DNA of 64,000 nt from Aphrocallistes beatrix. Taxonomy: Eukaryota; Porifera; Hexactinellida; Sceptrulophora; Aphrocallistidae. The stretch lies in contig OY725496.1 in assembly GCA_963281255.1 (NCBI GenBank), positions 3,821,723 through 3,885,722 on the forward strand. Direction: 5' to 3'. The first letter of the stretch is position 1. Every line of letters begins with the position of its first letter. Both the position numbers and the translations under genes were made by a program. Below, one piece after another: positions 1 through 64,000 of the stretch. Below the pieces are notes generated by a model, which was not told the origin of the DNA, did no database searches, and worked only from the letters and a program-made list of their open reading frames with translations.

Positions 1-192
1 GTTATTTTCTTGAGTTGCGCTCCTAAGATAATTTAGTGCTACTCCCATAATATTTCTAAGTTCAAAGATAGCAACGCACACACTTACATGTATCACGAAT
101 AGTACTATAATTATGTTGATACAATATCCATGCAATATAACGCTTTTTGATCTTTTCTCAACCTTTCTATTACACGACACTTTTTTCTGTAG

Positions 193-3100
193 ACAGTTTC
201 ATTAGATAATGCACGACTATACATTGATGCTCTACGAACGTTTTTATTTGGAAAAGGTATTCATCAGCAGTTGAAGGCATTTAAAGGTATTAATGTTATC
301 ATCATATGATTTAAGCGCGCTTGTTTTATATTAAAACCTAACGCTAACATCTCTGATGTGGGCATTTCAAAATACTTCAGTTATCTTTATATTATAAATA
401 TTTATTATGTTTCTAAGGATTTTTGTAATAATTAGAAAAAAACGTTCGGCAAAAAGATAACCAATGTAATTGTTCTAAATATTCCTACTGAAGGTTGATA
501 GCTGCCCTATGAATGCCTAGCTTGTACACGACATTCACTTAAGGAGATTTTAAGATGCACAGATACATTACAATTCAATATTTGATTAACTAAAAAGTGT
601 ATGCTTTCTTCAATATTGTTTTGATGTGAAACGATAAAACAATCCCGATTCATTAACGTATTAACGTATTAGTGTTAATTTTCTGCTAGAAATAAATATC
701 CTGAACTGTGTATACGTACTTCCACATCAGTTCATTAATTTTAGCGATACGACACATTTTGGGAAACCGTGGTTAACTAATAAAATCGTTTTTTAATACG
801 TTGGTCTCGTGTGCAGTCTGATGTACACATGCCCAACAGTATTTAAGAAATACTTTTTGGTACTATCATGAAGTATCGAGATTGATTAGCAGAATTTATA
901 ATCCATTCAATGGTTTCAAATATTTCTATCAAATTTAGCTGGATTCAACAAGGTGTTCCCAATTGAAACTCTGCGTTGCTTCAGTGCGGAAGAACTTCGA
1001 CTAGTCGTGTGCGGAGAACAAGCTCCATCATGGACCAGAGAGGAACTCTTAAACTTGACAGAAGCCAAAAACGGATACGATAAGCTGAGGTGAATTGTGG
1101 CAGGCATTACCTGGGGACGTACGACTAGACATCGTTTATCTGCGTATTTGAATTACTTTAGCCCTGCATACCTGATGTTTATTGATGTTGCGACGAAATT
1201 GACTCCAGGAGAGAGAAAGGTGAGTTTGCTATGTGATGTGTATAAAAAAACATGACAGTTCTGTTTTCACCGATTGATCTAAGCATCTTAGTTCTGGTTA
1301 TGGTCTGGGAAATGATGGCTACTGACGATATGAAATCCAAATACGACTAACCTATAAATAGAAAACTTTTATATTTAGAAAATGACGGCAACTATGTCAT
1401 TAATGTGTTTTAATCGTAATCAATTACAGCTGAAAATATAGTCAAAAGTGTGAGCATTATTTAGACATTCCAAATCAAATCGTTTTAATAAAAGTGTATA
1501 AATTTCATGAATATTCACGTTTTATGAATTCGATATTCTTAAATAATGAATCTTGCTTTTTATTTAAATATCTTCCTATCAAACTGCACGTTAACGGAAT
1601 CTATTAGTTATGTGCTGATGGTTTATCAACGAGTGAAATTCCATTTAGGACTTATATAAATAGTGCATTATTATACTTTATATTGACTCATTGATTTTCA
1701 TTCTTGTCTTAACTATTTGAAGAACGGGCAAGCGAAAATGCCATGTAGGTACAAAATGGTGACTGTATGAACTTTTTCGAAAATCTAAGCCAAATTTCAT
1801 CTCTACCTGACAAAAAACACAATTTTTTACAGCTTTTCAATGCATTATATTTTAATTTTCAGATTTCGAATACCATATTTTCAAAGTTCTATGGCAAATA
1901 ATTTGTTGTTGTTTCTCAATATGTCTATAAATTTAAAAAATTCTAAATTGTAAAATATAGTAGACTTAGTCGGACACAAAAGCGAACTTGCTTGTACTAC
2001 ATTATATAATATACAGTATATATTGGATATAGTTATAGTGCCGGGGACAGGGAATTTTGGGTCAAATTATCACTATCCAATAAAATTAGTATGGAATGTC
2101 ATCAACTGGGGCACCTCAAACCCCTTAGAATTATTACTATGTCCAATATATCACTATATAAAATACCAATATATCCAAAATCTACTGTACTTTAATACAC
2201 AATATATTCCAAATAAATTGTTTATGAAATTCTGGAAATTAATTAACCACGTATTCACCACAGAGGTATATATATATATATATATAGTATATTGCATTCT
2301 TCGAATATTTAACATATGTATATTTATAGATTTATTACATTTTGTTATGAATCAAAAGGTGATTAATCTGAATAATTGAACAATAAACTATTATGAAATA
2401 CCTTAAATAATTGAATATTTAATAATACATGTATGTTTACATAACACATGCGTAATAAAATTCACAGACATCTCACGTATTTATGAATATAGAATAACTA
2501 AATGCGAATTATTCTATTAATTAATTCAATTCTTGAACGCTATTGAAAAAATATATTTGATCTGTTGTGTGAAAATTCTTTATTTTTGTTTTCTACTAGC
2601 ACACTAGATTTTGATTTCCCAGCCGTAACAGTGAACTTTCACTTATAAATAGTATCTGTAAAAAATATGATTTTTTCTCCGTATCATGTGCTTCTACCCT
2701 GACGTAAAGCGAATTAAATCACAAAACTACTATGAGAAAAAGTTGAATTAATGAGAAAGTAATCAAATAAAAAATCTATCTATATTGAAATTGTGTAAGA
2801 ATCACGATTCAGAGAGTTACAATGTAATGTAGAAGAGGGCTTCTCGCGAATAATTACAACCTAAAATTAGTAATTTATCTACACTTTCTATTGGTGCTGG
2901 AATTGTGACACCCTGTTGGAAATTCTTATTCCTAATTCGGCCATAACCCATATAAATTTAATAGATGCTTGTGTTTGGCTTTCATATGCGAATTGATAGA
3001 ACTCATTAGGGATTGACGCAGCCTCTCGCTCCAACTGTAGCTGGCATATCAGCCAGATGTCATTAGCATATTTTTATTAAAAAGATTATTTTGTGTTATT

Positions 3101-3463
3101 GTAATCGTAAATCGGCTTAAATTATTTATTCCCGATAACCTATCAATTTCGCAATGCCTTATGATTGGGTGGTTTACTGATCAGTACTTCTGTAAGAATA
3201 GTATATGGCTAAGAGTATCTGACCACGTATGTCTCCAGGAGTTTGTTCAGTTCGTGACTGGGTCCTCATCTCTACCTCCTGGCGGACTTTCTAATCTTCA
3301 TCCAAGACTCTGCGTCGTCCGGAAATCAACCACCTATGAAGGGATTCTGCCCTCAGTGAACACATGTTTCCACTATCTCAAGCTACCGGAGTACAAAACA
3401 GAAGAAGAACTGTACCGTAGCCTGATGGCCGCTACGAAGGAAAAAGAATTTCATCTGAACTAA
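193..3463 (+). CDS. HECTD1: HECTD1-like HECT E3 ubiquitin ligase, C-terminal exons (partial)
   Basis: Four exons, 193-286, 939-1089, 1162-1219 and 3239-3463, join with consistent phases into 175 residues ending in TAA. They cover the C-lobe of a HECT domain, which takes ubiquitin from an E2 onto a cysteine and passes it to a substrate. Visible marks are FNKVFP, the [13 protein letters not shown] segment, LPPGGL, the catalytic cysteine in [16 protein letters not shown], and the C-terminal FHLN. The ending and the [11 protein letters not shown] stretch fit HECTD1 better than TRIP12 or NEDD4-type ligases. The 5' part of the gene lies before the window. The intron 1220-3238 is about 2 kb and holds only AT-rich sequence with a TA run. 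A possible AATAAA polyadenylation signal lies at 3617-3622. The family is certain; the HECTD1 assignment is likely. Confidence 0.9.
2267..2286. repeat. (TA)n microsatellite in HECTD1 intron
   Basis: Uninterrupted TA run inside the last HECTD1 intron. The overlapping 118-codon open frame (2023-2379) is AT-rich and lies inside the intron, so it is not annotated as a gene. Confidence 0.9.
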
Positions 3464-4721
3464 TATTGCCAGTGTATTTCAATTTATATGTTGGATATGG
3501 CGCAGGGCATCTACATGATAAATGAATATTTGAACAGAGATGCTTACCAATAATGGAAATTGGTGGTAATATAATTTGGTATATCATGATTTTAAACGTC
3601 AAGACTTCAAATTATCAATAAAAATACCTTGCATCGAACTCTTTCTTTAATAATTCATCATTTTCGTTTTCATTGATTTAACGATGCAATTTTTATCTCT
3701 AATTTAAATTCAATTATGCTACATTTAGTTTTCAAATCATCAACGAATTTGTGATTAATCATAATTTCTGGATTATTAATAGCAGAGTGCATACACATTG
3801 ATGCGTTATACTGAATTAATTAATTCGAATTGAGAACACCTAACAGATTTATTACTCGCAATCTTTTTACTTGTAATTCTCAATGCTAAATGCACAATTG
3901 TGCAAGAAATCCATTGAAATGCTTAAAAGAGACATTTGTTTGCGCAAGATTTTGAAAGCAAATTGATTTGTTTTACCATTGAAATGCTCGCACTGAAATT
4001 ACTTAACCTATTTTATCTGTAATTTTTTCCTGTAGTATCGGATGGACATCTTGATAAATATGGGTTTCATCAAACTCACATTTAATGAAATAATGTTATA
4101 ACTTTGGCGCATATAGATCTAAGAGAAATATCGGATAAAAAACAGGATTAAAACTGATATTGAACGAAACCTTCATATCAAAATTCTGAGTTGCCGCTAG
4201 ACACGTTTAAGGCAACGAAAATGTACCAAGTATGCCAACATTCCTTTTGTGCTAGATTTGCTAATGAGTCATTTATCTTATAATTAATTAATTAATTAAT
4301 TACATTTTAACTGTTGTGTCAATCATCTATAGTACCAGATAAAGAGTTTGCTCTACCCTGATTGAATGTATCATCTTCTTGTTGGTACCAATGTACTAGC
4401 TTATCTCCATCATTAGCCAAGAATATATTGATGCAAATACAACGTACGACGCATTTAATGTTGCTTTTGCAGCTTTACTGTTAAAACAAGGCACGTAATT
4501 AGTGTAGAAACGTATACTTTAATTAAATTCAAATAACTCCATATTGTAAAGAGATCTATGTATAAGCTCTATTCATTGATTCTCATTTAATAAAAAAGCA
4601 TTGTCTGATTATAACAGAATTAATTGGGATGTTAAAATTTGCACGGTTACATCTGTTATTGCTTTATATTTAATTCTGCTTGAAACCTCCAGTATTTGGT
4701 GAGATGGGTTGAAGAGATCTT
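3464..4721. other. intergenic, convergent 3' ends
   Basis: AT-rich spacer between the HECTD1 stop and the bZIP stop. It holds the probable HECTD1 polyadenylation signal (AATAAA, 3617) and a TTAA microsatellite near 4281-4302. No coding frame or structured RNA was recognised. Confidence 0.6.
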
Positions 4722-5798
4722 TCATGCCGAAGAAGATTGTGATTTTTTGATACAGGTGTGTGATTCTAATACGCGAAGTAGGTGCTCCTTCTGTCTCTCA
4801 AGCCGCTCGATGTCCATGTGGAGTTCTCGATTTTTTTCAGAGTATTCATCATATTTCTAGAAACAGGAAATTTTAAAATAAATTATATAATGCATTAAGT
4901 TAATTTTTATAATTTAGAATATGCTGACACAAATTCTGTTAGTTTGTAAAATTAATTGCTTACGATTTTCGTGACTGAGCTCTGTTGCTTTCTCTTCTCT
5001 CTGCATTTCGTTGCTGCGACACGATTTCTTTCCCTTCTCAAGAACAGCTTTTGAGATTCTGTGAGTGTTCCTTTCTGCAAAAAAAATACAACAATTATTA
5101 ATTTTGTACAGCATAATGTCAGAATATTCTAAACTATTTGAAACCTACCTTGATTCTCTTTCTCTTGCCGTTAGCAGTCGGCCCTTGCTGCTCTAGAATC
5201 GCTAATATTTGTTGGCTCATAGAGCTCTTTACATCTTCCTGACTTAAATCCTACAAGAAATTGAATTAAATTAAAATTAAAATCGTAATTTGAGTTCAAA
5301 CGTGTAGTAGGCTCAACTAGTTTTAGAATCATGTTACACTACAATCACATTGTTGGTTACCTCGCTATCAGTTGATTCGCTCTTTGCAGGAGTTTGAGGA
5401 AGGAGGTTCAAGCTGATATCATTCTGTAAATTGTGTTGCGCATTCGAGTTGTACTGACCATTCGAACCGACATAATAGTTCAGTTTTTGTGGAGGAGTTT
5501 GATAAGGAGAAATGTCATCAGGCGATTCGGACGGATCCATGTAAGAATTCTGACTCATCGGTGTACAGGGTGGTAGGAATGGAGTGGTCGGCGTCTCTGG
5601 AGCATAATTGTGTAATAAGTTGTTAGTGAGATCCAAAGGATTGTGGTATCTCTGAGCTAACGCCCCCTGAGGCAGGTAGGGCGAGCAGTTGAACGGTTCG
5701 GTGCGCATTGGGTACATCTGAGGAGGGTAATACATCCCCATGTCTCCATTCATTCTCAAAAATTGATCTCCGTGATAATATGATGATACATCCACCAT
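4722..5798 (-). CDS. Fos/ATF3/JDP2-like bZIP transcription factor
   Basis: Minus-strand gene with exons 5361-5798, 5149-5250, 4964-5074 and 4722-4856, all phase 0, giving 261 residues. Residues 1-146 are a low-complexity, Pro/Tyr/Asn-rich probable activation region. Residues 193-209 form a basic region (RRERNRVAATKCREKRK) with the N-x-x-A-A-x-x-C-R signature that contacts AP-1/CRE-type DNA. Residues 218-250 form a leucine zipper with leucines spaced by seven, followed by a SHTC tail like the HRPxC tail of Fos, ATF3 and JDP2. It should act in the nucleus as a homo- or heterodimer. The exon 1 donor was set at 5360 (GAG|GTAACC), since reading on reaches a stop within eight codons. Fos, ATF3 and JDP2 cannot be separated here. 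Confidence 0.85.
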
Positions 5799-6278
5799 CT
5801 TTATTTTTATTGCAATTAAAGCGTGAATAAAAATTTATTTCAAAAAGAATCTATTAAAAGCTCAGCTCTGTTATGAAATTCCAAATTATGGATCCGTATT
5901 TATACTATGCCAGAGTAGTACTTTGTGTATTTGCCATTACTTACTAGTGCAGTCGACTGCGTGACGATACGATAGTATCCGAAAATAGAATGAATATAAA
6001 CACGTATCTCGCAATTCGTTATAATATTTACGAATTAGCTAAGGAGCATTGTTTGCACAAAGGAATGCGACATCTGTTCCAATTTATATTATTCTTTATT
6101 TCCAAACTTTGAAATTGACGAGTAATTTCATGAATAAATTCAGCTTATTTATATTTAATTAATAAATTTTTTCATCACTCATAGTGCAACATTTGAGACC
6201 AGAACATTCATTACAAGCTGTTGATTAAACAATACTTGACTAAAATAGGATTATTTATGAAATACCTGTCAAACGAGC
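5799..6278. promoter_or_regulatory. divergent promoter region, bZIP / Rab-like
   Basis: The 480-bp gap between the bZIP start (-) and the Rab-like start (+) must hold the promoters of both genes. It is AT-rich; no TATA box or factor site can be called with confidence. Confidence 0.45.
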
Positions 6279-6956
6279 ATGGCAACGCAAGATACCCTCT
6301 CAAAGTTGGGCTGTTTGCTCCGCATCGTCCTGGTAGGAGGTGAGAAGGTCGGTTGCAAGACTTTGATAAATCAGTTCATGCACCAATCTCTAGCGAGTCC
6401 TCCTTTCTCATACAAAGAGAGTGATGTGACGATCGATGGGGTACGGGTCAGGCTAATTCTGTTCCATTGGAGACAGCTGAGCAGTGCATCAAGCTTGATG
6501 AATTTGGAGACTTGGGGGAAAATGCTTCAAGCTGCTGTTTTTGTCTTCAGTCTAGCAGATCATGCCAGCTTGAATAAAATGGAAAAATATTTAATTCAAC
6601 TCAGTCACTTTCCGTCAAGAGCGAAGGTAATAATAGGGAACAAAATGGACCTTTTATCTGAGAAAGCATCACCAATTTTGATTGAGGGGCAGGAACTTGC
6701 AGCTAAATATTCTCTTCCATTCTACCTAACCAATGCCCTGACAGGAGAAAATGTGGAACAAGCGTTCATCACTCTAGCTGCGGAAGCGTTAGTGAACGTT
6801 AACAAGGAAATGCTACCCTCACTCTATTTGAACCCGAAAGTGATAAGTCCCAGTAACGAGTCAGAAGTGGGTCCGCCTGATGATACTGGCGGCACAATAT
6901 CACTGACAGAAGAAAGAGATGTTAGCTCCCGGACGCATTGTTGTAATTCATTTTAA
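6279..6956 (+). CDS. degenerate Rab-like small GTPase
   Basis: Single-exon frame of 225 residues with a Ras/Rab layout but damaged nucleotide motifs. The G1 loop reads GGEKVGCKT (20-28), so the usual lysine position holds Cys and the Lys is shifted by one. The switch I Thr and the DTAGQ motif of switch II are not found; LILFHWRQ (59-66) lies where the G3 strand should be. G4 (NKMD, 121-124) and G5 (TNALTGEN, 151-158) are intact. The tail ends CCNSF, a possible geranylgeranylation site, so the protein probably sits on a membrane. GTP hydrolysis is doubtful, and it may be a pseudo-GTPase. No specific Rab subfamily is evident. No introns are seen. Confidence 0.7.
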   Translation: MATQDTLSKLGCLLRIVLVGGEKVGCKTLINQFMHQSLASPPFSYKESDVTIDGVRVRLILFHWRQLSSASSLMNLETWGKMLQAAVFVFSLADHASLNKMEKYLIQLSHFPSRAKVIIGNKMDLLSEKASPILIEGQELAAKYSLPFYLTNALTGENVEQAFITLAAEALVNVNKEMLPSLYLNPKVISPSNESEVGPPDDTGGTISLTEERDVSSRTHCCNSF

Positions 6957-9900
6957 TTCAGTTTATTGAGTTGCGCAATTGTATATCAATTTAATAATAA
7001 ATACATATTTTGCTTGGTTGATGGGATGCCATTGCTCCATTTTAAGTTTTCAGTTACTTTATAGAATTCTACAATGGATTAAAGGCTTAGAACAGTTCTC
7101 AATTATACGGGATTTTTTTAAAACTTTCAAGGATTTGCTAGTAGATCAATGTCTGACTGGGATTATTAATTGCACGGGGGGATGGATTCTAACCTAAACC
7201 CAAACACTCTCTAAATTAAAAAATGAAAATTCCCACCTTTTCTCAGAAATGGAATACAACCTTAGGGAACAAAAAAAACACATTTGAAGGCAGTATCCTA
7301 AACTGATGCACTTAAATCGGATGTAGGAACCACAATAATTGTCCTATCACAGCAACCCCACGGACAAATCGAAAATATTCTATTTCCACTACTACCTTCC
7401 GAATACAGATAACGGATCAGTACTTATGAAATGACCTACATAGTAACGCAGATTACTCAGTATTTTTGTATGGAATGTCTGTCCCCAACTTAATCTAGTT
7501 GTATGTCTAAACCTATAATTCTGGTTAATTTGCTCCTCAAAATGTGGTTATTATCTTATTTAGAAATTTATTGTACGTATTAAGTTCAATTATGATACCA
7601 TACAAGGGAACTGCATAGCCAATTGAAAGTAATGCTCGCGTAAATATACAAGTACTTCGACCATATTATGTAGTTCTAATACTCCTGAGAGGAATTACTC
7701 AACTAGGTACTCTTGTAAGAGACAATCAATTTTGATACTCGGACTTCTTTCGTATGAGAATCAAGTTTGTTTTATTATTATGCATAATTATTTGACGCAA
7801 TTGTCTTCAACATTCGTAGGCAAACATGGTCACTGGTGATTTGTACATATTTGAATCTTGTTATTCAAGTTATTCACTTTAAATGAATTTATATTTGCTG
7901 GGATAATAATATAAACAATTCACAAGACTGCTGACTCTCACGCATGTTTCAGAAGTAAAATGGTCGAATAATAACTTTGAACAAACCGTTACCCAATTGT
8001 TACAAAGTCACTTGTGAAGCGATCGTTGGAGCCTACGATTATTTCCAGCGTTGGGGGTTGGCAAAAGAACTCCGTTTCACTGAGAATTGCTAAATATCTT
8101 AAATTGTAAGCAATCTACCTTCCTTATCTCTAAAACAAATTCATTATCTCGTTTTAACTATCGATTCTCAACTATGTGTTATGTTTTATTAGAATATCTG
8201 TGGCTTGATTAACATTCTCTCATTATAGAAGTGGGGTATTTTGGCTAGGTTAAAGTTCGTGAAATACGTAGAATTTTACCTCGAACTATGTGATCCGTGT
8301 TGAAAACAACCTTCCCTATTCTAACTAGGTCCAGCCCCTAATTAATGTTCGAGTCTCGCTCGCCCTCTGATTTTTCAACAAAATTATTTAATGTTTCGCT
8401 CTATTCTTGAAAGTGGGAGTGACCTTAACCACACACCTTGTTTACTTGTATAAACAATTTTAAAGAACAATTCGAAAAATGCTTAGTTTTATCAATTCTC
8501 ACGCCATGTGTATAATTACTTAAGCAGCATTTGCTGCACAGAAGGTTGAGGGAGGTATCGTTGCTACATGAACGTGTTATCATCACTGAGATATGAATGA
8601 ACCCGAGTTCATGGAATACGCTAGTAGGAAGATTAATGCTGGATGGATGAGAAATATGTGTGGGATTAAATATGGGTGTATTTTTGACTTAATTCTTAAT
8701 TTAATTCATATTAGCCATCTAAATCATGATAAGTAATTGAAATTGGATCTGATTGTACTACTCACTATTTAAGGAATGGAAACATCCAATAAACATTGTG
8801 AAGATACTTGTGTTCCTGGACATGGTCATTAAAGTATGTGGTGATACTCTTCACTGTCACGAAACTCAAGATTCAAACTAAGTGGTGAAGTGTTTAATTT
8901 ATAAAACAATGAATCAGTATCATTCAATGTAATAGTGTTAATCTACTGACAGTTTACATTTCCAATTCGTTGGCGTCTAACTAACTGCTAGCTCGCAATT
9001 AGATCCTGTACAAGTATCTGGTTCATATGTGAAATAGAATATGGAATAATTGCTAACCAAACGTATATCAAGAAAGGCAATGGAGTAGGCTGTGCAGGAA
9101 TTTTAATTTGGACTAATTAGCACATGAAAAGTAAAGGCTTATTCCGTCCAGATGCGTGGGGTCATAAGCTAGCTAATCTTACGATAATATGACCAGATTG
9201 ATCTCTATCATATTAACATTTGACAAGTCATATCTGCAATATAACTAGAAAATTACTGTCACATATCGTCCTACTCAATGTAAAGCCTAATTCAGTTATC
9301 TTAACCAAATCAGATTTAGTTAAAACCGTATCTGTACCCTTGGACATCTGTCACATCTCTCATATCTAGTCCCCTACGATATGATGATAGTTGACTTTTG
9401 CTTATTATCAAGAGACTTAATTTGTTGTAATATATCCCGAGTGGGTGCCATTTTTTCCATATATGCAGTTACATCGTAGTTACAAATTTTCCAGTTAATA
9501 GGTAGTAATAATAGGAGCTTACTTAAGTATAAAGGCCGCCTTTTAATAAGTCTAGTTTTCATTTCATTCGCTTTCACTTATCATAGACCTGACCTACCAA
9601 AAGGTCACCCTCTCAGAGGGGTGTTAACCCTCCCCTAAAAATATTTTATACCTCTTTTATCCTTCTCTCATGTTCGGAAGCAGTAGCCACCTCTTTAAGA
9701 GGGCTAACACCCCTCCCCTGGTGAGAGGTGTACCTGTAATTACAGCCGCTGATATGTGTTGCGTACACGAGTACATAATTTAGGTGTTGTAGGATTCAAT
9801 TTTTGCTACAAGGGCCTGAATTTCTTGTAAGTTCAATATTTTTGATTAAAAATATAAAGCTTTTATCTTTGCCTTGGAATAACACATTCCTCTAAAAGTC

Positions 9901-10016
9901 TGCCTATGAGTTAGTTATTTCTTAATAACGTGATCTCTCACACTCCCGATGTAAATATATTTGTAATGTAACATATACTTGGGCGTGTGCGATGTAATAA
10001 TTGAAATATTGTAAAA
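6957..10016. other. intergenic, no gene recognised
   Basis: About 3 kb of AT-rich sequence with only short open frames (the longest, 72 and 67 codons, match nothing known). The one clear structure is the foldback at 9602-9735. Confidence 0.6.
9602..9735. repeat. foldback element (imperfect inverted repeat)
   Basis: The left arm (AGGTCACCCTCTC then GGGGTGTTA) recurs inverted at 9690-9735 (right arm read as AGGTACACCTCTC then GGGGTGTTAGCCC). The arms are imperfect and the centre is AT-rich. This looks like a small foldback MITE or an old hairpin transposon; no clear target duplication was found. Confidence 0.6.
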
Positions 10017-11036
10017 TCAAGAAAGAACATCTCTCAACTTTCTGTTGATCTCTTTCTCTTGCTCCAGCAGCTCGCTAGTGTACTGCTTGTAGCTCTGATG
10101 CCTACTCTCCAGAGATGAGAACTCTTGTTTCGTCTCCTCGAGCTCTCTCCTTAGCTCAGCAGTTTGTATATCCTTGGAAACTTTATCTGCCTCGGTTTTA
10201 AACCTTCTTTCTGAAGCCTCTCTTCTCTCATTGCTTTCTCTCACCTCTACTTTCATTCTCTCCACTTCTATTTTTGAAGATGTCAGCTCTTCTGCTAGCT
10301 TCAAACTATTTAATTCTATCCCACTCTTTTCTACTTCCATTAGTTCTATCTTGTCACGGAGATCAGCATTGTCTCTTCTGTTCTGATCTAGCAGCGTATT
10401 TACTCCTTCAAATTTCTCTTCGAACAGAGACACCCTAGCAGCACTATCTTGCCTAACCATGTACATCTCGGATACTAACTGAGACTCTCTGCTCGTGATG
10501 GTCTGCACTGATTTCTTCAGTTCAATTGTCTCTTCAGATAGGCTAGCGTTAGTCTCTTCTAAACTGGATATTCTACCCTGTAGCTGTTGGATTTCACACT
10601 CCTTCTTGTGCAGTTCATCTGTCAGATATTTCAACATTTCTTCTCGGATTTCACTCGACTCTCCTTCTTTGGAAGAGAGAGACTGCTTCAACTGCACACA
10701 CTCCTTCTTGTACTCCTTCATCAGCCCGATCATCTCCTTGTGATTACTCGCTAATGTGTCGAACCTATCACTCAGCATCTCTTTAGCTCTTAACTCCTGT
10801 GCTAGCCTCAATTGCAGCTGACTGCTACTCGCCTCAATATCTTCCATTTCAGTTCGCATAGTTTTGTTCTCTTTCTCTCTCCCGTTGACTTCACATTTCA
10901 GCGAACAGATTACATCCAGTTGCTGTTCTACTCTCAACTTCAGACGTGTTTCTTCGTCTGGGTGCGATATGGTGTGACGACAAATTGTTTTCTTATTGTT
11001 AGATCCGTCTTCACTGAAATCACTCTTTGCTATCAT
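10017..11036 (-). CDS. coiled-coil protein, possibly CCDC89-like
   Basis: Single-exon frame of 339 residues. From about residue 28 almost to the end it is one long heptad-rich, Glu/Lys/Arg-rich coiled coil without prolines, so it should form a rod-like dimer. No catalytic or membrane motif is seen. The early stretch around TRLKLRVEQQLDVICSLK recalls the start of the CCDC89 coiled coil, and the length is close to that family, but coiled coils resemble one another and the name is tentative. It stands alone in a gene-poor stretch. The start at 11036 is the first in-frame ATG. Confidence 0.7.
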   Translation of the reverse strand: MIAKSDFSEDGSNNKKTICRHTISHPDEETRLKLRVEQQLDVICSLKCEVNGREKENKTMRTEMEDIEASSSQLQLRLAQELRAKEMLSDRFDTLASNHKEMIGLMKEYKKECVQLKQSLSSKEGESSEIREEMLKYLTDELHKKECEIQQLQGRISSLEETNASLSEETIELKKSVQTITSRESQLVSEMYMVRQDSAARVSLFEEKFEGVNTLLDQNRRDNADLRDKIELMEVEKSGIELNSLKLAEELTSSKIEVERMKVEVRESNERREASERRFKTEADKVSKDIQTAELRRELEETKQEFSSLESRHQSYKQYTSELLEQEKEINRKLRDVLS

Positions 11037-11255
11037 CCTATATAGCTAGGAGCTAGAGCCATTACACATGTGTGCATTACGAGACGTACGTCCTGAATAG
11101 ACTGTACGTATTCTCATGGTAAAATCCATGACTAACTACAAGAGTTTAGCATGCGATCCATCCATACTATTTTAAGTTTGACTAATTACAGTAATCCGAA
11201 TAATTTTCCTTAAAATGCATCTACTCTCGTGATTTAAACCAAGCCAGATAATATA

Positions 11256-11316
11256 CAGGGTGTCTTCCGGTTTTATAATTAATCGTACAACCGGAAAAAA
11301 TTTTTGAGACACCCTG
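11256..11316. mobile_element. 61-bp palindromic MITE remnant
   Basis: Begins CAGGGTGTCT, ends AGACACCCTG, with inner inverted CCGGTT/AACCGG, and is flanked by TA on both sides. It is small enough to be a solo-hairpin MITE with a TA target. The superfamily cannot be fixed. Confidence 0.6.
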
Positions 11317-11751
11317 GTATAACAAATTTTGGGATAATTATATAACGAAATGAATTTTAGTCCTCTTCTAGCCATGATTATTTGATCAAAACATTTATTT
11401 CGTAAAATATCATAAAGTTACCCCAGTTTGCCTCCAACTTTATCAAGCAGTCGCCACCCAGAGATTCGTGCTTTTTTCATGCTTTTTTGCTAACCATCAA
11501 CCAACCTTGTTGCCATCCCTGAGACCTGGTTAGAGAATGCTTTCTCCCTCTCTAAGCCTTCTACATTTTCTAAGAAGATTACCTTCCGACCGGTAGGGTT
11601 TAAGACGAATTCAATTTTATTGTGATTCATGAATAATCACAAATCAACACTGTAAATGTAATTTAATTCAATGAGTTAGAAATTATGTCATGGAAAAAAT
11701 CTGCAACTGCAGAAGGTGTTAAAATAGTCTTCTGTGCCTTAAGCGTCAAAG

Positions 11752-11870
11752 AAATTATAGGGTTGCATTCATGGATTCTGAGTTCACACAATATCTGGCC
11801 ATTTCAAAAGTGTCTCATTTTGTCCTTTGTTTGGTGTCGGATCGAAAATCGTACACTTTGTTACACATTT
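11752..11870 (+). repeat. dispersed repeat, second copy at 28515-28625 (inverted)
   Basis: The stretch holding GGGTTGCATTCATGGATTCT, TGAGTTCACAC, CATTTTGTCCTTTG and GGATCGAAAA matches the reverse complement of about 28515-28625 at most positions. It creates short spurious open frames on both strands here. The family is unknown. Confidence 0.7.
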
Positions 11871-12405
11871 CATTCTCTCAAAGCACATACCTATTCCCAG
11901 AATTTCAGACCTTAATCTCGTATGGTTTGGCCATACGGAAACTCCGCGAGAAACAATATAACATTTTATAGCCACTCATTTCAGAAGTTGGCCACTATAC
12001 ATAGTATAGTCGGCAAACTAAAAGTTATAACGAAATAAAATCGATGTGTCAAGGGCTATTATAACGGGAGTTTACTGTATTAGTGTATTCATGTATCTTA
12101 CTAATACCCTCGAAATTTGAAGTTCCTATGGTATAGAGTGTTAAGATGCAAATTCTCTGACCGCGAGTATTATCAATTTAATGTAATTTTACTCATTTTA
12201 GAATGAATGTTTATTAATTGAATCACCACAACAATTCCAAGTTGAAGAAAAATTATTACCATTATCAGTTTACTACCTGTGCAAACCTCAAACAGATAGT
12301 CCAGAATATTGGATTCTTCTTGTCTAAATTTGTGCTCTCAGGAAAAAATATCTATATCCTCCATTTTAACATCGCTCTAGACATAAAGGATCCAGAAAGA
12401 TTATA

Positions 12406-12482
12406 CAAACATGCTTCGTTTGCTTGCGCTGCGCGACCAGCGAACTCTTTGTGTCCACCTTAGCACCCTGCGGACGCCTAGT
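12406..12482 (+). repeat. GC-rich hairpin element, diverged copy
   Basis: Shares TTGCTTGCGCTGCGCG, TTTGTGTCC and CCCTGCGG with the copies at 25331, 26851, 28643 and 45867. It is the most decayed of the set: the left palindrome is AACATGCTT instead of AAGCGCGCTT. It stands out as a GC-rich island in AT-rich DNA. Confidence 0.75.
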
Positions 12483-13080
12483 GAAACCAAGTACACTCTA
12501 ATCACTCAGTTTAGAAGCTTTTTATAGATCAATTCTTCCTCAAGGGTAATTAATATCGTTTGTGCATCTTGATCCACTTGTCATCATATATAATGCCCAT
12601 GACTTATGGCACAGGTGATGGTGATTACGTTTCAGAAAGAATTATTCTATAGGGAGCTTCTAAATTATCCGAATTTGAGGTTTCCAGCAATCGTAGCTTA
12701 GCTGAATTCGTCTGCAAAGATCTACCAATATTCGAGTGCTATTTATGACGAAAAATATTGTGCTGTTCAAATACCTTTGGTCAGAGTGTACTACGTATGA
12801 CAACATAATAATTTTACAATGAACAATATTTTTAGTTCACATCACGATGATGGTCCACTGAGAACTTTGGAATAACTTTTGGGTATATAATCTCTGCACT
12901 AATATTTGAGAATTTGAATAATTTATAATTCTTCACCATTTCAATGAATTAATCAACTTAAACACATTTAAACGCGTTAATAATATACGTACGTAGATAT
13001 CTGGTGTATCACCCCATGGGAAAATCTGAACCTAGTCTTAAGTAAATATTTTTAAATATAACAATGGATGACTAGTCGTT

Positions 13081-13190
13081 AACGAGCATGCTCTCTCGAC
13101 CTAACGAGCATGCTCTCTGGACTTGACGAGCATGCTCTCTCGACCTAATGAACATGCTCTCTCGACCTAACGAGCATGCTCTATGGACTA
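13081..13190. repeat. 22-bp tandem repeat, five copies, palindromic core
   Basis: Five units of roughly AACGAGCATGCTCTCTCGACCT. Most carry the perfect 10-bp palindrome GAGCATGCTC. Units differ by one to three bases. It lies 630 bp upstream of the EBNA1BP2 start. Confidence 0.85.
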
Positions 13191-13349
13191 CGGACAAGGT
13201 TAAATAACGATAAAGAGTCCAAAATGTAAAAATTGCAAAAACGACAAAAATATTTTGGATAATAAAGATGTTAAAATTTGCAGTTCTCTACCCAAATCCC
13301 CAATGTCCCCCTATGGCGGCTTTGTTTTGCCTAAATCCCGCTTATTTTA

Positions 13350-13481
13350 ATAACTTTTGGAAGTGGATTTTTTGCAAAATTTCGAATATAAATTGTGAGA
13401 TTGTGTTCACTCACTGAGTTATGATGTTTAGAAGGATTTGAAGTGGAAAATTTTGCAAAAAATCCACTTCCAAATTATAAC
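13350..13481. repeat. inverted repeat / foldback
   Basis: GGAAGTGGATTTTTTGCAAA near 13359 recurs inverted near 13456-13473 (TTTGCAAAAAATCCACTTCC). The outer bases (TAAC, GTTA) also pair. Arms are about 35 bp around an unrelated centre. Confidence 0.75.
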
Positions 13482-13822
13482 CATTCACTTTGTTGTTTGG
13501 TAGGAATAACCTTATTGTAGAAATTATGCAAAATCAGAAATTGACTCAAAAATAGTATTTTTCGAGTGAATTATTGATTTCGCTTCTCACTGACAGTACA
13601 TAGTAATTATATAACCCCCTACATCACCCCAGTATTATCTGCCTATTCTTCCATTCATTCCATCTCTGCGTCTGTATTTCCTAATAATATTCTCGATCCG
13701 GGAAAGGTGCCCTAAAGACCCACCGAAATTTTAAAATCGACTAGTTTGAATGCTTGAGAATAACGATCTAATAGTCTAATACAGAATTATCAACCCAAAT
13801 TTTTCTACTATATTTAGTCACT

Positions 13823-14767
13823 ATGGATGAATCGGAATCAGATGTTTCTATCGGTGACTGGGACGTCCAGTCTACAGACAGCGAGGATCGAGATCTGAGA
13901 GAGAGGTTCGCCCGTGGGGAGCTGAAATCCGGGCATATTTACAAACAAATGCTCAATGAAGACACGACACCTGACTACGCTAAGGCAATCAACAACATAG
14001 CAGGCATCAAGAAGTCCCTGGCGAGCTTGAAGGACGGTTACTCACAGCAGTGGTTAGAGCGTATGGGCGTGAATGTGCCGCTAGTCGCAGTTCAGGATAG
14101 CGAGGAGAAGGAGGCGAAACCCGGGGCGGTAGATGTACACGACGATTTCAACCGCGAATTGAGTTTCTACCAACAGGCACAGAGTGGAGTGTTGGAGAGT
14201 TACAGGAAACTGAAAAGCATGGATGTAGCTATCGAGAGGCCGGATGATTACTTCGCTGAGATGCTTAAATCTGAAGCGCATATGCACCGAATCCGAGAGA
14301 AACTGGTCACTCAAGAGAAGAAGGAAGAGATGCGAGAAAAAGCGCGAAAAGATAGAGAGAATCGCAAGAAAATTAAGGCTGATAGGAAATTGGGTAAGAA
14401 TAAACTTAAATCAGGAAAAGCAAGTGCATTTATAAGTGCTGGGGATGAGCCGGATGTGGTCAGTGAAAAAGGCGCTAAAAAGCGCAAATCGCAGGATAGC
14501 AATCCAAATGTGCCGAAAAAGAAACAGAAAATCTCAGACCACAACAAGACAGCTAACAAGAAAAGAGACTGGAAAAATAAAAAGTTCGGATTCGGGGGAG
14601 TGAAGACTCGAGACAGGAAGAAGAACTCCGCACAGTCTTCTGCCGACATGTCTGGATTCAAGTCTGCGAGGAACAGTAAGGCTGTCGTGAAGCGGGCGAA
14701 AGGGAACATGAACAAACGACCTGGCAAGCTGCGGAGAAAGCAAATGCGAAACAAGAGAAGAAGATAA
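13823..14767 (+). CDS. EBNA1BP2: EBNA1BP2 / Ebp2 rRNA-processing protein
   Basis: Single-exon frame of 314 residues. This nucleolar family (yeast Ebp2) is needed for 27S pre-rRNA processing and 60S assembly. The acidic N-terminus is followed by the conserved block with YKQMLNED, PDDYFAEMLKSE and HMHRIREKL (about 60-170). A Lys/Arg-rich tail then carries the family's FGFGG motif (about 260) and KRPGKLRRKQMRNKRRR. Length fits the family. Long open frames on the opposite strand here are shadows of the basic, repetitive coding sequence. The start is the first ATG, followed by a typical acidic N-terminus. Confidence 0.92.
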   Translation: MDESESDVSIGDWDVQSTDSEDRDLRERFARGELKSGHIYKQMLNEDTTPDYAKAINNIAGIKKSLASLKDGYSQQWLERMGVNVPLVAVQDSEEKEAKPGAVDVHDDFNRELSFYQQAQSGVLESYRKLKSMDVAIERPDDYFAEMLKSEAHMHRIREKLVTQEKKEEMREKARKDRENRKKIKADRKLGKNKLKSGKASAFISAGDEPDVVSEKGAKKRKSQDSNPNVPKKKQKISDHNKTANKKRDWKNKKFGFGGVKTRDRKKNSAQSSADMSGFKSARNSKAVVKRAKGNMNKRPGKLRRKQMRNKRRR

Positions 14768-15515
14768 GAATGACTAGCAATAGAGTATAGTGTTAGTTAA
14801 TAATAGCATTTCTTTCTTATCAATTTAACTAAATTTAATACTACTCGACGACGAAGCAATTCCATTAGTGTTTGGAAACATATACTGAGTAAGATATGTC
14901 CCCAACACCTCAATATGAAATGAAGCAGTGGTCTCAATGTGTACCGTGAACCCTTTATGAAATATAAATAAAATTTCTGAAATACAAGTCTAAATTCATC
15001 AGTTCCAAGAATCTATCTCTGAATGTTTACCATAGCTCGTTCCTTAATCCTGGATTTCAAAAGCCTGGATCCGCACTGGAGGCATTTCATATAAACTTAG
15101 TAAATGATAAACTAAATATTTGACTTCATAAATAGAAAAAAAATTGAAATATTGGGCTGTTAGATACTTTTGGTAGAGGAGTGCATTCATATTCCGTTTA
15201 TCAAAACTAATTAATTAAGGGGTGAAAAACAAAAATTTCAGATTTGATGACAGACTACCACATTCTCACACGAGGAGTTGAATAACTGTTTACATTAGTA
15301 TAATTCAACATTATTATAATTGAAAAGCAGCAATGCAAACAGTCTAACAATATATAATTACTACGAAATAAAGGTCAAATAATAAAATGGAACTAGACTA
15401 AGGTAATCACCAGACTGTCCGAAATGTACAAGCACTTTACAATTAACCACTAAATATACATATAAACGGATAGTGTACATATGCTCACGAACTGTTACTT
15501 ATCTATCCTCAGGGG
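14768..15515. other. intergenic between convergent EBNA1BP2 and G alpha
   Basis: 748 bp of AT-rich sequence between two stop codons. It must contain both 3' UTRs. No gene or strong structure was seen. Confidence 0.6.
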
Positions 15516-16653
15516 TTAGGAGGATAACGGGCCTCCTGCTATCTCAATAATGTTTTGGGTCAAAATGAAGCTCTTCACAGCCTCGAATATCTTCCCCATA
15601 GCATCAGTGTCAGTGGCACATGTGAAGTGGGTGCTGAGATTGCCACCGCGATTGCCGTACACTTCACTGAACATTTCCTTGATATACTCACCGGCCGCAT
15701 TCACATCTCCTTTGGCTCCGTCAAAGGGGAAGTAGTCGCCTAGGTTGGAGTCTTTTATCTTCTTCCTGAAAAGATCTATCTTGTTGAAGAAAACCACCAT
15801 TGCTGCATTCTTGAACCAGGGATAGCGAATAATGGTCTCGAAGAGCTGCAGACTCTCCAACAGTCGGTTGTCGTCATCTTCCGTCTCGGCTAGCACCTGG
15901 TCGTACTCACTGATGGCGGTCAGGAAGATCACACTCTGGACGTTCTCGAACGAGGAGATCCACTTCCGGCGCTCCCCTCGCTGCCCCCCAACATCTACCA
16001 TCATGAAGTTGTGTCCTCTGATGTTGAAGTTGTACTCGTGCACCCCCACGGTCTTCAGTCTCACTCTCACGATGTCCTCTCTGGTCGGGTTGTAATCCTC
16101 TTCACGGATGCGATCCAGAGCCTCCAGAAAGTATTCTGCCGAATCCGAGATTTGGAATTTGTTTCTCCTCTCGAAGCACTCCTTCACACCTAAAACGAAC
16201 ATTGTTCAAGCAAAGGAACTTTTACCGATATTTTCTAGTCTCAAACCTACCTCGATCCTTCCAGAAGCTCTTGATAAAATTGAAGTGCTCTTGGGGAAGC
16301 TGTTGTGGAGGGTTTTCATAATCGACCTCCATTATTTTGTCCATCTCAGCATCGCTCGGTTTGCTCTCGTAGGCAATCTCCAGTAAGTCCATCGCATCGA
16401 TTAGAACCTGAACTGCGATGTAAATGTTTCTGTAGACCAGGGTACGGAATTCGTTTAATTCTGCTTGTGAATACGGCTTGCCGTGGAGAATACGCATCTG
16501 TTTGATGAAAGTGGTTTTACCAGATTCCCCTGTGCCGAGTAAGAGCAACTTCTTCGTATTCTTCAGGTCTCGTTTGTGTTTCTTCAGATCTCGCTGGATC
16601 TGCTGATTCACCTCTTTCGCGTGTCTCTCATCGGGAGTACCGAAACAGCTCAT
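15516..16653 (-). CDS. heterotrimeric G protein alpha subunit, Gq-like with unusual C-terminus
   Basis: Two exons (16251-16653, 15516-16189) give 358 residues. The P-loop is GTGESGKTT (40-48). Switch I has the catalytic Arg (R178) and Mg-binding Thr (T181) in RVRLKT. Switch II DVGGQR holds the catalytic Gln (Q204). FNKID (269-273) and TCATDT give base specificity. The N-terminus MSCFG lacks Gly2, so there is no myristoylation, and Cys3 may be palmitoylated. The N-terminal helix and the FERR..F..SDSAEYF stretch resemble Gq/11. The C-terminus ends EIAGGPLSS, unlike the conserved receptor-binding tails of Gi, Gq, Gs or G12, and lacks the Cys modified by pertussis toxin. Activity looks intact; receptor class is unclear. 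Confidence 0.9.
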
Positions 16654-18072
16654 CTCTATCCTTTCTGCTAATTACTCTGTGAAGAAACTTAAACTTATGA
16701 ATGACTTAAAACCAAGCAATTTGTTTTGGAAATACACATATATACAAATGGCAGTATTTATATCGCGGCTCGAGCCGTGAGAATTGTCAGTATTTATTAA
16801 AATTCGTTGGTCAAATACATCAATTTTTCCTAAATGTTCGATTCAATTGTATAAATGGATATATCGGTTAGACGAAACATGATGTTGTGGAAAAATAAAT
16901 TCCTCTCAATGACTACTAAATTGTACATAACCGCGAGGTGATATCATGATCACCTGTTTCTTTCCCTGAAAAGATCTTATTCTACTACTGCAACCATTGT
17001 TACCAAAATTTGAATGAAACGTGTCCGCAAATGATCAATTTCAGATAAAGAAACTTAATTTCAATACTCTCCATACGATTTGAATGTCCGTGCCTTGCAG
17101 TGCAGGGACATTCCTGGATCTGATCGGTTGGGCTGAACTCGGATTGACTCTACACGAGTCACGAGTCTGAATATGTAACAATACGAATTTGAACGATGAA
17201 ATGTTTAAATAAAATTTCTACATTCTGTTCTCCGCTATCTAACATTACTAGGTTAGTTGAGTGTCCACTTCATATTCCATATTATGAAGTTTATTATAAT
17301 AATTCAGAGCTATTATACCATTCCAAACACTCATTGTGGTTTGTACCATACATAGACAAAAAGATCAGTAGTAGTATTACTACATTTGATTATTTCGAAT
17401 TTATAAATGCCATACAATCATCTTTCATCAAAACTATTTTTATTTCAGCCTATTTTGATTCTGAAAGTCCACCTCGTACAGAAATGTGGATCAAATTTAC
17501 CAGCTCTCCACTTGATTCAATGGCTAGTTCACGTCTTGACGCTATCGTGTTACGTACTCTAATATTCCATTTCTAATAATATTATCTGGACAGTAATTAT
17601 ATACTAATCTGGTGGAGGTTCCTGGAATGGGTTAATGCTCAATAGAATAATACGTGGATGCTTTTCTGCTTCATTACTGGAATCGAGTAATGTATGTTCT
17701 TCAACGCGGATAGGAAAAATTATGTTGATTACGTGTATGCTACTGGTAACTAATTATACATGCTTACCATGCACAAGTATACAAATTTTAATTGAATTGC
17801 ACAATTTGTAATCCGTATTATCTTATCTCAGTGCGTTAGATAATCCACTCTTCCGAAAAATGAGTTTTTGATAACAGATATATCCCAAGTGTCATATCAT
17901 CTAATCATCGTATCAGTTATGTAATTCACTCTATCTCACTCTATTACAGACACTGAGATCTGATAGCAAACACTCTATGTGCATTTTAATGCAACTATTT
18001 TAGCTTCATCTGAACTAGTCAGGTATACACATGAACCTAGTCTATAAAGCTGCTATACCGAAGACTAGTCAG
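16654..18072. other. intergenic between divergent G alpha and SLC25A11
   Basis: 1.4 kb holding the upstream regions of both genes. A 126-codon frame at 17196-17576 has no recognisable domain and no neighbouring splice partners; it was not accepted as a gene. Confidence 0.5.
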
Positions 18073-20303
18073 ATGGGAGAGAGAGAGGAAGTGAGACGAA
18101 AAAAAGTCATTCCAAAGCCAGTCAGTTTCTTGTTCGGTGGACTTGCAGGGTCAGTTGTTTATACGGTTAGGGGGTAACTAACCTTTATTTAGTTTGATCG
18201 TAATTTGCTATTTAGGATGGGTGCAACATGCTTTGTCCAGCCAACCGACGTACTCAAGAACAGGATGCAGATGACAGGTATGGTGAATACATATGTTGCT
18301 AATGAAACATGAACTTTTATAGTTATCCTCTATTCTACCATCATTCCATTCATTTGAAACTAAGCTCTTCTCTAGGAGAGTTGGGAGTAAAGAGCGAGTA
18401 CAAGAACACTTTCGACGCCTTTGTCAATATCAGGAGAGCTGAAGGTGTGGCTGGTCTATGGAGCGGGTAGGGCTATAGATAGTCATATATGCTCCTGAAT
18501 ACGTCATACAGTATTGCTCATTCTGTATGTTATAACTCGAGTTTAGCCTGTCAGCTGGAGTGACGAGACAAGCTACCTACACCACTGGGAGGATTGGGAT
18601 ATATTCGAGTCTCTTTGATTACTGCTCAAGGTAAGTAAACAGGTGTAGCCTCCAGACCGGGTTTAGTCGTTTAGAAATGTTTTGTCTGTTTAGAGAGATT
18701 TTCAAGAGAACTTCATCCTCCGAACTAAAAGTTATATAGGACACTAATTCCTAATAAACCTAATTAATCCGTGTTTATTTAATGTCAAGAAATATATTTG
18801 TAGCTACACGCACGTTAAATTCTCTCTCAGATTTAGCTAATATGAGATACTATTATCCATGATATGACAACACTAATAAGTAATAACTCTACCTAACTTG
18901 TCTTATAGCGAGAAAGGAACACCTCCCAGCCTGTTAACAAAATGCTTCTTAGGTATGTACGGATAATTTAGCATATATGAAGTACAGTAGTACATTCCTA
19001 TAATAAAATATACATTTCAAACCTGAAATTGTTACAAGTGTGCGATCGTATTACATGACATATAGGCGGGGTCGCAGGAGCGATTGGAGCAGTGTTCGGT
19101 ACGCCAGCAGACGTGGTGCTGGTCCGCATGAGTCTGGATGGAAGGTTAGCGTGCAGGTGATGTGCTCAGCTGAGAGTAGACAGGTTACGGTACCTATTTA
19201 TAGGCTAGCTGCGGAGGAGAAGAGAGGATACAAACACGTGTTTGATGGGTTCTACAAGATCTCTAAGCATGAGGGTGTCTCTACACTGATGACTGTAAGG
19301 ACCTGATACCTATGATTTATTATAGTGCAGTATGCTAATTTGGCGCCAATTTTAGAAAAAACTGAATCATCACACATACACAATAGCATTCTCCACATTA
19401 TGATAACTTATACAATCGAAAAAGTCCAATGTACCGATTGATTATTTATAAATCATATATGTATCCCTATTCCGGTTTATATAGGTAGTTGAGTTTATAA
19501 AGAGACGCGTAATGACCGAATACACATATAGTAATTTTTTATTTTTATTATTTTAACCCCGTATACCAACAGTCCCACTGTTCCTGTCAAGTTTCAACAT
19601 TTTTTAATGTATGGTCCTTGGTCCATATAGGGCTGGAGACCTACAGTAGTGCGAGCCATCTTTTCCAACAGTTCTCAGCTAGCTTCCTACTCTCAAGCAA
19701 AGCAAATGTTAATCAACTATGGTCCGTTATACTAAGTTCTCCCAGTTTCTCCTTAAAACACTTTATAACTCTTTTGACAGATTTGATGAAGGATAACATA
19801 TATTGTCACTTCGTAAGCAGTGTATTCGCTGGAGCAATGGCGACCATAGCCACGATGCCTGTTGACATCTGTAAGACCAGGTCAGTCTCCGATTTTCAAT
19901 ACGAGATTGAATCATAAGTTGCCATGGCGACTCCTTTTGAACCTCGATTCCCGGAAATGCATCCCAGATACAAGACATTCTCGTGTGTGTAACTTTCTAT
20001 TTTATTCCTGCAGAATTCAGAATCAAAAAATTCTGGATGGACACCCCACTTACAAGAATGCTTTCGTGAGTCGTATTTCACTGACCAATTTCGTTTGTTA
20101 GGAATAATATAGCGCAACAGTTTGTAAGTGGAGTGTACTTGTAGGACGTTTTCATAAAGACAATCAGAAAAGAAGGACTCTTCAGTTTGTGGAAAGGATC
20201 GCCGGCTTATTTCATACGCGTTGGCCCTCACACAGTCATCATGTTCTTAACTCTAGAGAAAATGAAGTACTACTACTTGCTCTACGTCAATAGAGAAGTT
20301 TAA
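18073..20303 (+). CDS. SLC25A11: mitochondrial 2-oxoglutarate/malate carrier
   Basis: Eleven exons (18073-18149, 18216-18277, 18376-18466, 18547-18630, 18909-18952, 19066-19144, 19204-19294, 19631-19721, 19781-19880, 20014-20065, 20145-20303) join with matching phases into 309 residues. The protein exchanges 2-oxoglutarate for malate across the inner mitochondrial membrane in the malate-aspartate shuttle. It has three carrier repeats, with PTDVLKNRM, PADVVLVRM and PVDICKTRIQN as repeat signatures. FLFGGLAGMGATCFVQP, RQATYTTGRIGIY, SQLASYSQAKQ and RVGPHTVIMF are close to the animal oxoglutarate carrier rather than other SLC25 members. Introns are mostly 50-350 bp. Spermidine synthase starts 355 bp downstream on the same strand. 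Confidence 0.95.
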
Positions 20304-20658
20304 ATATACAAGCTCGTGTTTAATCTCTACTCGTTTACGGCAGATGTTTCTATCTATTATTCAACCTGATCACTCAGTTATTCCCTTCAGTGGCGAGACA
20401 TTATCAGCTATGTAATCTGTTCTATTCGAATTCGAAAGGTTACTTTGATTACTTTTTCTATGTTTTAACTCCTTTCCTTGTACATATCTAACTAATCGTT
20501 TTTACTGGTCTATCGAAATATGTATTAAGATCTTCAATTTAATTGGGATTTGTCGCTGTAGACATCTAGCTTGAGAAACCATGGACTCGTATGTAGTTTA
20601 ATAATACACTACGTATTTTCCTGTTTGTTTGATATGTTAGTATACTAGCAAGTCAGGA

Positions 20659-21543
20659 ATGGAATTAATTGTAGATGGGTGGTTCCACGAGAGAAACAAG
20701 ATGTGGCCTCATCAAGCCACTTCTCTTGAAGTGAGTGAAGTGTTGGCACACGAGAAGTCCAAGTACCAGGACATACTTCTGTTCAAGAACCCCGTGTTTG
20801 GTACAGTCCTGGTGCTGGACGGAGTTATTCAGCTGACAGAGAAAGATGAGCGCATCTACAACGAGAACATAGTCCACATCCCACTCACGTCCCACTCGAA
20901 TCCGAAGAGGGTGCTTCTTATCGGGGGAGGCGATGGGGGAGCACTGAGGGAGGCCGTCAAGCACTCGAGTGTTGAAGAGGTGATCCTGTGCGAGATTGAT
21001 GAGAGGGTTATTGAACTGTCTAAAAAGTTCCTCCCGGGACTGTCCGGCGGCTTTTCACACCCTAAAGCTAAGGTGATTGTGTGCGATGCAGTGGAATACA
21101 TCAGACAGTGCGGTGAGGCGGTGTTTGACGTCATCATATCTGACACCTCTGATCCCGTGGGACCTGCGGAGGGTTTGTTCCAGAAGGAGCATTATCAGAT
21201 TTTGAAGCGGGCACTGCGTCCAGGCGGGGTGCTCTGCTCGCAGGGCGGCTGCATCTGGTACGACATGGAGTTGATCTCGCAGATGGTCAAGTTCTCGCAG
21301 GAACTGTTCCCCGTTGTGGACTATGCCACTTTCAATGTCCCCACTTACCCTTATGGCGCACTTGGTTTTCTCTTCTGTGGCAATTCTGAGACGACCTCCT
21401 TCAAGGCGCCGCTGCGGATATTCACACAGGACGAGTTGGACAAACTAGATGTGAGGGTGTATAGTCTGGAGTACCACAGGGGAGCTTTCCTCTCCCTTCC
21501 TAGGTATATCAGGAAGGAGTCCGGTTTAGAACAGAAAAAATAG
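20659..21543 (+). CDS. SRM: spermidine synthase
   Basis: Single-exon frame of 294 residues. The enzyme transfers aminopropyl from decarboxylated S-adenosylmethionine to putrescine. The N-terminal beta domain is followed by a Rossmann fold: GGGDGG (89-94), CEID (111-114), CDAVEYI (142-148), and the catalytic DTSDPVGPAEGLF around D162-D165. PTYPYGALGF and the terminal YHRGAF also fit. The motif usually written Y-[HN]-E-M reads YNEN here (67-70), a possible substrate-pocket change. Length matches animal spermidine synthases. Thermospermine or spermine synthase is less likely from length and motifs. Context gives no operon-like clue. Confidence 0.92.
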   Translation: MELIVDGWFHERNKMWPHQATSLEVSEVLAHEKSKYQDILLFKNPVFGTVLVLDGVIQLTEKDERIYNENIVHIPLTSHSNPKRVLLIGGGDGGALREAVKHSSVEEVILCEIDERVIELSKKFLPGLSGGFSHPKAKVIVCDAVEYIRQCGEAVFDVIISDTSDPVGPAEGLFQKEHYQILKRALRPGGVLCSQGGCIWYDMELISQMVKFSQELFPVVDYATFNVPTYPYGALGFLFCGNSETTSFKAPLRIFTQDELDKLDVRVYSLEYHRGAFLSLPRYIRKESGLEQKK

Positions 21544-22680
21544 GCATTTTCACTTGACTTATTCACTTTTTATACTTTAGAGTTGTTAGCATAATATGTG
21601 TCTTTTGTAAAAAATAAGTATTTGATTAATTATTCAAAATACAGCAGCAGGGCGCATAAACATAACAAAAATGACTAATGTTTCACTTTGTCTCAATAGC
21701 CTGACTTTTGTTTCCATAACCTCAAAACTACTTTCAAATGGCAAATTCATTCCTTAAGGTTAAGGAGTGGAGGAAAAAAACTAAATAAACATTGCTAATT
21801 TTTACGGAATCTACCCTGATTGCAGCTCCTAGACGTTTGTTTTGAACCTCAAGGGTACGGAGTTGTAAAAGGTTGAGAAATCCTGATCTACACATAACGG
21901 ATCTTGCGTACTGAATCGTGAATGGTTGTACTGTTAGGGATGGTGCGGACGACGGACGTGGTACAAACATGTTCAAACTTTATTTCCTATCGATTGAAAG
22001 TTTAAACCCAAATACAGTAGATCCTTAAATAAAATGAACCCATAACCTGCCCTCTATACTTATAGCTGTTACCCCAATCTTGGAATATTTCATTGTGTCC
22101 CAATGATTAATTCGTAGTAGCGATCTGCAGGGTTGTTGACTCGATGGAGACTACTGGACATGCATGTTATGAGGGACTATACAAGTATAAATACGACAAA
22201 TTTATATCTACTTGCAGTACGTGTACTACATGTTCAGTTGATAACTGAACTTGCGAAGCTGATGATGTATTCTCTTGGATACCAAGAGTTTGTTAGTTTT
22301 CCCACTATACTCGTATAATGATTTTAAAACTTGTAACGTGTACAATTTCATTAACACGTCAATTTTACAATAAAGGAAATTAATTTAGGGAGCTAGATAC
22401 AACTCAAAATGTGGCAAGAACCCATCAGAGGTGTCAATATCAATAGCTGTAGTGTCGTCACAGTACAGTATATCCTCGTATAGCAGCCCATAACAGGAGT
22501 GTTACAAATTATAACCTTTCTAATTAACCAAATCAAATGGTTTATTCGTTAGTGGATTCCTGACATACTAAGCCAATATTTGGTTCTTAATAAAGTCACC
22601 AGACAGCTTTAATAAACTACTTAGGTGTTTGTTTACTGTAATGATTTAGGACATCTAAATAAGTAGTTAAGTCAGAGGGG
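21544..22680. other. intergenic
   Basis: 1.1 kb between spermidine synthase and OTUB1, both on the plus strand. It contains a possible decayed hAT-type end near 21865 (GGTTGAGAAATCCTG) without a matching partner. No gene was seen. Confidence 0.5.
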
Positions 22681-24392
22681 ATGGCCACTAATAATAGTGA
22701 AAGTGAGACCAGTGCAGCTGCAGTGGAAGCTTCTACAGTCAGTAGCAACTCAGACGAAATCCCTGACTATCTCAAAATGTCTGGTAAGATTAAGATTTAA
22801 TCAAACTGACTATACCTCTATGTACACATGCAAATGCACCTGAACACATAATGTAGTGAATTGGAGATGTGTTAGATCGCAATTCAAATTAGGATATTTT
22901 CAGCTCTAGAACATGATCAAGCAATCGAGAAAATGAAAGATGACATCGAGAAAGAGGTTATTAATAGAATACAATTATTTATATAATCTTGGTTGCAAAA
23001 ACTGTATTGCGAATGAAGTACATTTTGAAACAGGTGTCTAAACAGCTGCAAGTAGGAGATATGGAATCAGTAGGTGTGCTAAGGGCCGTGTACGCTCCAG
23101 ATGACGTCATCTACCAAAATAAGATAAAGGCAAGATGTCCGAGTAAATATATACAATATTTGTGTTAATAATGTAAACTAAATGACTTTTTTACGTTGAA
23201 TAATATTGCCTTGGTGGGTTGCCGGCTGGTAGGCACTTAAAATATCCACGTGACCTGTTGCAACGGTGTACTCTTTAAATTATTAAATTGATATTTCGTA
23301 TTAATCTTAAAATTTCAGGAAATCGAGAAGAGTTTCAGCAGAATTCGGAGAATCAGGCAGGATGGAAATTGTTTTTTTAGAGCATTTGGATTCTCTTTGA
23401 TGGAACAGCTTCTGAATAACAAATTAGAGATTGACACGTATGCAAACGGTTTTAAACTTGAAAATTCATGTTTCCAGGGCACACATTATTTCTATTTACA
23501 GAATATAATTCTAGAATAAAGCAGAGTTTGGAAGCAGTGAAGAATGATCTGATTGGAAGATTTGGATATCCAGACATGACCGTTGAGGATTTCTACGATA
23601 ATGTACATAACTTTAGAGATACATATACACTGTTGCTGTGTTTTTTTGTTTAAACTTTAAAATATTGAAAACTCTATATTTATCAAAGTTATTTTCAAAA
23701 TAAATCTCCATTAAAAATAATTGGCTTTTATATGTAGTTTGTTGAAGTGTTGGATAAGTTGAAAGCTCAAGACGCTGATGTCAGTTTCCTGGTTCAGGTC
23801 AGCGAGTGCTAGAACTATTTATTATTGGGTTGAGGGCTTTGTCACTAACATTATTACAAAATAATTTGTTAAATTATTTTGTTTCAAATTTTGATTGTCC
23901 TCAATCCAACAGAGTTTCACCTCTGGAATGCAAAGACGATAATGTCTGTTGTCGTGAGAACAGTATGATTATTTTATGCACTGTTTAGACGTACCAGGAT
24001 ACAGGACTCTCTGATTACATGGTCTGCTTCCTGAGGTTGATAGTATCAGTGCACTTACAACGAAATCATGATTTCTACATCAACTTCATTGGAGCCAATT
24101 ATTCTAGTCTGAAGGCGTTCTTATCAGAAGTGAGTTTATGTTCTATAGAACTAAAGCCATCATCTTTTGAGTTAATTGTAATGATTGTATACAGGAAGTG
24201 GAGCCGATGTATATCGAGAGTGATCATCTCCACATCTCCGCGATATCTGAGTGTTTGAATGTCAGAATCAACGTGCTGTACATGGACCGTGGGAAGGAGG
24301 TGGTAGAGCATAAGTTCCAGGAGCAGAGCACTTTTAATGTCAATGTCAATCTGCTATACCGACCTGGACACTACGACATTCTCTATGTATGA
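22681..24392 (+). CDS. OTUB1: otubain-family deubiquitinase (OTUB1-like)
   Basis: Eight exons (22681-22783, 22904-22956, 23034-23129, 23319-23437, 23515-23602, 23738-23797, 23989-24129, 24195-24392) give 285 residues. It is a cysteine protease that cleaves Lys48-linked ubiquitin and can also block some E2 enzymes. The catalytic set is visible: D99-G-N-C102 and the late GHYDILY with H279. ESDHLHI, YMDRG and NLLYRPGHYDI are otubain marks. The acidic, Ser-rich N-terminus before residue 35 resembles the OTUB1 N-terminal tail. Intron 3 (23130-23318) starts with GC instead of GT. The exon 5 acceptor at 23514 was chosen because only it keeps frame with the strong donor at 23438. OTUB1 versus OTUB2 rests on length and the N-tail. 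Confidence 0.93.
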
Positions 24393-24770
24393 TTGATTGT
24401 ATTGTTATTGAAGGATGCTAGATTAAGACACTTGTGTGTATCAGGTATTTCTTAGCGTGGTGAATCAATAATGATGATGTATGTATTGTATAATTTAAAC
24501 GAATCCACTTAGATAGGAAAACAATCAGCAATTCGGAATGCTCAGTCATAGATACCGTATAAGAATGCTGAACATTAATTATTAATTAATTAGATATTCC
24601 ATTATACATTTAGAATGAAGTTTAAAATTGTTCAAGTGTTCACAGTGATGCTTTGAATATTTTTATCCTGGAAATCCACTCATAGAAACGCTTGGAGACC
24701 TGAGTCTAATAGCGAATCTGTTGATCCTGGGACTGTTAAACTATTTACGTTCATATCATTCACCGTAATA

Positions 24771-25327
24771 ATGAATTTGATCGTCCTTGTGTTGAGCATG
24801 AATTACTTCCTGTTTGCTAGACTATTTTATCCTATTGAAATTTCCATCTATTTGTGCATTTTTTGCAAGTCGGTAAAACAATTCAAACAACCCCTTCCAC
24901 AGAGAGCAATGGAGAGACTAGTACAGCATGGAACAAGCAGAATCGAAATGAAAGAATACAACTATTTCAATTATACCATAACGGTATTAGTATCGGATTC
25001 TTGTCACTCATTTTAGCATCATATCTTCTTGAAATTCCCTGTCTCTTAATTGCCATCCTATTCTTTCAGAAGTGTTATTTCCCATTCAAACTATTCCCAT
25101 CTTACAATTCTATAATTGTTAATAATGTGCAAATCTCTACTTTAACCAAGATCCTGAAAGTAATGTATTATGCAGGAGCTGTCATAGCGTTGCTAGGGGG
25201 AGCTATCATATTGTTGCCATTACTGTGTACAACCCTAGTGCTATGGAGCAGATTTGCATTGAGGTCGATAAGAGGAAAGTCTCCTATTAAGTACAGATAC
25301 AATTACATAATAACTGAAACCCAATAA
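24771..25327 (+). CDS. small multi-pass membrane protein, unrecognised
   Basis: Two segments, 24771-24872 and 24941-25327, give a 162-residue protein if the 68-bp intron is real. Unspliced, the frame from 24854 gives 157 residues. Three hydrophobic stretches are visible: one near the start (MNLIVLVLSMNYFLF), one around GFLSLILASYLLEIPCLLIA, and one around AGAVIALLGGAIILLPLLC. The C-terminus is basic (SIRGKSPIKYRYNY). An earlier in-frame segment from about 24687 is open and preceded by an AG, so the true start may be upstream. No family was recognised. The stop codon lies three bases before a GC-rich repeat element. Confidence 0.4.
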
Positions 25328-25330
25328 ATA

Positions 25331-25879
25331 ACAAGCGCGCTTCGCTTGCTTGCGCTGCGCGGCGCGCGGCTGGCGGACACTTTGTGTCCGCCAGAGGCTC
25401 CCTTCGGTCGCCTGGAGTTAACATTGGTTAATTATAAGGGAGATATCATCTCTAAATATGTACATCTTAGTTTTACAATCGATATCACTCGAAAAATCAC
25501 CAAATTTGTCAATTTTTAAAATTTTGACGAGTAATGATGACGTCATAACAAAGTGATGAGTCACCATTTTTTGATGATAGTTGCATCATATGTGAGGTAT
25601 GTTAGTATACAGATTTAATTAAAATTTCAGCCTTCTATCTCCTATAATGGCTGAGTTATGCCCGAATAACTGTGTTGCTTAACTTTTAAAAAATGTGACA
25701 ATGACGTCATAATTCCATGATGAGTTGATATTTTGCTCTGAACTCAGAACTTACTGGAGCCATAGCCAAAAGATTTCCACATGCCAAAAATCAACTTTCT
25801 GCGCCTGGCAGTTTCTTCAATCAATTCGTAACAGATATATATATACAAACATTAATCGAGTTTTAATAGTAAGGATATT
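25331..25879 (+). mobile_element. GC-hairpin non-autonomous element, near-complete copy
   Basis: Starts with the palindrome AAGCGCGCTT and the core TTCGCTTGCTTGCGCTGCGC, then a strong stem GGCGGACAC/GTGTCCGCC. It ends with TTCTTCAATCAATTCG, a TA-rich run and the terminal module ATTAATCGAGTTTTAATAG. The same start and end modules recur near 29.3, 44.7, 45.9, 59.2 and 61.9 kb. No open frame spans it, so it is non-autonomous. Layout (structured start, variable simple repeat, conserved end) recalls Helentron-associated elements, but the class is not proven. Confidence 0.65.
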
Positions 25880-26850
25880 AATCTATGAATAAAAGCGGTA
25901 ATACTATTTATCATAGGCTGCTACATACTAAGCACCGAGTAACCTAGGTTGCTAGCACATTTCTAGCAATCTAGGTTGCTGTATAGAAAAACCCTCATTA
26001 CAAAGTCAGGCATTATAGTTAGTTTTCGTAGAAACATCTGAAATAATTATAAATTCTATGAATTCCTATTTATTCTAAGATTTTTAAGAATTCCAATTAT
26101 TATGGTAGTAACTACATTGTTAATTACATGTTGACAGAATATTGATTCTCTAGGTTATGCTGAAATGGATATGACCTGATAAAGTTGATTCGCTTATAAC
26201 AATGAGGTTTAACCCACAAAAAGGGAGTTTTGCCCAACCCGGTTTAAACCTGAATTTAGCTCAGGGGTGGATTAAACCTACCAACCCTGTTGGTGACCAA
26301 TTCTAATATCTCTGTTAGATCATCTGTGAATGATATGTCATTGTTCGATCAGTACTAATTACCTTTGACCGAGTTGACTTCATCAAATGAATTATTAACT
26401 TGTATCACACTGTTCTTGTTTAAAGACGTAGCAGTATTGATTAGAAAATTTAGAGGCTGCATCTGTGTTGGTAATTTAGTTTCGGGATCATCAATTTATG
26501 TTTTTTAGTGGATCCACTTCTAAGAATGAAGAAGTTCCTGCCATTAATTATACAATTCTATAAATTATTATAGTAAATGTTAGAATAAGAATTAAAGTTG
26601 TAGTATTTATAAAGAAAAGCCTATTAAAATTCTTGAATAGCATTAAAATCTCAGGCGCATGCGCCTCGTCGATTTTAATATATGCGAAAATGACATTCGA
26701 AATCTACACACCTAAAAACCCCATGTCAACTGTCGGAAGCTAGTCTCTAGCATATTTTTCAAAATTCGTCAAATGGTGTTCAAATATGTATATACTAAAC
26801 CAAGGGTGCTCAAACGATGGCCCGCGGATAATTCGCTTGTTTTCATTATT

Positions 26851-26933
26851 CACAAGCGCGCTTCGCTTGCTTGCGCTGCGCGGATTTCGGACAGTAAGTG
26901 TCCGCAGAGTCGCCCTGCGGGCGCCTGGAGTTA
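26851..26933 (+). repeat. GC-rich hairpin element copy
   Basis: CAAGCGCGCTTCGCTTGC start, stem CGGACA/TGTCCG with loop GTAAG, and a second stem CCGCAG/CTGCGG that shares bases with the first. It ends GGGCGCCTGGAGTTA. It is embedded in the satellite region. Confidence 0.85.
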
Positions 26934-27401
26934 CTCAATATAAACTATATTTTGTTTTTCTTTATATAAATATTGCAAACAAACGAATAATTTCTCATAT
27001 GGATCTGAAAATATAATATTCAAAATTCACAGCATTAAAAAACCCATGCCAACCGTTGAAAGCAAGTTTCTAGCATTTTTTTGAGATTTGTTTACTTTAT
27101 GTATCTATTGAAACAAAAGTATACAAATTGATCATCAAATTTACTCAAAAATATGATATTCTAAATCTACACCCCTGAAAACTCCATGTCAACCGTTGAA
27201 AGCAAGTTTCTAGCATTTTTTTGAGATTTGTTTACTTTATGTATCTATTGAAACAAAAGTATACAAATTGATCATCAAATTTACTCAAAAATATGATATT
27301 CTAAATCTACACCCCTGAAAACTCCATGTCAACCGTTGAAAGCAAGTTTCTAGCATTTTTTTGTAATTTGTTTACTTTATGTATCTATTGAAACAAAAGT
27401 A

Positions 27402-27816
27402 CAGTACACCCTCGGTTATCCGAACACCTCCGTTTGTTAGCTCAAAGATTGGTGTTCGGATAAGTGAAATCGTTCGGATAAGCGAAATACGTATTTTACG
27501 CTCTTAAATGCCATGTACCAACTTAGATGTTATTAAAGAACGTATTATGATTTGAATACTACTTACACGTATGTATTGCCAAACAAATTGACAATGCTAC
27601 GCACAATTTTGGAACATACATTTTTAAGGAATTGATTTATTAAACATTATTTCAGTTATCCGAACACATATTTCAGTTATCCGAACACATCATTTCAGTT
27701 ATCCGGACACATTATTTCAGTTATCCGGACACATTATTTTCACAAATTCGATTGAAAAGTATTTGATAAAATGAGTGGTACTCGAACACACTGTTCGGAT
27801 AATCGAGGGTCTACTG
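27402..27816. mobile_element. pogo/Tigger-like MITE with TA target duplication
   Basis: 415 bp with terminal inverted repeats beginning CAGTACACCCTCGG and CAGTAGACCCTCGA; 23 of 25 bases match. It is flanked by TA on both sides. Comparison with neighbouring satellite monomers shows it split the sequence AAAAGTATACAAATTG at a TA. There is no transposase. The centre holds several extra copies of the end motif TTATCCGAACA or TTATCCGGACA, four of them in tandem (27650-27735). Confidence 0.92.
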
Positions 27817-28313
27817 TATACAAATTGATCATCAAATTTACTCAAAATTATGATATTCGAAATCTACACCCCTGAAAACCCCATGTCAACCGTTGAAAGC
27901 AAGTTTCTAGCATCTTTTTGAGATTTGTTTACTTTATGTATCTATTGAAACAAAAGTATACAAATTGATCGTCAAATTTACTCAAAAATATGATATTCTA
28001 AATCTACACCCCTGAAAACTCCATGTCAACCGTTGAAAGCAAGTTTCTAGCATTTTTTTGTAATTTGTTTACTTTATGTATCTATTGAAACAAAAGTATA
28101 CAAATTGATCATCAAATTTACTCAAAATTATGATATTCGAAATCTACACCCCTGAAAACCCCATGTCAACCGTTGAAAGCAAGTTTCTAGCATCTTTTTG
28201 AGATTTGTTTACTTTATGTATCTATTGAAACAAAAGTATACAAATTGATCGTCAAATTTACTCTCGAAATCTTCACCCCTGAAAACCCCATGTCAACCGT
28301 TAAAAGTCTAGAC

Positions 28314-28482
28314 TTTAAACACGTTTATGTTTAAACATGTTTAAACATAAACGTGTTTAAACATGTTTAAACGTGTTTAAACATGTTTAAACACGTTTAA
28401 ACACGTTTAAACATGTTTAAACATAAACGTGTTTAAACATGTTTAAACATGTTTAAACTTGTTTAATCACGTTTAAACACGT
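28314..28482. repeat. 10-bp palindromic tandem repeat (GTTTAAAC core)
   Basis: About sixteen units of roughly ATGTTTAAAC or ACGTTTAAAC. Every unit contains the 8-bp palindrome GTTTAAAC. It directly abuts the 140-bp satellite array. Confidence 0.92.
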
Positions 28483-28642
28483 ATGGTCGACCGACATTTT
28501 TATGATAAATTCTCTTGTAAAACTGGATCTCACTCAAATTTTTTTTCGATCCAACCCCAAAGGACAAAATGCGGCATCTTTGAATGGTCAGACAGGGTGT
28601 GAACTCAGAATCCATGAATGCAACCCTATAATTTTATAAATT

Positions 28643-28725
28643 GACAAGCGCGCTTCGCTTGCTTGCGCTGCGCGGCTTGCAGACACTGCGTGTCCGCAGA
28701 AGAACCCAGTGGGCCCTTGGAGATA
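28643..28725 (+). repeat. GC-rich hairpin element copy
   Basis: Same start (CAAGCGCGCTTCGC) and core as the other copies, with the stem CAGACAC/GTGTCCG carrying one mismatch. It is preceded by the dispersed repeat at 28515-28625 (inverted relative to 11752). Confidence 0.85.
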
Positions 28726-29204
28726 TTAGAGAAACAATACGTCGCTTTCTTACTAAGTACGCTGGATTGTCATTTGTCTACGGTTACATTTATGAAATCA
28801 GAACTGTAACAGATATTTTACTTTGTATTAAGTCGACTAATCCTGAATGTAAGCTCAATTTGAATAGACACAAAGTTCACATTGCTAAATATTATTATAC
28901 TTATATAATCAATTCCAGTCCATGTCGTTAAAAGTTATTTTATGATCGAATTGATTGATCGTAGCATATAACACACTTTAATTGTTGTTAACAATCAAAT
29001 TATAGGCTCAAAATAGTAGTATTCAATCATTTATATGAAATAGAATCGTGTGAATGGCATTATAAAAGGCTGATAATTGATTGGTTCTCACATAAACCAA
29101 TGAATTTCAATCACAAATAGTTCTTTTGGTTGTACGAGTATTCATAAGTCACTACTATTTTATTCCAATGTATTTGCATTATAAAATAATCGAATTTGAT
29201 TGGT

Positions 29205-29400
29205 CAGCACGTTTTGTCACCTATCTCGGCGAGGTGTGAACATTTCGCTTAGATCTTCGAACTTAATCCTAGATTCATCATTTGACACCTACATGCCAAT
29301 TTTCGTATCTCTACGACTTTCCAATTCTTCAATCAATTCGGACAAACAAACAAACAAACAAACAAACAAAAATCCTAGAGTTTTAATATATAAGATATTG
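29205..29400 (+). repeat. end module of GC-hairpin element with (AAAC)n run
   Basis: GAGGTGTGAACATTTCGCTT, CATTTGACACCTACATGCCA and TTCTTCAATCAATTCGGAC match 44694-44785 closely. An (AAAC)n run follows at 29341-29370, then a decayed end CTAGAGTTTTAATATATAAG. Confidence 0.75.
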
Positions 29401-29816
29401 CAAAGTTGCAATACTCTTTCTTGTATATCTATCTATCTGTACAAATTTGTCTTTGCTATTTTTTACTACACTTTTTTGTTATGCTATTAATTGTATAAAT
29501 TCAATAAGTTTGCTGTCAGATTGATTATACACTAACCGGACAAAAGTATTTGAAGTTGAATTTTGAACACTTCATTATTTCCCATACAGATAGTAGTAAA
29601 TTGGATCTTTTCATGAAGAAAATACAATCAAACTCTAAGGGATACTAAGAATCTGATTTCAGATTCGGAATCATCCCAATGAATAAATTTATCAACCTTT
29701 GGTAATTCATAGCAATCATGTATAGTGGTTAAAATGGACATATGTTGCACTTCATGATAATTTCAGTGTCGAAGTGTCGAAAATATTTTGTTATTTTGCT
29801 TAATTAGCTTTATAGA

Positions 29817-32239
29817 ATGGCTACAGCAGAATTTCTTAGATTCGGACATGCCATGATCCCGACCTCTCTCGTATTTTACCAGACGAAACTATCCTATGCT
29901 TTTGTAAACAAGAGACCAGTTCTCCCAGGGCGTATCCTCTTACCCTTCTGTTCATAGATAATTGTTATTGCTATAAAGTAGTAATTGCTGTTCTATTCAT
30001 GTTTGCACTGATCCAGCATTTATTTCTTAATATAAGTAAGATGTACTTGTATCCCCATTGAGACCGGTGGAACGTTTCGCAGGACTCACACATGATGAAG
30101 TGAGTGATCTATTTCTCACAGCGCAAAAAGTGTCTTCACTTGTTGAAGATGTATACAATGCTTCCTCACTCACGATCTCACTCCAGGTTCATATGTTACA
30201 TGTTACTTGATAGCATGATGCATAATATAGACTTCCATATACGGAATTAGGGGATCATGCATTATCATAGTTAAGCTACTAACTAATCCAGTGGTTCCCA
30301 ACCTGGGGTCCATGGACCCTTTAGTGGTCCACAGAAGATATCAGGGGGTCCACAAGATTCGAAATTTTGTGTTACGGTTAATAGGAGGGGATCCACAGAA
30401 TATAGGGAAATTTTTATAGGGGTCCACAGCCCAAAAAGGTTGAAAACCGCTGAACTAATCCCTATACTGTAGATAGTATCATGACTGATATCCTTATTTA
30501 GGATGGTCCAGAAGCTGGGCAGAGTGTGAAGGTGAGTCATATTACTTCAGCACAGTTAAGGTATATTAAATTGCGAAACTCAACGCATCTTTAAAATATG
30601 TTCAATTAATGGTTCATTTACTAAAAGTGTAATATCTTAGACTTAGTTGATTCGTAGTCTAATATCCTTACTATTAAACTTGATTAATGGTTATTTAGTC
30701 ATTAAACGCGATTTAATCTTTATTTAAGCATGCTTTAATCATGTTTAAGTTCAAATCAGTTTATTTGATAAGCAAATTAAAGGTCCGTTTCATATAAACA
30801 TTTTAATTTAAGGCTTGTATACAATATACAGCGTGTTTGTATAAGAGAATATAATAATATCTTACTATATGCTGTACATTATATAGTTATTTTTGTATTA
30901 GCACGTCCATGTCCACGTATTACCAAGAAAAAAAGGAGACTTCGAGAATAATGATGATATCTACCATGAGGTAACAGCAAACAATAACTCCAGTTCTATA
31001 ATTAATTATTTATTGATTGATCTAAGGAGATAGTAAATTTAACGTTGATAATCCTCTATAATGTCAAGAGCCCGTGGAGTGCATTTGTTATGCCTACATC
31101 TGAGAAGTTGAAGTAGTTGAGTGCTATGAAGTTAGCAGTGCATAGAAGGATCGCGGCTGTGTTGAGAGAGAAGTTGAGAAAGGGCTGCTTGTTCGTGTAG
31201 TCAGTAATGATTTCGTGGAGACAATAATAGAAATACATCGGTAGAGTGATGCCTAGGGTGTAGCTGAGTAGTGGGTGTGGGAATATCAGGCCCACTGGGA
31301 ATGTTATGTAAGTTAAGGCGGCTGAGATCTTCTGGATCTTCCAACCGGTATGCCCAGCTCCTCCTGAGTACCGGACTGGGATCAGAGGCTGGGATTTAGT
31401 GGGACTCGTAAGTGGTGTGCTTCTAGTGAGCAAGACCGACGTCCTAACGATAGAAGGGGAACCCCGGAAACTAGCACGAATCGAACTAACGAGTAGCATA
31501 TTCATATTTCTAAACTGGATCTAGGTTGGAATCTAGCGGGAAGGACTAGACATTAATACTGAATGTTAGGGAATAGATAGATAGGCTATTTTGGTGGGTC
31601 ATCTGTATTAAAACATCGATTTAATGGCTCAGTAATAGCTCGAAAGATGCAGATAAGGTTAGCTATCATATAAGATTTCGTCATTTCTCCCAAGATATTA
31701 ATAATATTTTCGAATCTACCACGTTTATTTATCAGAAAATCGCTGCTGCAAACTCATATTAGGATATTTTAATGTGTTTAATGCCAACCAAAATTGGATA
31801 CGCACAAAGAATACAAACAGAGAAAAACATTATAGAAGACTCTCGTCAATACATACTTGTATATCAGGGCAACAAAATATATACCATAGCAGCAGTAATT
31901 CGTTTTAACCAACTAATTTAGATAGTTAAATTTTGATCTCCCACAATTTTTTTGAAAAAGTAGTGGCGCTTATACAAATGTTTGTATTGGGGCTACCTCT
32001 TAATTAACTGGAATTTCGTATTACCCCTTTCATACTGGAGAGAGATTACAGTACATTATCTAACGGTGTAGTTATCGCTCTTACGTATGAATAATAATTC
32101 TCTCAAATTAAGTGTTCTCTTCATATAGCTCGCAGTACATGATAAAGACGAGAATCGGAAAGATAGAGATTTAGATGCAATGGAGAAAGAAGCAGTTCTT
32201 CTGCGGAATAAAATGGAAAATTTCAAATCTAACAGTTAG
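29817..32239 (+). CDS. FHIT: FHIT, bis(5'-adenosyl)-triphosphatase (unfused)
   Basis: Five exons (29817-29931, 30041-30186, 30502-30531, 30902-30970, 32129-32239) give 156 residues. It is a HIT-fold hydrolase of diadenosine triphosphate. The catalytic HVHVHV (98-103) is preceded by [10 protein letters not shown] and followed by LPRK, exactly the Fhit order. [12 protein letters not shown] and PLRPVERF are also typical. Exon 3 is only 30 nt. In flies and nematodes Fhit is fused to a nitrilase; no nitrilase sequence was seen upstream here, so this is a stand-alone Fhit as in vertebrates. Intron 2 holds a hAT-type MITE, and intron 4 holds SDHD on the opposite strand. The stop lies 7 bp from the ERG28 stop. 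Confidence 0.95.
30289..30452. mobile_element. hAT-type MITE in FHIT intron 2
   Basis: 164 bp starting CAGTGGTTCCCAACC and ending GGTTGAAAACCGCTG, the standard hAT end type. It is flanked by a perfect 8-bp target duplication, AACTAATC, at 30281-30288 and 30453-30460. There is no coding capacity. Confidence 0.95.
31056..31505 (-). CDS. SDHD: succinate dehydrogenase cytochrome b small subunit (SDHD), nested in FHIT intron 4
   Basis: Single-exon frame of 149 residues on the strand opposite FHIT. It anchors complex II in the inner mitochondrial membrane and helps bind heme and ubiquinone. An Arg/Ser-rich N-terminus (1-45) fits a mitochondrial presequence. Three membrane segments follow (about 61-80, 83-99, 112-131). 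ITDYT (100-104) and [14 protein letters not shown] are the conserved SDHD blocks, with the Asp-Tyr pair near the quinone site. The usual L-H-x-H heme-ligand segment is replaced by [11 protein letters not shown], so the only nearby histidine is H97, shifted towards the TDY motif. Confidence 0.9.
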   Translation of the reverse strand: MNMLLVSSIRASFRGSPSIVRTSVLLTRSTPLTSPTKSQPLIPVRYSGGAGHTGWKIQKISAALTYITFPVGLIFPHPLLSYTLGITLPMYFYYCLHEIITDYTNKQPFLNFSLNTAAILLCTANFIALNYFNFSDVGITNALHGLLTL

Positions 32240-32246
32240 AATGTTC

Positions 32247-33309
32247 CTATATTATGAAGGCGTAGGCTGCTAGCATCAAAATGGATGAAATACCTACAAA
32301 AATAACAACACAGTTAGACACTTATATAAATAGTTCTGAAATAAAGCGAAGAATAAAATATTATTTTGCTTGTTTCATGTTAATTGAACCCATTTTGTTA
32401 GATTCATATGATTTTATTTAGACACATCAAATATTATCCCAAAGATAAAAAAGGGAAAATTTTTCGAATATTGCCCAGGTAAATGAGAGGGATCAACGGG
32501 ATATATGACTACATAGTTGGTAAAATAATCTCTCTTCCCAGTTTGTATTTATATCTTTCCTACACTACGTAATTACGTATCACTCACTTGAAATGAGGAT
32601 AGGTGTAGCTACAGGAAGTGTGAACTTCATCGTCCTATAAACAGCCACTTCAAGCAAGAAGACGCCAAAGGCGAGCAGGAAGGAGAGTTCAGTTAAGACA
32701 TACACCCTAAACAACATCACACACTCAACTATGAAATAAAGTACTATAATAATTAGTAACTAAGATTCTAGATTAAATCCTATTTTGAGGTGGGAGGAGT
32801 GATATAATTCAACGCCTTAGTTATTTTCATGATCAAACCATGCTCACAGCACATGACTCCCTCATGTCTACAAAATACCACATGAGATGTTATGTACGTT
32901 GTAGTAAGTGGGAGTTACAAGTAATTATGCTGAATAAATTCAGTTTAATTAATAATTTACGATAAAAATTGGTTCTAATAAGTTATTTACACTACTAAAT
33001 CGTGTTTTCTAATCAACTCACGTTGAGTTATTCCAGTCCCAGGCATTCGCTATTCTTACCATACCAGACATGATATTCCAAGCACCGAATAGCCTTGAAG
33101 CAAGATCACTAGCTGTCATGAGATTAAATGGTTTAAAATGTGATTAATATAAAGGTGTAAGAATAAAACAAAATAAAGATCTCACCTCTAGGATGTTGAT
33201 TGAATAGCTGCCTTTGTACCGTCTCAGGCTTCTTGTAACACAGAGCTCCATTTACAAGTGCTATGACCCCGACCAACCCCACCCAGCCTCTCAGCACTAA
33301 ACTAATCAT
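32247..33309 (-). CDS. ERG28: ERG28-like ER scaffold of sterol C-4 demethylation
   Basis: Four minus-strand exons (33186-33309, 33022-33112, 32588-32706, 32247-32293) give 126 residues with four hydrophobic segments. In yeast and mammals Erg28 tethers the sterol C-4 demethylase enzymes in the ER. Visible family features are LRGWVGLVGVIALVNG at the start, SRLFGAWNIMSGMVRI, then TELSFLLAFGVFLLEVAVYRT and FTLPVATPILISS. The order and spacing follow human ERG28 (C14orf1), which is slightly longer. All phases agree. Its stop is 7 bp from the FHIT stop, tail to tail, and its start faces ABCD4 across 305 bp. Confidence 0.88.
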
Positions 33310-33614
33310 TGCTTAGAATGCTGAAAGGAAACAATACTAGGAAAGCTTTCGCATCCAACTGGAATATCGTTTAGCTATTTCTACGTATGCTGAGGTGTAC
33401 TCAAGATTTTCATGTTTTGGATACCTAAGCTTGTCCTTCCAAATGTGCATTAATGGAATTATAAAGAGATTCACAAGCAACCGTTAGAACTTTCGAGTTT
33501 AGACTTGATTCTGTAATTTCTAACCATTTTAAATTGTAAACTACGACTAATACTCTGAGGTCAAATAATTGTTTGTTTGTATGTAGTAAAGAGTGAGTTC
33601 TGATAGACAGAATC
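33310..33614. promoter_or_regulatory. bidirectional promoter, ERG28 / ABCD4
   Basis: 305 bp between two divergent start codons. Both promoters must lie here or in the first introns. No TATA box or CpG island is evident. Confidence 0.55.
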
Positions 33615-36600
33615 ATGGCGTCACTGGGCTATGCATTGAAAGGTTATGTACAGGTAAATGCAAATGAAGAAGATCCTTATGCGAGGGAGAGAAGGTCATG
33701 CTGTCCTAGAAGAAGTGCCAAGTGAGTTACGTCGTACAAACCCCCGAATTTTTCTTAGTTATAGATTAAATATGTGTGAGAACTGATAGGAAATACTAAA
33801 AATGAGTTGATTGATTACGCGTAAAATATGTCCAGATCTGGCACAGAATCTATCCGCTATTCCTGGCTCGTATTGAAAGCGATGTACCCTCGACTAATCT
33901 CGGTTGCAGTTGCATACACCCTAACTCTCCTGCTAATCGAGATAGCTAGTGAGTTAGATCTTGATATGTATGCTAGACAAAGAATCTTGCATTTTCAACT
34001 ATTATTCTATTGTTAAGAGCAAGTCAACATCTATAACATCGGATTGATTCCTAGCAAGTTCTACCATGCACTCCTTGATGGCAGTGCAGAGGAGTACAAG
34101 ACTATTTTATGGGAGATGTGCGTTCTTGTTTTCGCAATCAGTCTGGTGAGAAATGTCAACTCCATTCTGTTTCTAGAACTGTGAATATTCATCCGTCCTC
34201 TCTTATAGTGCATTGCAACCGAGAACCTCTTTCAGAGCTTACTCGCTCTGGATTGGAGAAGGAATGTCACCAGCAAAATCCATTTGAAATACTTGAAAGA
34301 TAATAACACTTGTCTCTTGATCCACGCCAGAAAACAATTGGATAATCCGTGAGGAAAACATACGAATCTCTCGAAAACAAATCAATTCAACACTTGTTTG
34401 GCTAAAATATTTTTAAATATATTAGCTATGCGCAACGCATAAGTAGAACACTTTTGTTTTTCAAGTGATTATGGAAAAACGAATGTATTTATTTTGTTCT
34501 CGATAGAGATCAGAGGATTACTCAAGATATTTCTCTCCTGACAAAGTTGCAATCAGAAATTCTTATAAATATAATAATATTACCATTCACAATCATCTAC
34601 TACACATACCAAGTATGGAAAAGGTAAGCTGGACACTCCATCGTCATAATATACGTAACTAACTGGCGTAACTACGTAACTAAATGTGTATTTCAGTGCA
34701 GATTGGATGGGAGTGGTGGGTGTGTACGTATTCTTCTTGGGCTCTGCACTCGTTAACAAGCTCCTGTCAAGTCCTGTGGTGCCGAGAGTGGTGCGGAGAG
34801 AGCAATGGGAAGGAGATTTCAGGTATAAATACGCAAGACTATGCAGCTCTTGTTAGTACGAAACGGACAAATAGTACAGTTTTAAGTCTTCGTGCGCATA
34901 AAACAATATAATATTAATCTGCACTTTATTCATACGAAATCCTGATAACGTACGTACTATTCTAGTGGTCTCGGATGTACTTATTCCAGAGTCGATTGCA
35001 TTATTTGTATTTTAAGAAATTATTTTATCAGAATACTTAATGGAACTGAAGTTGAAAATCATAGTATTTAATTGCTCATTATTAATACTTATAGAAATAA
35101 TAGAAAAATAATTATTTAATAGTCAAGTTATTGTATTGAGGTGATTTTGTATCGTCATGGCAAAATGACCTTTTAGTGAGTCAAGTTATAGGTACTGAGC
35201 ATCAATTATGGTTCTCCAAATAAATATTACTATCAACATATTCAGATACAACCATGTCTGAATTAAATTAATTTAAAATTGATTTGAAATTAATTAAATA
35301 CTAATTAGAACTCAGTTCCTTATAAGTATTCTGTTATTCTATACAATGTAATATATCGATATTTAGTAAATCTATTTTCTAATACTCTTGTCTACCTTTA
35401 ACTGGATTTCTATCTCTACCTCTCTACCGAACACTGCAGCTAACTCCCTCGCAGCCTTGTTCCTCACAGAGTCTAGAACCAGTCCGTCGCTGACCAGCAT
35501 CTTGCTGATTATGGTGCCGTACGGACACAGAATCAACTGGCGTATGAATAAACTCTCATCCTCTCGCACCTCTAATAGCTTATTCTGCTGTATTACCACA
35601 TGTGGGACCTCTGCATAGTAATGGCCAATTAGTTGGGCACGAATGAAGTCGGAGATCATCTCTACAAATATTTCAGTATCAACTCAGTACTATTTATAGC
35701 AAGTTTCACAACTTTGAATTTACCTAAAATATCCAAGTCATTCACAGTGTCTACGGGGTACTGCCACTTCCCTGGCTTCGCGACACTAACGAGGTAACTT
35801 TTAAGAGAAGCCACGCCGTGTCCTGTTAGACCTGAGGTGTAGAAAACCGCATCGAATCTGTTGGGAAGATTTTCTGATTGTTGCTTTAATTTCTCTTCTT
35901 CACTTAATTTCCTCATTGAGATCGTGTGGTAGGATTGAATGACGGATTCGGCGTATTTGAGTATTTTCGTTTGGTACTTGATCTGATCTAGCTTGTTAAT
36001 GACCAGTATAGCCGGCTTGTCGTGCACCCTGAGATGCTTCGCGATGATGTTGTGTAATGCCATCACTTTATCTCTCTTCGCAATGTCGAACAAGACAAGT
36101 ATCAGATCTGATTCGTATAGCGATGCAATTGGGTCAGAGAGAACTGTTCTCTCCACCCCTATCTTCCTCGCTTCACGAACGGTCACAATTCCAGGCGTGT
36201 CTAAAAACGCGATCTGAACGTTTCCCTCGGTGATCACTCCAGTGGATTTCTTCTGAGTGGTGTGGATAACGTGAGAAGTAGCCAGTGCACTTCTTGGCAT
36301 GAGTGTGTTGATTAGGGAAGACTTGCCTGCATTCGGCTCTCCGAGAATAGCTACCTTCAAGAAATGTGGGTTTGGGGGATGGATGATCTCAGGAAAGAGC
36401 TGTGATTTCAGACTTTCATTTGGGTTAATATTATCCAAAAACGAGGACAGTTGTCTTGAAAAAGTCTTCATCACAGATGAAGAAATTAATTTAAGATTGT
36501 GTGTTGCATGGAGCTGCATATTGTAAGCTAAATATAAATCCTAAGTATTTCCATTTGAGTAATGTGATTGCAGAATTTGATGGCATTACTATTATCATTA

Positions 36601-39600
36601 TATTTAATCTAGGTTCTACCATGTTATGCTACGAGAGCATGCAGATAGTATAGCCCTCCAAAGGTGAGCTTCTAAACAAACTTTAATATTAATAAGATGA
36701 AAAGGAGACATTAAACTTCTTGCTAGGAGCTTTCATGTCGAAGCAGAAAAACTCGGACGAACATTCCAAGTAAGAACGAACTAAAAAGCGATGTTTCTTA
36801 TTAGAATGACTTGTATGCTTCCAATTCATGCTAGGGCACATTGGAGAGTCAGAGAGCGATATTGCATTGGAGATTCCCTCTACAAAGTAGGTCCAATCCA
36901 AGCTGTACTGGTGAATTAGAACTGATAGAGTTACCTCCAGTCTCCTCTAGTGGCTATTAGCATCACAGATTACATGGGATCTCTGGTTGCATACGGTATA
37001 ATAGCAATCCCAGTATTCAGTGGATGGTACAAGAGTCAATCTTATGCAGAATTAACCGAGCATATCAGCCAGGTGATTTGAGAGATGTACATGGATATAT
37101 GTATTTAAAAGTCGCCGTTTTCTCCCTCAGCCAATCCGTTGTCACCCCACAAAATGAAATAAAGAGAATATAGCATTTGGAATTTTGGATTGACAATTTG
37201 GTGTAGCGTAAATTCGCAAATATTAGCATTTAATGCGCAAATTAAACTCTTGTTAACGCGTGGTAAATGAAAAGCGAGGTAAAATTCGAAGTGACAGAGC
37301 ATGAACCTATTTTTACTATTTTTAATTAAAAAAGGAAATTGTCAACCATATGATTTGTAAATGATATTCGTACTAGAGTGTATTCTTCACCATCTATCTG
37401 ATCAACCAATTCACGAAGATCATTGATCAGATTAACAACCTCTACCTCGTGTCAGGATTCTCAATCAGGTACGATAAGGACATCTCACTATAGGAGCTGC
37501 ACTAAACACATCAAAAACTAATTACAAATGTTCACGTTTCGAAAAGATTGAAAACCAGGGCGGATTTGCGGGTGGAATAGGGTGGGGCAGCTGTCCATCC
37601 CCACCCTCACATTTTTTATTTTTAAGCTGCTTTAATTAAGAGTTTTCTGCTTGCACATCCAGCGAGATTCGATGCATAGCTTTGACCACCGCCGTTGTTA
37701 GCTAGTGCCACTCCTGTTGGAACCCCTGCCGTAGAGTTCCATTATACCTATTATATTTACAAAATTTGTTACAGAGTGGGAGAACTTCTTGAACAATTAA
37801 AAAAAATCGAAACAGAAGAAAATAGAGCTGAGCAACATGGTCTAGGTGAAGAAGGAATAGCAATACCTTTGATTATAAATGACAGGTATTAATTAAGGCT
37901 AAATGAGATGTTCTAATAAAAAGTTTCCGTTTTATGAAAATTACTTTTCAGCATGAGTGGTGACACCATGGATGAAGAGAGCATCATATCACTGAAAGAC
38001 GTCACAATCTACACACGAGACATGTCACCCCTCATTAACAAGCTATCATTCTCCATCACGCCCGGATGCAATACCTTGATCATGGGGCCGAGTGGTAAGC
38101 GATTTTGACAGTTGAGAAAGTTAATAGATTTTATATTTTAAAAAACATAAAATAGTCAAGTTCAGTATAAAATCTATACAATTATTATATTTAGATAATA
38201 CAAAATGTTAAAAATCGATTCGTTCTATCTGTTCATTGTTGGAGGAGCTGGAGCTTGTAGCATGGCTGTGGTCAGCAAGATTGGTCTCACTCGCTATTTG
38301 AGGGAGTACAGTGTGTCCTAACGAGATCTTATCCGTCTTAACTCTGTCCCCCCGAGCCCTCAGCTTGAGAGACTGGAGTCTCTTCATCCGCACCAGTCTG
38401 AGTTTCAGCTCCTCCGCCTCGCGAGCCGTCACGGCGTACCTCTGGCTCCACTCGGCGTGTTCCCGCTCCATGTCCCGGACTATCTCCCCCGCATCCCTGG
38501 TGTCACTCGGGACTTTAGACTGCAGGCGTTTTCCAGACGTGCTTTGCAGTATCGCCGGAAGGCTAGGCTGTCTCTTGAACTCCTTCCTCTGCCTCTCCGC
38601 CTCACTCACGGGGTCTCTCACCTCCGTCTCACTCAGTCTCGTCTGCAGGTCTATCTTAGACCCCGGGGGCACGATGTCAGGGAGTCTCCTCGACGGGGAG
38701 GGGCTGTAGTAGACCCGCGAGTACTTGCTCCGGCTGGACTCGTTGACAGCGTCGGAGAGGACGCTCTCTTTGTAGTCACTCCAGCGACAGTAGTCCAGAG
38801 CTCTCCCCGCCACCTCCGTGTCCGATGGGTACAGGAGGGCAGACCTGAGCACCTGTTCCCTCAGTGAGGGCAGTTCCCCTGTGTCTGTGCAGTTCAGCAA
38901 GAAACATTTCACGACCCCGATTGACAGGTACGTGTAGCGACTGGGTTGCTTGTACAGGAAGTTCTCCTCTCCGAAGAAGTCCCCCTCTGACACCTCCATG
39001 CACCGGATCACCATGTTCTCTCCGCGAATTTTGAGCAGTCTCAGCACTGCGCACCTGCCGGACGCCACGAAGAAGATGTGGTTGGGCACGTGGCCCTGGG
39101 TGAGTAGCACCCTCTCCGAGAGGAACTCCTCGCATGCCATGGACTCGGATATCACCTGCTGGTCCCTCTCAGACAGACCCACTAGTCGAGAGCGCTTAAC
39201 AAACTCGAACTTCGCTTTCAGGTCCTTCTGCTTCTCGCACTCTATCGCAGTGTCAAAGTCTGACCGGCGCACCTTTACGAGGCTGCTCGGCTTCACAGCT
39301 AAGATCCATTCTGGCATCGGTTTATCTCTCCCGTCCACTGAGACCAGTCCGATGTAGTTGCCAGGCTCCAGGCGATACGTGAAGTACTTGGAGTGGCCTC
39401 TCTTCTCCTCCGCATTCTTCCCGTCACTCACTTCCACCAGTCCGCTCACGATGAAGTAGAAGCAGGCCTGTTTCCCCTCAGCTGGCAGCAGGTTCTGCCC
39501 CTTGGAGAGGCGTGTCAGCTGCATCACCTGGCACAGAGCCTGCTTCGCGTACTGGAAGTGCAGGTGTGACTCTTCCAGCTGTTCGGCTATCGGTCTCACG

Positions 39601-42285
39601 GTGAATAGATCGGAGGGTGTGCGAGTGTTCGGTTCCTTATTCAAGACACTTTTCATGCTCTCTGTCAGTGGGATGAAGAGGGCGTCTAGTGAGAATTCTG
39701 ACTTGTCGAAAACCGGTTTGTTGGAAGTGGGACTGCTCACCTGCTCAGATTTATTCACACTCACTGGTCCCATGATAACTCTCTGTGTCAGCTCCTTAAT
39801 CAGTCCATCCATTATCACGCTCTTCATACGCCTCAGTGTTTTGGGATTGGTAGGCTGAGTCATGACGTTCACCTATTACTTGGAGCTAATTATTAAGGGG
39901 GGTACATATTTCAAGTTTCACACCCTCTCTGTAGGATGTGGGAAGAGTGCACTCATCAAGTCAATAGCTGGCACCTGGCCTTACAGAGCTGGTGAGTACT
40001 CATAGACAGTGGAACTACGGATACTGGCCTTCATCGTGTACGTAATCTCTTCCTATCATAATACAGGTGAAATATCGGGAACTAGACCGTTACAACCTCC
40101 AGATGTGATATTCGTGCCTCAAACACCTTTTCTCTCTTCTGGAACTATTGTTGACCAGGTGATATGTAATAGAGTGGATAGCGATAGCTATTAGCCCGTA
40201 TATGCTTCAAATAATCATATCGGCTACAAATATCACGTGAAGTGACACACAAGTAGTATATACAATACTTTCATTAAGTTATTCTAACTATTTCGTTATA
40301 TTTAATTAATGTCCGATTGGGTTCTAAAATACACCTCATACTTTCCCATATTCGACACTTCGCTACATGGTGGCCTAGGTTAAGTGCATTTTAACAGCCA
40401 AGTATGGCGTTTGATATTTTGCTAAATCTCACACTATAAAATAGTCTATCAAGTTACTTATTTTGTGTGTGTGGTGTTTTTGGCATGGGACAACTAATGT
40501 AATCTAATTTTTTTCCCCGAAATGGTGTTTTTTTGTTGCAATTTTAATACTATATTGACCATTTTGCCATTGTTTTAAGATAAAACGATTAATTTATATA
40601 TTCTAAATTGAAGTTTTTAATTAGAAATCAGATTACAAAAAATTGTCTTACATATATGTGGATATCTATATCTATATATGTATATATAATACAAATAATT
40701 TGTACATGCGATCATTGGATATGATTTGACAGGTAATCTATCCGTTGGAGAATACGGGAGATGTAATAGACGGAGATAAAGTTGCAGTAGCACTGAAATC
40801 CTCTAACCTGGTAGTAGTACTTCAGTTCATTACATGTTTGATTCTTTCGTTAATTTGTAATTGATATATCGTATTGTTGTAAAATTGTGAAATAATTCGC
40901 GATTATTGCATTTCCTTAAACAGGGACATCTGTTGGACAGGCTGGGGAGAGAGGAATTTCTGAGGTTACCAGAATGGTGAGTTCCTTTAATACGAATTAT
41001 TTGAATTTATATTTCGTCGATATGGTCTAGCGTGTTCTTTAAGTTGATGTGGATGCCAGCTGTGGGACTGAGAGATTCACTCTCAAATTCCAATGAGGGA
41101 GGATTGGCAGGTTGAATTTCGTTAGGTCTAGATGTCACAGTATTACGAGGCGAGCGTGGAAGTTCTGAATTTTCTGAATTTTCCGCCTCGAAGACCAGAC
41201 GATCTAGCATGTTGTAATCTCCCGCTGGCCTCTGTGTTGGAGCGGGGGCAGAGCTGCGGGCTAGCTTAGGGTGTTTAATATCATTCTGATCTTGTTCTGG
41301 GTAGTCGAATACATTTTTCTGACGTTTCAAGCTGTTACCCATGTTGTTGTATCTGGTGGCATTGTTTCTAGCCACATCTTCAGGACTCCTGAGTATCGCT
41401 CCCATCTTCCTTCCATCTCCTGCGTGTAACAGAGAGTTGGAATGCGTGGCAGTGTTTTGCTCTCTGTTCGGAATTTTCGTTGCATCTGAGGAGGCCAGAC
41501 ATTCAAGCTGTAAGTAACCGTGAGTTTTGATCTCGGCGTACAGTTTGACAAGTTCTTCTACACGTATTTGGAACGGAGAACAGTTCGGTAGCTTGACTGT
41601 AGCGCGTGACGAAGCCATCTAATGCATTCACGAATACGAATAATATAATTATTTATGGTTTTATATTACAGGAATGCTCTATCTCCAGGAGAAAAGCAAC
41701 GAATCTACTTTGCTAGGCTTTTCTACCACCGTCCTAGTTTAGCAGGTGATCTATTATACAAATCTTAGGCATAACTCCCGAACAGATCATTCACATATTG
41801 TGCGTACATTAATTCAGAGTATTAGTTCAGTAATTGGATCCTTGCTATTAGCAATTCATCATTCAGATGTGTTATTATGCTCTTAATGTTCTGTGCGGTC
41901 AGTCTTAGACGAAGCTACCAGCTCTACTGATGAAGAGACTGAAGCAGAGCTCTACCAAGCTTGCATTGATCTCAGAATCACTTTACTCTCCGTCGGACAT
42001 AGATCCTCACTGAGAAAGGTAGTTATGGACTTCATACCAATCAGATGTTACATGTAGTACACATTGACATGCTCACTAACAATATTCTGAAGATTCCTCT
42101 TGACATTTTGACGCAATATCAACAACATCCAAGTAATAGTACGAACATTACTTATATGTTGATTTCGTTTGCATAGAAATATTGAACAAATTGACTGTAC
42201 CATTGCAATAATTTTAACTTTTTTCTAGTTTCATAAGAGAGTGCTCTCGATTAAAAGAGGAGGAAATTGGAAGTGGGAACAGTAA
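33615..42285 (+). CDS. ABCD4: ABC transporter subfamily D member 4 (lysosomal cobalamin exporter type)
   Basis: Nineteen exons: 33615-33721, 33836-33948, 34018-34145, 34209-34348, 34507-34623, 34697-34851, 36730-36769, 36835-36886, 36941-37072, 37377-37468, 37775-37885, 37952-38094, 39935-39991, 40067-40158, 40733-40810, 40924-40976, 41672-41745, 41903-42018 and 42229-42285. Phases agree throughout, giving 618 residues, close to human ABCD4. It is a half-transporter: the membrane domain (about 36-360) has NIGLIPSKFYHALLDG and TDYMGSLVAYGIIAIP, and one ATPase domain follows. Walker A GPSGCGKS is at 441-448, signature LSPGE at 540-544, Walker B VLDEA at 562-566, and H-loop H594. ABCD4 works with LMBD1 in lysosomal vitamin B12 export. 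The exon 6-8 splice choices (around GAGCTTTC at 36727) are the least certain. Introns 6, 12 and 16 each hold an opposite-strand gene. Confidence 0.9.
35372..36519 (-). CDS. ERAL1: Era-like mitochondrial GTPase (ERAL1), nested in ABCD4 intron 6
   Basis: Two exons (35724-36519, 35372-35661) give 361 residues. ERAL1 binds 12S rRNA and chaperones the small mitoribosomal subunit. P-loop GEPNAGKSS is at 60-68, TTQKKSTG (88-95, the Era effector segment), DTPG (107-110) and NKLD (175-178). A C-terminal KH-type RNA-binding region follows (about 265-361). In that region the GxxG loop reads CPYG, losing the first Gly. The first 50 residues are compatible with a mitochondrial presequence. The gene lies fully within the 1.88-kb ABCD4 intron on the opposite strand. 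Confidence 0.92.
38208..39872 (-). CDS. two-CNB-domain (cyclic-nucleotide-binding-like) protein, nested in ABCD4 intron 12
   Basis: Single-exon frame of 554 residues. Two cyclic-nucleotide-binding folds are visible. The first (about 105-207) has FYFIVSGLVEV and RLEPGNYIGL and a weak phosphate cassette. The second (about 228-330) has the strand pattern HIFFVASGRCAVL and a phosphate-binding cassette FGEENFLYKQPSRYTYL, with the Glu and an Arg retained. The C-terminal third is disordered, then coiled coil (about 455-505). There is no kinase, GEF or channel domain. It most resembles CNBD-type sperm or cilia-related proteins, but the exact family is uncertain. It lies wholly within one ABCD4 intron; long plus-strand frames here are shadows. 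Confidence 0.75.
   Translation of the reverse strand: MNVMTQPTNPKTLRRMKSVIMDGLIKELTQRVIMGPVSVNKSEQVSSPTSNKPVFDKSEFSLDALFIPLTESMKSVLNKEPNTRTPSDLFTVRPIAEQLEESHLHFQYAKQALCQVMQLTRLSKGQNLLPAEGKQACFYFIVSGLVEVSDGKNAEEKRGHSKYFTYRLEPGNYIGLVSVDGRDKPMPEWILAVKPSSLVKVRRSDFDTAIECEKQKDLKAKFEFVKRSRLVGLSERDQQVISESMACEEFLSERVLLTQGHVPNHIFFVASGRCAVLRLLKIRGENMVIRCMEVSEGDFFGEENFLYKQPSRYTYLSIGVVKCFLLNCTDTGELPSLREQVLRSALLYPSDTEVAGRALDYCRWSDYKESVLSDAVNESSRSKYSRVYYSPSPSRRLPDIVPPGSKIDLQTRLSETEVRDPVSEAERQRKEFKRQPSLPAILQSTSGKRLQSKVPSDTRDAGEIVRDMEREHAEWSQRYAVTAREAEELKLRLVRMKRLQSLKLRARGDRVKTDKISLGHTVLPQIASETNLADHSHATSSSSSNNEQIERIDF
41007..41618 (-). CDS. unrecognised 203-residue protein, nested in ABCD4 intron 16
   Basis: Single-exon frame starting MASSRATVKLPNCSPF and ending HIDEI. 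Residues 10-42 look folded and partly helical (FQIRVEELVKLYAEIK). The rest is polar, rich in Asn, Ser and Pro, with a short basic cluster LKRQK and a PKLARSSAPAP stretch, so it is probably disordered and perhaps nuclear. No known domain was recognised. It fills most of the 695-bp intron between ABCD4 exons 16 and 17 on the opposite strand, like the other two nested genes. Codon-like composition and the clean ATG support it being real. Confidence 0.6.
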   Translation of the reverse strand: MASSRATVKLPNCSPFQIRVEELVKLYAEIKTHGYLQLECLASSDATKIPNREQNTATHSNSLLHAGDGRKMGAILRSPEDVARNNATRYNNMGNSLKRQKNVFDYPEQDQNDIKHPKLARSSAPAPTQRPAGDYNMLDRLVFEAENSENSELPRSPRNTVTSRPNEIQPANPPSLEFESESLSPTAGIHINLKNTLDHIDEI

Positions 42286-42727
42286 AAGTTTTACAATCGA
42301 TATATTTTTAGAAAGACTAGAATCATTTCTTGAAGTAAAACAGTATTGTACTATATATGTATATGTATGTGTAAGGTGTAGACATTTAATGCATTTATAG
42401 CTGCTAAAATATTGAATGTTGTTAGCACTCACATAGCAGGGTATTGTATTTCGTCAGTATAATGTTTCATTGCACCTGGACGCAAATTAGGATTTAGACT
42501 AGCATCCTGATAGTATTGTGTCCAGTAAGTAGTGACTAATTCCCAATTGGAGATATGACTTGTTATATTTTATTGATAATAAGGTTCAAGGTAGACATGG
42601 TGACGTTACGATGTTTTCTATCTAATTAAGTATTAATACACGTATAACGGATGCACTAATGCTACTGATGTGCACGATACATTCAGTAGGAATACATTAA
42701 TTGATCTTTTATCATAGCTCATACAGT
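42286..42727. other. intergenic, ABCD4 to UBAC2
   Basis: 442 bp of AT-rich sequence between two plus-strand genes. It must hold the ABCD4 3' UTR and the UBAC2 promoter. No feature was seen. Confidence 0.5.
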
Positions 42728-43630
42728 ATGTCCTACTTCTACAGATCCTCCGCCTGTAAGGCTCTCTCCCTAGCTACGGTATTCCTATCTGCTCTGCGAT
42801 ACCTCAATCTAGCCCTCCCCTCCTCCCTACTCGCCCCCTTCCCCAGCAAACTCCTGGCCACTCTCACTCCCGCGCATCCCTACTTCATCCTGCCGCTACT
42901 AGTCCTGTGGAAGTACCGCATCGTAGAGCGTAGGCTAGGCACATGCCAGTTCATACAACTAATATTTTTTGGCACTCTCATCAGCCTATTAATCACAAGA
43001 GTGACACATCTAGCTCTCGCCCCAGCAGAGAAGGAACCTATTCACATCCTGCTCTCCCTGATATGCGTGCTGTACCCCGTATTCCTGGCTGAGCTCCCTC
43101 TACAGCCAGACATCGTGAGCTTTCTAGTCTCAGAGAACGCCTTGGTCACCTTCCTCCTCATACAGACTGTGCTGATAGAAGCTAACAGCGCGAGGGCAGC
43201 ACTCACAAGCATTATAGTAGGAGCGATAATCGAGCAATCGTGGAGCAGTCTAAATTCGTACCTAACCTTTCCAAAGAAGCTGAAAGAATTTGGAGAATTG
43301 ATCTTCAAATGGTTTCCCGACAAGACACCTCCTCGCTTGCCCTTGAGTGGCGCTACGCTGGAAGTACAGCGCTCCCAACTCATGGACAATCTCGAAGCTA
43401 GAGGCAGAGGGCAGGGTTTTCCTAACTTCCCAATTCCTCAAGCTCGCGTCCGACCGAGATTCCGCCCCCCAGTGCCCAATACAGATGCACTACCCCCACA
43501 GGTGTCAGAGGAGAAGATACAGCAGCTGTGTGACATGGGATTCAATCGGGAGAACGCAATGATAGCGCTCACACACTCAGGGGGCGAGGTGGAGCTAGCC
43601 GCAGCTATACTCATTGCAGAGAAAAGCTGA
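42728..43630 (+). CDS. UBAC2: UBAC2, pseudo-rhomboid with UBA domain
   Basis: Single-exon frame of 300 residues counted from the ATG at 42728; a longer open frame upstream lacks an ATG. Several membrane segments (about 10-180) form a rhomboid-like fold without the Ser-His catalytic pair, as in UBAC2 and derlins. ERRLGTCQF resembles the family's L1-loop region. A Pro/Arg-rich linker follows, and residues about 258-300 form a UBA domain with the CDMGFNRENAMIAL signature. UBAC2 works in ER-associated degradation and in lipid-droplet protein traffic. It converges on SLY1, with stops 216 bp apart. Confidence 0.9.
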   Translation: MSYFYRSSACKALSLATVFLSALRYLNLALPSSLLAPFPSKLLATLTPAHPYFILPLLVLWKYRIVERRLGTCQFIQLIFFGTLISLLITRVTHLALAPAEKEPIHILLSLICVLYPVFLAELPLQPDIVSFLVSENALVTFLLIQTVLIEANSARAALTSIIVGAIIEQSWSSLNSYLTFPKKLKEFGELIFKWFPDKTPPRLPLSGATLEVQRSQLMDNLEARGRGQGFPNFPIPQARVRPRFRPPVPNTDALPPQVSEEKIQQLCDMGFNRENAMIALTHSGGEVELAAAILIAEKS

Positions 43631-43846
43631 GTCTACTCTAGCCTCGACGATTTAATGGAGAGTGTCCTACTAAGCGGCGTGTAAGCTACCATCAGAGCAT
43701 TAGCATTGTTAAATATTTCAGACTAGAATTCTCTTAATAATGTTTAATTCCTAAGCATTCTCTGAATATTATGGAATATATTTATACATCTAGTTGTTGT
43801 GTTGGGTGGGACTCTCTGAGTTGGATTGCGAGCTTCACACCTCGGT

Positions 43847-46800
43847 TCAGGGTGGATTGGGTCTAGTCTGGCCTAGCTCGGCTAACTAGAGAAGAATTAA
43901 AATAAAGAATTTAGAAATCAAGGGATAAATAAAAGGAATAATGCTAGTTAAACAAATCTTAAATATTGATCCATATTCTAAAGATAAAGATATACATACT
44001 CGAATGAAGTTCTAGGATTATATAAGTGCATGACTAATTAGCATTTTGATCGTAATTTGATCATGATGGGATAATAAGAACGTAGATACCTCTTGTAAGA
44101 ATTTTTCTGGATTCACAAGATCTGTGCTTCCATAGATTATCTGTTTAGAACTGTGATTTCTCTAAATGATGTTATTATTAAAAAGTGTCGAAAAAAGATA
44201 TTCCAGTGGCTTCCATCTTTCTCATTCAGGAACCATCCAAACATTCCACAAATGAGCCACGATACCAAGTGATAGTCTGGCACAGTGAAATCGATCATAG
44301 TTAAAAAGACACAAGCGGCACAATTGTTTCGTGAGGTGTCGAATCGAAAATCGTATGGTAACTCCTTTTTTCCATACACCTTCATTTTCCTATATAAAGC
44401 TTTGCATCTGTACGAAGCTCCAACAGATTCAGTACAAAAAATAGTATGTAAGAATTTACCTTACAATAATCTCTGAGATTCTGATATTCTGTATAGTTCC
44501 CACCTCCTACAGTAAACACGACTGCCTAATGGAGAGTAGAACTTGTTAATAACCTACGAACGATTGTGGCTTACTGTGCCTTACAATTGCGTTGAATTAA
44601 CGATATTGCAGTGTTTAAAATCACAGTATTAATTTTAAAATGACCTTTCATATTTTATAGGCTACACGTGTAGCAACATATGTAGCTACTTGCAGAGGTG
44701 TGAAAATTTCGCTTAGATCTTAGAAATTAATCGTGGACTCATCATTTGACACCTACATGCCAATTCTTCAATCAATTCGGACAAACACAAAAAATATATA
44801 TAAGTTACATACATATGTAGCCACACGTGTTGCTACACATGTTGCAACACATGTTGCTACACGTGTTGCTACACATGTTGCAACACGTGTTGCAACACAT
44901 GTAGCAACACATGTAGCAACACGTGTTGCAACACATGTAGCAACACGTGTTGCAACACATGTAGCAACACATGTAGCAACACATGTAGCAACACGTGTTG
45001 TAGCTACACGTGTTGCAACACATGTAGCTTCCAACGGTTGACATGGGGTTTTTAGTGGTGTAGATTTCGAATATCATATTTTTAGATCTATATGATAAAT
45101 TATTTGTTTACTTTTGTTTACAATAGATATATAAAGTAAACAAATTACAAAAATATGCTAGAAACTTGCTTTCAACGGTTAACATGGGGTTTTCAGGGGT
45201 GTAGATTTCGAATATCATATTTTCAGATCGATATGATATTTTTTTTGTTTACTTTTGTTTACAATAGATACATAAAGTAAACAAATTACAAAAATAGGCT
45301 AGAGACTAGATTCCAACGGTTGACATGGGGTTTTTAGGGGTGTAGATTTCGAATATCATATTTTCAGATCGATATGATATTTTTTTTGTTTACTTTTGTT
45401 TACAATAGATACATAAAGTAAACAAATTACAAAAATAGGCTAGATACTAGATTCCAACGGTTGACATGGGATTTTTAGGGGTGTAGATTTCGAATATCAT
45501 ATTTTCAGATCGATATGATAAATTTTTTGTTTACTTTTGTTTACAATAGATACATAAAGTAAACAAATTACAAAAATAGGCTAGATACTAGATTCCAACG
45601 GTTGACATGGGTTTTTTAGGGGTGTAGATTTCGAATATCATATTTTCAGATCGATATGATATTTTTTTGTTTACTTTTGTTTACAATAGATACATAAAGT
45701 AAACAAATTACAAAATTAGGCTAGAGACTAGCTTCCAACGGTTGACATGGGGTTTTTATTGGTGTAGATTTCGAATATCATATTTTCAGATCGAAATGAT
45801 AAATTAATCGTATACTTTTGTTTACAATATTCATATAAAGTAAAAAATAGGTTAGATTGAGCAACTTCAGGCGCCCGCAGGGAGACTCTGCGGACACGCA
45901 GTGTCTGCAAGCCGCGCAGCGCAAGCAAGCGAAGTGCGCTTGTATATATATAAGATTACATACACACACATTAATCGAGTTTTACTAGTAAGGATTCGAA
46001 AACAGTAGGGTTTGGTTCCAATTCCAGGACTAATTAACCAAAATGATCCAAAGTGAATACTTCTAAATGCCGTCTGCCCTGACCGTCTTAAGTAAAAAGA
46101 AAATTGGAACTATTCATTATTTCCCAATCTTCACTAATATGTAACAAAATACAGAATCAAGGCTTGATATTCCTGATTGATTTACATTACTAACTAACGA
46201 TCCACTCCTCGCATCCATCTCCACAGCCGGGGTACCGACCTGAGTAGTATCACACCTATGGGTAGGAACAGAGGCACGTAGATGGCGTACTTCTGATCAT
46301 CTGGGAAATAGAGCAGCTTGATGATGCTAGGGTCGTAGTAAGCCTTCTCACTCTCCTCCCATCCTTCCTTGCACCTGCTGTGTGCAGTCTGTAGGTTCCC
46401 CTTCTTATACTCCTCTCTGCACAGCTCTAAGTGCGCCAGCGCACTCAGTGTAGCCTGCTGGATATCTGTGTTGATGAACATGTTCTGAGTCTCAGAGAGA
46501 GACTGGGTGAGGGCGTTTAGGCTCTTCTTCGCTGTGTTATGGTAGCAGTGTGTCTGCTTGTAAAACCAAGGATTCAGCTCAAGTTTGGTGAAGGTAGAAG
46601 TGGGATCAGAGAGCTCTATGTCGTTATTGATTATGTATGGAAACTTGAGCTCGAGTTTGAGATAGTGTATTACTGGTGATAGGATGGAAGTGTAGTTAGA
46701 TTCCATGTCACTCCCCGTCAACAGCAATGAACCCCAGTCTTCAACCATGGCGGAAAAGAAAATGTTATCAGTGCCATCTTCCTGTAGGTATAGGGGGAGG

Positions 46801-49800
46801 AATTCCTTCGTAGGGGTGTAGACTAGGAAATTGATCTTATGTCTCCGTGAGGTATACGAGTTCAGATTCGATTCAATGTTGTTCACAACTTGAGAAATGT
46901 TTCTCTGTGAAATGTAGAATCCATTTTTTCCACGATGTATGAATTCTGGAATCAGACTGAAATGGTAGATTTGAGAGTCTGTAGTTACGTTCAAGAACTC
47001 TCTAAGAGGGAGAATGCTGTGTTCGAAGAAAGCGTTCACATCGTCGTAGAAGGGAGGTATCATTGTGTCACGTGCCTCGAAAGGAAGTATAAAAGTAAAC
47101 GAGACCTGTACTCCGTGCACAGACGGGAAAAGACATTTTGAATGAAGTTTTCGACTGATCAAAGACTGAGTGTAATTTGAGAAAAATTGGAGTAATGCTT
47201 GTTTGGTTTCATCCCTCCAACACACATCCAAGCTAGAGGTTATAAGATATATTTTATCAGAAGATGAGCAGTGTTTGAGCAGTAGCATCATCTCATTAGG
47301 ATTGACTGATAAGGGTAGAGAGCTAGCGATCACTACTTCTAAGCTGATGTTGGAATAAGATCTTACTGAATCCCATATAAGGACCAAATCTTCTCGGAAT
47401 GAAATAACTTCTGCCTCAGGAATTAATTCCTGCTTTACGATAATAAACTTTAGTTTAAATTCCCTGTCCAGGTCAGGTAGATCTGAGATTTCTTTGTATG
47501 GCAAGGCAGCCCGTGGAATCTCTGTAGTCTTCCACCACACAGGAATTCCTATTGCTATGACGAATGTCAGGATGAGCAGAGCTGCTCGGTTCTGCTCAGC
47601 TTCGTTGCGAGACTCTACTCTCTTCTGTGTTTCCATTTCAAATAGCTAGGATGTCAGTACGCAAGGGAAATAACTAAATACGAAAGCATTGGCAAATAAA
47701 TTTCTAAATATTGGCGGTTTTCAAGTGTTGAGTGATAATTATATACCGGTATAGAACCTAATAAACTAGGTAGCTCTATGGGCGTAAAAACGAGTAAAAT
47801 CTCCGTAAACAGGCAATTACTTAAGATTATTTTGTAATTAGACTGACCTCTGTGAATGGAGTCGTTGCTCTGTGTCTAAAGTGAAGAATTAAGACAGATG
47901 AGACACACTAATCATGTCGAGTTTAGTTTCATTCCATAGCAATTGTAATGTTTAGTGTATTCAACCCGAGTTTTATAAAATAATTGATTGTAATAATAGT
48001 CAAGTGCAGAATTAAGTTTTTTTACAAATCAGAAATATACTAGTTGAGGATTACATTATTTTCTCCTCTTCTTTACCTGAGACGGCCTGCTGGGAGTAGC
48101 ACGGCGAGGACCTGTGCTCCTATAGGGCGCACCCCCTGGAACCCCGAAGGGAGATGGATTTATTTCTCCAGCTCCTTGGAATAGAGAAGTTTTTTGTGCT
48201 GTGCTCTGTCCGAAGTTGAAATTAAGTGGCACATTCGAAGCAAAATTTGTCCCTTGAGTGTTAGGCGTCTGTTTGAATGCGAAATTACCACTGGGGTTAG
48301 AGACGAGGCCGAGTTGTAAGGGAGATGTGGACTTGGAGGGCAGAGAGGAGGAGCTGGGCTCTGGAGAACTGAAGGCAGTGGCATGCTGGCGTTTGAAGAG
48401 ATTCGGGACTGGACTTTCGCTTGGCGCTGAGAAGGGTTGAGTTGTCTGAGTGGGAGTGGGAGTGGGAGGGGGGAAGATGGAACTGGAGCTGGTAGGGATG
48501 GAATAAGAGATCTCCAAGTTATGAAAAGGTTTGCTTGGTTTATCCATCGGTTTGTTGAAAAGAGAAAGGTTCGGAGTTTTGAAGATGTCTTGAGAAGATT
48601 GTGGGGCAAGACCTCTCTGTATGGGCGTGGAAGTGGTTTGGAAAAAAGAGCTGGAGGCGTTGCTAGAGGATTGTGGAATAGTGAGCTGTGGCTGGGAGGG
48701 TGAATTGGGAAGTTTAAAGAGACTGTGAGAAGACTGATTTGTAGTGTGTGGAGCGGGGAACATTGTCTGAGAAGTGAGAAGAGATTGTGGTTGTGTAGTA
48801 GGTTTCTTTTGCGACAAGAACGCGAATGGGGAATCTGACTGTTTCACAGCTGGAGGGAGTTCAGGGCGAGAAGGGACGCTAGAATCGGTGAGTAGAGGAG
48901 GTTGTGGTTTATTATCTGGGAGAATGGTGGGGTTTGGGGTTGGTTTAGGGAGAACGGAGAAGGCTTGCTGTGCTTGTGTTTTGGGAGGCCAGACAGAGGA
49001 GCTTACAATGGACGGTACCATGGGTGTACTTGTTTGAGTAGGGATAGAAAGGGCATGGGAAGTAGAGGGTAGAGAGAAGCTGATGGGCTGGGATACAGCA
49101 GCGAGGATGATTGAGATGTCCTTGGGAAGGGGAGGGGGCTTCGAGAGTAAGGCGGGAGGGAGGGTCCCCGTCTGTGTGCTAGAGGGGCCTGATAGGACAG
49201 GGGTGGACATGAGGCCCCCCTGTGGAGGGGAGACCGTTGTGAGGGCAGGAGTGCTGGGTTCTTGATTCTCGGAGGGCTGTGGGAGGGGAGGGGACCTGGA
49301 ATCAGGCGCGGGAGGAGAGGTGGATTCCTTTCGCGTCGGGAGGCAGAAGGATACGACCTTCTCCTGGGACTGAGACGAGAGGGGAGAATCGGAGACGGGG
49401 GTGTCTGGTCGTGTGCCAAACTTCTCTGTGGGAGTTTTGAGAATACCGGACGGTTTGTCTTTCGAGTCCTGCCACGACTTTAGCACCTTGTCCCCCTCCT
49501 CCTGACTGACACCCAGCACGTGACACATACTCTGGTAGCTCAGCATGAACTGGTGTCGTGTCACCTCTGCCACCTCCTCTTCAGTTAGAGTTACCGCGAG
49601 ACTGGAATCGGGTGTATGCTTTGAATTGTCCGCTTCTTTTTCATTCGATTCTGTCTCAGTACTGCTCCTAACTTCTGTCTTCTCTCTCGTCTCCGAATCT
49701 CCTGTCTTGTCAAGATCTGTTTCCTCAGAAAGACATTCTATCCCTGAAATCGAATTAGCAGTCGTTTGTAGGTCTGTTTCAGTGAAATTCTCCGAATAAT

Positions 49801-52800
49801 TTGATCGATTCAGTTTAGCTTCCATAATGATCAGTTCGTACTCTCTTGGATCGATATCGGAGTCATCGTCCAATATATACCGCCCTGAGGCGGTCTTCTG
49901 TTCGGTGGTAGGAGGGTCAGTTTTTGTATCAGGGTCTGGAGGGGGCGAGGAGTCTTTTGATGAGATTCTGGGAGGGGGAGACAGAGATTCAGGAGAGACT
50001 GTCGAAGTTTTGCTCTTCTTCGCTTCACTAACTGATTCTGTGTCATCTTCTTCTAAGAGGAATTGGCTTAGAGTTCGTTTCATTTTCATATCTTTTTGTT
50101 TCAACCTTTGCAAAAGCAGATCTGAGCTAGAATCCAAGTCTCTGCTCTCTCTGACTTGCTTCTGCTCCCTTTCAACAGCTTCTGCCTGCTGGGCTGTGTA
50201 CCAGGGGAGAGGGGCCATCTGCTTCTTGAACCCTTTCACTCTCTTGTCCCTGTTGGCAGGGTTGAGCAGGATGGAGGCGACCAGGGATACCGGACGTGAT
50301 GAACTCAGTGAAGACATTTGTACAAATATTATGGATAGGCTTCTAAGAGTTTTTGGAAAACTTTCTTGCAACACGAACTGTACTTGTGAGTGATTTGATA
50401 TGGGTAAGTATTAATAATATTATCCATAGTACACGTAGTCTTCAAACTATTCTAATCAACTTCGAATTAGGAGGTACTGGATAGAGAATTGCAGGAAATT
50501 AACTCGTTGATACTAATATATTTAGGTTCAATACGAATATATACGTACATGTATATAAATAAGTTATCATAATTTCATTTGAAAATTGTTTGCATCAAGA
50601 ATGTAAATAGATAAAGTGCAGCAAGCAATATCGTTATACTTACATTGAAGTAGGCCGCAGTTTAGGATCAAAATACTTGTAATCTTTGATTTCCTGTAAG
50701 AGATATAGATACATAAATATATATATTTACGGTGAACATGCTATCTTACAAACCGTATTCATTTTGTTCTCCATTAGTGAATCTGTTATTCTCGTCACTG
50801 GTAGATTCTGAAAACTCAATTAAGACAGTTGACATTGGTTTATTTGTATCAGCGAATAAAGGAATTACCTTGTCTCTTATTACAAGGTTCTTAACTCCTT
50901 CCGTCCACAGCTTGGAACCAGATGACACCAGCTTGGAGAACATGACACTATAGTTATATGAAAAGGTTAATTATTAAATATTCATATTATTGCGGGACGC
51001 ACTGATTAATTAAAATTACCTAACTGAACTGACAGTAGTCCCTCCTGCCAGTCCATCGACTACAGGTCCTGTCAGGAGTTTAGAGATCGACTTCCAGGAG
51101 TTGAGGTAGTTGAACAGACTGGTGCAGTGAGGGGAGTGTTGGAATGAAGGGAGATACATAGCTAAATCAGTCTGAAGAATGCAGTGAATCATTAAAAGAT
51201 CGCCAGTGTTAATAAAAAGAAAAAGTTGTTACGGCATTAAAATTTAAAACTTACCTGAGACATGTCTGGAGAAGAAATATATTGAATAGCGAGAAGCCTC
51301 AGCTTATCAATATCCAGTCCAGCTAATTATAAAAGAAAATTATCAATATGTGATTATAGAATAATGTATTAGTATCTGATACATGCAAATACACACCTTG
51401 TGGATTTCTGATCAGTTCAAGCACGCCTCTGTCCTAGAAATAATACCCGAATATGTTGAAAAGGATATAATTCATAATGATTCTTCATAACTTGATTTGT
51501 AAAGATAAATACCTACTCCTATAAATACGTATTGAGTACAGTACCCAGTAGTACCCCCCCCCCGTTCATCTGAACAATTTATTTTTAAAATTAAATAAAT
51601 AAATAAATGTTATTCGCTTTTTTGAATTATAACTTCTATCTTTTCATTCAATCGAAAAAACCGCGTTAAAATCAATCAAAATTATAATGACATCTCTAAT
51701 ATTGCAAATTTATGATCGTTAATTTCAAATTGAATGTTTTATTTTTCTCCGAACAAATTCACTAATCGGAACAGCTCGCCTTCACTCTACAGGACTGTTT
51801 GAATAAGGGAAGTTCTACTGTAATGGCAATGCATTGTTTAAGGAAAATCACAATTTATAAGCAACTTACTATTGTGGATCGTGTCATGATCTTCTCTTCA
51901 AGCTCAAAATACTCATCTAGCTTCCTTTCCTATAGGACGTACCAAAAGGGGAACTTCAGCAATTTAGGACATGCAATTGGGAGTTGAGGAGAAGGTTGGT
52001 GGTAGTCTCACCTTGATATGATCCAAGAGCGTCATGGCGATGTTGGTATGCATGTCAATGGATTTCTTCTTCTCCATCAAATCTGGTAAGGAGCTATTTG
52101 TATGCAGGATGAAGGATATTCAGCTTTGAAGGGTATACACAGACTACAGTACTGCTCTAGCATTACCTGATAGCAGAAGTCAGTTTCGCTGTGTTAGAAG
52201 CGACTGCACCGCTGATAATATCCGGATTGTCAGTGTCAGACAGACCCTATCGAGGAAGCATAGTACACTACATGCAGCTACATTCTGAATAACATGGACT
52301 CCATTACTGACCATCGCTTCCTTCAGTCTCTTCACTTCCCCTTCAGATGCTTTATAATCATCGAGTTCTGCTTGTATAGACTCGGCTACTGTTGGGAAGG
52401 GGCTGCGAAAGATATAAAAGGGGCCTAATTTTGAGAAAGTGAAATTCTAGAAGCAGAACTGAATTTCCCTTACCTTCCTCTAAATGAGCTCCAAAATGAG
52501 TCGGTAGACTGGAGGTCATATGTCTTGGCTTCTACAAGATTAGATCAGATCACTCAATTGCAATGCCTAGAACAATGATAGAGTGTCTGAGTTACCTACG
52601 CAAATATAACATCCTATTTGATCAGGCTACCTCAGCCAAGTATGGTAGGCCCTGAATTAATATCTTGAAATATTTAGCCTATTTAATGCTATGGAAATAT
52701 TTTCGATTCACATTACTAACACATTAATATTCCAACTCATTAAGTATGCAACTTCATTACATACTTAATGAGTTGAAATATGAATTGTTTAATTCAAATT

Positions 52801-55800
52801 TAGTTAATTTTCAAAGAATATTCAAATTATCCCACAATAAATTTTCGTACTAGCATTTTATCAGAAAAGTTATGTATCGTACCTTCAAAGGAAATAGCAT
52901 ACCTAAATGGCAATTGTTAAATACATAGTAGTCCTTAATAGATTTTCGACGGTTAACAAAGCAATTTGTATGTATTTTATTCACGCTTAATATGGGAATC
53001 CGTTTCAATTGCACAACATGATCAGAGTCAGCAGCTCAACATGTTTAGATATGTAATTGAACAGTCAAATTAAACAGTAAATACTTAAGATCATGATACA
53101 TGAACTCCTCGTATTAGATCAGGTGACGTCATTCTAGCACTCATTCTTCCTTATAAAAGCAAAATAAAATGCGTAATCTGCAACTAAAAAGAAGCATGGT
53201 GGTCTTCAAACAAATCAACAGATCCAGCTTGCTACTCATCGCATTGAACAGTTTATTCCTATTCGGGTACGTTTTATTTCCGCTGACGGTGAGGTCTTCC
53301 ATCTCATTGCAATATGAACTGGCTTTTATGTATCGAATCAACTTGCCGCTGTTCGGGAACCTGGACAACCCGTCTCAGTTCGGTCTACACAACAGCTACA
53401 GCCTCAAGATCACACACGACCTCTGCGAGAATATCGGGGCATGGCATATCTTGCCTCACAATTCTACCCTCGCGAATACGGACCCTGCTCATCCTAGATT
53501 CGGACGGTACGGGCCTGTGATCTTGTATAGCCATGGCAATGCGGGATCGCGAGCGCTGTACCATAGACTGGACAGCTACCAATTCATGGCGAGGAAAGGC
53601 TACGAAGTGGTAGCGTTTGACTACAGGGGCTATGCGGACAGTCCGGGGAGCGTGAGTGAGGTCGGAGTTGTCAATGATACCTTGAGTGTGTACAAGTTCG
53701 TATTGGAGCACTTAGAGCCTGGGGCGACGGTTTACCTGTGGGGACACTCCCTGGGCAGCGCGATAGTGATCCAAGCGATGCACAGGTTGCTAATAGAACA
53801 GCCGAAAGTGCAGGTACCAGACGGAGTTATTCTGGAATGTCCATTTTTAAACTTCTACGAGGCGGCCTACCACTACCCTCTGTTCTGGGTCTACAGGATC
53901 ATCCCTCCCTACTCCGACTGGCTGATGCGGGGTAGGATGATCGAGTTCGATTCCGATAACAAGATCCCACACTTGGCAGCAGAACTTCCGATTCTGATAG
54001 TACACGCTCAGTCTGACTTCGTTATCCCGCACTGGCAAGGAGAAGCGCTTTACCGAGTCGCCAACCTCAGCGGAGATATGCAGCTCGGTGTGCCCAAGTG
54101 TCTGAGGTTCGGCTCCCTCCCCAATACAGGACACAATGGGTGCGCCAGTTCAGTTGAGTTGGACGGACATCTGGATGAGTTCGTACTGAATTGTACCAAA
54201 TCCATCTAGCAGCAATGCCGACAGCCACTTGCTTAATCGTATCATATCGTTATGTGTTTAGTGCAAATTCAAATGTTTAATCATCAATTAGAGTATTTCT
54301 TAGAACGTTATCAGATATTATCCTGCCTTCATCTAGTTAGAATGTATTAACAAATCCAATATACTACACAGTATACTCTTCATTTGCTATGCGACAACTT
54401 AATATGTACTTAGAATTATGTAGATATTGGTGTGGCTGTATCTTATACTATACAACACATGCAATAAGGAAGCATATGTTACCTGTATCCGGACTCCGAA
54501 GTCGTGTTTCTGAATCTGGGGGCACCAAGACTCGGTTCAGTTTCAGATCCTAACGAGGAGAGATGAATAGAAGCCCCTTGCATAGCAATATAGAAATGCA
54601 CCACATAATATCAGGATACATTAAATTATAACACCCTAGTGGCCTTACCAATAAGTCATGTGTGAGTGCCTGGTAGGTCCATGTGTGATGGAGAGGAGTA
54701 GCGAGGTCTATTTGTCTGTCGAGAATGACCAGCAAAGGACGATTGAAACTACAGATTAGTGAGGATAATAAATGACACTGACTTGTGATAGTGGAATATC
54801 TTTATATTTATAACCTCAGCTGTGAAAAGTTCTGAAAGTTAGGCATGAATAGGTTATTATTCATATCGCTCAGATTTTCTCGCATCTTCTTATCCAGACT
54901 CTAGAAAATTAGACAAAATCCTATCTCCAAATTATAACATTCAGCTCAGCACGGCAGAACTGTAATGGAAATGATGGAATGTAGAATGAAACTTAAAATA
55001 ATAAAATAAAAAGTGCTCACCTCTGCCACTAACTCAGCTGCGTTAGAAGGGGAACATCGGATAATGGGAACCACGCCTATATGAGTGGATGAGAGCTTTA
55101 CCTGATGAATGAATTGGGCCTGTAATTGACGTAACTCATCCAACTCACTAACCTAAGTTGACGAATACTGAGAATAGCGAGTCAGCTATGCTCTCTATAA
55201 TGGAGATCACCTCAGTCTCACTTGCTGAAGACTTGTTAAGGGCTAGAGGAAATGTGTCACTCCAAGATGAAGGAATCACAGGCGTATAGACTCGTATACA
55301 ATATACACGACAAATCAATACAACTAATTTCTTCTCGAATAATCACACCTTGATAAGAGATGAGGTCCGATTGGTACTCTCTGAGAATGAACATGTCATC
55401 TTCAATAGCAATGAAGTTCAAAAACTGATCCACAACCTGTAATGAGGTGATAATAAATTCGCACATTTCTTCTAGTATTTACAAAATAAAATATGCCATA
55501 TGGAACAATCGATAATTTGTGAATTATGGCGGAAAGATGTGATGACATATATAGATGCTTCTTAGAGTATTAAATATTTGACAATTGTAACTATGCAAGT
55601 GAGAAAATACACAATTATGAGGTAAGGCACCATCATACGCGGATCCAGGGGGGGCCCAGGGGGCCTGGGCCCCCCCTTCGAGGACTAGCCTAATGCACTC
55701 GTTCTCGTAGTAGTATATTCCTTGTTACATATTTGGGGGCCCCATTTTCTTTAGGCCAATCTAGAAAGGCTTCTACCAGAAAACGCAGTAAAAGGAGTTC

Positions 55801-58800
55801 CTTCAAACACGATAACTGGGCTTAAGGAGGCATTTTCTAGTGATCTTCCAGCTGCAGAATCCTTCCAACAAGAAGTGGAAAGGTGGGTAATGCGATGGAA
55901 AGCTAGTGAAAGTCTACCCCAATCTCTGTCCGACACGTATCTTGCTACTAACTGTCACCTCTATCCCAATATATCGTGCATTTTACACCTTTTGTTAGTA
56001 GCACCAGTGACATCTGCTACTGTTGAGAGGGCCAATTCTGCCCTGGCATATGTAAAGACGGAACTCCGTAGCTCAATGGGTGAAGAACGATTAAATGATT
56101 TAATTCTTCTTTATGTCCACAAAGACATTAATCTCACGTATTCTGAGATTGTAGATCGGTTTGCCATCAAAAGACCACGCTTGATGAAGTTAAGAAATCT
56201 ATTAGATAACGCAGGTGATGAGACTGAGTGCTAGCCATCAGCAGCTGCTAGTTTTCAGTAGTGGTAATACAGTGGCACAGTATTACATACTAAAAAATAT
56301 TATGAATCTTAGTATAGTGTATGCAAATGGTCATTCGATATGGGTTTTAATATAATTATTCAAAAAATTTTCTGGGGGGAAACCCACCAGACCCCCCCAA
56401 AAGTCGCTCGTTCCACTCGCTTTGGGCCCCCCCTTTCTTGAAATCCTGGATCCGCCCCTGGGGACCATCATAATGAAAAGGCTGATTGTTCAAATTTCCA
56501 AAGCGTAAAACAGCGTCATAAGAATTTTCTTCCTGTATTTGACGTTATGTGTCACGATGTTGAATTTAAATTTAGAGTCTGCATGTTTTTGCATGTTAAA
56601 TGAACTGATAACATATATTATTTGAAAAATCAATAGAAGTTTTCTACAAATACAACTAGGATAAAATAAGAATTTCATATTTCAACTCGACTGCACATTT
56701 TTTTAAGTTTTGTAGGAATATCCCTATAAAAAAGTTGAAAGAAATTTATCTAATATAAATTCCAAAATATTTATATATGATGTGGCATATTACTGCATAG
56801 CTTATCCACTGTATTTGATTTTATTGAATATTGATTTCTGTTTTGTACAGCAAATTTTACTCTCTTTTTTGTAAAAGTATTATTTGAATAAATTTGATTG
56901 GTATTTATCAAAATTTCAATTTACAGTTAAAACAACAAAATACGATATTCACTATGCAGAGGAAGGGAGAGCTGAGTCCTGTTCAGAAGATCTGAGAGGA
57001 GTGAAGGCCATCTTAATCGTTTTATGAACTCGGCCTATCCACTTCCGCGTCACCTTAGATAGAGTAGTCCAAGAGAAGCCAAGCTCGAAGCAGAGTAAGC
57101 AAAAAGGCCAGATTAGAAGAGGCAGGTAGGAGATATTCAGCACTCTGAGGCTTCTGTCTAATCTGTAGATATGTTCTGAATCTAGAGACACGCCGCTATT
57201 GCTGTTGTACCTTATGGAGATAGCTAGGTAGAATAAGTTGTCTGGGCTTGCTAAGACAAACTCGTGATTCTTCACGATCATGGAAATACTGAGGAGGAGA
57301 TCGAGTAATAGTGAGCCTAAAACGAAGAATACAAACATCTTATTCATGTAAACGGCGAGGGGTTTGTACCAAATGGCATTCGATACTCCCACTGACTTCT
57401 CTACTCTCTTGATAATTATTATGAGGAGAGCGGTGAGAATTATGATCGAAGCGTTGAGAAAACAGAGAGGAAGAATTAACAGAAACAGCAATCCATTCAA
57501 CTTCTTAGGGAGTGGGAGGAATGTGAGCATTGAGTACCCGTTTAAGAATATCATGTTGATAGAGGGAAGTAAAAGAGAGACCAATAAGGCGATTACAAGT
57601 TTACTAAAGCCCGCGCAACATTCGTTTAGAGGAGATCGGACCGATGGGAAGAGAAGAATGTATATAACGTGTGAAAGGTGGCAGTTAAGCCACAAGAAAA
57701 ACCCAATCAATTGGAAGTGTAGACAGAATCCAATCAATTGTTCATACCACCTCGTGTCCTGTAGTATGAGGTGATCAATCTTGTGGTAGGCCGCTATGAT
57801 GAACAGGATGCTGAGTAAGATAGAAGTGAAAATAATGACAATGAGTGCTAGGAACACACTTCTCCATAAGGTGCGGTAAGTTATCCAGATAATTAAGAGA
57901 AAAATATTTATCAGAAGAAACACAATAGCACTGAAAAGAGATGAAATTCTCCACTCCGGTGAATTTGTGTAATCTGGTAGCTGACAGAAATCGTTCAAGA
58001 TGAGTGGGTAAGGACAAGTTTGGATGGAAATATTTTTATGAATGATTTCGTACAATGTATCATTCGAGACCAGATCTGTAATCAGTTGAGGCTTGAAATT
58101 CAAGACCAATAACGGTGTAATTGTTAGCAGCAGTATAAACACAACAAATATCACCAAAGTGACGAAAATGAAAGAATTTCTCAATTTCATATTATCAAAA
58201 TGTAAATTGTATCCTTTAGTAATGTCTTATATTAGTACTTATAGACTTACTATTAAGATAGTATGTATAAGGATGGGAGTAATGCCAATGTATTGTATAG
58301 TTGGCCACTAACTTGTGAGGGGGAATTCATGCAAGACTATTGTATTGATTCCAACTATTGCTTCAGATGAATAATATGGCTGTAAACCAGTCTCTACCAT
58401 CCTATCTTATTCATCTAAGATCCCGTGCTTGACAACTGCATGAATGAGTTAATTGTTTTTGTTCAAATCAACTGCCATGCCATATCATTATATATTCTAC
58501 TCAACTCATTATCATTATCAAGAAAAAGTACAACTAGTTATTTTCAAAAACTTGGCAAATAGTTCATATGTGGGTGAATATATATATATATACGTATATA
58601 TATATATATATATATATATGATACCCACAAAGATTATGTTAACTCAATAGTAATTCCATACAATAGAGTATTAGAAAACTATTTTTAAATCAATGTTTTA
58701 ATGTTTCAGATGAGTATACAAGTACAAGTGTAAGCTAGCTTCGTTTGCAAATTGCACAGATACAATGTAACGTCTGACATAATAATATACGTACTGCAGT

Positions 58801-61800
58801 AGTAGTAACATTTAGCATTGTTATAAATGTACCTTTGCTATGATTTCTGTGTTTCCCGACTGGCAAACTGCGAGAGCTATTTGTTCTAACTTTTCTCTTG
58901 AAATGGCAGTTAGGAAATTTAAATAAAAGGTTCCATAAGTCTGTTGCTTAATATCCTAAAATAAAGTTTAACAATTAATAATCAATCCATGGTTCAGTTC
59001 ATGTTAATCCATCCAATTAAGATATACCTGACATATTCTGTGTATATTTTCTTCTGTGGGGAGTAGGAAATAGACAGCAGGTGCTTCGGTAATGGAATCT
59101 CTCTTTGTATGTAGAGGTCTGGTAAAGGTAAAGAGGATACTGTTGAGAAAAATACTGTCGGCAGTACTAGCATATTGCATTATCATCATGTATAAGCGCG
59201 CTTCGTGCCCGCAGGGTCGTGTCTAATGGTTGTAGCTTAACATCTCGAGTTATAATTATGCTTGCTCGAGCCAGTGACAAAGTACTCGAGTGTGCCTAAA
59301 ATAAACTTTCTACGACAGAAAATTTCTTCAATCAATCGCTACATAAGCATAGATATAGTTTCTACATACATACAGCATGTCTCATAATTATTTAGAATTT
59401 TCCAACAGGATTATTTCCAATAAAGCACAACTACAATGTTTAAATTTATTGGCCTTGATGTTTCGGTACATCAAAATTAATATTTTATTTTATAACTGTG
59501 ACTGTCTATCAAATTTTGGCATCTCTTGGACATTGACTTCCAGTAGGGCTCGAGGAAAAACGTATCGATAGTATTCCAAACTGAGCCACTTCATTTCGAG
59601 AGCATTTAGATGCTTTGATAGGGAATTTATTTTTAAAAAATATCAAAAAATCTCCCCTATTTCCCAACAAACCAAAAATGCTCCCAATCGATCCTCAATT
59701 CAATAATTAAAAAATTCACAAATTAAAAACCATTCTTCCTCTAGATCCAAAATGATAATTCAACCTTATTCCAGTTTAAACAATTCGGCCTTATTCTGCT
59801 TTCCCAATAAGATCAAACACATAATATAGTTTGTTTTTACCTAATAGTAGAATATATTAATAAATAGGTTCTAGCAACACTATTTACAAATCGAATATTA
59901 CTGGGGGGGGGGGGTGAGCATATATGAAGGCAGCCTAAAGTTCACAAATACTACAAGTAAATCACAGGTTTATATACTGATTTACTGATGGAACTCCTTC
60001 ACCACTTCATCAATACAAGTAGCAAGATCCTTGAAAAATACCTCAAACCTTTCTTCAGTCACATGAGGACACACTACTATATGAGACATTCTTCCCAAAT
60101 GGAGATCATTATAACTCGCTAGAACATATTTTGCCCTGATGAATTTGGGTAATTCGGGTGTGCAAATGATCAGAGAAGCGGGGTTGATAAACGTCTGTAT
60201 TCCTACTTGATGGAATCGATCTTCAGCAAATTTGACGTTCTTTTGACAAGTATTATACTCTACTTGCCAATCGAACTGTAAGTATCGAATCATCCATGTT
60301 AAAGCATTAAAACCTTTTCGAGTGCTAACAATTCCTATGTCTTGACACATCAAATATTCTCTAAAACCTTCAACTTGAAACTGAGCTTTTTCCTGAAACA
60401 TTGCAAATAACCCACACACATCACAACCATGCCATTTGTAACCACTAATCGCTATAGAATTGAATTCAACTCCTATTTTGTATTTAGGGTTATGTTTATC
60501 CAAGTGCCAAAAGCCTCCATTAAAGGCAGCATCGACATGTATGAATATCTTCTCTCTAGTCAAACCGATGCTATAGAGAGTATCCAGAATCAAAGTGATG
60601 TTGTCACAAGCTCCTTTCATGGTAGTTCCCAATGTGGCTATGACAATCACTGGAGGGATATCTTGAGGCGAAGGTTTTTGGCCAATAATGTATTTCACTG
60701 CTGGGATAATTTGTTTGTAGTCGATCTCTCCATTACGTAAAGTCGGTATCTGTAAGCAGGCACGTAAGCTTTCTTTTGTCAATTCAATCGCCTTCTCAAC
60801 CGAAAAATGTGATTCAATTGAGTATAAAAGTATTGGTTTCACTCCTGGAAATGCTTTGATGCCGAATTTGAATCCAGCAAGATTCCCTTCTGTACCACCA
60901 CTCGTGATATATGCCCATGTGTTCTCTTTGTTGCCGCCCCAAGGACCGATCAATTCTAAAATTAATTCGCTCTCCTCCTCTAAACTAGAAATCATATCGA
61001 CAGTTTCATAATTCAAACTTTGACCTGTATTTTTTATTATTGGTAAAGTTTTGCCAATTTGGAATTTTGCTTCATTTAATGTCTGTAGATCTTTGAAATT
61101 TGCTGGGTAGCCAAATTCTTGTTGAAGTGTATGCAAATTGCTATATTTTATTTGCAATTTATTTATATACTTTTCAATCTCAGTATTTTGCATAATTACT
61201 GTTATACGCGTAGTTTTAAGTAATATTTATGATTTGATTTTGTAAGTCCATTTAAATAGTGTACAGTGTGTTAATTGAGTTGTTAAAACCCTTGCATGCC
61301 TATAGTCAAAGTGAAAGTAAATTGAAAGTGAAAGTGAAAATGAAAATGGGGTCATTTCTATTTATACCTTTGACCCCACAGGCATTGCCAGGTTAAGTAT
61401 TGTCTTTCAATTTAAAAGTAAGATATAATTTCATATTACAAGAAATCATTGGCTATGCATCTACAATATCAATTTCAGGGGTTAGGAGGAAGTACACTGC
61501 AGGTGTCAAAATTTCAAAATAGACATAAAAGCACACTTTGGGAAAAATGATTTTGAAATTTGTAGTTCGGTACCAAAAAGTCGCTTGAGACGCCAAAATT
61601 CCACTCGGTTCAATAGCTTTGGAGTATTTTTTTACAAAATTCTTAAATCCTTTCAACTATCATAATTCAAAAGTATTGAAAGTTTGTAAAGTCTCCAGTT
61701 TAAAACAATATTGACCTAAAATATTTTTGAAGTAGGAATAAGAACTAAAATTGGAGGGAGAGCGAAAGTGAGCATTTTAGGTTTGAAATAGTGTCAAATT

Positions 61801-63611
61801 GAGTGTGAAAGTGGCATTTATATTCGTGAGGGGGTACTGTGTGGCATTTTAGGTCTTAATCCTACTTAGCAGCTTTTAGGTCTTATTCCTACTTCAAATT
61901 AGGTCTTATTCCGGCGATTCATATACATACACATTAATCGAGTTTTAAAATAATAATATGTAACTCAATATCTTGATTTAGAATCAATAGGACAGTCTCC
62001 TGTAATTGGGAGATTGTAGTTGGAAATTGCACTTGTATTTGATGCTTGATAGACTTCTATTTGACTTAATATTATTCCTAACTAATATTTCAAGTAAGGT
62101 AGAGGATGCAGGAAGGTTCTGTGACTTCTGTCGCTCGAGACTACAATAATATTACCAAAGTACAAAAATCTAATTGTCAATGGGGGGCTAAACCTGGAAT
62201 GTTACAAGCACCAAAGTCTCTAGCTTTAGAAATGAAGTCAGGGGATATCTACATAGCGGATGCGCTCAATTCGAGGATCCAGGTTTTTGACAGAAATCTG
62301 GACTATTCATTTCATTTTCCAACACAAGACTTTAAATACCCGTGGGGAATATGTATCAAAGATTATCTCGTATTCACAACTCAAAAGAATGACAATAAAA
62401 TAAAAATATTCCACCTGGATGGAACTTACATCACAGGAAGAGAGAATTCTGAATCGATGGTGAAATACAATGCTGAGGAACCAATGGGAATAGCAGTGGA
62501 TTATGACAACTCTACGTTTATTTGCGACTCTGGGAACAGGCGCATCTTAGTGCTCCAACCTACTCTACCAATTGTTACTGACCTTCAAATTGGAGATGTG
62601 GTGCCAGTAGATGTCAAAATGCACAGACACCATTTGGTTGTCTTGACAACCAATAATCTAACATCCGGAAACGTAGGCTGTCATTGTAGCATTAAAATCT
62701 TATTTCGTTCAGGAGAATTCTTTAAAGAAATAAAATTATCCGAAGTTATTTCCAAGAGTCCGCAATTCTTAGCCATAGACCGTTTTGACAATCTATTTGT
62801 CACCAGTCCAGAGCTCGGAGGATCCAACATTTCGCGCACTGGAGTTATCTATATTTATGGTTGGGATGGAAAACTGATCAAGAAGCTAGCGAATCTGTTC
62901 AAGAATATAAAGGGAATTGCTGTCGATAAGAACTGCAACATAATCAACGTCTGTGAGATAGATGTAGGGAGGCTGAAAATATTGTGAGTGTGTGCTCACG
63001 AGAAGTCAATAAAATGAATTGTACTTTTTGTTAATAATTAGCTTGTCTGAAACACATTTTATTATTTATTATTTATCATGTTCAAATTGTGTTAATAAAC
63101 GTTAGGTTTGTAGAGGCAAGTCTAGTTAACACAGCAGAAACTCGCAAAACTGGGCACTTTTCCGGTTTGAGAGTCTCTACTGTAAAATTTAGATACATTA
63201 TATTTAATCAATTTATTGATAAAATGCTCAAAAAAATTAAGAAGAAAAACTTACAAATGTAAAGTGACTCCGAGATCTCTAAGCTGCTTCACAGATAACA
63301 GCGGAGATATGATGTCCTGACCCAGTCTATCGTAAACCAACACCTAGAGCATACACCAATGTTCACACAGATATTGAAATCAATTTAGACCCTTCCGAGT
63401 TGATCTTTCTAAATCGGTTGGTGGAAGAGGACAAACACACAAGAAACACAACTATTCATTGGAACGAAGAGACCGTGAAAACGGTCAGACTGGTCGGATC
63501 ATCATTTCCTGAATGCAAAATAAATTAGTCTTTGTGCTACCTTCCAGATAGGCTGAGATAGGACTGAGGCATCCGATTTCTCATTTAAATTCAGCATTTG
63601 TTTGAGTGTTT
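43847..63611 (-). CDS. SCFD1: SLY1/SCFD1, Sec1/Munc18-family ER-Golgi fusion factor, host of six nested genes
   Basis: 25 minus-strand exons: 63541-63611, 63255-63343, 59028-59118, 58833-58955, 55349-55436, 55153-55242, 55021-55076, 54815-54900, 54649-54748, 54483-54549, 52474-52531, 52312-52402, 52167-52246, 52012-52093, 51870-51929, 51397-51433, 51255-51322, 51020-51171, 50869-50947, 50754-50807, 50644-50693, 47848-47875, 44460-44525, 44090-44161 and 43847-43885. Phases agree at every junction, giving about 625 residues; human SCFD1 has about 642. SLY1 binds syntaxin-5-type SNAREs. Diagnostic blocks are YDRLGQDIISPLLSVK, APAVYFLLPTEENI, DRQIDLATPLHHTWTYQAL, EGVKNLV, NLPVTRITD, YFDPKLR and VGGGNYTEYQNL. 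The first coding exon was not fixed; an in-frame ATG at 63631-63633 is one option. The large introns hold other genes. Confidence 0.92.
44694..44785 (+). repeat. end module of GC-hairpin element
   Basis: GAGGTGTGAAAATTTCGCTT through TTCTTCAATCAATTCGGAC matches the module at 29232-29345. It opens the repeat block in the SLY1 intron 44526-47847. Confidence 0.75.
44817..45028. repeat. 12-bp palindrome-rich tandem repeat
   Basis: About seventeen units of the form ACACGTGTTGCA or ACACATGTAGCA. ACACGTGT and ACATGT are palindromes and TTGCAA links units, so each strand reads almost alike. Open frames on both strands (VATHVATR-type peptides) are by-products of the period and should not be called genes. 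Confidence 0.95.
45029..45800 (-). repeat. 140-bp satellite array (locus B), inverted relative to locus A
   Basis: Six monomers; CAACGGTT recurs at about 45032, 45173, 45314, 45455, 45596 and 45736, 140-141 bp apart. Each holds GGGGTGTAGATTTCGAATAT, the reverse complement of the locus A motif. The unit includes GTTTACTTTTG...AAAGTAAAC, a small hairpin. Locus B monomers share variants not seen at locus A. Confidence 0.92.
45867..45995 (-). repeat. GC-rich hairpin element copy with terminal module
   Basis: Minus-strand copy of the hairpin (CAAGCGCACTTCGCTTGC start on the minus strand; stems GACAC/GTGTC and CCGCAG/CTGCGG). Next to it, at 45969-45995, is ATTAATCGAGTTTTACTAGT, the same terminal module that ends the 25331-25879 element. 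Together with 44694-45866 it may form one composite element of about 1.3 kb. Confidence 0.8.
46194..47636 (-). CDS. PIGS: PIG-S, GPI transamidase subunit, nested in a SLY1 intron
   Basis: Single-exon frame of 480 residues on the same strand as its host. PIG-S belongs to the ER complex that attaches GPI anchors to proteins. The N-terminal membrane segment (about 20-36) ends in the conserved VWWKTTEIPRAALPY, and a large luminal domain follows. A second membrane segment lies at the C-terminus after LLYFPDDQKYAIYVPLFLPI, the usual two-pass layout. VEDWGSLLL and NPWFYKQTHCYHNTAKKSL also fit the family. It lies in the 3.3-kb intron 44526-47847, beside the locus B satellite array. Confidence 0.93.
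   Translation of the reverse strand: METQKRVESRNEAEQNRAALLILTFVIAIGIPVWWKTTEIPRAALPYKEISDLPDLDREFKLKFIIVKQELIPEAEVISFREDLVLIWDSVRSYSNISLEVVIASSLPLSVNPNEMMLLLKHCSSSDKIYLITSSLDVCWRDETKQALLQFFSNYTQSLISRKLHSKCLFPSVHGVQVSFTFILPFEARDTMIPPFYDDVNAFFEHSILPLREFLNVTTDSQIYHFSLIPEFIHRGKNGFYISQRNISQVVNNIESNLNSYTSRRHKINFLVYTPTKEFLPLYLQEDGTDNIFFSAMVEDWGSLLLTGSDMESNYTSILSPVIHYLKLELKFPYIINNDIELSDPTSTFTKLELNPWFYKQTHCYHNTAKKSLNALTQSLSETQNMFINTDIQQATLSALAHLELCREEYKKGNLQTAHSRCKEGWEESEKAYYDPSIIKLLYFPDDQKYAIYVPLFLPIGVILLRSVPRLWRWMRGVDR
48056..50374 (-). CDS. FG/SP-rich nucleoporin-like protein, nested in a SLY1 intron
   Basis: Single-exon frame of 772 residues; the second ATG (50317) gives 753 and may be the real start. 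The first 100 residues are charged and helical (RDKRVKGFKKQMAPLPWYTAQQAEAVEREQ). Acidic and Ser/Pro-rich segments follow. From about 480 there are scattered hydrophobic FG-like patches (FAFLSQ, SLFKLP, NFNFGQ, SPFGVPGG), and the end is strongly basic (PSQVKKRRK). This resembles the FG tails of Nup153 or POM121, but there is no membrane segment or zinc finger, so the assignment is tentative. Overlapping frames on both strands are compositional shadows. It lies in intron 47876-50643, on the host strand. Confidence 0.65.
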   Translation of the reverse strand: MLQESFPKTLRSLSIIFVQMSSLSSSRPVSLVASILLNPANRDKRVKGFKKQMAPLPWYTAQQAEAVEREQKQVRESRDLDSSSDLLLQRLKQKDMKMKRTLSQFLLEEDDTESVSEAKKSKTSTVSPESLSPPPRISSKDSSPPPDPDTKTDPPTTEQKTASGRYILDDDSDIDPREYELIIMEAKLNRSNYSENFTETDLQTTANSISGIECLSEETDLDKTGDSETREKTEVRSSTETESNEKEADNSKHTPDSSLAVTLTEEEVAEVTRHQFMLSYQSMCHVLGVSQEEGDKVLKSWQDSKDKPSGILKTPTEKFGTRPDTPVSDSPLSSQSQEKVVSFCLPTRKESTSPPAPDSRSPPLPQPSENQEPSTPALTTVSPPQGGLMSTPVLSGPSSTQTGTLPPALLSKPPPLPKDISIILAAVSQPISFSLPSTSHALSIPTQTSTPMVPSIVSSSVWPPKTQAQQAFSVLPKPTPNPTILPDNKPQPPLLTDSSVPSRPELPPAVKQSDSPFAFLSQKKPTTQPQSLLTSQTMFPAPHTTNQSSHSLFKLPNSPSQPQLTIPQSSSNASSSFFQTTSTPIQRGLAPQSSQDIFKTPNLSLFNKPMDKPSKPFHNLEISYSIPTSSSSIFPPPTPTPTQTTQPFSAPSESPVPNLFKRQHATAFSSPEPSSSSLPSKSTSPLQLGLVSNPSGNFAFKQTPNTQGTNFASNVPLNFNFGQSTAQKTSLFQGAGEINPSPFGVPGGAPYRSTGPRRATPSRPSQVKKRRK
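51551..51610. repeat. poly-C and (AAAT)n tracts
   Basis: A run of C (about 51552-51562) and an AAAT run (51590-51607) in the SLY1 intron 51434-51869. The rest of that intron is AT-rich and featureless. Confidence 0.8.
52728..52780. repeat. perfect 16-bp-stem hairpin
   Basis: CAACTCATTAAGTATG (52732-52747) is repeated exactly inverted at 52759-52774, with an 11-base loop. The pairing extends outwards with one mismatch. It lies in the SLY1 intron 52532-54482, upstream of ABHD12. It may be a tiny hairpin MITE or an RNA structure. Confidence 0.85.
53169..54209 (+). CDS. ABHD12: ABHD12-like serine hydrolase, nested in a SLY1 intron
   Basis: Single-exon frame of 346 residues opposite in strand to SLY1. 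The N-terminal membrane anchor (about 19-40) is followed by an alpha/beta hydrolase fold. YSHGNAGSR (120-128) forms the oxyanion region, GHSLGS places the nucleophile at S194, HAQSD the acid at D283, and NTGHNG the base at H322. ABHD12 hydrolyses lysophosphatidylserine and monoacylglycerols on ER membranes; FDYRGYADSPG and ECPFLN match it. ABHD13 or other members are less likely. The gene lies entirely within the 1.95-kb intron 52532-54482. Confidence 0.9.
   Translation: MRNLQLKRSMVVFKQINRSSLLLIALNSLFLFGYVLFPLTVRSSISLQYELAFMYRINLPLFGNLDNPSQFGLHNSYSLKITHDLCENIGAWHILPHNSTLANTDPAHPRFGRYGPVILYSHGNAGSRALYHRLDSYQFMARKGYEVVAFDYRGYADSPGSVSEVGVVNDTLSVYKFVLEHLEPGATVYLWGHSLGSAIVIQAMHRLLIEQPKVQVPDGVILECPFLNFYEAAYHYPLFWVYRIIPPYSDWLMRGRMIEFDSDNKIPHLAAELPILIVHAQSDFVIPHWQGEALYRVANLSGDMQLGVPKCLRFGSLPNTGHNGCASSVELDGHLDEFVLNCTKSI
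55634..56460 (+). mobile_element. hAT transposon, internally deleted copy, in a SLY1 intron
   Basis: 827 bp. The right end reads CAGGGGCGGATCCAGG outwards-in; the left end has CATACGCGGATCCAGG, differing at three bases. Flanks GGCACCAT and GGGACCAT form an 8-bp target duplication with one mismatch. G-runs and C-runs lie just inside both ends. The interior codes only the transposase C-terminus. Confidence 0.9.
55755..56234 (+). pseudogene. hAT transposase C-terminal fragment
   Basis: An open frame of 159 codons, starting after an in-frame stop (or a CTTTAG splice acceptor), encodes the hAT dimerisation region. PVTSATVERANSALAYVK and ELRSSMGEERLNDLILLYVH are the family signature; the type resembles zinc-finger-MYM-like hAT transposases. 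The DNA-binding and most catalytic parts are absent, so it cannot mobilise itself. Confidence 0.88.
56952..58190 (-). CDS. 7TM-like orphan membrane protein, nested in a SLY1 intron
   Basis: Single-exon frame of 412 residues. A first hydrophobic stretch (about 7-33) may be a signal peptide. A short presumed outside region (34-82) has two Cys (C59, C68) and N-x-S/T sites. Then come about seven membrane segments near 85-107, 113-137, 155-180, 197-219, 235-262, 286-308 and 355-377, and a basic, Ser-rich tail. This matches a receptor-like 7TM layout, but no DRY, NPxxY or Frizzled motif was seen, so no family is assigned. It is on the host strand in intron 55437-58832, next to the hAT relic. Confidence 0.7.
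   Translation of the reverse strand: MKLRNSFIFVTLVIFVVFILLLTITPLLVLNFKPQLITDLVSNDTLYEIIHKNISIQTCPYPLILNDFCQLPDYTNSPEWRISSLFSAIVFLLINIFLLIIWITYRTLWRSVFLALIVIIFTSILLSILFIIAAYHKIDHLILQDTRWYEQLIGFCLHFQLIGFFLWLNCHLSHVIYILLFPSVRSPLNECCAGFSKLVIALLVSLLLPSINMIFLNGYSMLTFLPLPKKLNGLLFLLILPLCFLNASIIILTALLIIIIKRVEKSVGVSNAIWYKPLAVYMNKMFVFFVLGSLLLDLLLSISMIVKNHEFVLASPDNLFYLAISIRYNSNSGVSLDSEHIYRLDRSLRVLNISYLPLLIWPFCLLCFELGFSWTTLSKVTRKWIGRVHKTIKMAFTPLRSSEQDSALPSSA
58577..58620. repeat. (TA)n microsatellite
   Basis: TA run with one CG interruption in the SLY1 intron between its exons 4 and 5. No other feature is nearby. Confidence 0.9.
59193..59350 (+). repeat. short, internally deleted GC-hairpin element
   Basis: Starts AAGCGCGCTTCG and jumps straight to TGCCCGCAGGG, lacking the central stem, then ends with TTCTTCAATCAATCG near 59325. 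It lies just upstream of SLY1 exon 59028-59118, inside the intron. Confidence 0.7.
59982..61193 (-). CDS. PLP-dependent group II decarboxylase, bacterial histidine/serine-decarboxylase type
   Basis: Single-exon frame of 403 residues on the SLY1 strand. Motifs for the pyridoxal phosphate site are intact: TSGGTEGN (97-104), the stacking His in ESHFSVEKA (H129), HVDAAF with D221, and the Schiff-base Lys in SGYKWHG (K253). Length and NGEIDY, LGTTMKGACDNI and STRKGFNAL resemble the compact PLP histidine decarboxylases of bacteria and the plant serine decarboxylases. They do not resemble the longer animal HDC/AADC family. Substrate is unproven: histidine, serine or another amino acid. The lack of introns and the family suggest horizontal transfer. 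It shares intron 59119-63254 with the NHL gene. Confidence 0.85.
   Translation of the reverse strand: MQNTEIEKYINKLQIKYSNLHTLQQEFGYPANFKDLQTLNEAKFQIGKTLPIIKNTGQSLNYETVDMISSLEEESELILELIGPWGGNKENTWAYITSGGTEGNLAGFKFGIKAFPGVKPILLYSIESHFSVEKAIELTKESLRACLQIPTLRNGEIDYKQIIPAVKYIIGQKPSPQDIPPVIVIATLGTTMKGACDNITLILDTLYSIGLTREKIFIHVDAAFNGGFWHLDKHNPKYKIGVEFNSIAISGYKWHGCDVCGLFAMFQEKAQFQVEGFREYLMCQDIGIVSTRKGFNALTWMIRYLQFDWQVEYNTCQKNVKFAEDRFHQVGIQTFINPASLIICTPELPKFIRAKYVLASYNDLHLGRMSHIVVCPHVTEERFEVFFKDLATCIDEVVKEFHQ
61690..61955. repeat. inverted and direct repeat block ending in the terminal module
   Basis: GAAGTAGGAATAAGAAC (near 61728) recurs inverted as GTCTTATTCCTACTTC (near 61881), and AGGTCTTA(A/T)TCC appears three times. 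The block ends with CATTAATCGAGTTTTAAAAT at about 61931, the terminal module of the GC-hairpin family. It is a probable decayed element in the SLY1 intron. Confidence 0.55.
62106..62987 (+). CDS. NHL-repeat beta-propeller protein, nested in a SLY1 intron
   Basis: Single-exon frame of 293 residues opposite in strand to SLY1. It is made of NHL-type repeats: LQAPKSLALEMKSGDIYIAD then NSRIQVFD, EEPMGIAVDYDNSTFICD then NRRILVLQ, and SPQFLAIDRFDNLFVTS. These should form most of a six-bladed propeller, a binding platform. There is no RING, B-box or signal peptide, so it is a propeller-only protein unlike TRIM2/3 or BRAT. Partner and role are unknown. An AATAAA at 63008-63013 could end its transcript. 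It shares the 4.1-kb intron with the decarboxylase. Confidence 0.8.
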   Translation: MQEGSVTSVARDYNNITKVQKSNCQWGAKPGMLQAPKSLALEMKSGDIYIADALNSRIQVFDRNLDYSFHFPTQDFKYPWGICIKDYLVFTTQKNDNKIKIFHLDGTYITGRENSESMVKYNAEEPMGIAVDYDNSTFICDSGNRRILVLQPTLPIVTDLQIGDVVPVDVKMHRHHLVVLTTNNLTSGNVGCHCSIKILFRSGEFFKEIKLSEVISKSPQFLAIDRFDNLFVTSPELGGSNISRTGVIYIYGWDGKLIKKLANLFKNIKGIAVDKNCNIINVCEIDVGRLKIL

Positions 63612-63856
63612 CTAGATAAGAATATACAAGCATAAAACATCTGTCAGTGAGAGTAAAACTAGAAAATAAATCAACAAAATATAATTCATTTACGAATGTC
63701 CCAAATATGTAAATCAGTAAGAAAATATGGCAGAAAGAGTTCAAATAACAATCTTTAATTCAAAGTATGGCTACAGATATAGGATCGCATTAGTTAATAT
63801 CAGTTCTAAACATTAAACATCTCATCAAAGTTATCAATTCATTGCAGCCATACATT

Positions 63857-64000
63857 TCAGAGAATGGATGCGAATCTAGGTGGTGACTCCCTACTCAGCT
63901 GCCAGAGCTTCTCACTAATTAATTCCGCGTGTGACACCACCTTATTAATTTTCGTGCCCCCCATGTGAATCAGGTACAGCTCCAGCACCACTCCATCCTT
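63857..64000 (-). CDS. C-terminal end of an unrecognised gene (runs off the window)
   Basis: Minus-strand frame of 47 codons plus stop, open to the window edge, with VVLELYLIHMGGTKINKVVS and KLWQLSRESPPRF. It reads like folded, helical protein. No family was recognised. It ends about 245 bp before the first resolved SLY1 exon. SLY1's missing first exon could lie between them. Confidence 0.5.
   Translation of the reverse strand, partial: KDGVVLELYLIHMGGTKINKVVSHAELISEKLWQLSRESPPRFASIL

What the first reader, a model, noticed from the sequence alone, without database searches (positions are those of the whole stretch)
43847..63611. SLY1 as a gene nest: six genes, a transposon and a satellite array inside one host
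The 25-exon SLY1 model continues in phase across PIG-S, the FG gene, ABHD12, the 7TM gene, the decarboxylase and the NHL gene. All six lie wholly in introns: four on the host strand, two opposite. Same-strand nested genes need their transcripts to end without cutting the host pre-mRNA. Nested genes are known in animals, and many are reported in ctenophores, but six in one gene is extreme.
Basis: partly seen in the sequence, partly recalled or inferred. Interest (0 to 1): 0.9.

Follow-up and report, generated by a model that had tools for sequence, protein, structure and literature searches.

The report
Sponge gene with six genes inside
A glass-sponge gene for a membrane-trafficking protein (SLY1) carries six complete, unrelated, intron-free reading frames inside its introns; the arrangement looks real and at least one of the six is shared with another glass sponge, but gene-in-gene nesting is already known to be common in these animals.

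Summary
Confirmed: 25 coding exons on the minus strand (63611 to 43847) join in phase through 24 GT-AG introns into SLY1/SCFD1 (624 aa after one correction). Six open single-exon frames lie wholly in five of those introns, four on the host strand and two opposite, with a hAT remnant and a satellite-bearing repeat. The five gene-bearing introns are 1,951-4,136 nt; the other 19 are 60-436 nt.

New: a 417-aa database protein from contigs of at most 2,743 nt is 100% identical to exons 8-25, which span 11,054 nt of genome. Read as spliced RNA, it crosses the hydrolase, FG and PIG-S introns. In Oopsacas minuta the PIG-S model ends in SLY1's last three exons, on a contig of the same length as SLY1's.

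Corrected: the animal is a glass sponge, not a ctenophore. A. vastus has 2,432 published nested genes, so six in a 24-intron host is a tail case (0.012 or less by crude Poisson), not a new kind. Separate expression of the nested genes is unshown; no record identical to PIG-S or the decarboxylase was listed.

The parts
43847..63611 (-). Host gene SLY1/SCFD1 (Sec1/Munc18 family), 25 coding exons, 24 introns, 19,765 bp, 1,877 nt of CDS; an upstream exon or trans-spliced leader not found
63541..63611 (-). SLY1 first recognised coding exon; the Met that begins the Oopsacas model lies in it
50644..50693 (-). SLY1 exon 21, 50 nt; the Oopsacas gene model LOD99_343 stops at the end of this exon
47848..47875 (-). 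SLY1 microexon 22, 28 nt, between the FG gene and PIG-S
   Evidence: joined in P0122
43847..44525 (-). SLY1 exons 23-25 (44525-44460, 44161-44090, 43885-43847) with the two introns between them
62106..62987 (+). Nested gene 1: NHL-repeat protein, 293 aa, single exon, intron 2, opposite the host
   Evidence: Pfam PF01436 E 1.1e-9; position
59982..61193 (-). Nested gene 2: PLP-dependent (histidine-decarboxylase-like) decarboxylase, 403 aa, single exon, intron 2, host strand
   Evidence: PF00282 E 3e-11; relatives; PDB serine and histidine decarboxylases
56952..58190 (-).
   Evidence: no Pfam, NCBIfam or PDB match; low-confidence helical model; narrow frame preference
53169..54209 (+).
   Evidence: PF12146 E 2e-15
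48056..50317 (-). Nested gene 5: 753-aa Ser/Pro-rich protein with few FG motifs, family unidentified, single exon, intron 21, host strand
   Evidence: open frame and codon score; start codon; no Pfam, PDB or NCBIfam match
46194..47636 (-). Nested gene 6: PIG-S (GPI transamidase subunit), 480 aa, single exon, intron 22, host strand; nest apparently shared with Oopsacas minuta
   Evidence: PF10510 E 5.1e-58; PDB 7wld_S E 7.8e-40
55629..56471 (.). hAT transposon remnant in intron 4, coordinates include the 8-bp target duplications ATGATGGT; dimerisation-domain fragment on + strand
44695..45995 (.). Satellite-bearing repeat in intron 22: 12-bp array 44811-45025, 141-bp array 45025-45848, and flanks that match pieces of 25.3-29.4 kb

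Best explanation
This is one SLY1 gene of a glass sponge (Hexactinellida) whose introns have taken in complete, intron-free genes one after another. Shown: the spliced frame; six open frames inside introns; and, if P0122 is RNA-derived as its contig length implies, removal of the hydrolase, FG and PIG-S introns from a SLY1 transcript. Also shown: an Oopsacas minuta gene model that runs from PIG-S into the same SLY1 exons. Inferred: each nested gene has its own promoter and poly(A) site, the host pre-mRNA is transcribed through all of them, and each gene-bearing intron is spliced out whole. Inferred history: PIG-S is an old resident, nested before the window's lineage split from Oopsacas. The decarboxylase is a recent arrival, a copy of a family with three other members of 89-90% identity on a contig of 1,110,297 bp, probably in the same genome. 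In this host every long intron carries a gene; the rest are tiny.
For: Frame and splice sites; SLY1 identity. P0122, 417 aa from contigs of at most 2,743 nt, is 100% identical from exon 8 to the stop, against 11,054 nt of genome. Oopsacas SLY1 model P0121 ends at exon 21; PIG-S model P0245 ends in SLY1 exons 23-25 (48 of 57 residues identical); both are listed on a contig of 1,926,057 bp. A PIG-S tree puts the window outside the other five close sequences, support 99/98. 5 of 24 introns exceed 500 nt and 5 of those 5 hold nested frames; the other 19 are 60-436 nt. Decarboxylase copies P0001-P0003.
Against: No separate transcript was seen for any nested gene; only PIG-S and the decarboxylase were searched for, and nothing closer than 54% and 90% identity was listed, although an identical SLY1 record was. 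Three of six frames have codon scores below zero. No AATAAA or ATTAAA lies within 500 nt after the FG stop. Introns 2 and 4 are joined by homology and phase only, not by RNA. FG and 7TM match no known family. That P0122 is RNA-derived, and that one scaffold holds both Oopsacas genes, rest on listed contig lengths; I saw neither contig. A processed SLY1 copy could also give P0122. A single Oopsacas model supports the shared nest.
Confidence: 0.85

Rival explanations
1. The nest is real as DNA, but some of the six frames are silent duplicates or decaying insertions carried passively in introns, so fewer than six are working genes. This does not exclude the best explanation's anatomy, only its claim of six working genes.
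For: The decarboxylase is one of several near-identical copies. FG and 7TM have no family match; codon scores are below zero for NHL, decarboxylase and 7TM. No identical record for PIG-S or decarboxylase was listed.
Against: All six frames are open, each with a chance of 10^-6.9 or less. PIG-S appears conserved in place, and the decarboxylase keeps the lysine-bearing stretch of its relatives (that this is the PLP lysine is recalled).
Confidence: 0.3
2. Host and parallel nested genes work as an operon-like unit: nested messages are released from the host pre-mRNA by spliced-leader trans-splicing and internal polyadenylation.
For: A. vastus long reads carry a roughly 37-bp trans-spliced leader (PMC10282587, section 2.1 read). 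SLY1 itself begins at a good acceptor with no local first exon found.
Against: The best acceptor within 100 nt upstream of each of the six start codons is ordinary, reached by 9-66% of 7,834 AGs in the window. Leaders were predicted on only 4% of A. vastus reads.
Confidence: 0.08
3. SLY1 is two genes: one ending at exon 21 and a separate downstream unit, such as a PIG-S-SLY1 tail fusion, as the Oopsacas annotation implies.
For: Deposited Oopsacas models split this way. In the window, too, the splice 46235 to exon 23 would be in frame and give the same RSAVVF junction, so a minor fusion transcript is not excluded. A better donor (7.1) lies 4 nt upstream, but out of frame.
Against: P0122 joins exons 8-25 in one frame. 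Four of four other close PIG-S proteins keep their own C-terminus. The in-frame donor in the window is weak, 0.5 against 3.5-11.3 for the 24 true donors.
Confidence: 0.03

Closest known systems
Nested genes of the glass sponge Aphrocallistes vastus (PMC10282587; section 2.1 read, other passages seen)
   Same: Same animal class; short introns, 19,578 genes, 12,409 single-exon transcripts, 2,432 nested genes; glassin is nested in both A. vastus and O. minuta.
   Different: In the passages I saw, no count of nested genes per host is given, and the word sly1 occurs 0 times in the main text. Here six sit in one 19.8-kb host.
Nested intronic genes of the ctenophore Hormiphora californensis (PMC8527503; passages seen)
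   Same: Parallel nested genes are reported as common; several per host (four in the legend of Figure 4).
   Different: Another phylum; 2,357 nested genes in 1,654 hosts, about 1.4 per host; 484 are doubly nested, none noticed here.
Mouse H13/Mcts2 host/nested pair (PMC13309782, abstract read)
   Same: An active nested gene inside a host intron; shows that nested transcription can stop the host early.
   Different: One nested gene at an imprinted locus; no such regulation is known here.
Drosophila tim2-2mit (PMC3786989, passages seen)
   Same: A nested gene kept in its host over a long time.
   Different: One nested gene, opposite strand.

Membership tests
[quoted passage not shown]
   6 of 6 ORFs
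[quoted passage not shown]
   No RNA reads available; 180-2,987 nt lie between each ORF and the host exons
[quoted passage not shown]
   3 of 5 gene-bearing introns (10, 21, 22) through P0122, taken as RNA-derived; introns 2 and 4 by homology and phase only
SLY1/SCFD1 (Sec1/Munc18) | Near full-length match to solved Sly1 | tested here: met
   1mqs, residues 18-635 of 640, E 2.4e-84
PIG-S | Pfam PF10510 above cut-off over the protein | tested here: met
   197.7 bits against 26, residues 23-475 of 480
Histidine decarboxylase (NCBIfam NF002748 equivalog) | Score above curated cut-off 305 | tested here: not met
   198.4 bits; the wider PLP-decarboxylase domain PF00282 is met
ABHD12 | Orthology to ABHD12 rather than another alpha/beta hydrolase | tested here: inconclusive
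   Only general hydrolase families and other hydrolases in the PDB matched
FG nucleoporin | Match to a known nucleoporin family | tested here: not met
   No Pfam, PDB or NCBIfam match
hAT transposon | hAT dimerisation domain and 8-bp target duplication | tested here: met
   PF05699 E 7e-9; ATGATGGT on both sides; that 8 bp is the hAT length is recalled

The most novel reading that the evidence does not exclude
SLY1 is a long-lived docking site. Its introns have gathered six foreign genes, PIG-S possibly since before the deepest glass-sponge split and others more recently. Host and nested genes are expressed together through host splicing with leader-assisted release of the parallel ones, an operon-like nest in an animal.
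Probability: 0.07. Interest if true: 0.8.

Novelty: new member of a known kind. Interest (0 to 1): 0.45.

Why it matters
It is a compact, checkable case of how a small animal genome packs genes: the nested coding DNA (8,079 bp) is 4.3 times the host's own (1,877 bp). It also shows how automatic annotation can break such loci: the deposited Oopsacas models cut SLY1 at exon 21 and run PIG-S into its tail. One resident looks shared by two glass-sponge lineages and another looks recent, so the order in which genes entered one host gene could be read by comparing species.

Tried and rejected
First SLY1 exon: between the upstream frame's stop (63857) and 63611 I found by eye no start codon with a phase-1 donor that avoids a stop; no systematic scan was run. 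The acceptor at 63611 is good, so the 5' end is left open.

Trans-splicing of the nested genes: tested by scoring acceptors upstream of the six start codons; no support.

Nested state as proof of retroposition: not claimed. Close PIG-S and decarboxylase relatives are complete single proteins on long contigs, hence apparently intron-free elsewhere too (inferred), so lack of introns does not date the insertions. Poly(A) tails or target duplications around the nested genes were not looked for systematically.

Structure of the 7TM protein: mean pLDDT 53.2, pTM 0.35, too poor for a fold search, which I did not run.

Non-coding genes: no tRNA and no Rfam match at gathering score in the window.

Own genome: the genome search was unanswered at eight of eight tries, so no second SLY1 copy, no upstream sequence and no genome-wide nest count could be had.

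Literature: searches (the last with SLY1 and SCFD1 as terms). By title and abstract start, none of the listed papers describes this SLY1 nest or a record number of nested genes per host; most listed papers were not opened. Two reviews tried by id are not held.

A slip: the FG protein sent to Pfam, and the first CDS total, began at 50314, one codon after the Met at 50317; searches used 50317.

Full report
What is there. On the minus strand, 25 exons from 63611 to 43847 join in phase through 24 GT-AG introns with no internal stop. With exon 6 corrected to begin at 55242 the protein is 624 aa. The 640-aa first version matches yeast Sly1 over residues 18-635 (E 2.4e-84) and the SCFD1 fragment 1y9j over residues 2-131. 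Against the Oopsacas and Nematostella proteins its extra 16 residues stand out as an insertion, which is why exon 6 was changed.

The six nested frames. NHL (62106-62987, +) and the PLP decarboxylase (59982-61193, -) are in intron 2; the 7TM protein (56952-58190, -) in intron 4; the hydrolase (53169-54209, +) in intron 10; FG (48056-50317, -) in intron 21; PIG-S (46194-47636, -) in intron 22. Pfam names four of six (NHL, decarboxylase, hydrolase, PIG-S); FG and 7TM have no match in Pfam, NCBIfam or the PDB. Each of the six is open far beyond chance and scores best in its own frame of six, narrowly so for 7TM; NHL, decarboxylase and 7TM still score below zero against intron composition. The five gene-bearing introns measure 1,951-4,136 nt; the other 19 measure 60-436 nt.

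Transcript evidence. The protein search with SLY1 (120 of 1,347 matches listed; only the 7,994 candidates sharing most words were scored) returned P0122: 417 aa, on two contigs of at most 2,743 nt, source marked lgn, 100% identical to the model from a Met in exon 8 to the stop. Exons 8-25 take 11,054 nt of genome. So it can only come from spliced RNA or a processed copy; I take it as RNA. It joins exons across the hydrolase, FG and PIG-S introns, including the 28-nt microexon. It does not cover introns 2 and 4.

Conservation. The best named relative of SLY1 is Oopsacas minuta LOD99_343 (P0121), whose model stops at the end of exon 21. The best named relative of PIG-S is an Oopsacas model (P0245) whose last 59 residues replace the PIG-S tail; 57 of them align to SLY1 exons 23-25 with 48 identical. 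Both are listed with a contig of 1,926,057 bp. Four of four further close PIG-S proteins, from unnamed ENA entries, keep a normal tail, and the matching donor in the window is weak (0.5), so I read the fusion as an annotation error. Against that reading, the same splice would be in frame in the window too, and a better but out-of-frame donor (7.1) lies 4 nt upstream, so a minor real fusion transcript is not excluded. Either way the model places PIG-S before SLY1 exon 23 in Oopsacas. In a tree of 11 PIG-S sequences (10 of the 120 listed plus the window) the window falls outside a group of the other five close sequences (99/98), so the nest predates that split if it arose once. Only Oopsacas is named among those five; that the rest are glass sponges is inferred from their closeness.

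A younger resident. The decarboxylase has three relatives of 89-90% identity, each listed with a contig of 1,110,297 bp, while the next are at 59% or less (120 of 201 listed). The four form one clade (100/100; 27 of the 120 listed plus the window). I infer recent copies in the same genome. The two named Oopsacas relatives are listed with contigs of 28,536 and 1,373,672 bp, not the SLY1 scaffold. The nearest named non-sponge protein is from a Bdellovibrionales bacterium at 37%, which hints at an old transfer from bacteria but was not tested further.

Which animal. The window is from a glass sponge, not a ctenophore: the nearest named relative is Oopsacas in three of three searches. It is 51-54% identical in PIG-S to Oopsacas and the four unnamed sequences, which are 62-84% identical to each other, so it is none of those five. 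Whether it is A. vastus cannot be told.

How unusual. A. vastus has 19,578 genes, 12,409 single-exon transcripts and 2,432 nested genes (PMC10282587, section read). With 1.59 introns per gene as in O. minuta (PMC10280926, passage seen), a 24-intron host would hold 1.9 nested genes on average, and six or more with probability 0.012; with 2.5 introns per gene 0.0015, with 3.5 0.00026. On one A. vastus scaffold the ratio is 806 introns to 544 genes, 1.48 (PMC10282587, passage). Introns differ in length, so this is crude. In Hormiphora 1,654 hosts hold 2,357 nested genes (PMC8527503, passages seen). Six is a tail case of a known pattern. Six of six being single-exon has probability 0.065 if the single-exon share is 12,409 of 19,578, so it needs no special cause.

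How it most likely works. The host is transcribed through all residents and each gene-bearing intron is removed whole (supported by P0122 for three of five such introns). The residents are expected to have their own promoters and ends (inferred). Upstream acceptors give no sign of trans-splicing. AATAAA or ATTAAA lies within 500 nt after the stop in five of six, not after FG. Nested genes can cut host transcripts short in mammals (PMC13309782, abstract; PMC3192792, passages), so interference is possible here.

Results against. No record identical to PIG-S or the decarboxylase was listed, though one was for SLY1; the other four nested genes were not searched in that database. The first exon is missing. 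The genome itself could not be searched.

Noticed in passing
window 25324-29354 and 44695-45995: A composite repeat: 140/141-bp satellite arrays, a short 10- or 12-bp tandem array beside them, and shared flanks. The 'satellite array' in the SLY1 intron looks like part of a dispersed, possibly mobile, repeat rather than a lone satellite.
   Followed up: partly
Oopsacas minuta proteins P0121 (LOD99_343) and P0245: Deposited models look wrong: SLY1 is cut at exon 21 and its last exons are attached to PIG-S.
   Followed up: yes
window 59982-61193 and P0001-P0023: Its close decarboxylase relatives fall in two clades, each with one named Oopsacas protein and otherwise unnamed; the nearest named outsider is bacterial. 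Possibly an ancient transfer followed by expansion.
   Followed up: partly
window 63857-64000: A same-strand open frame ends at 63857, 245 nt before the first SLY1 exon. If SLY1's missing first exon lies beyond it, this would be a seventh nested gene.
   Followed up: partly
window 15516-16653: G-protein alpha subunit in two frames, apparently split by one short intron.
   Followed up: partly
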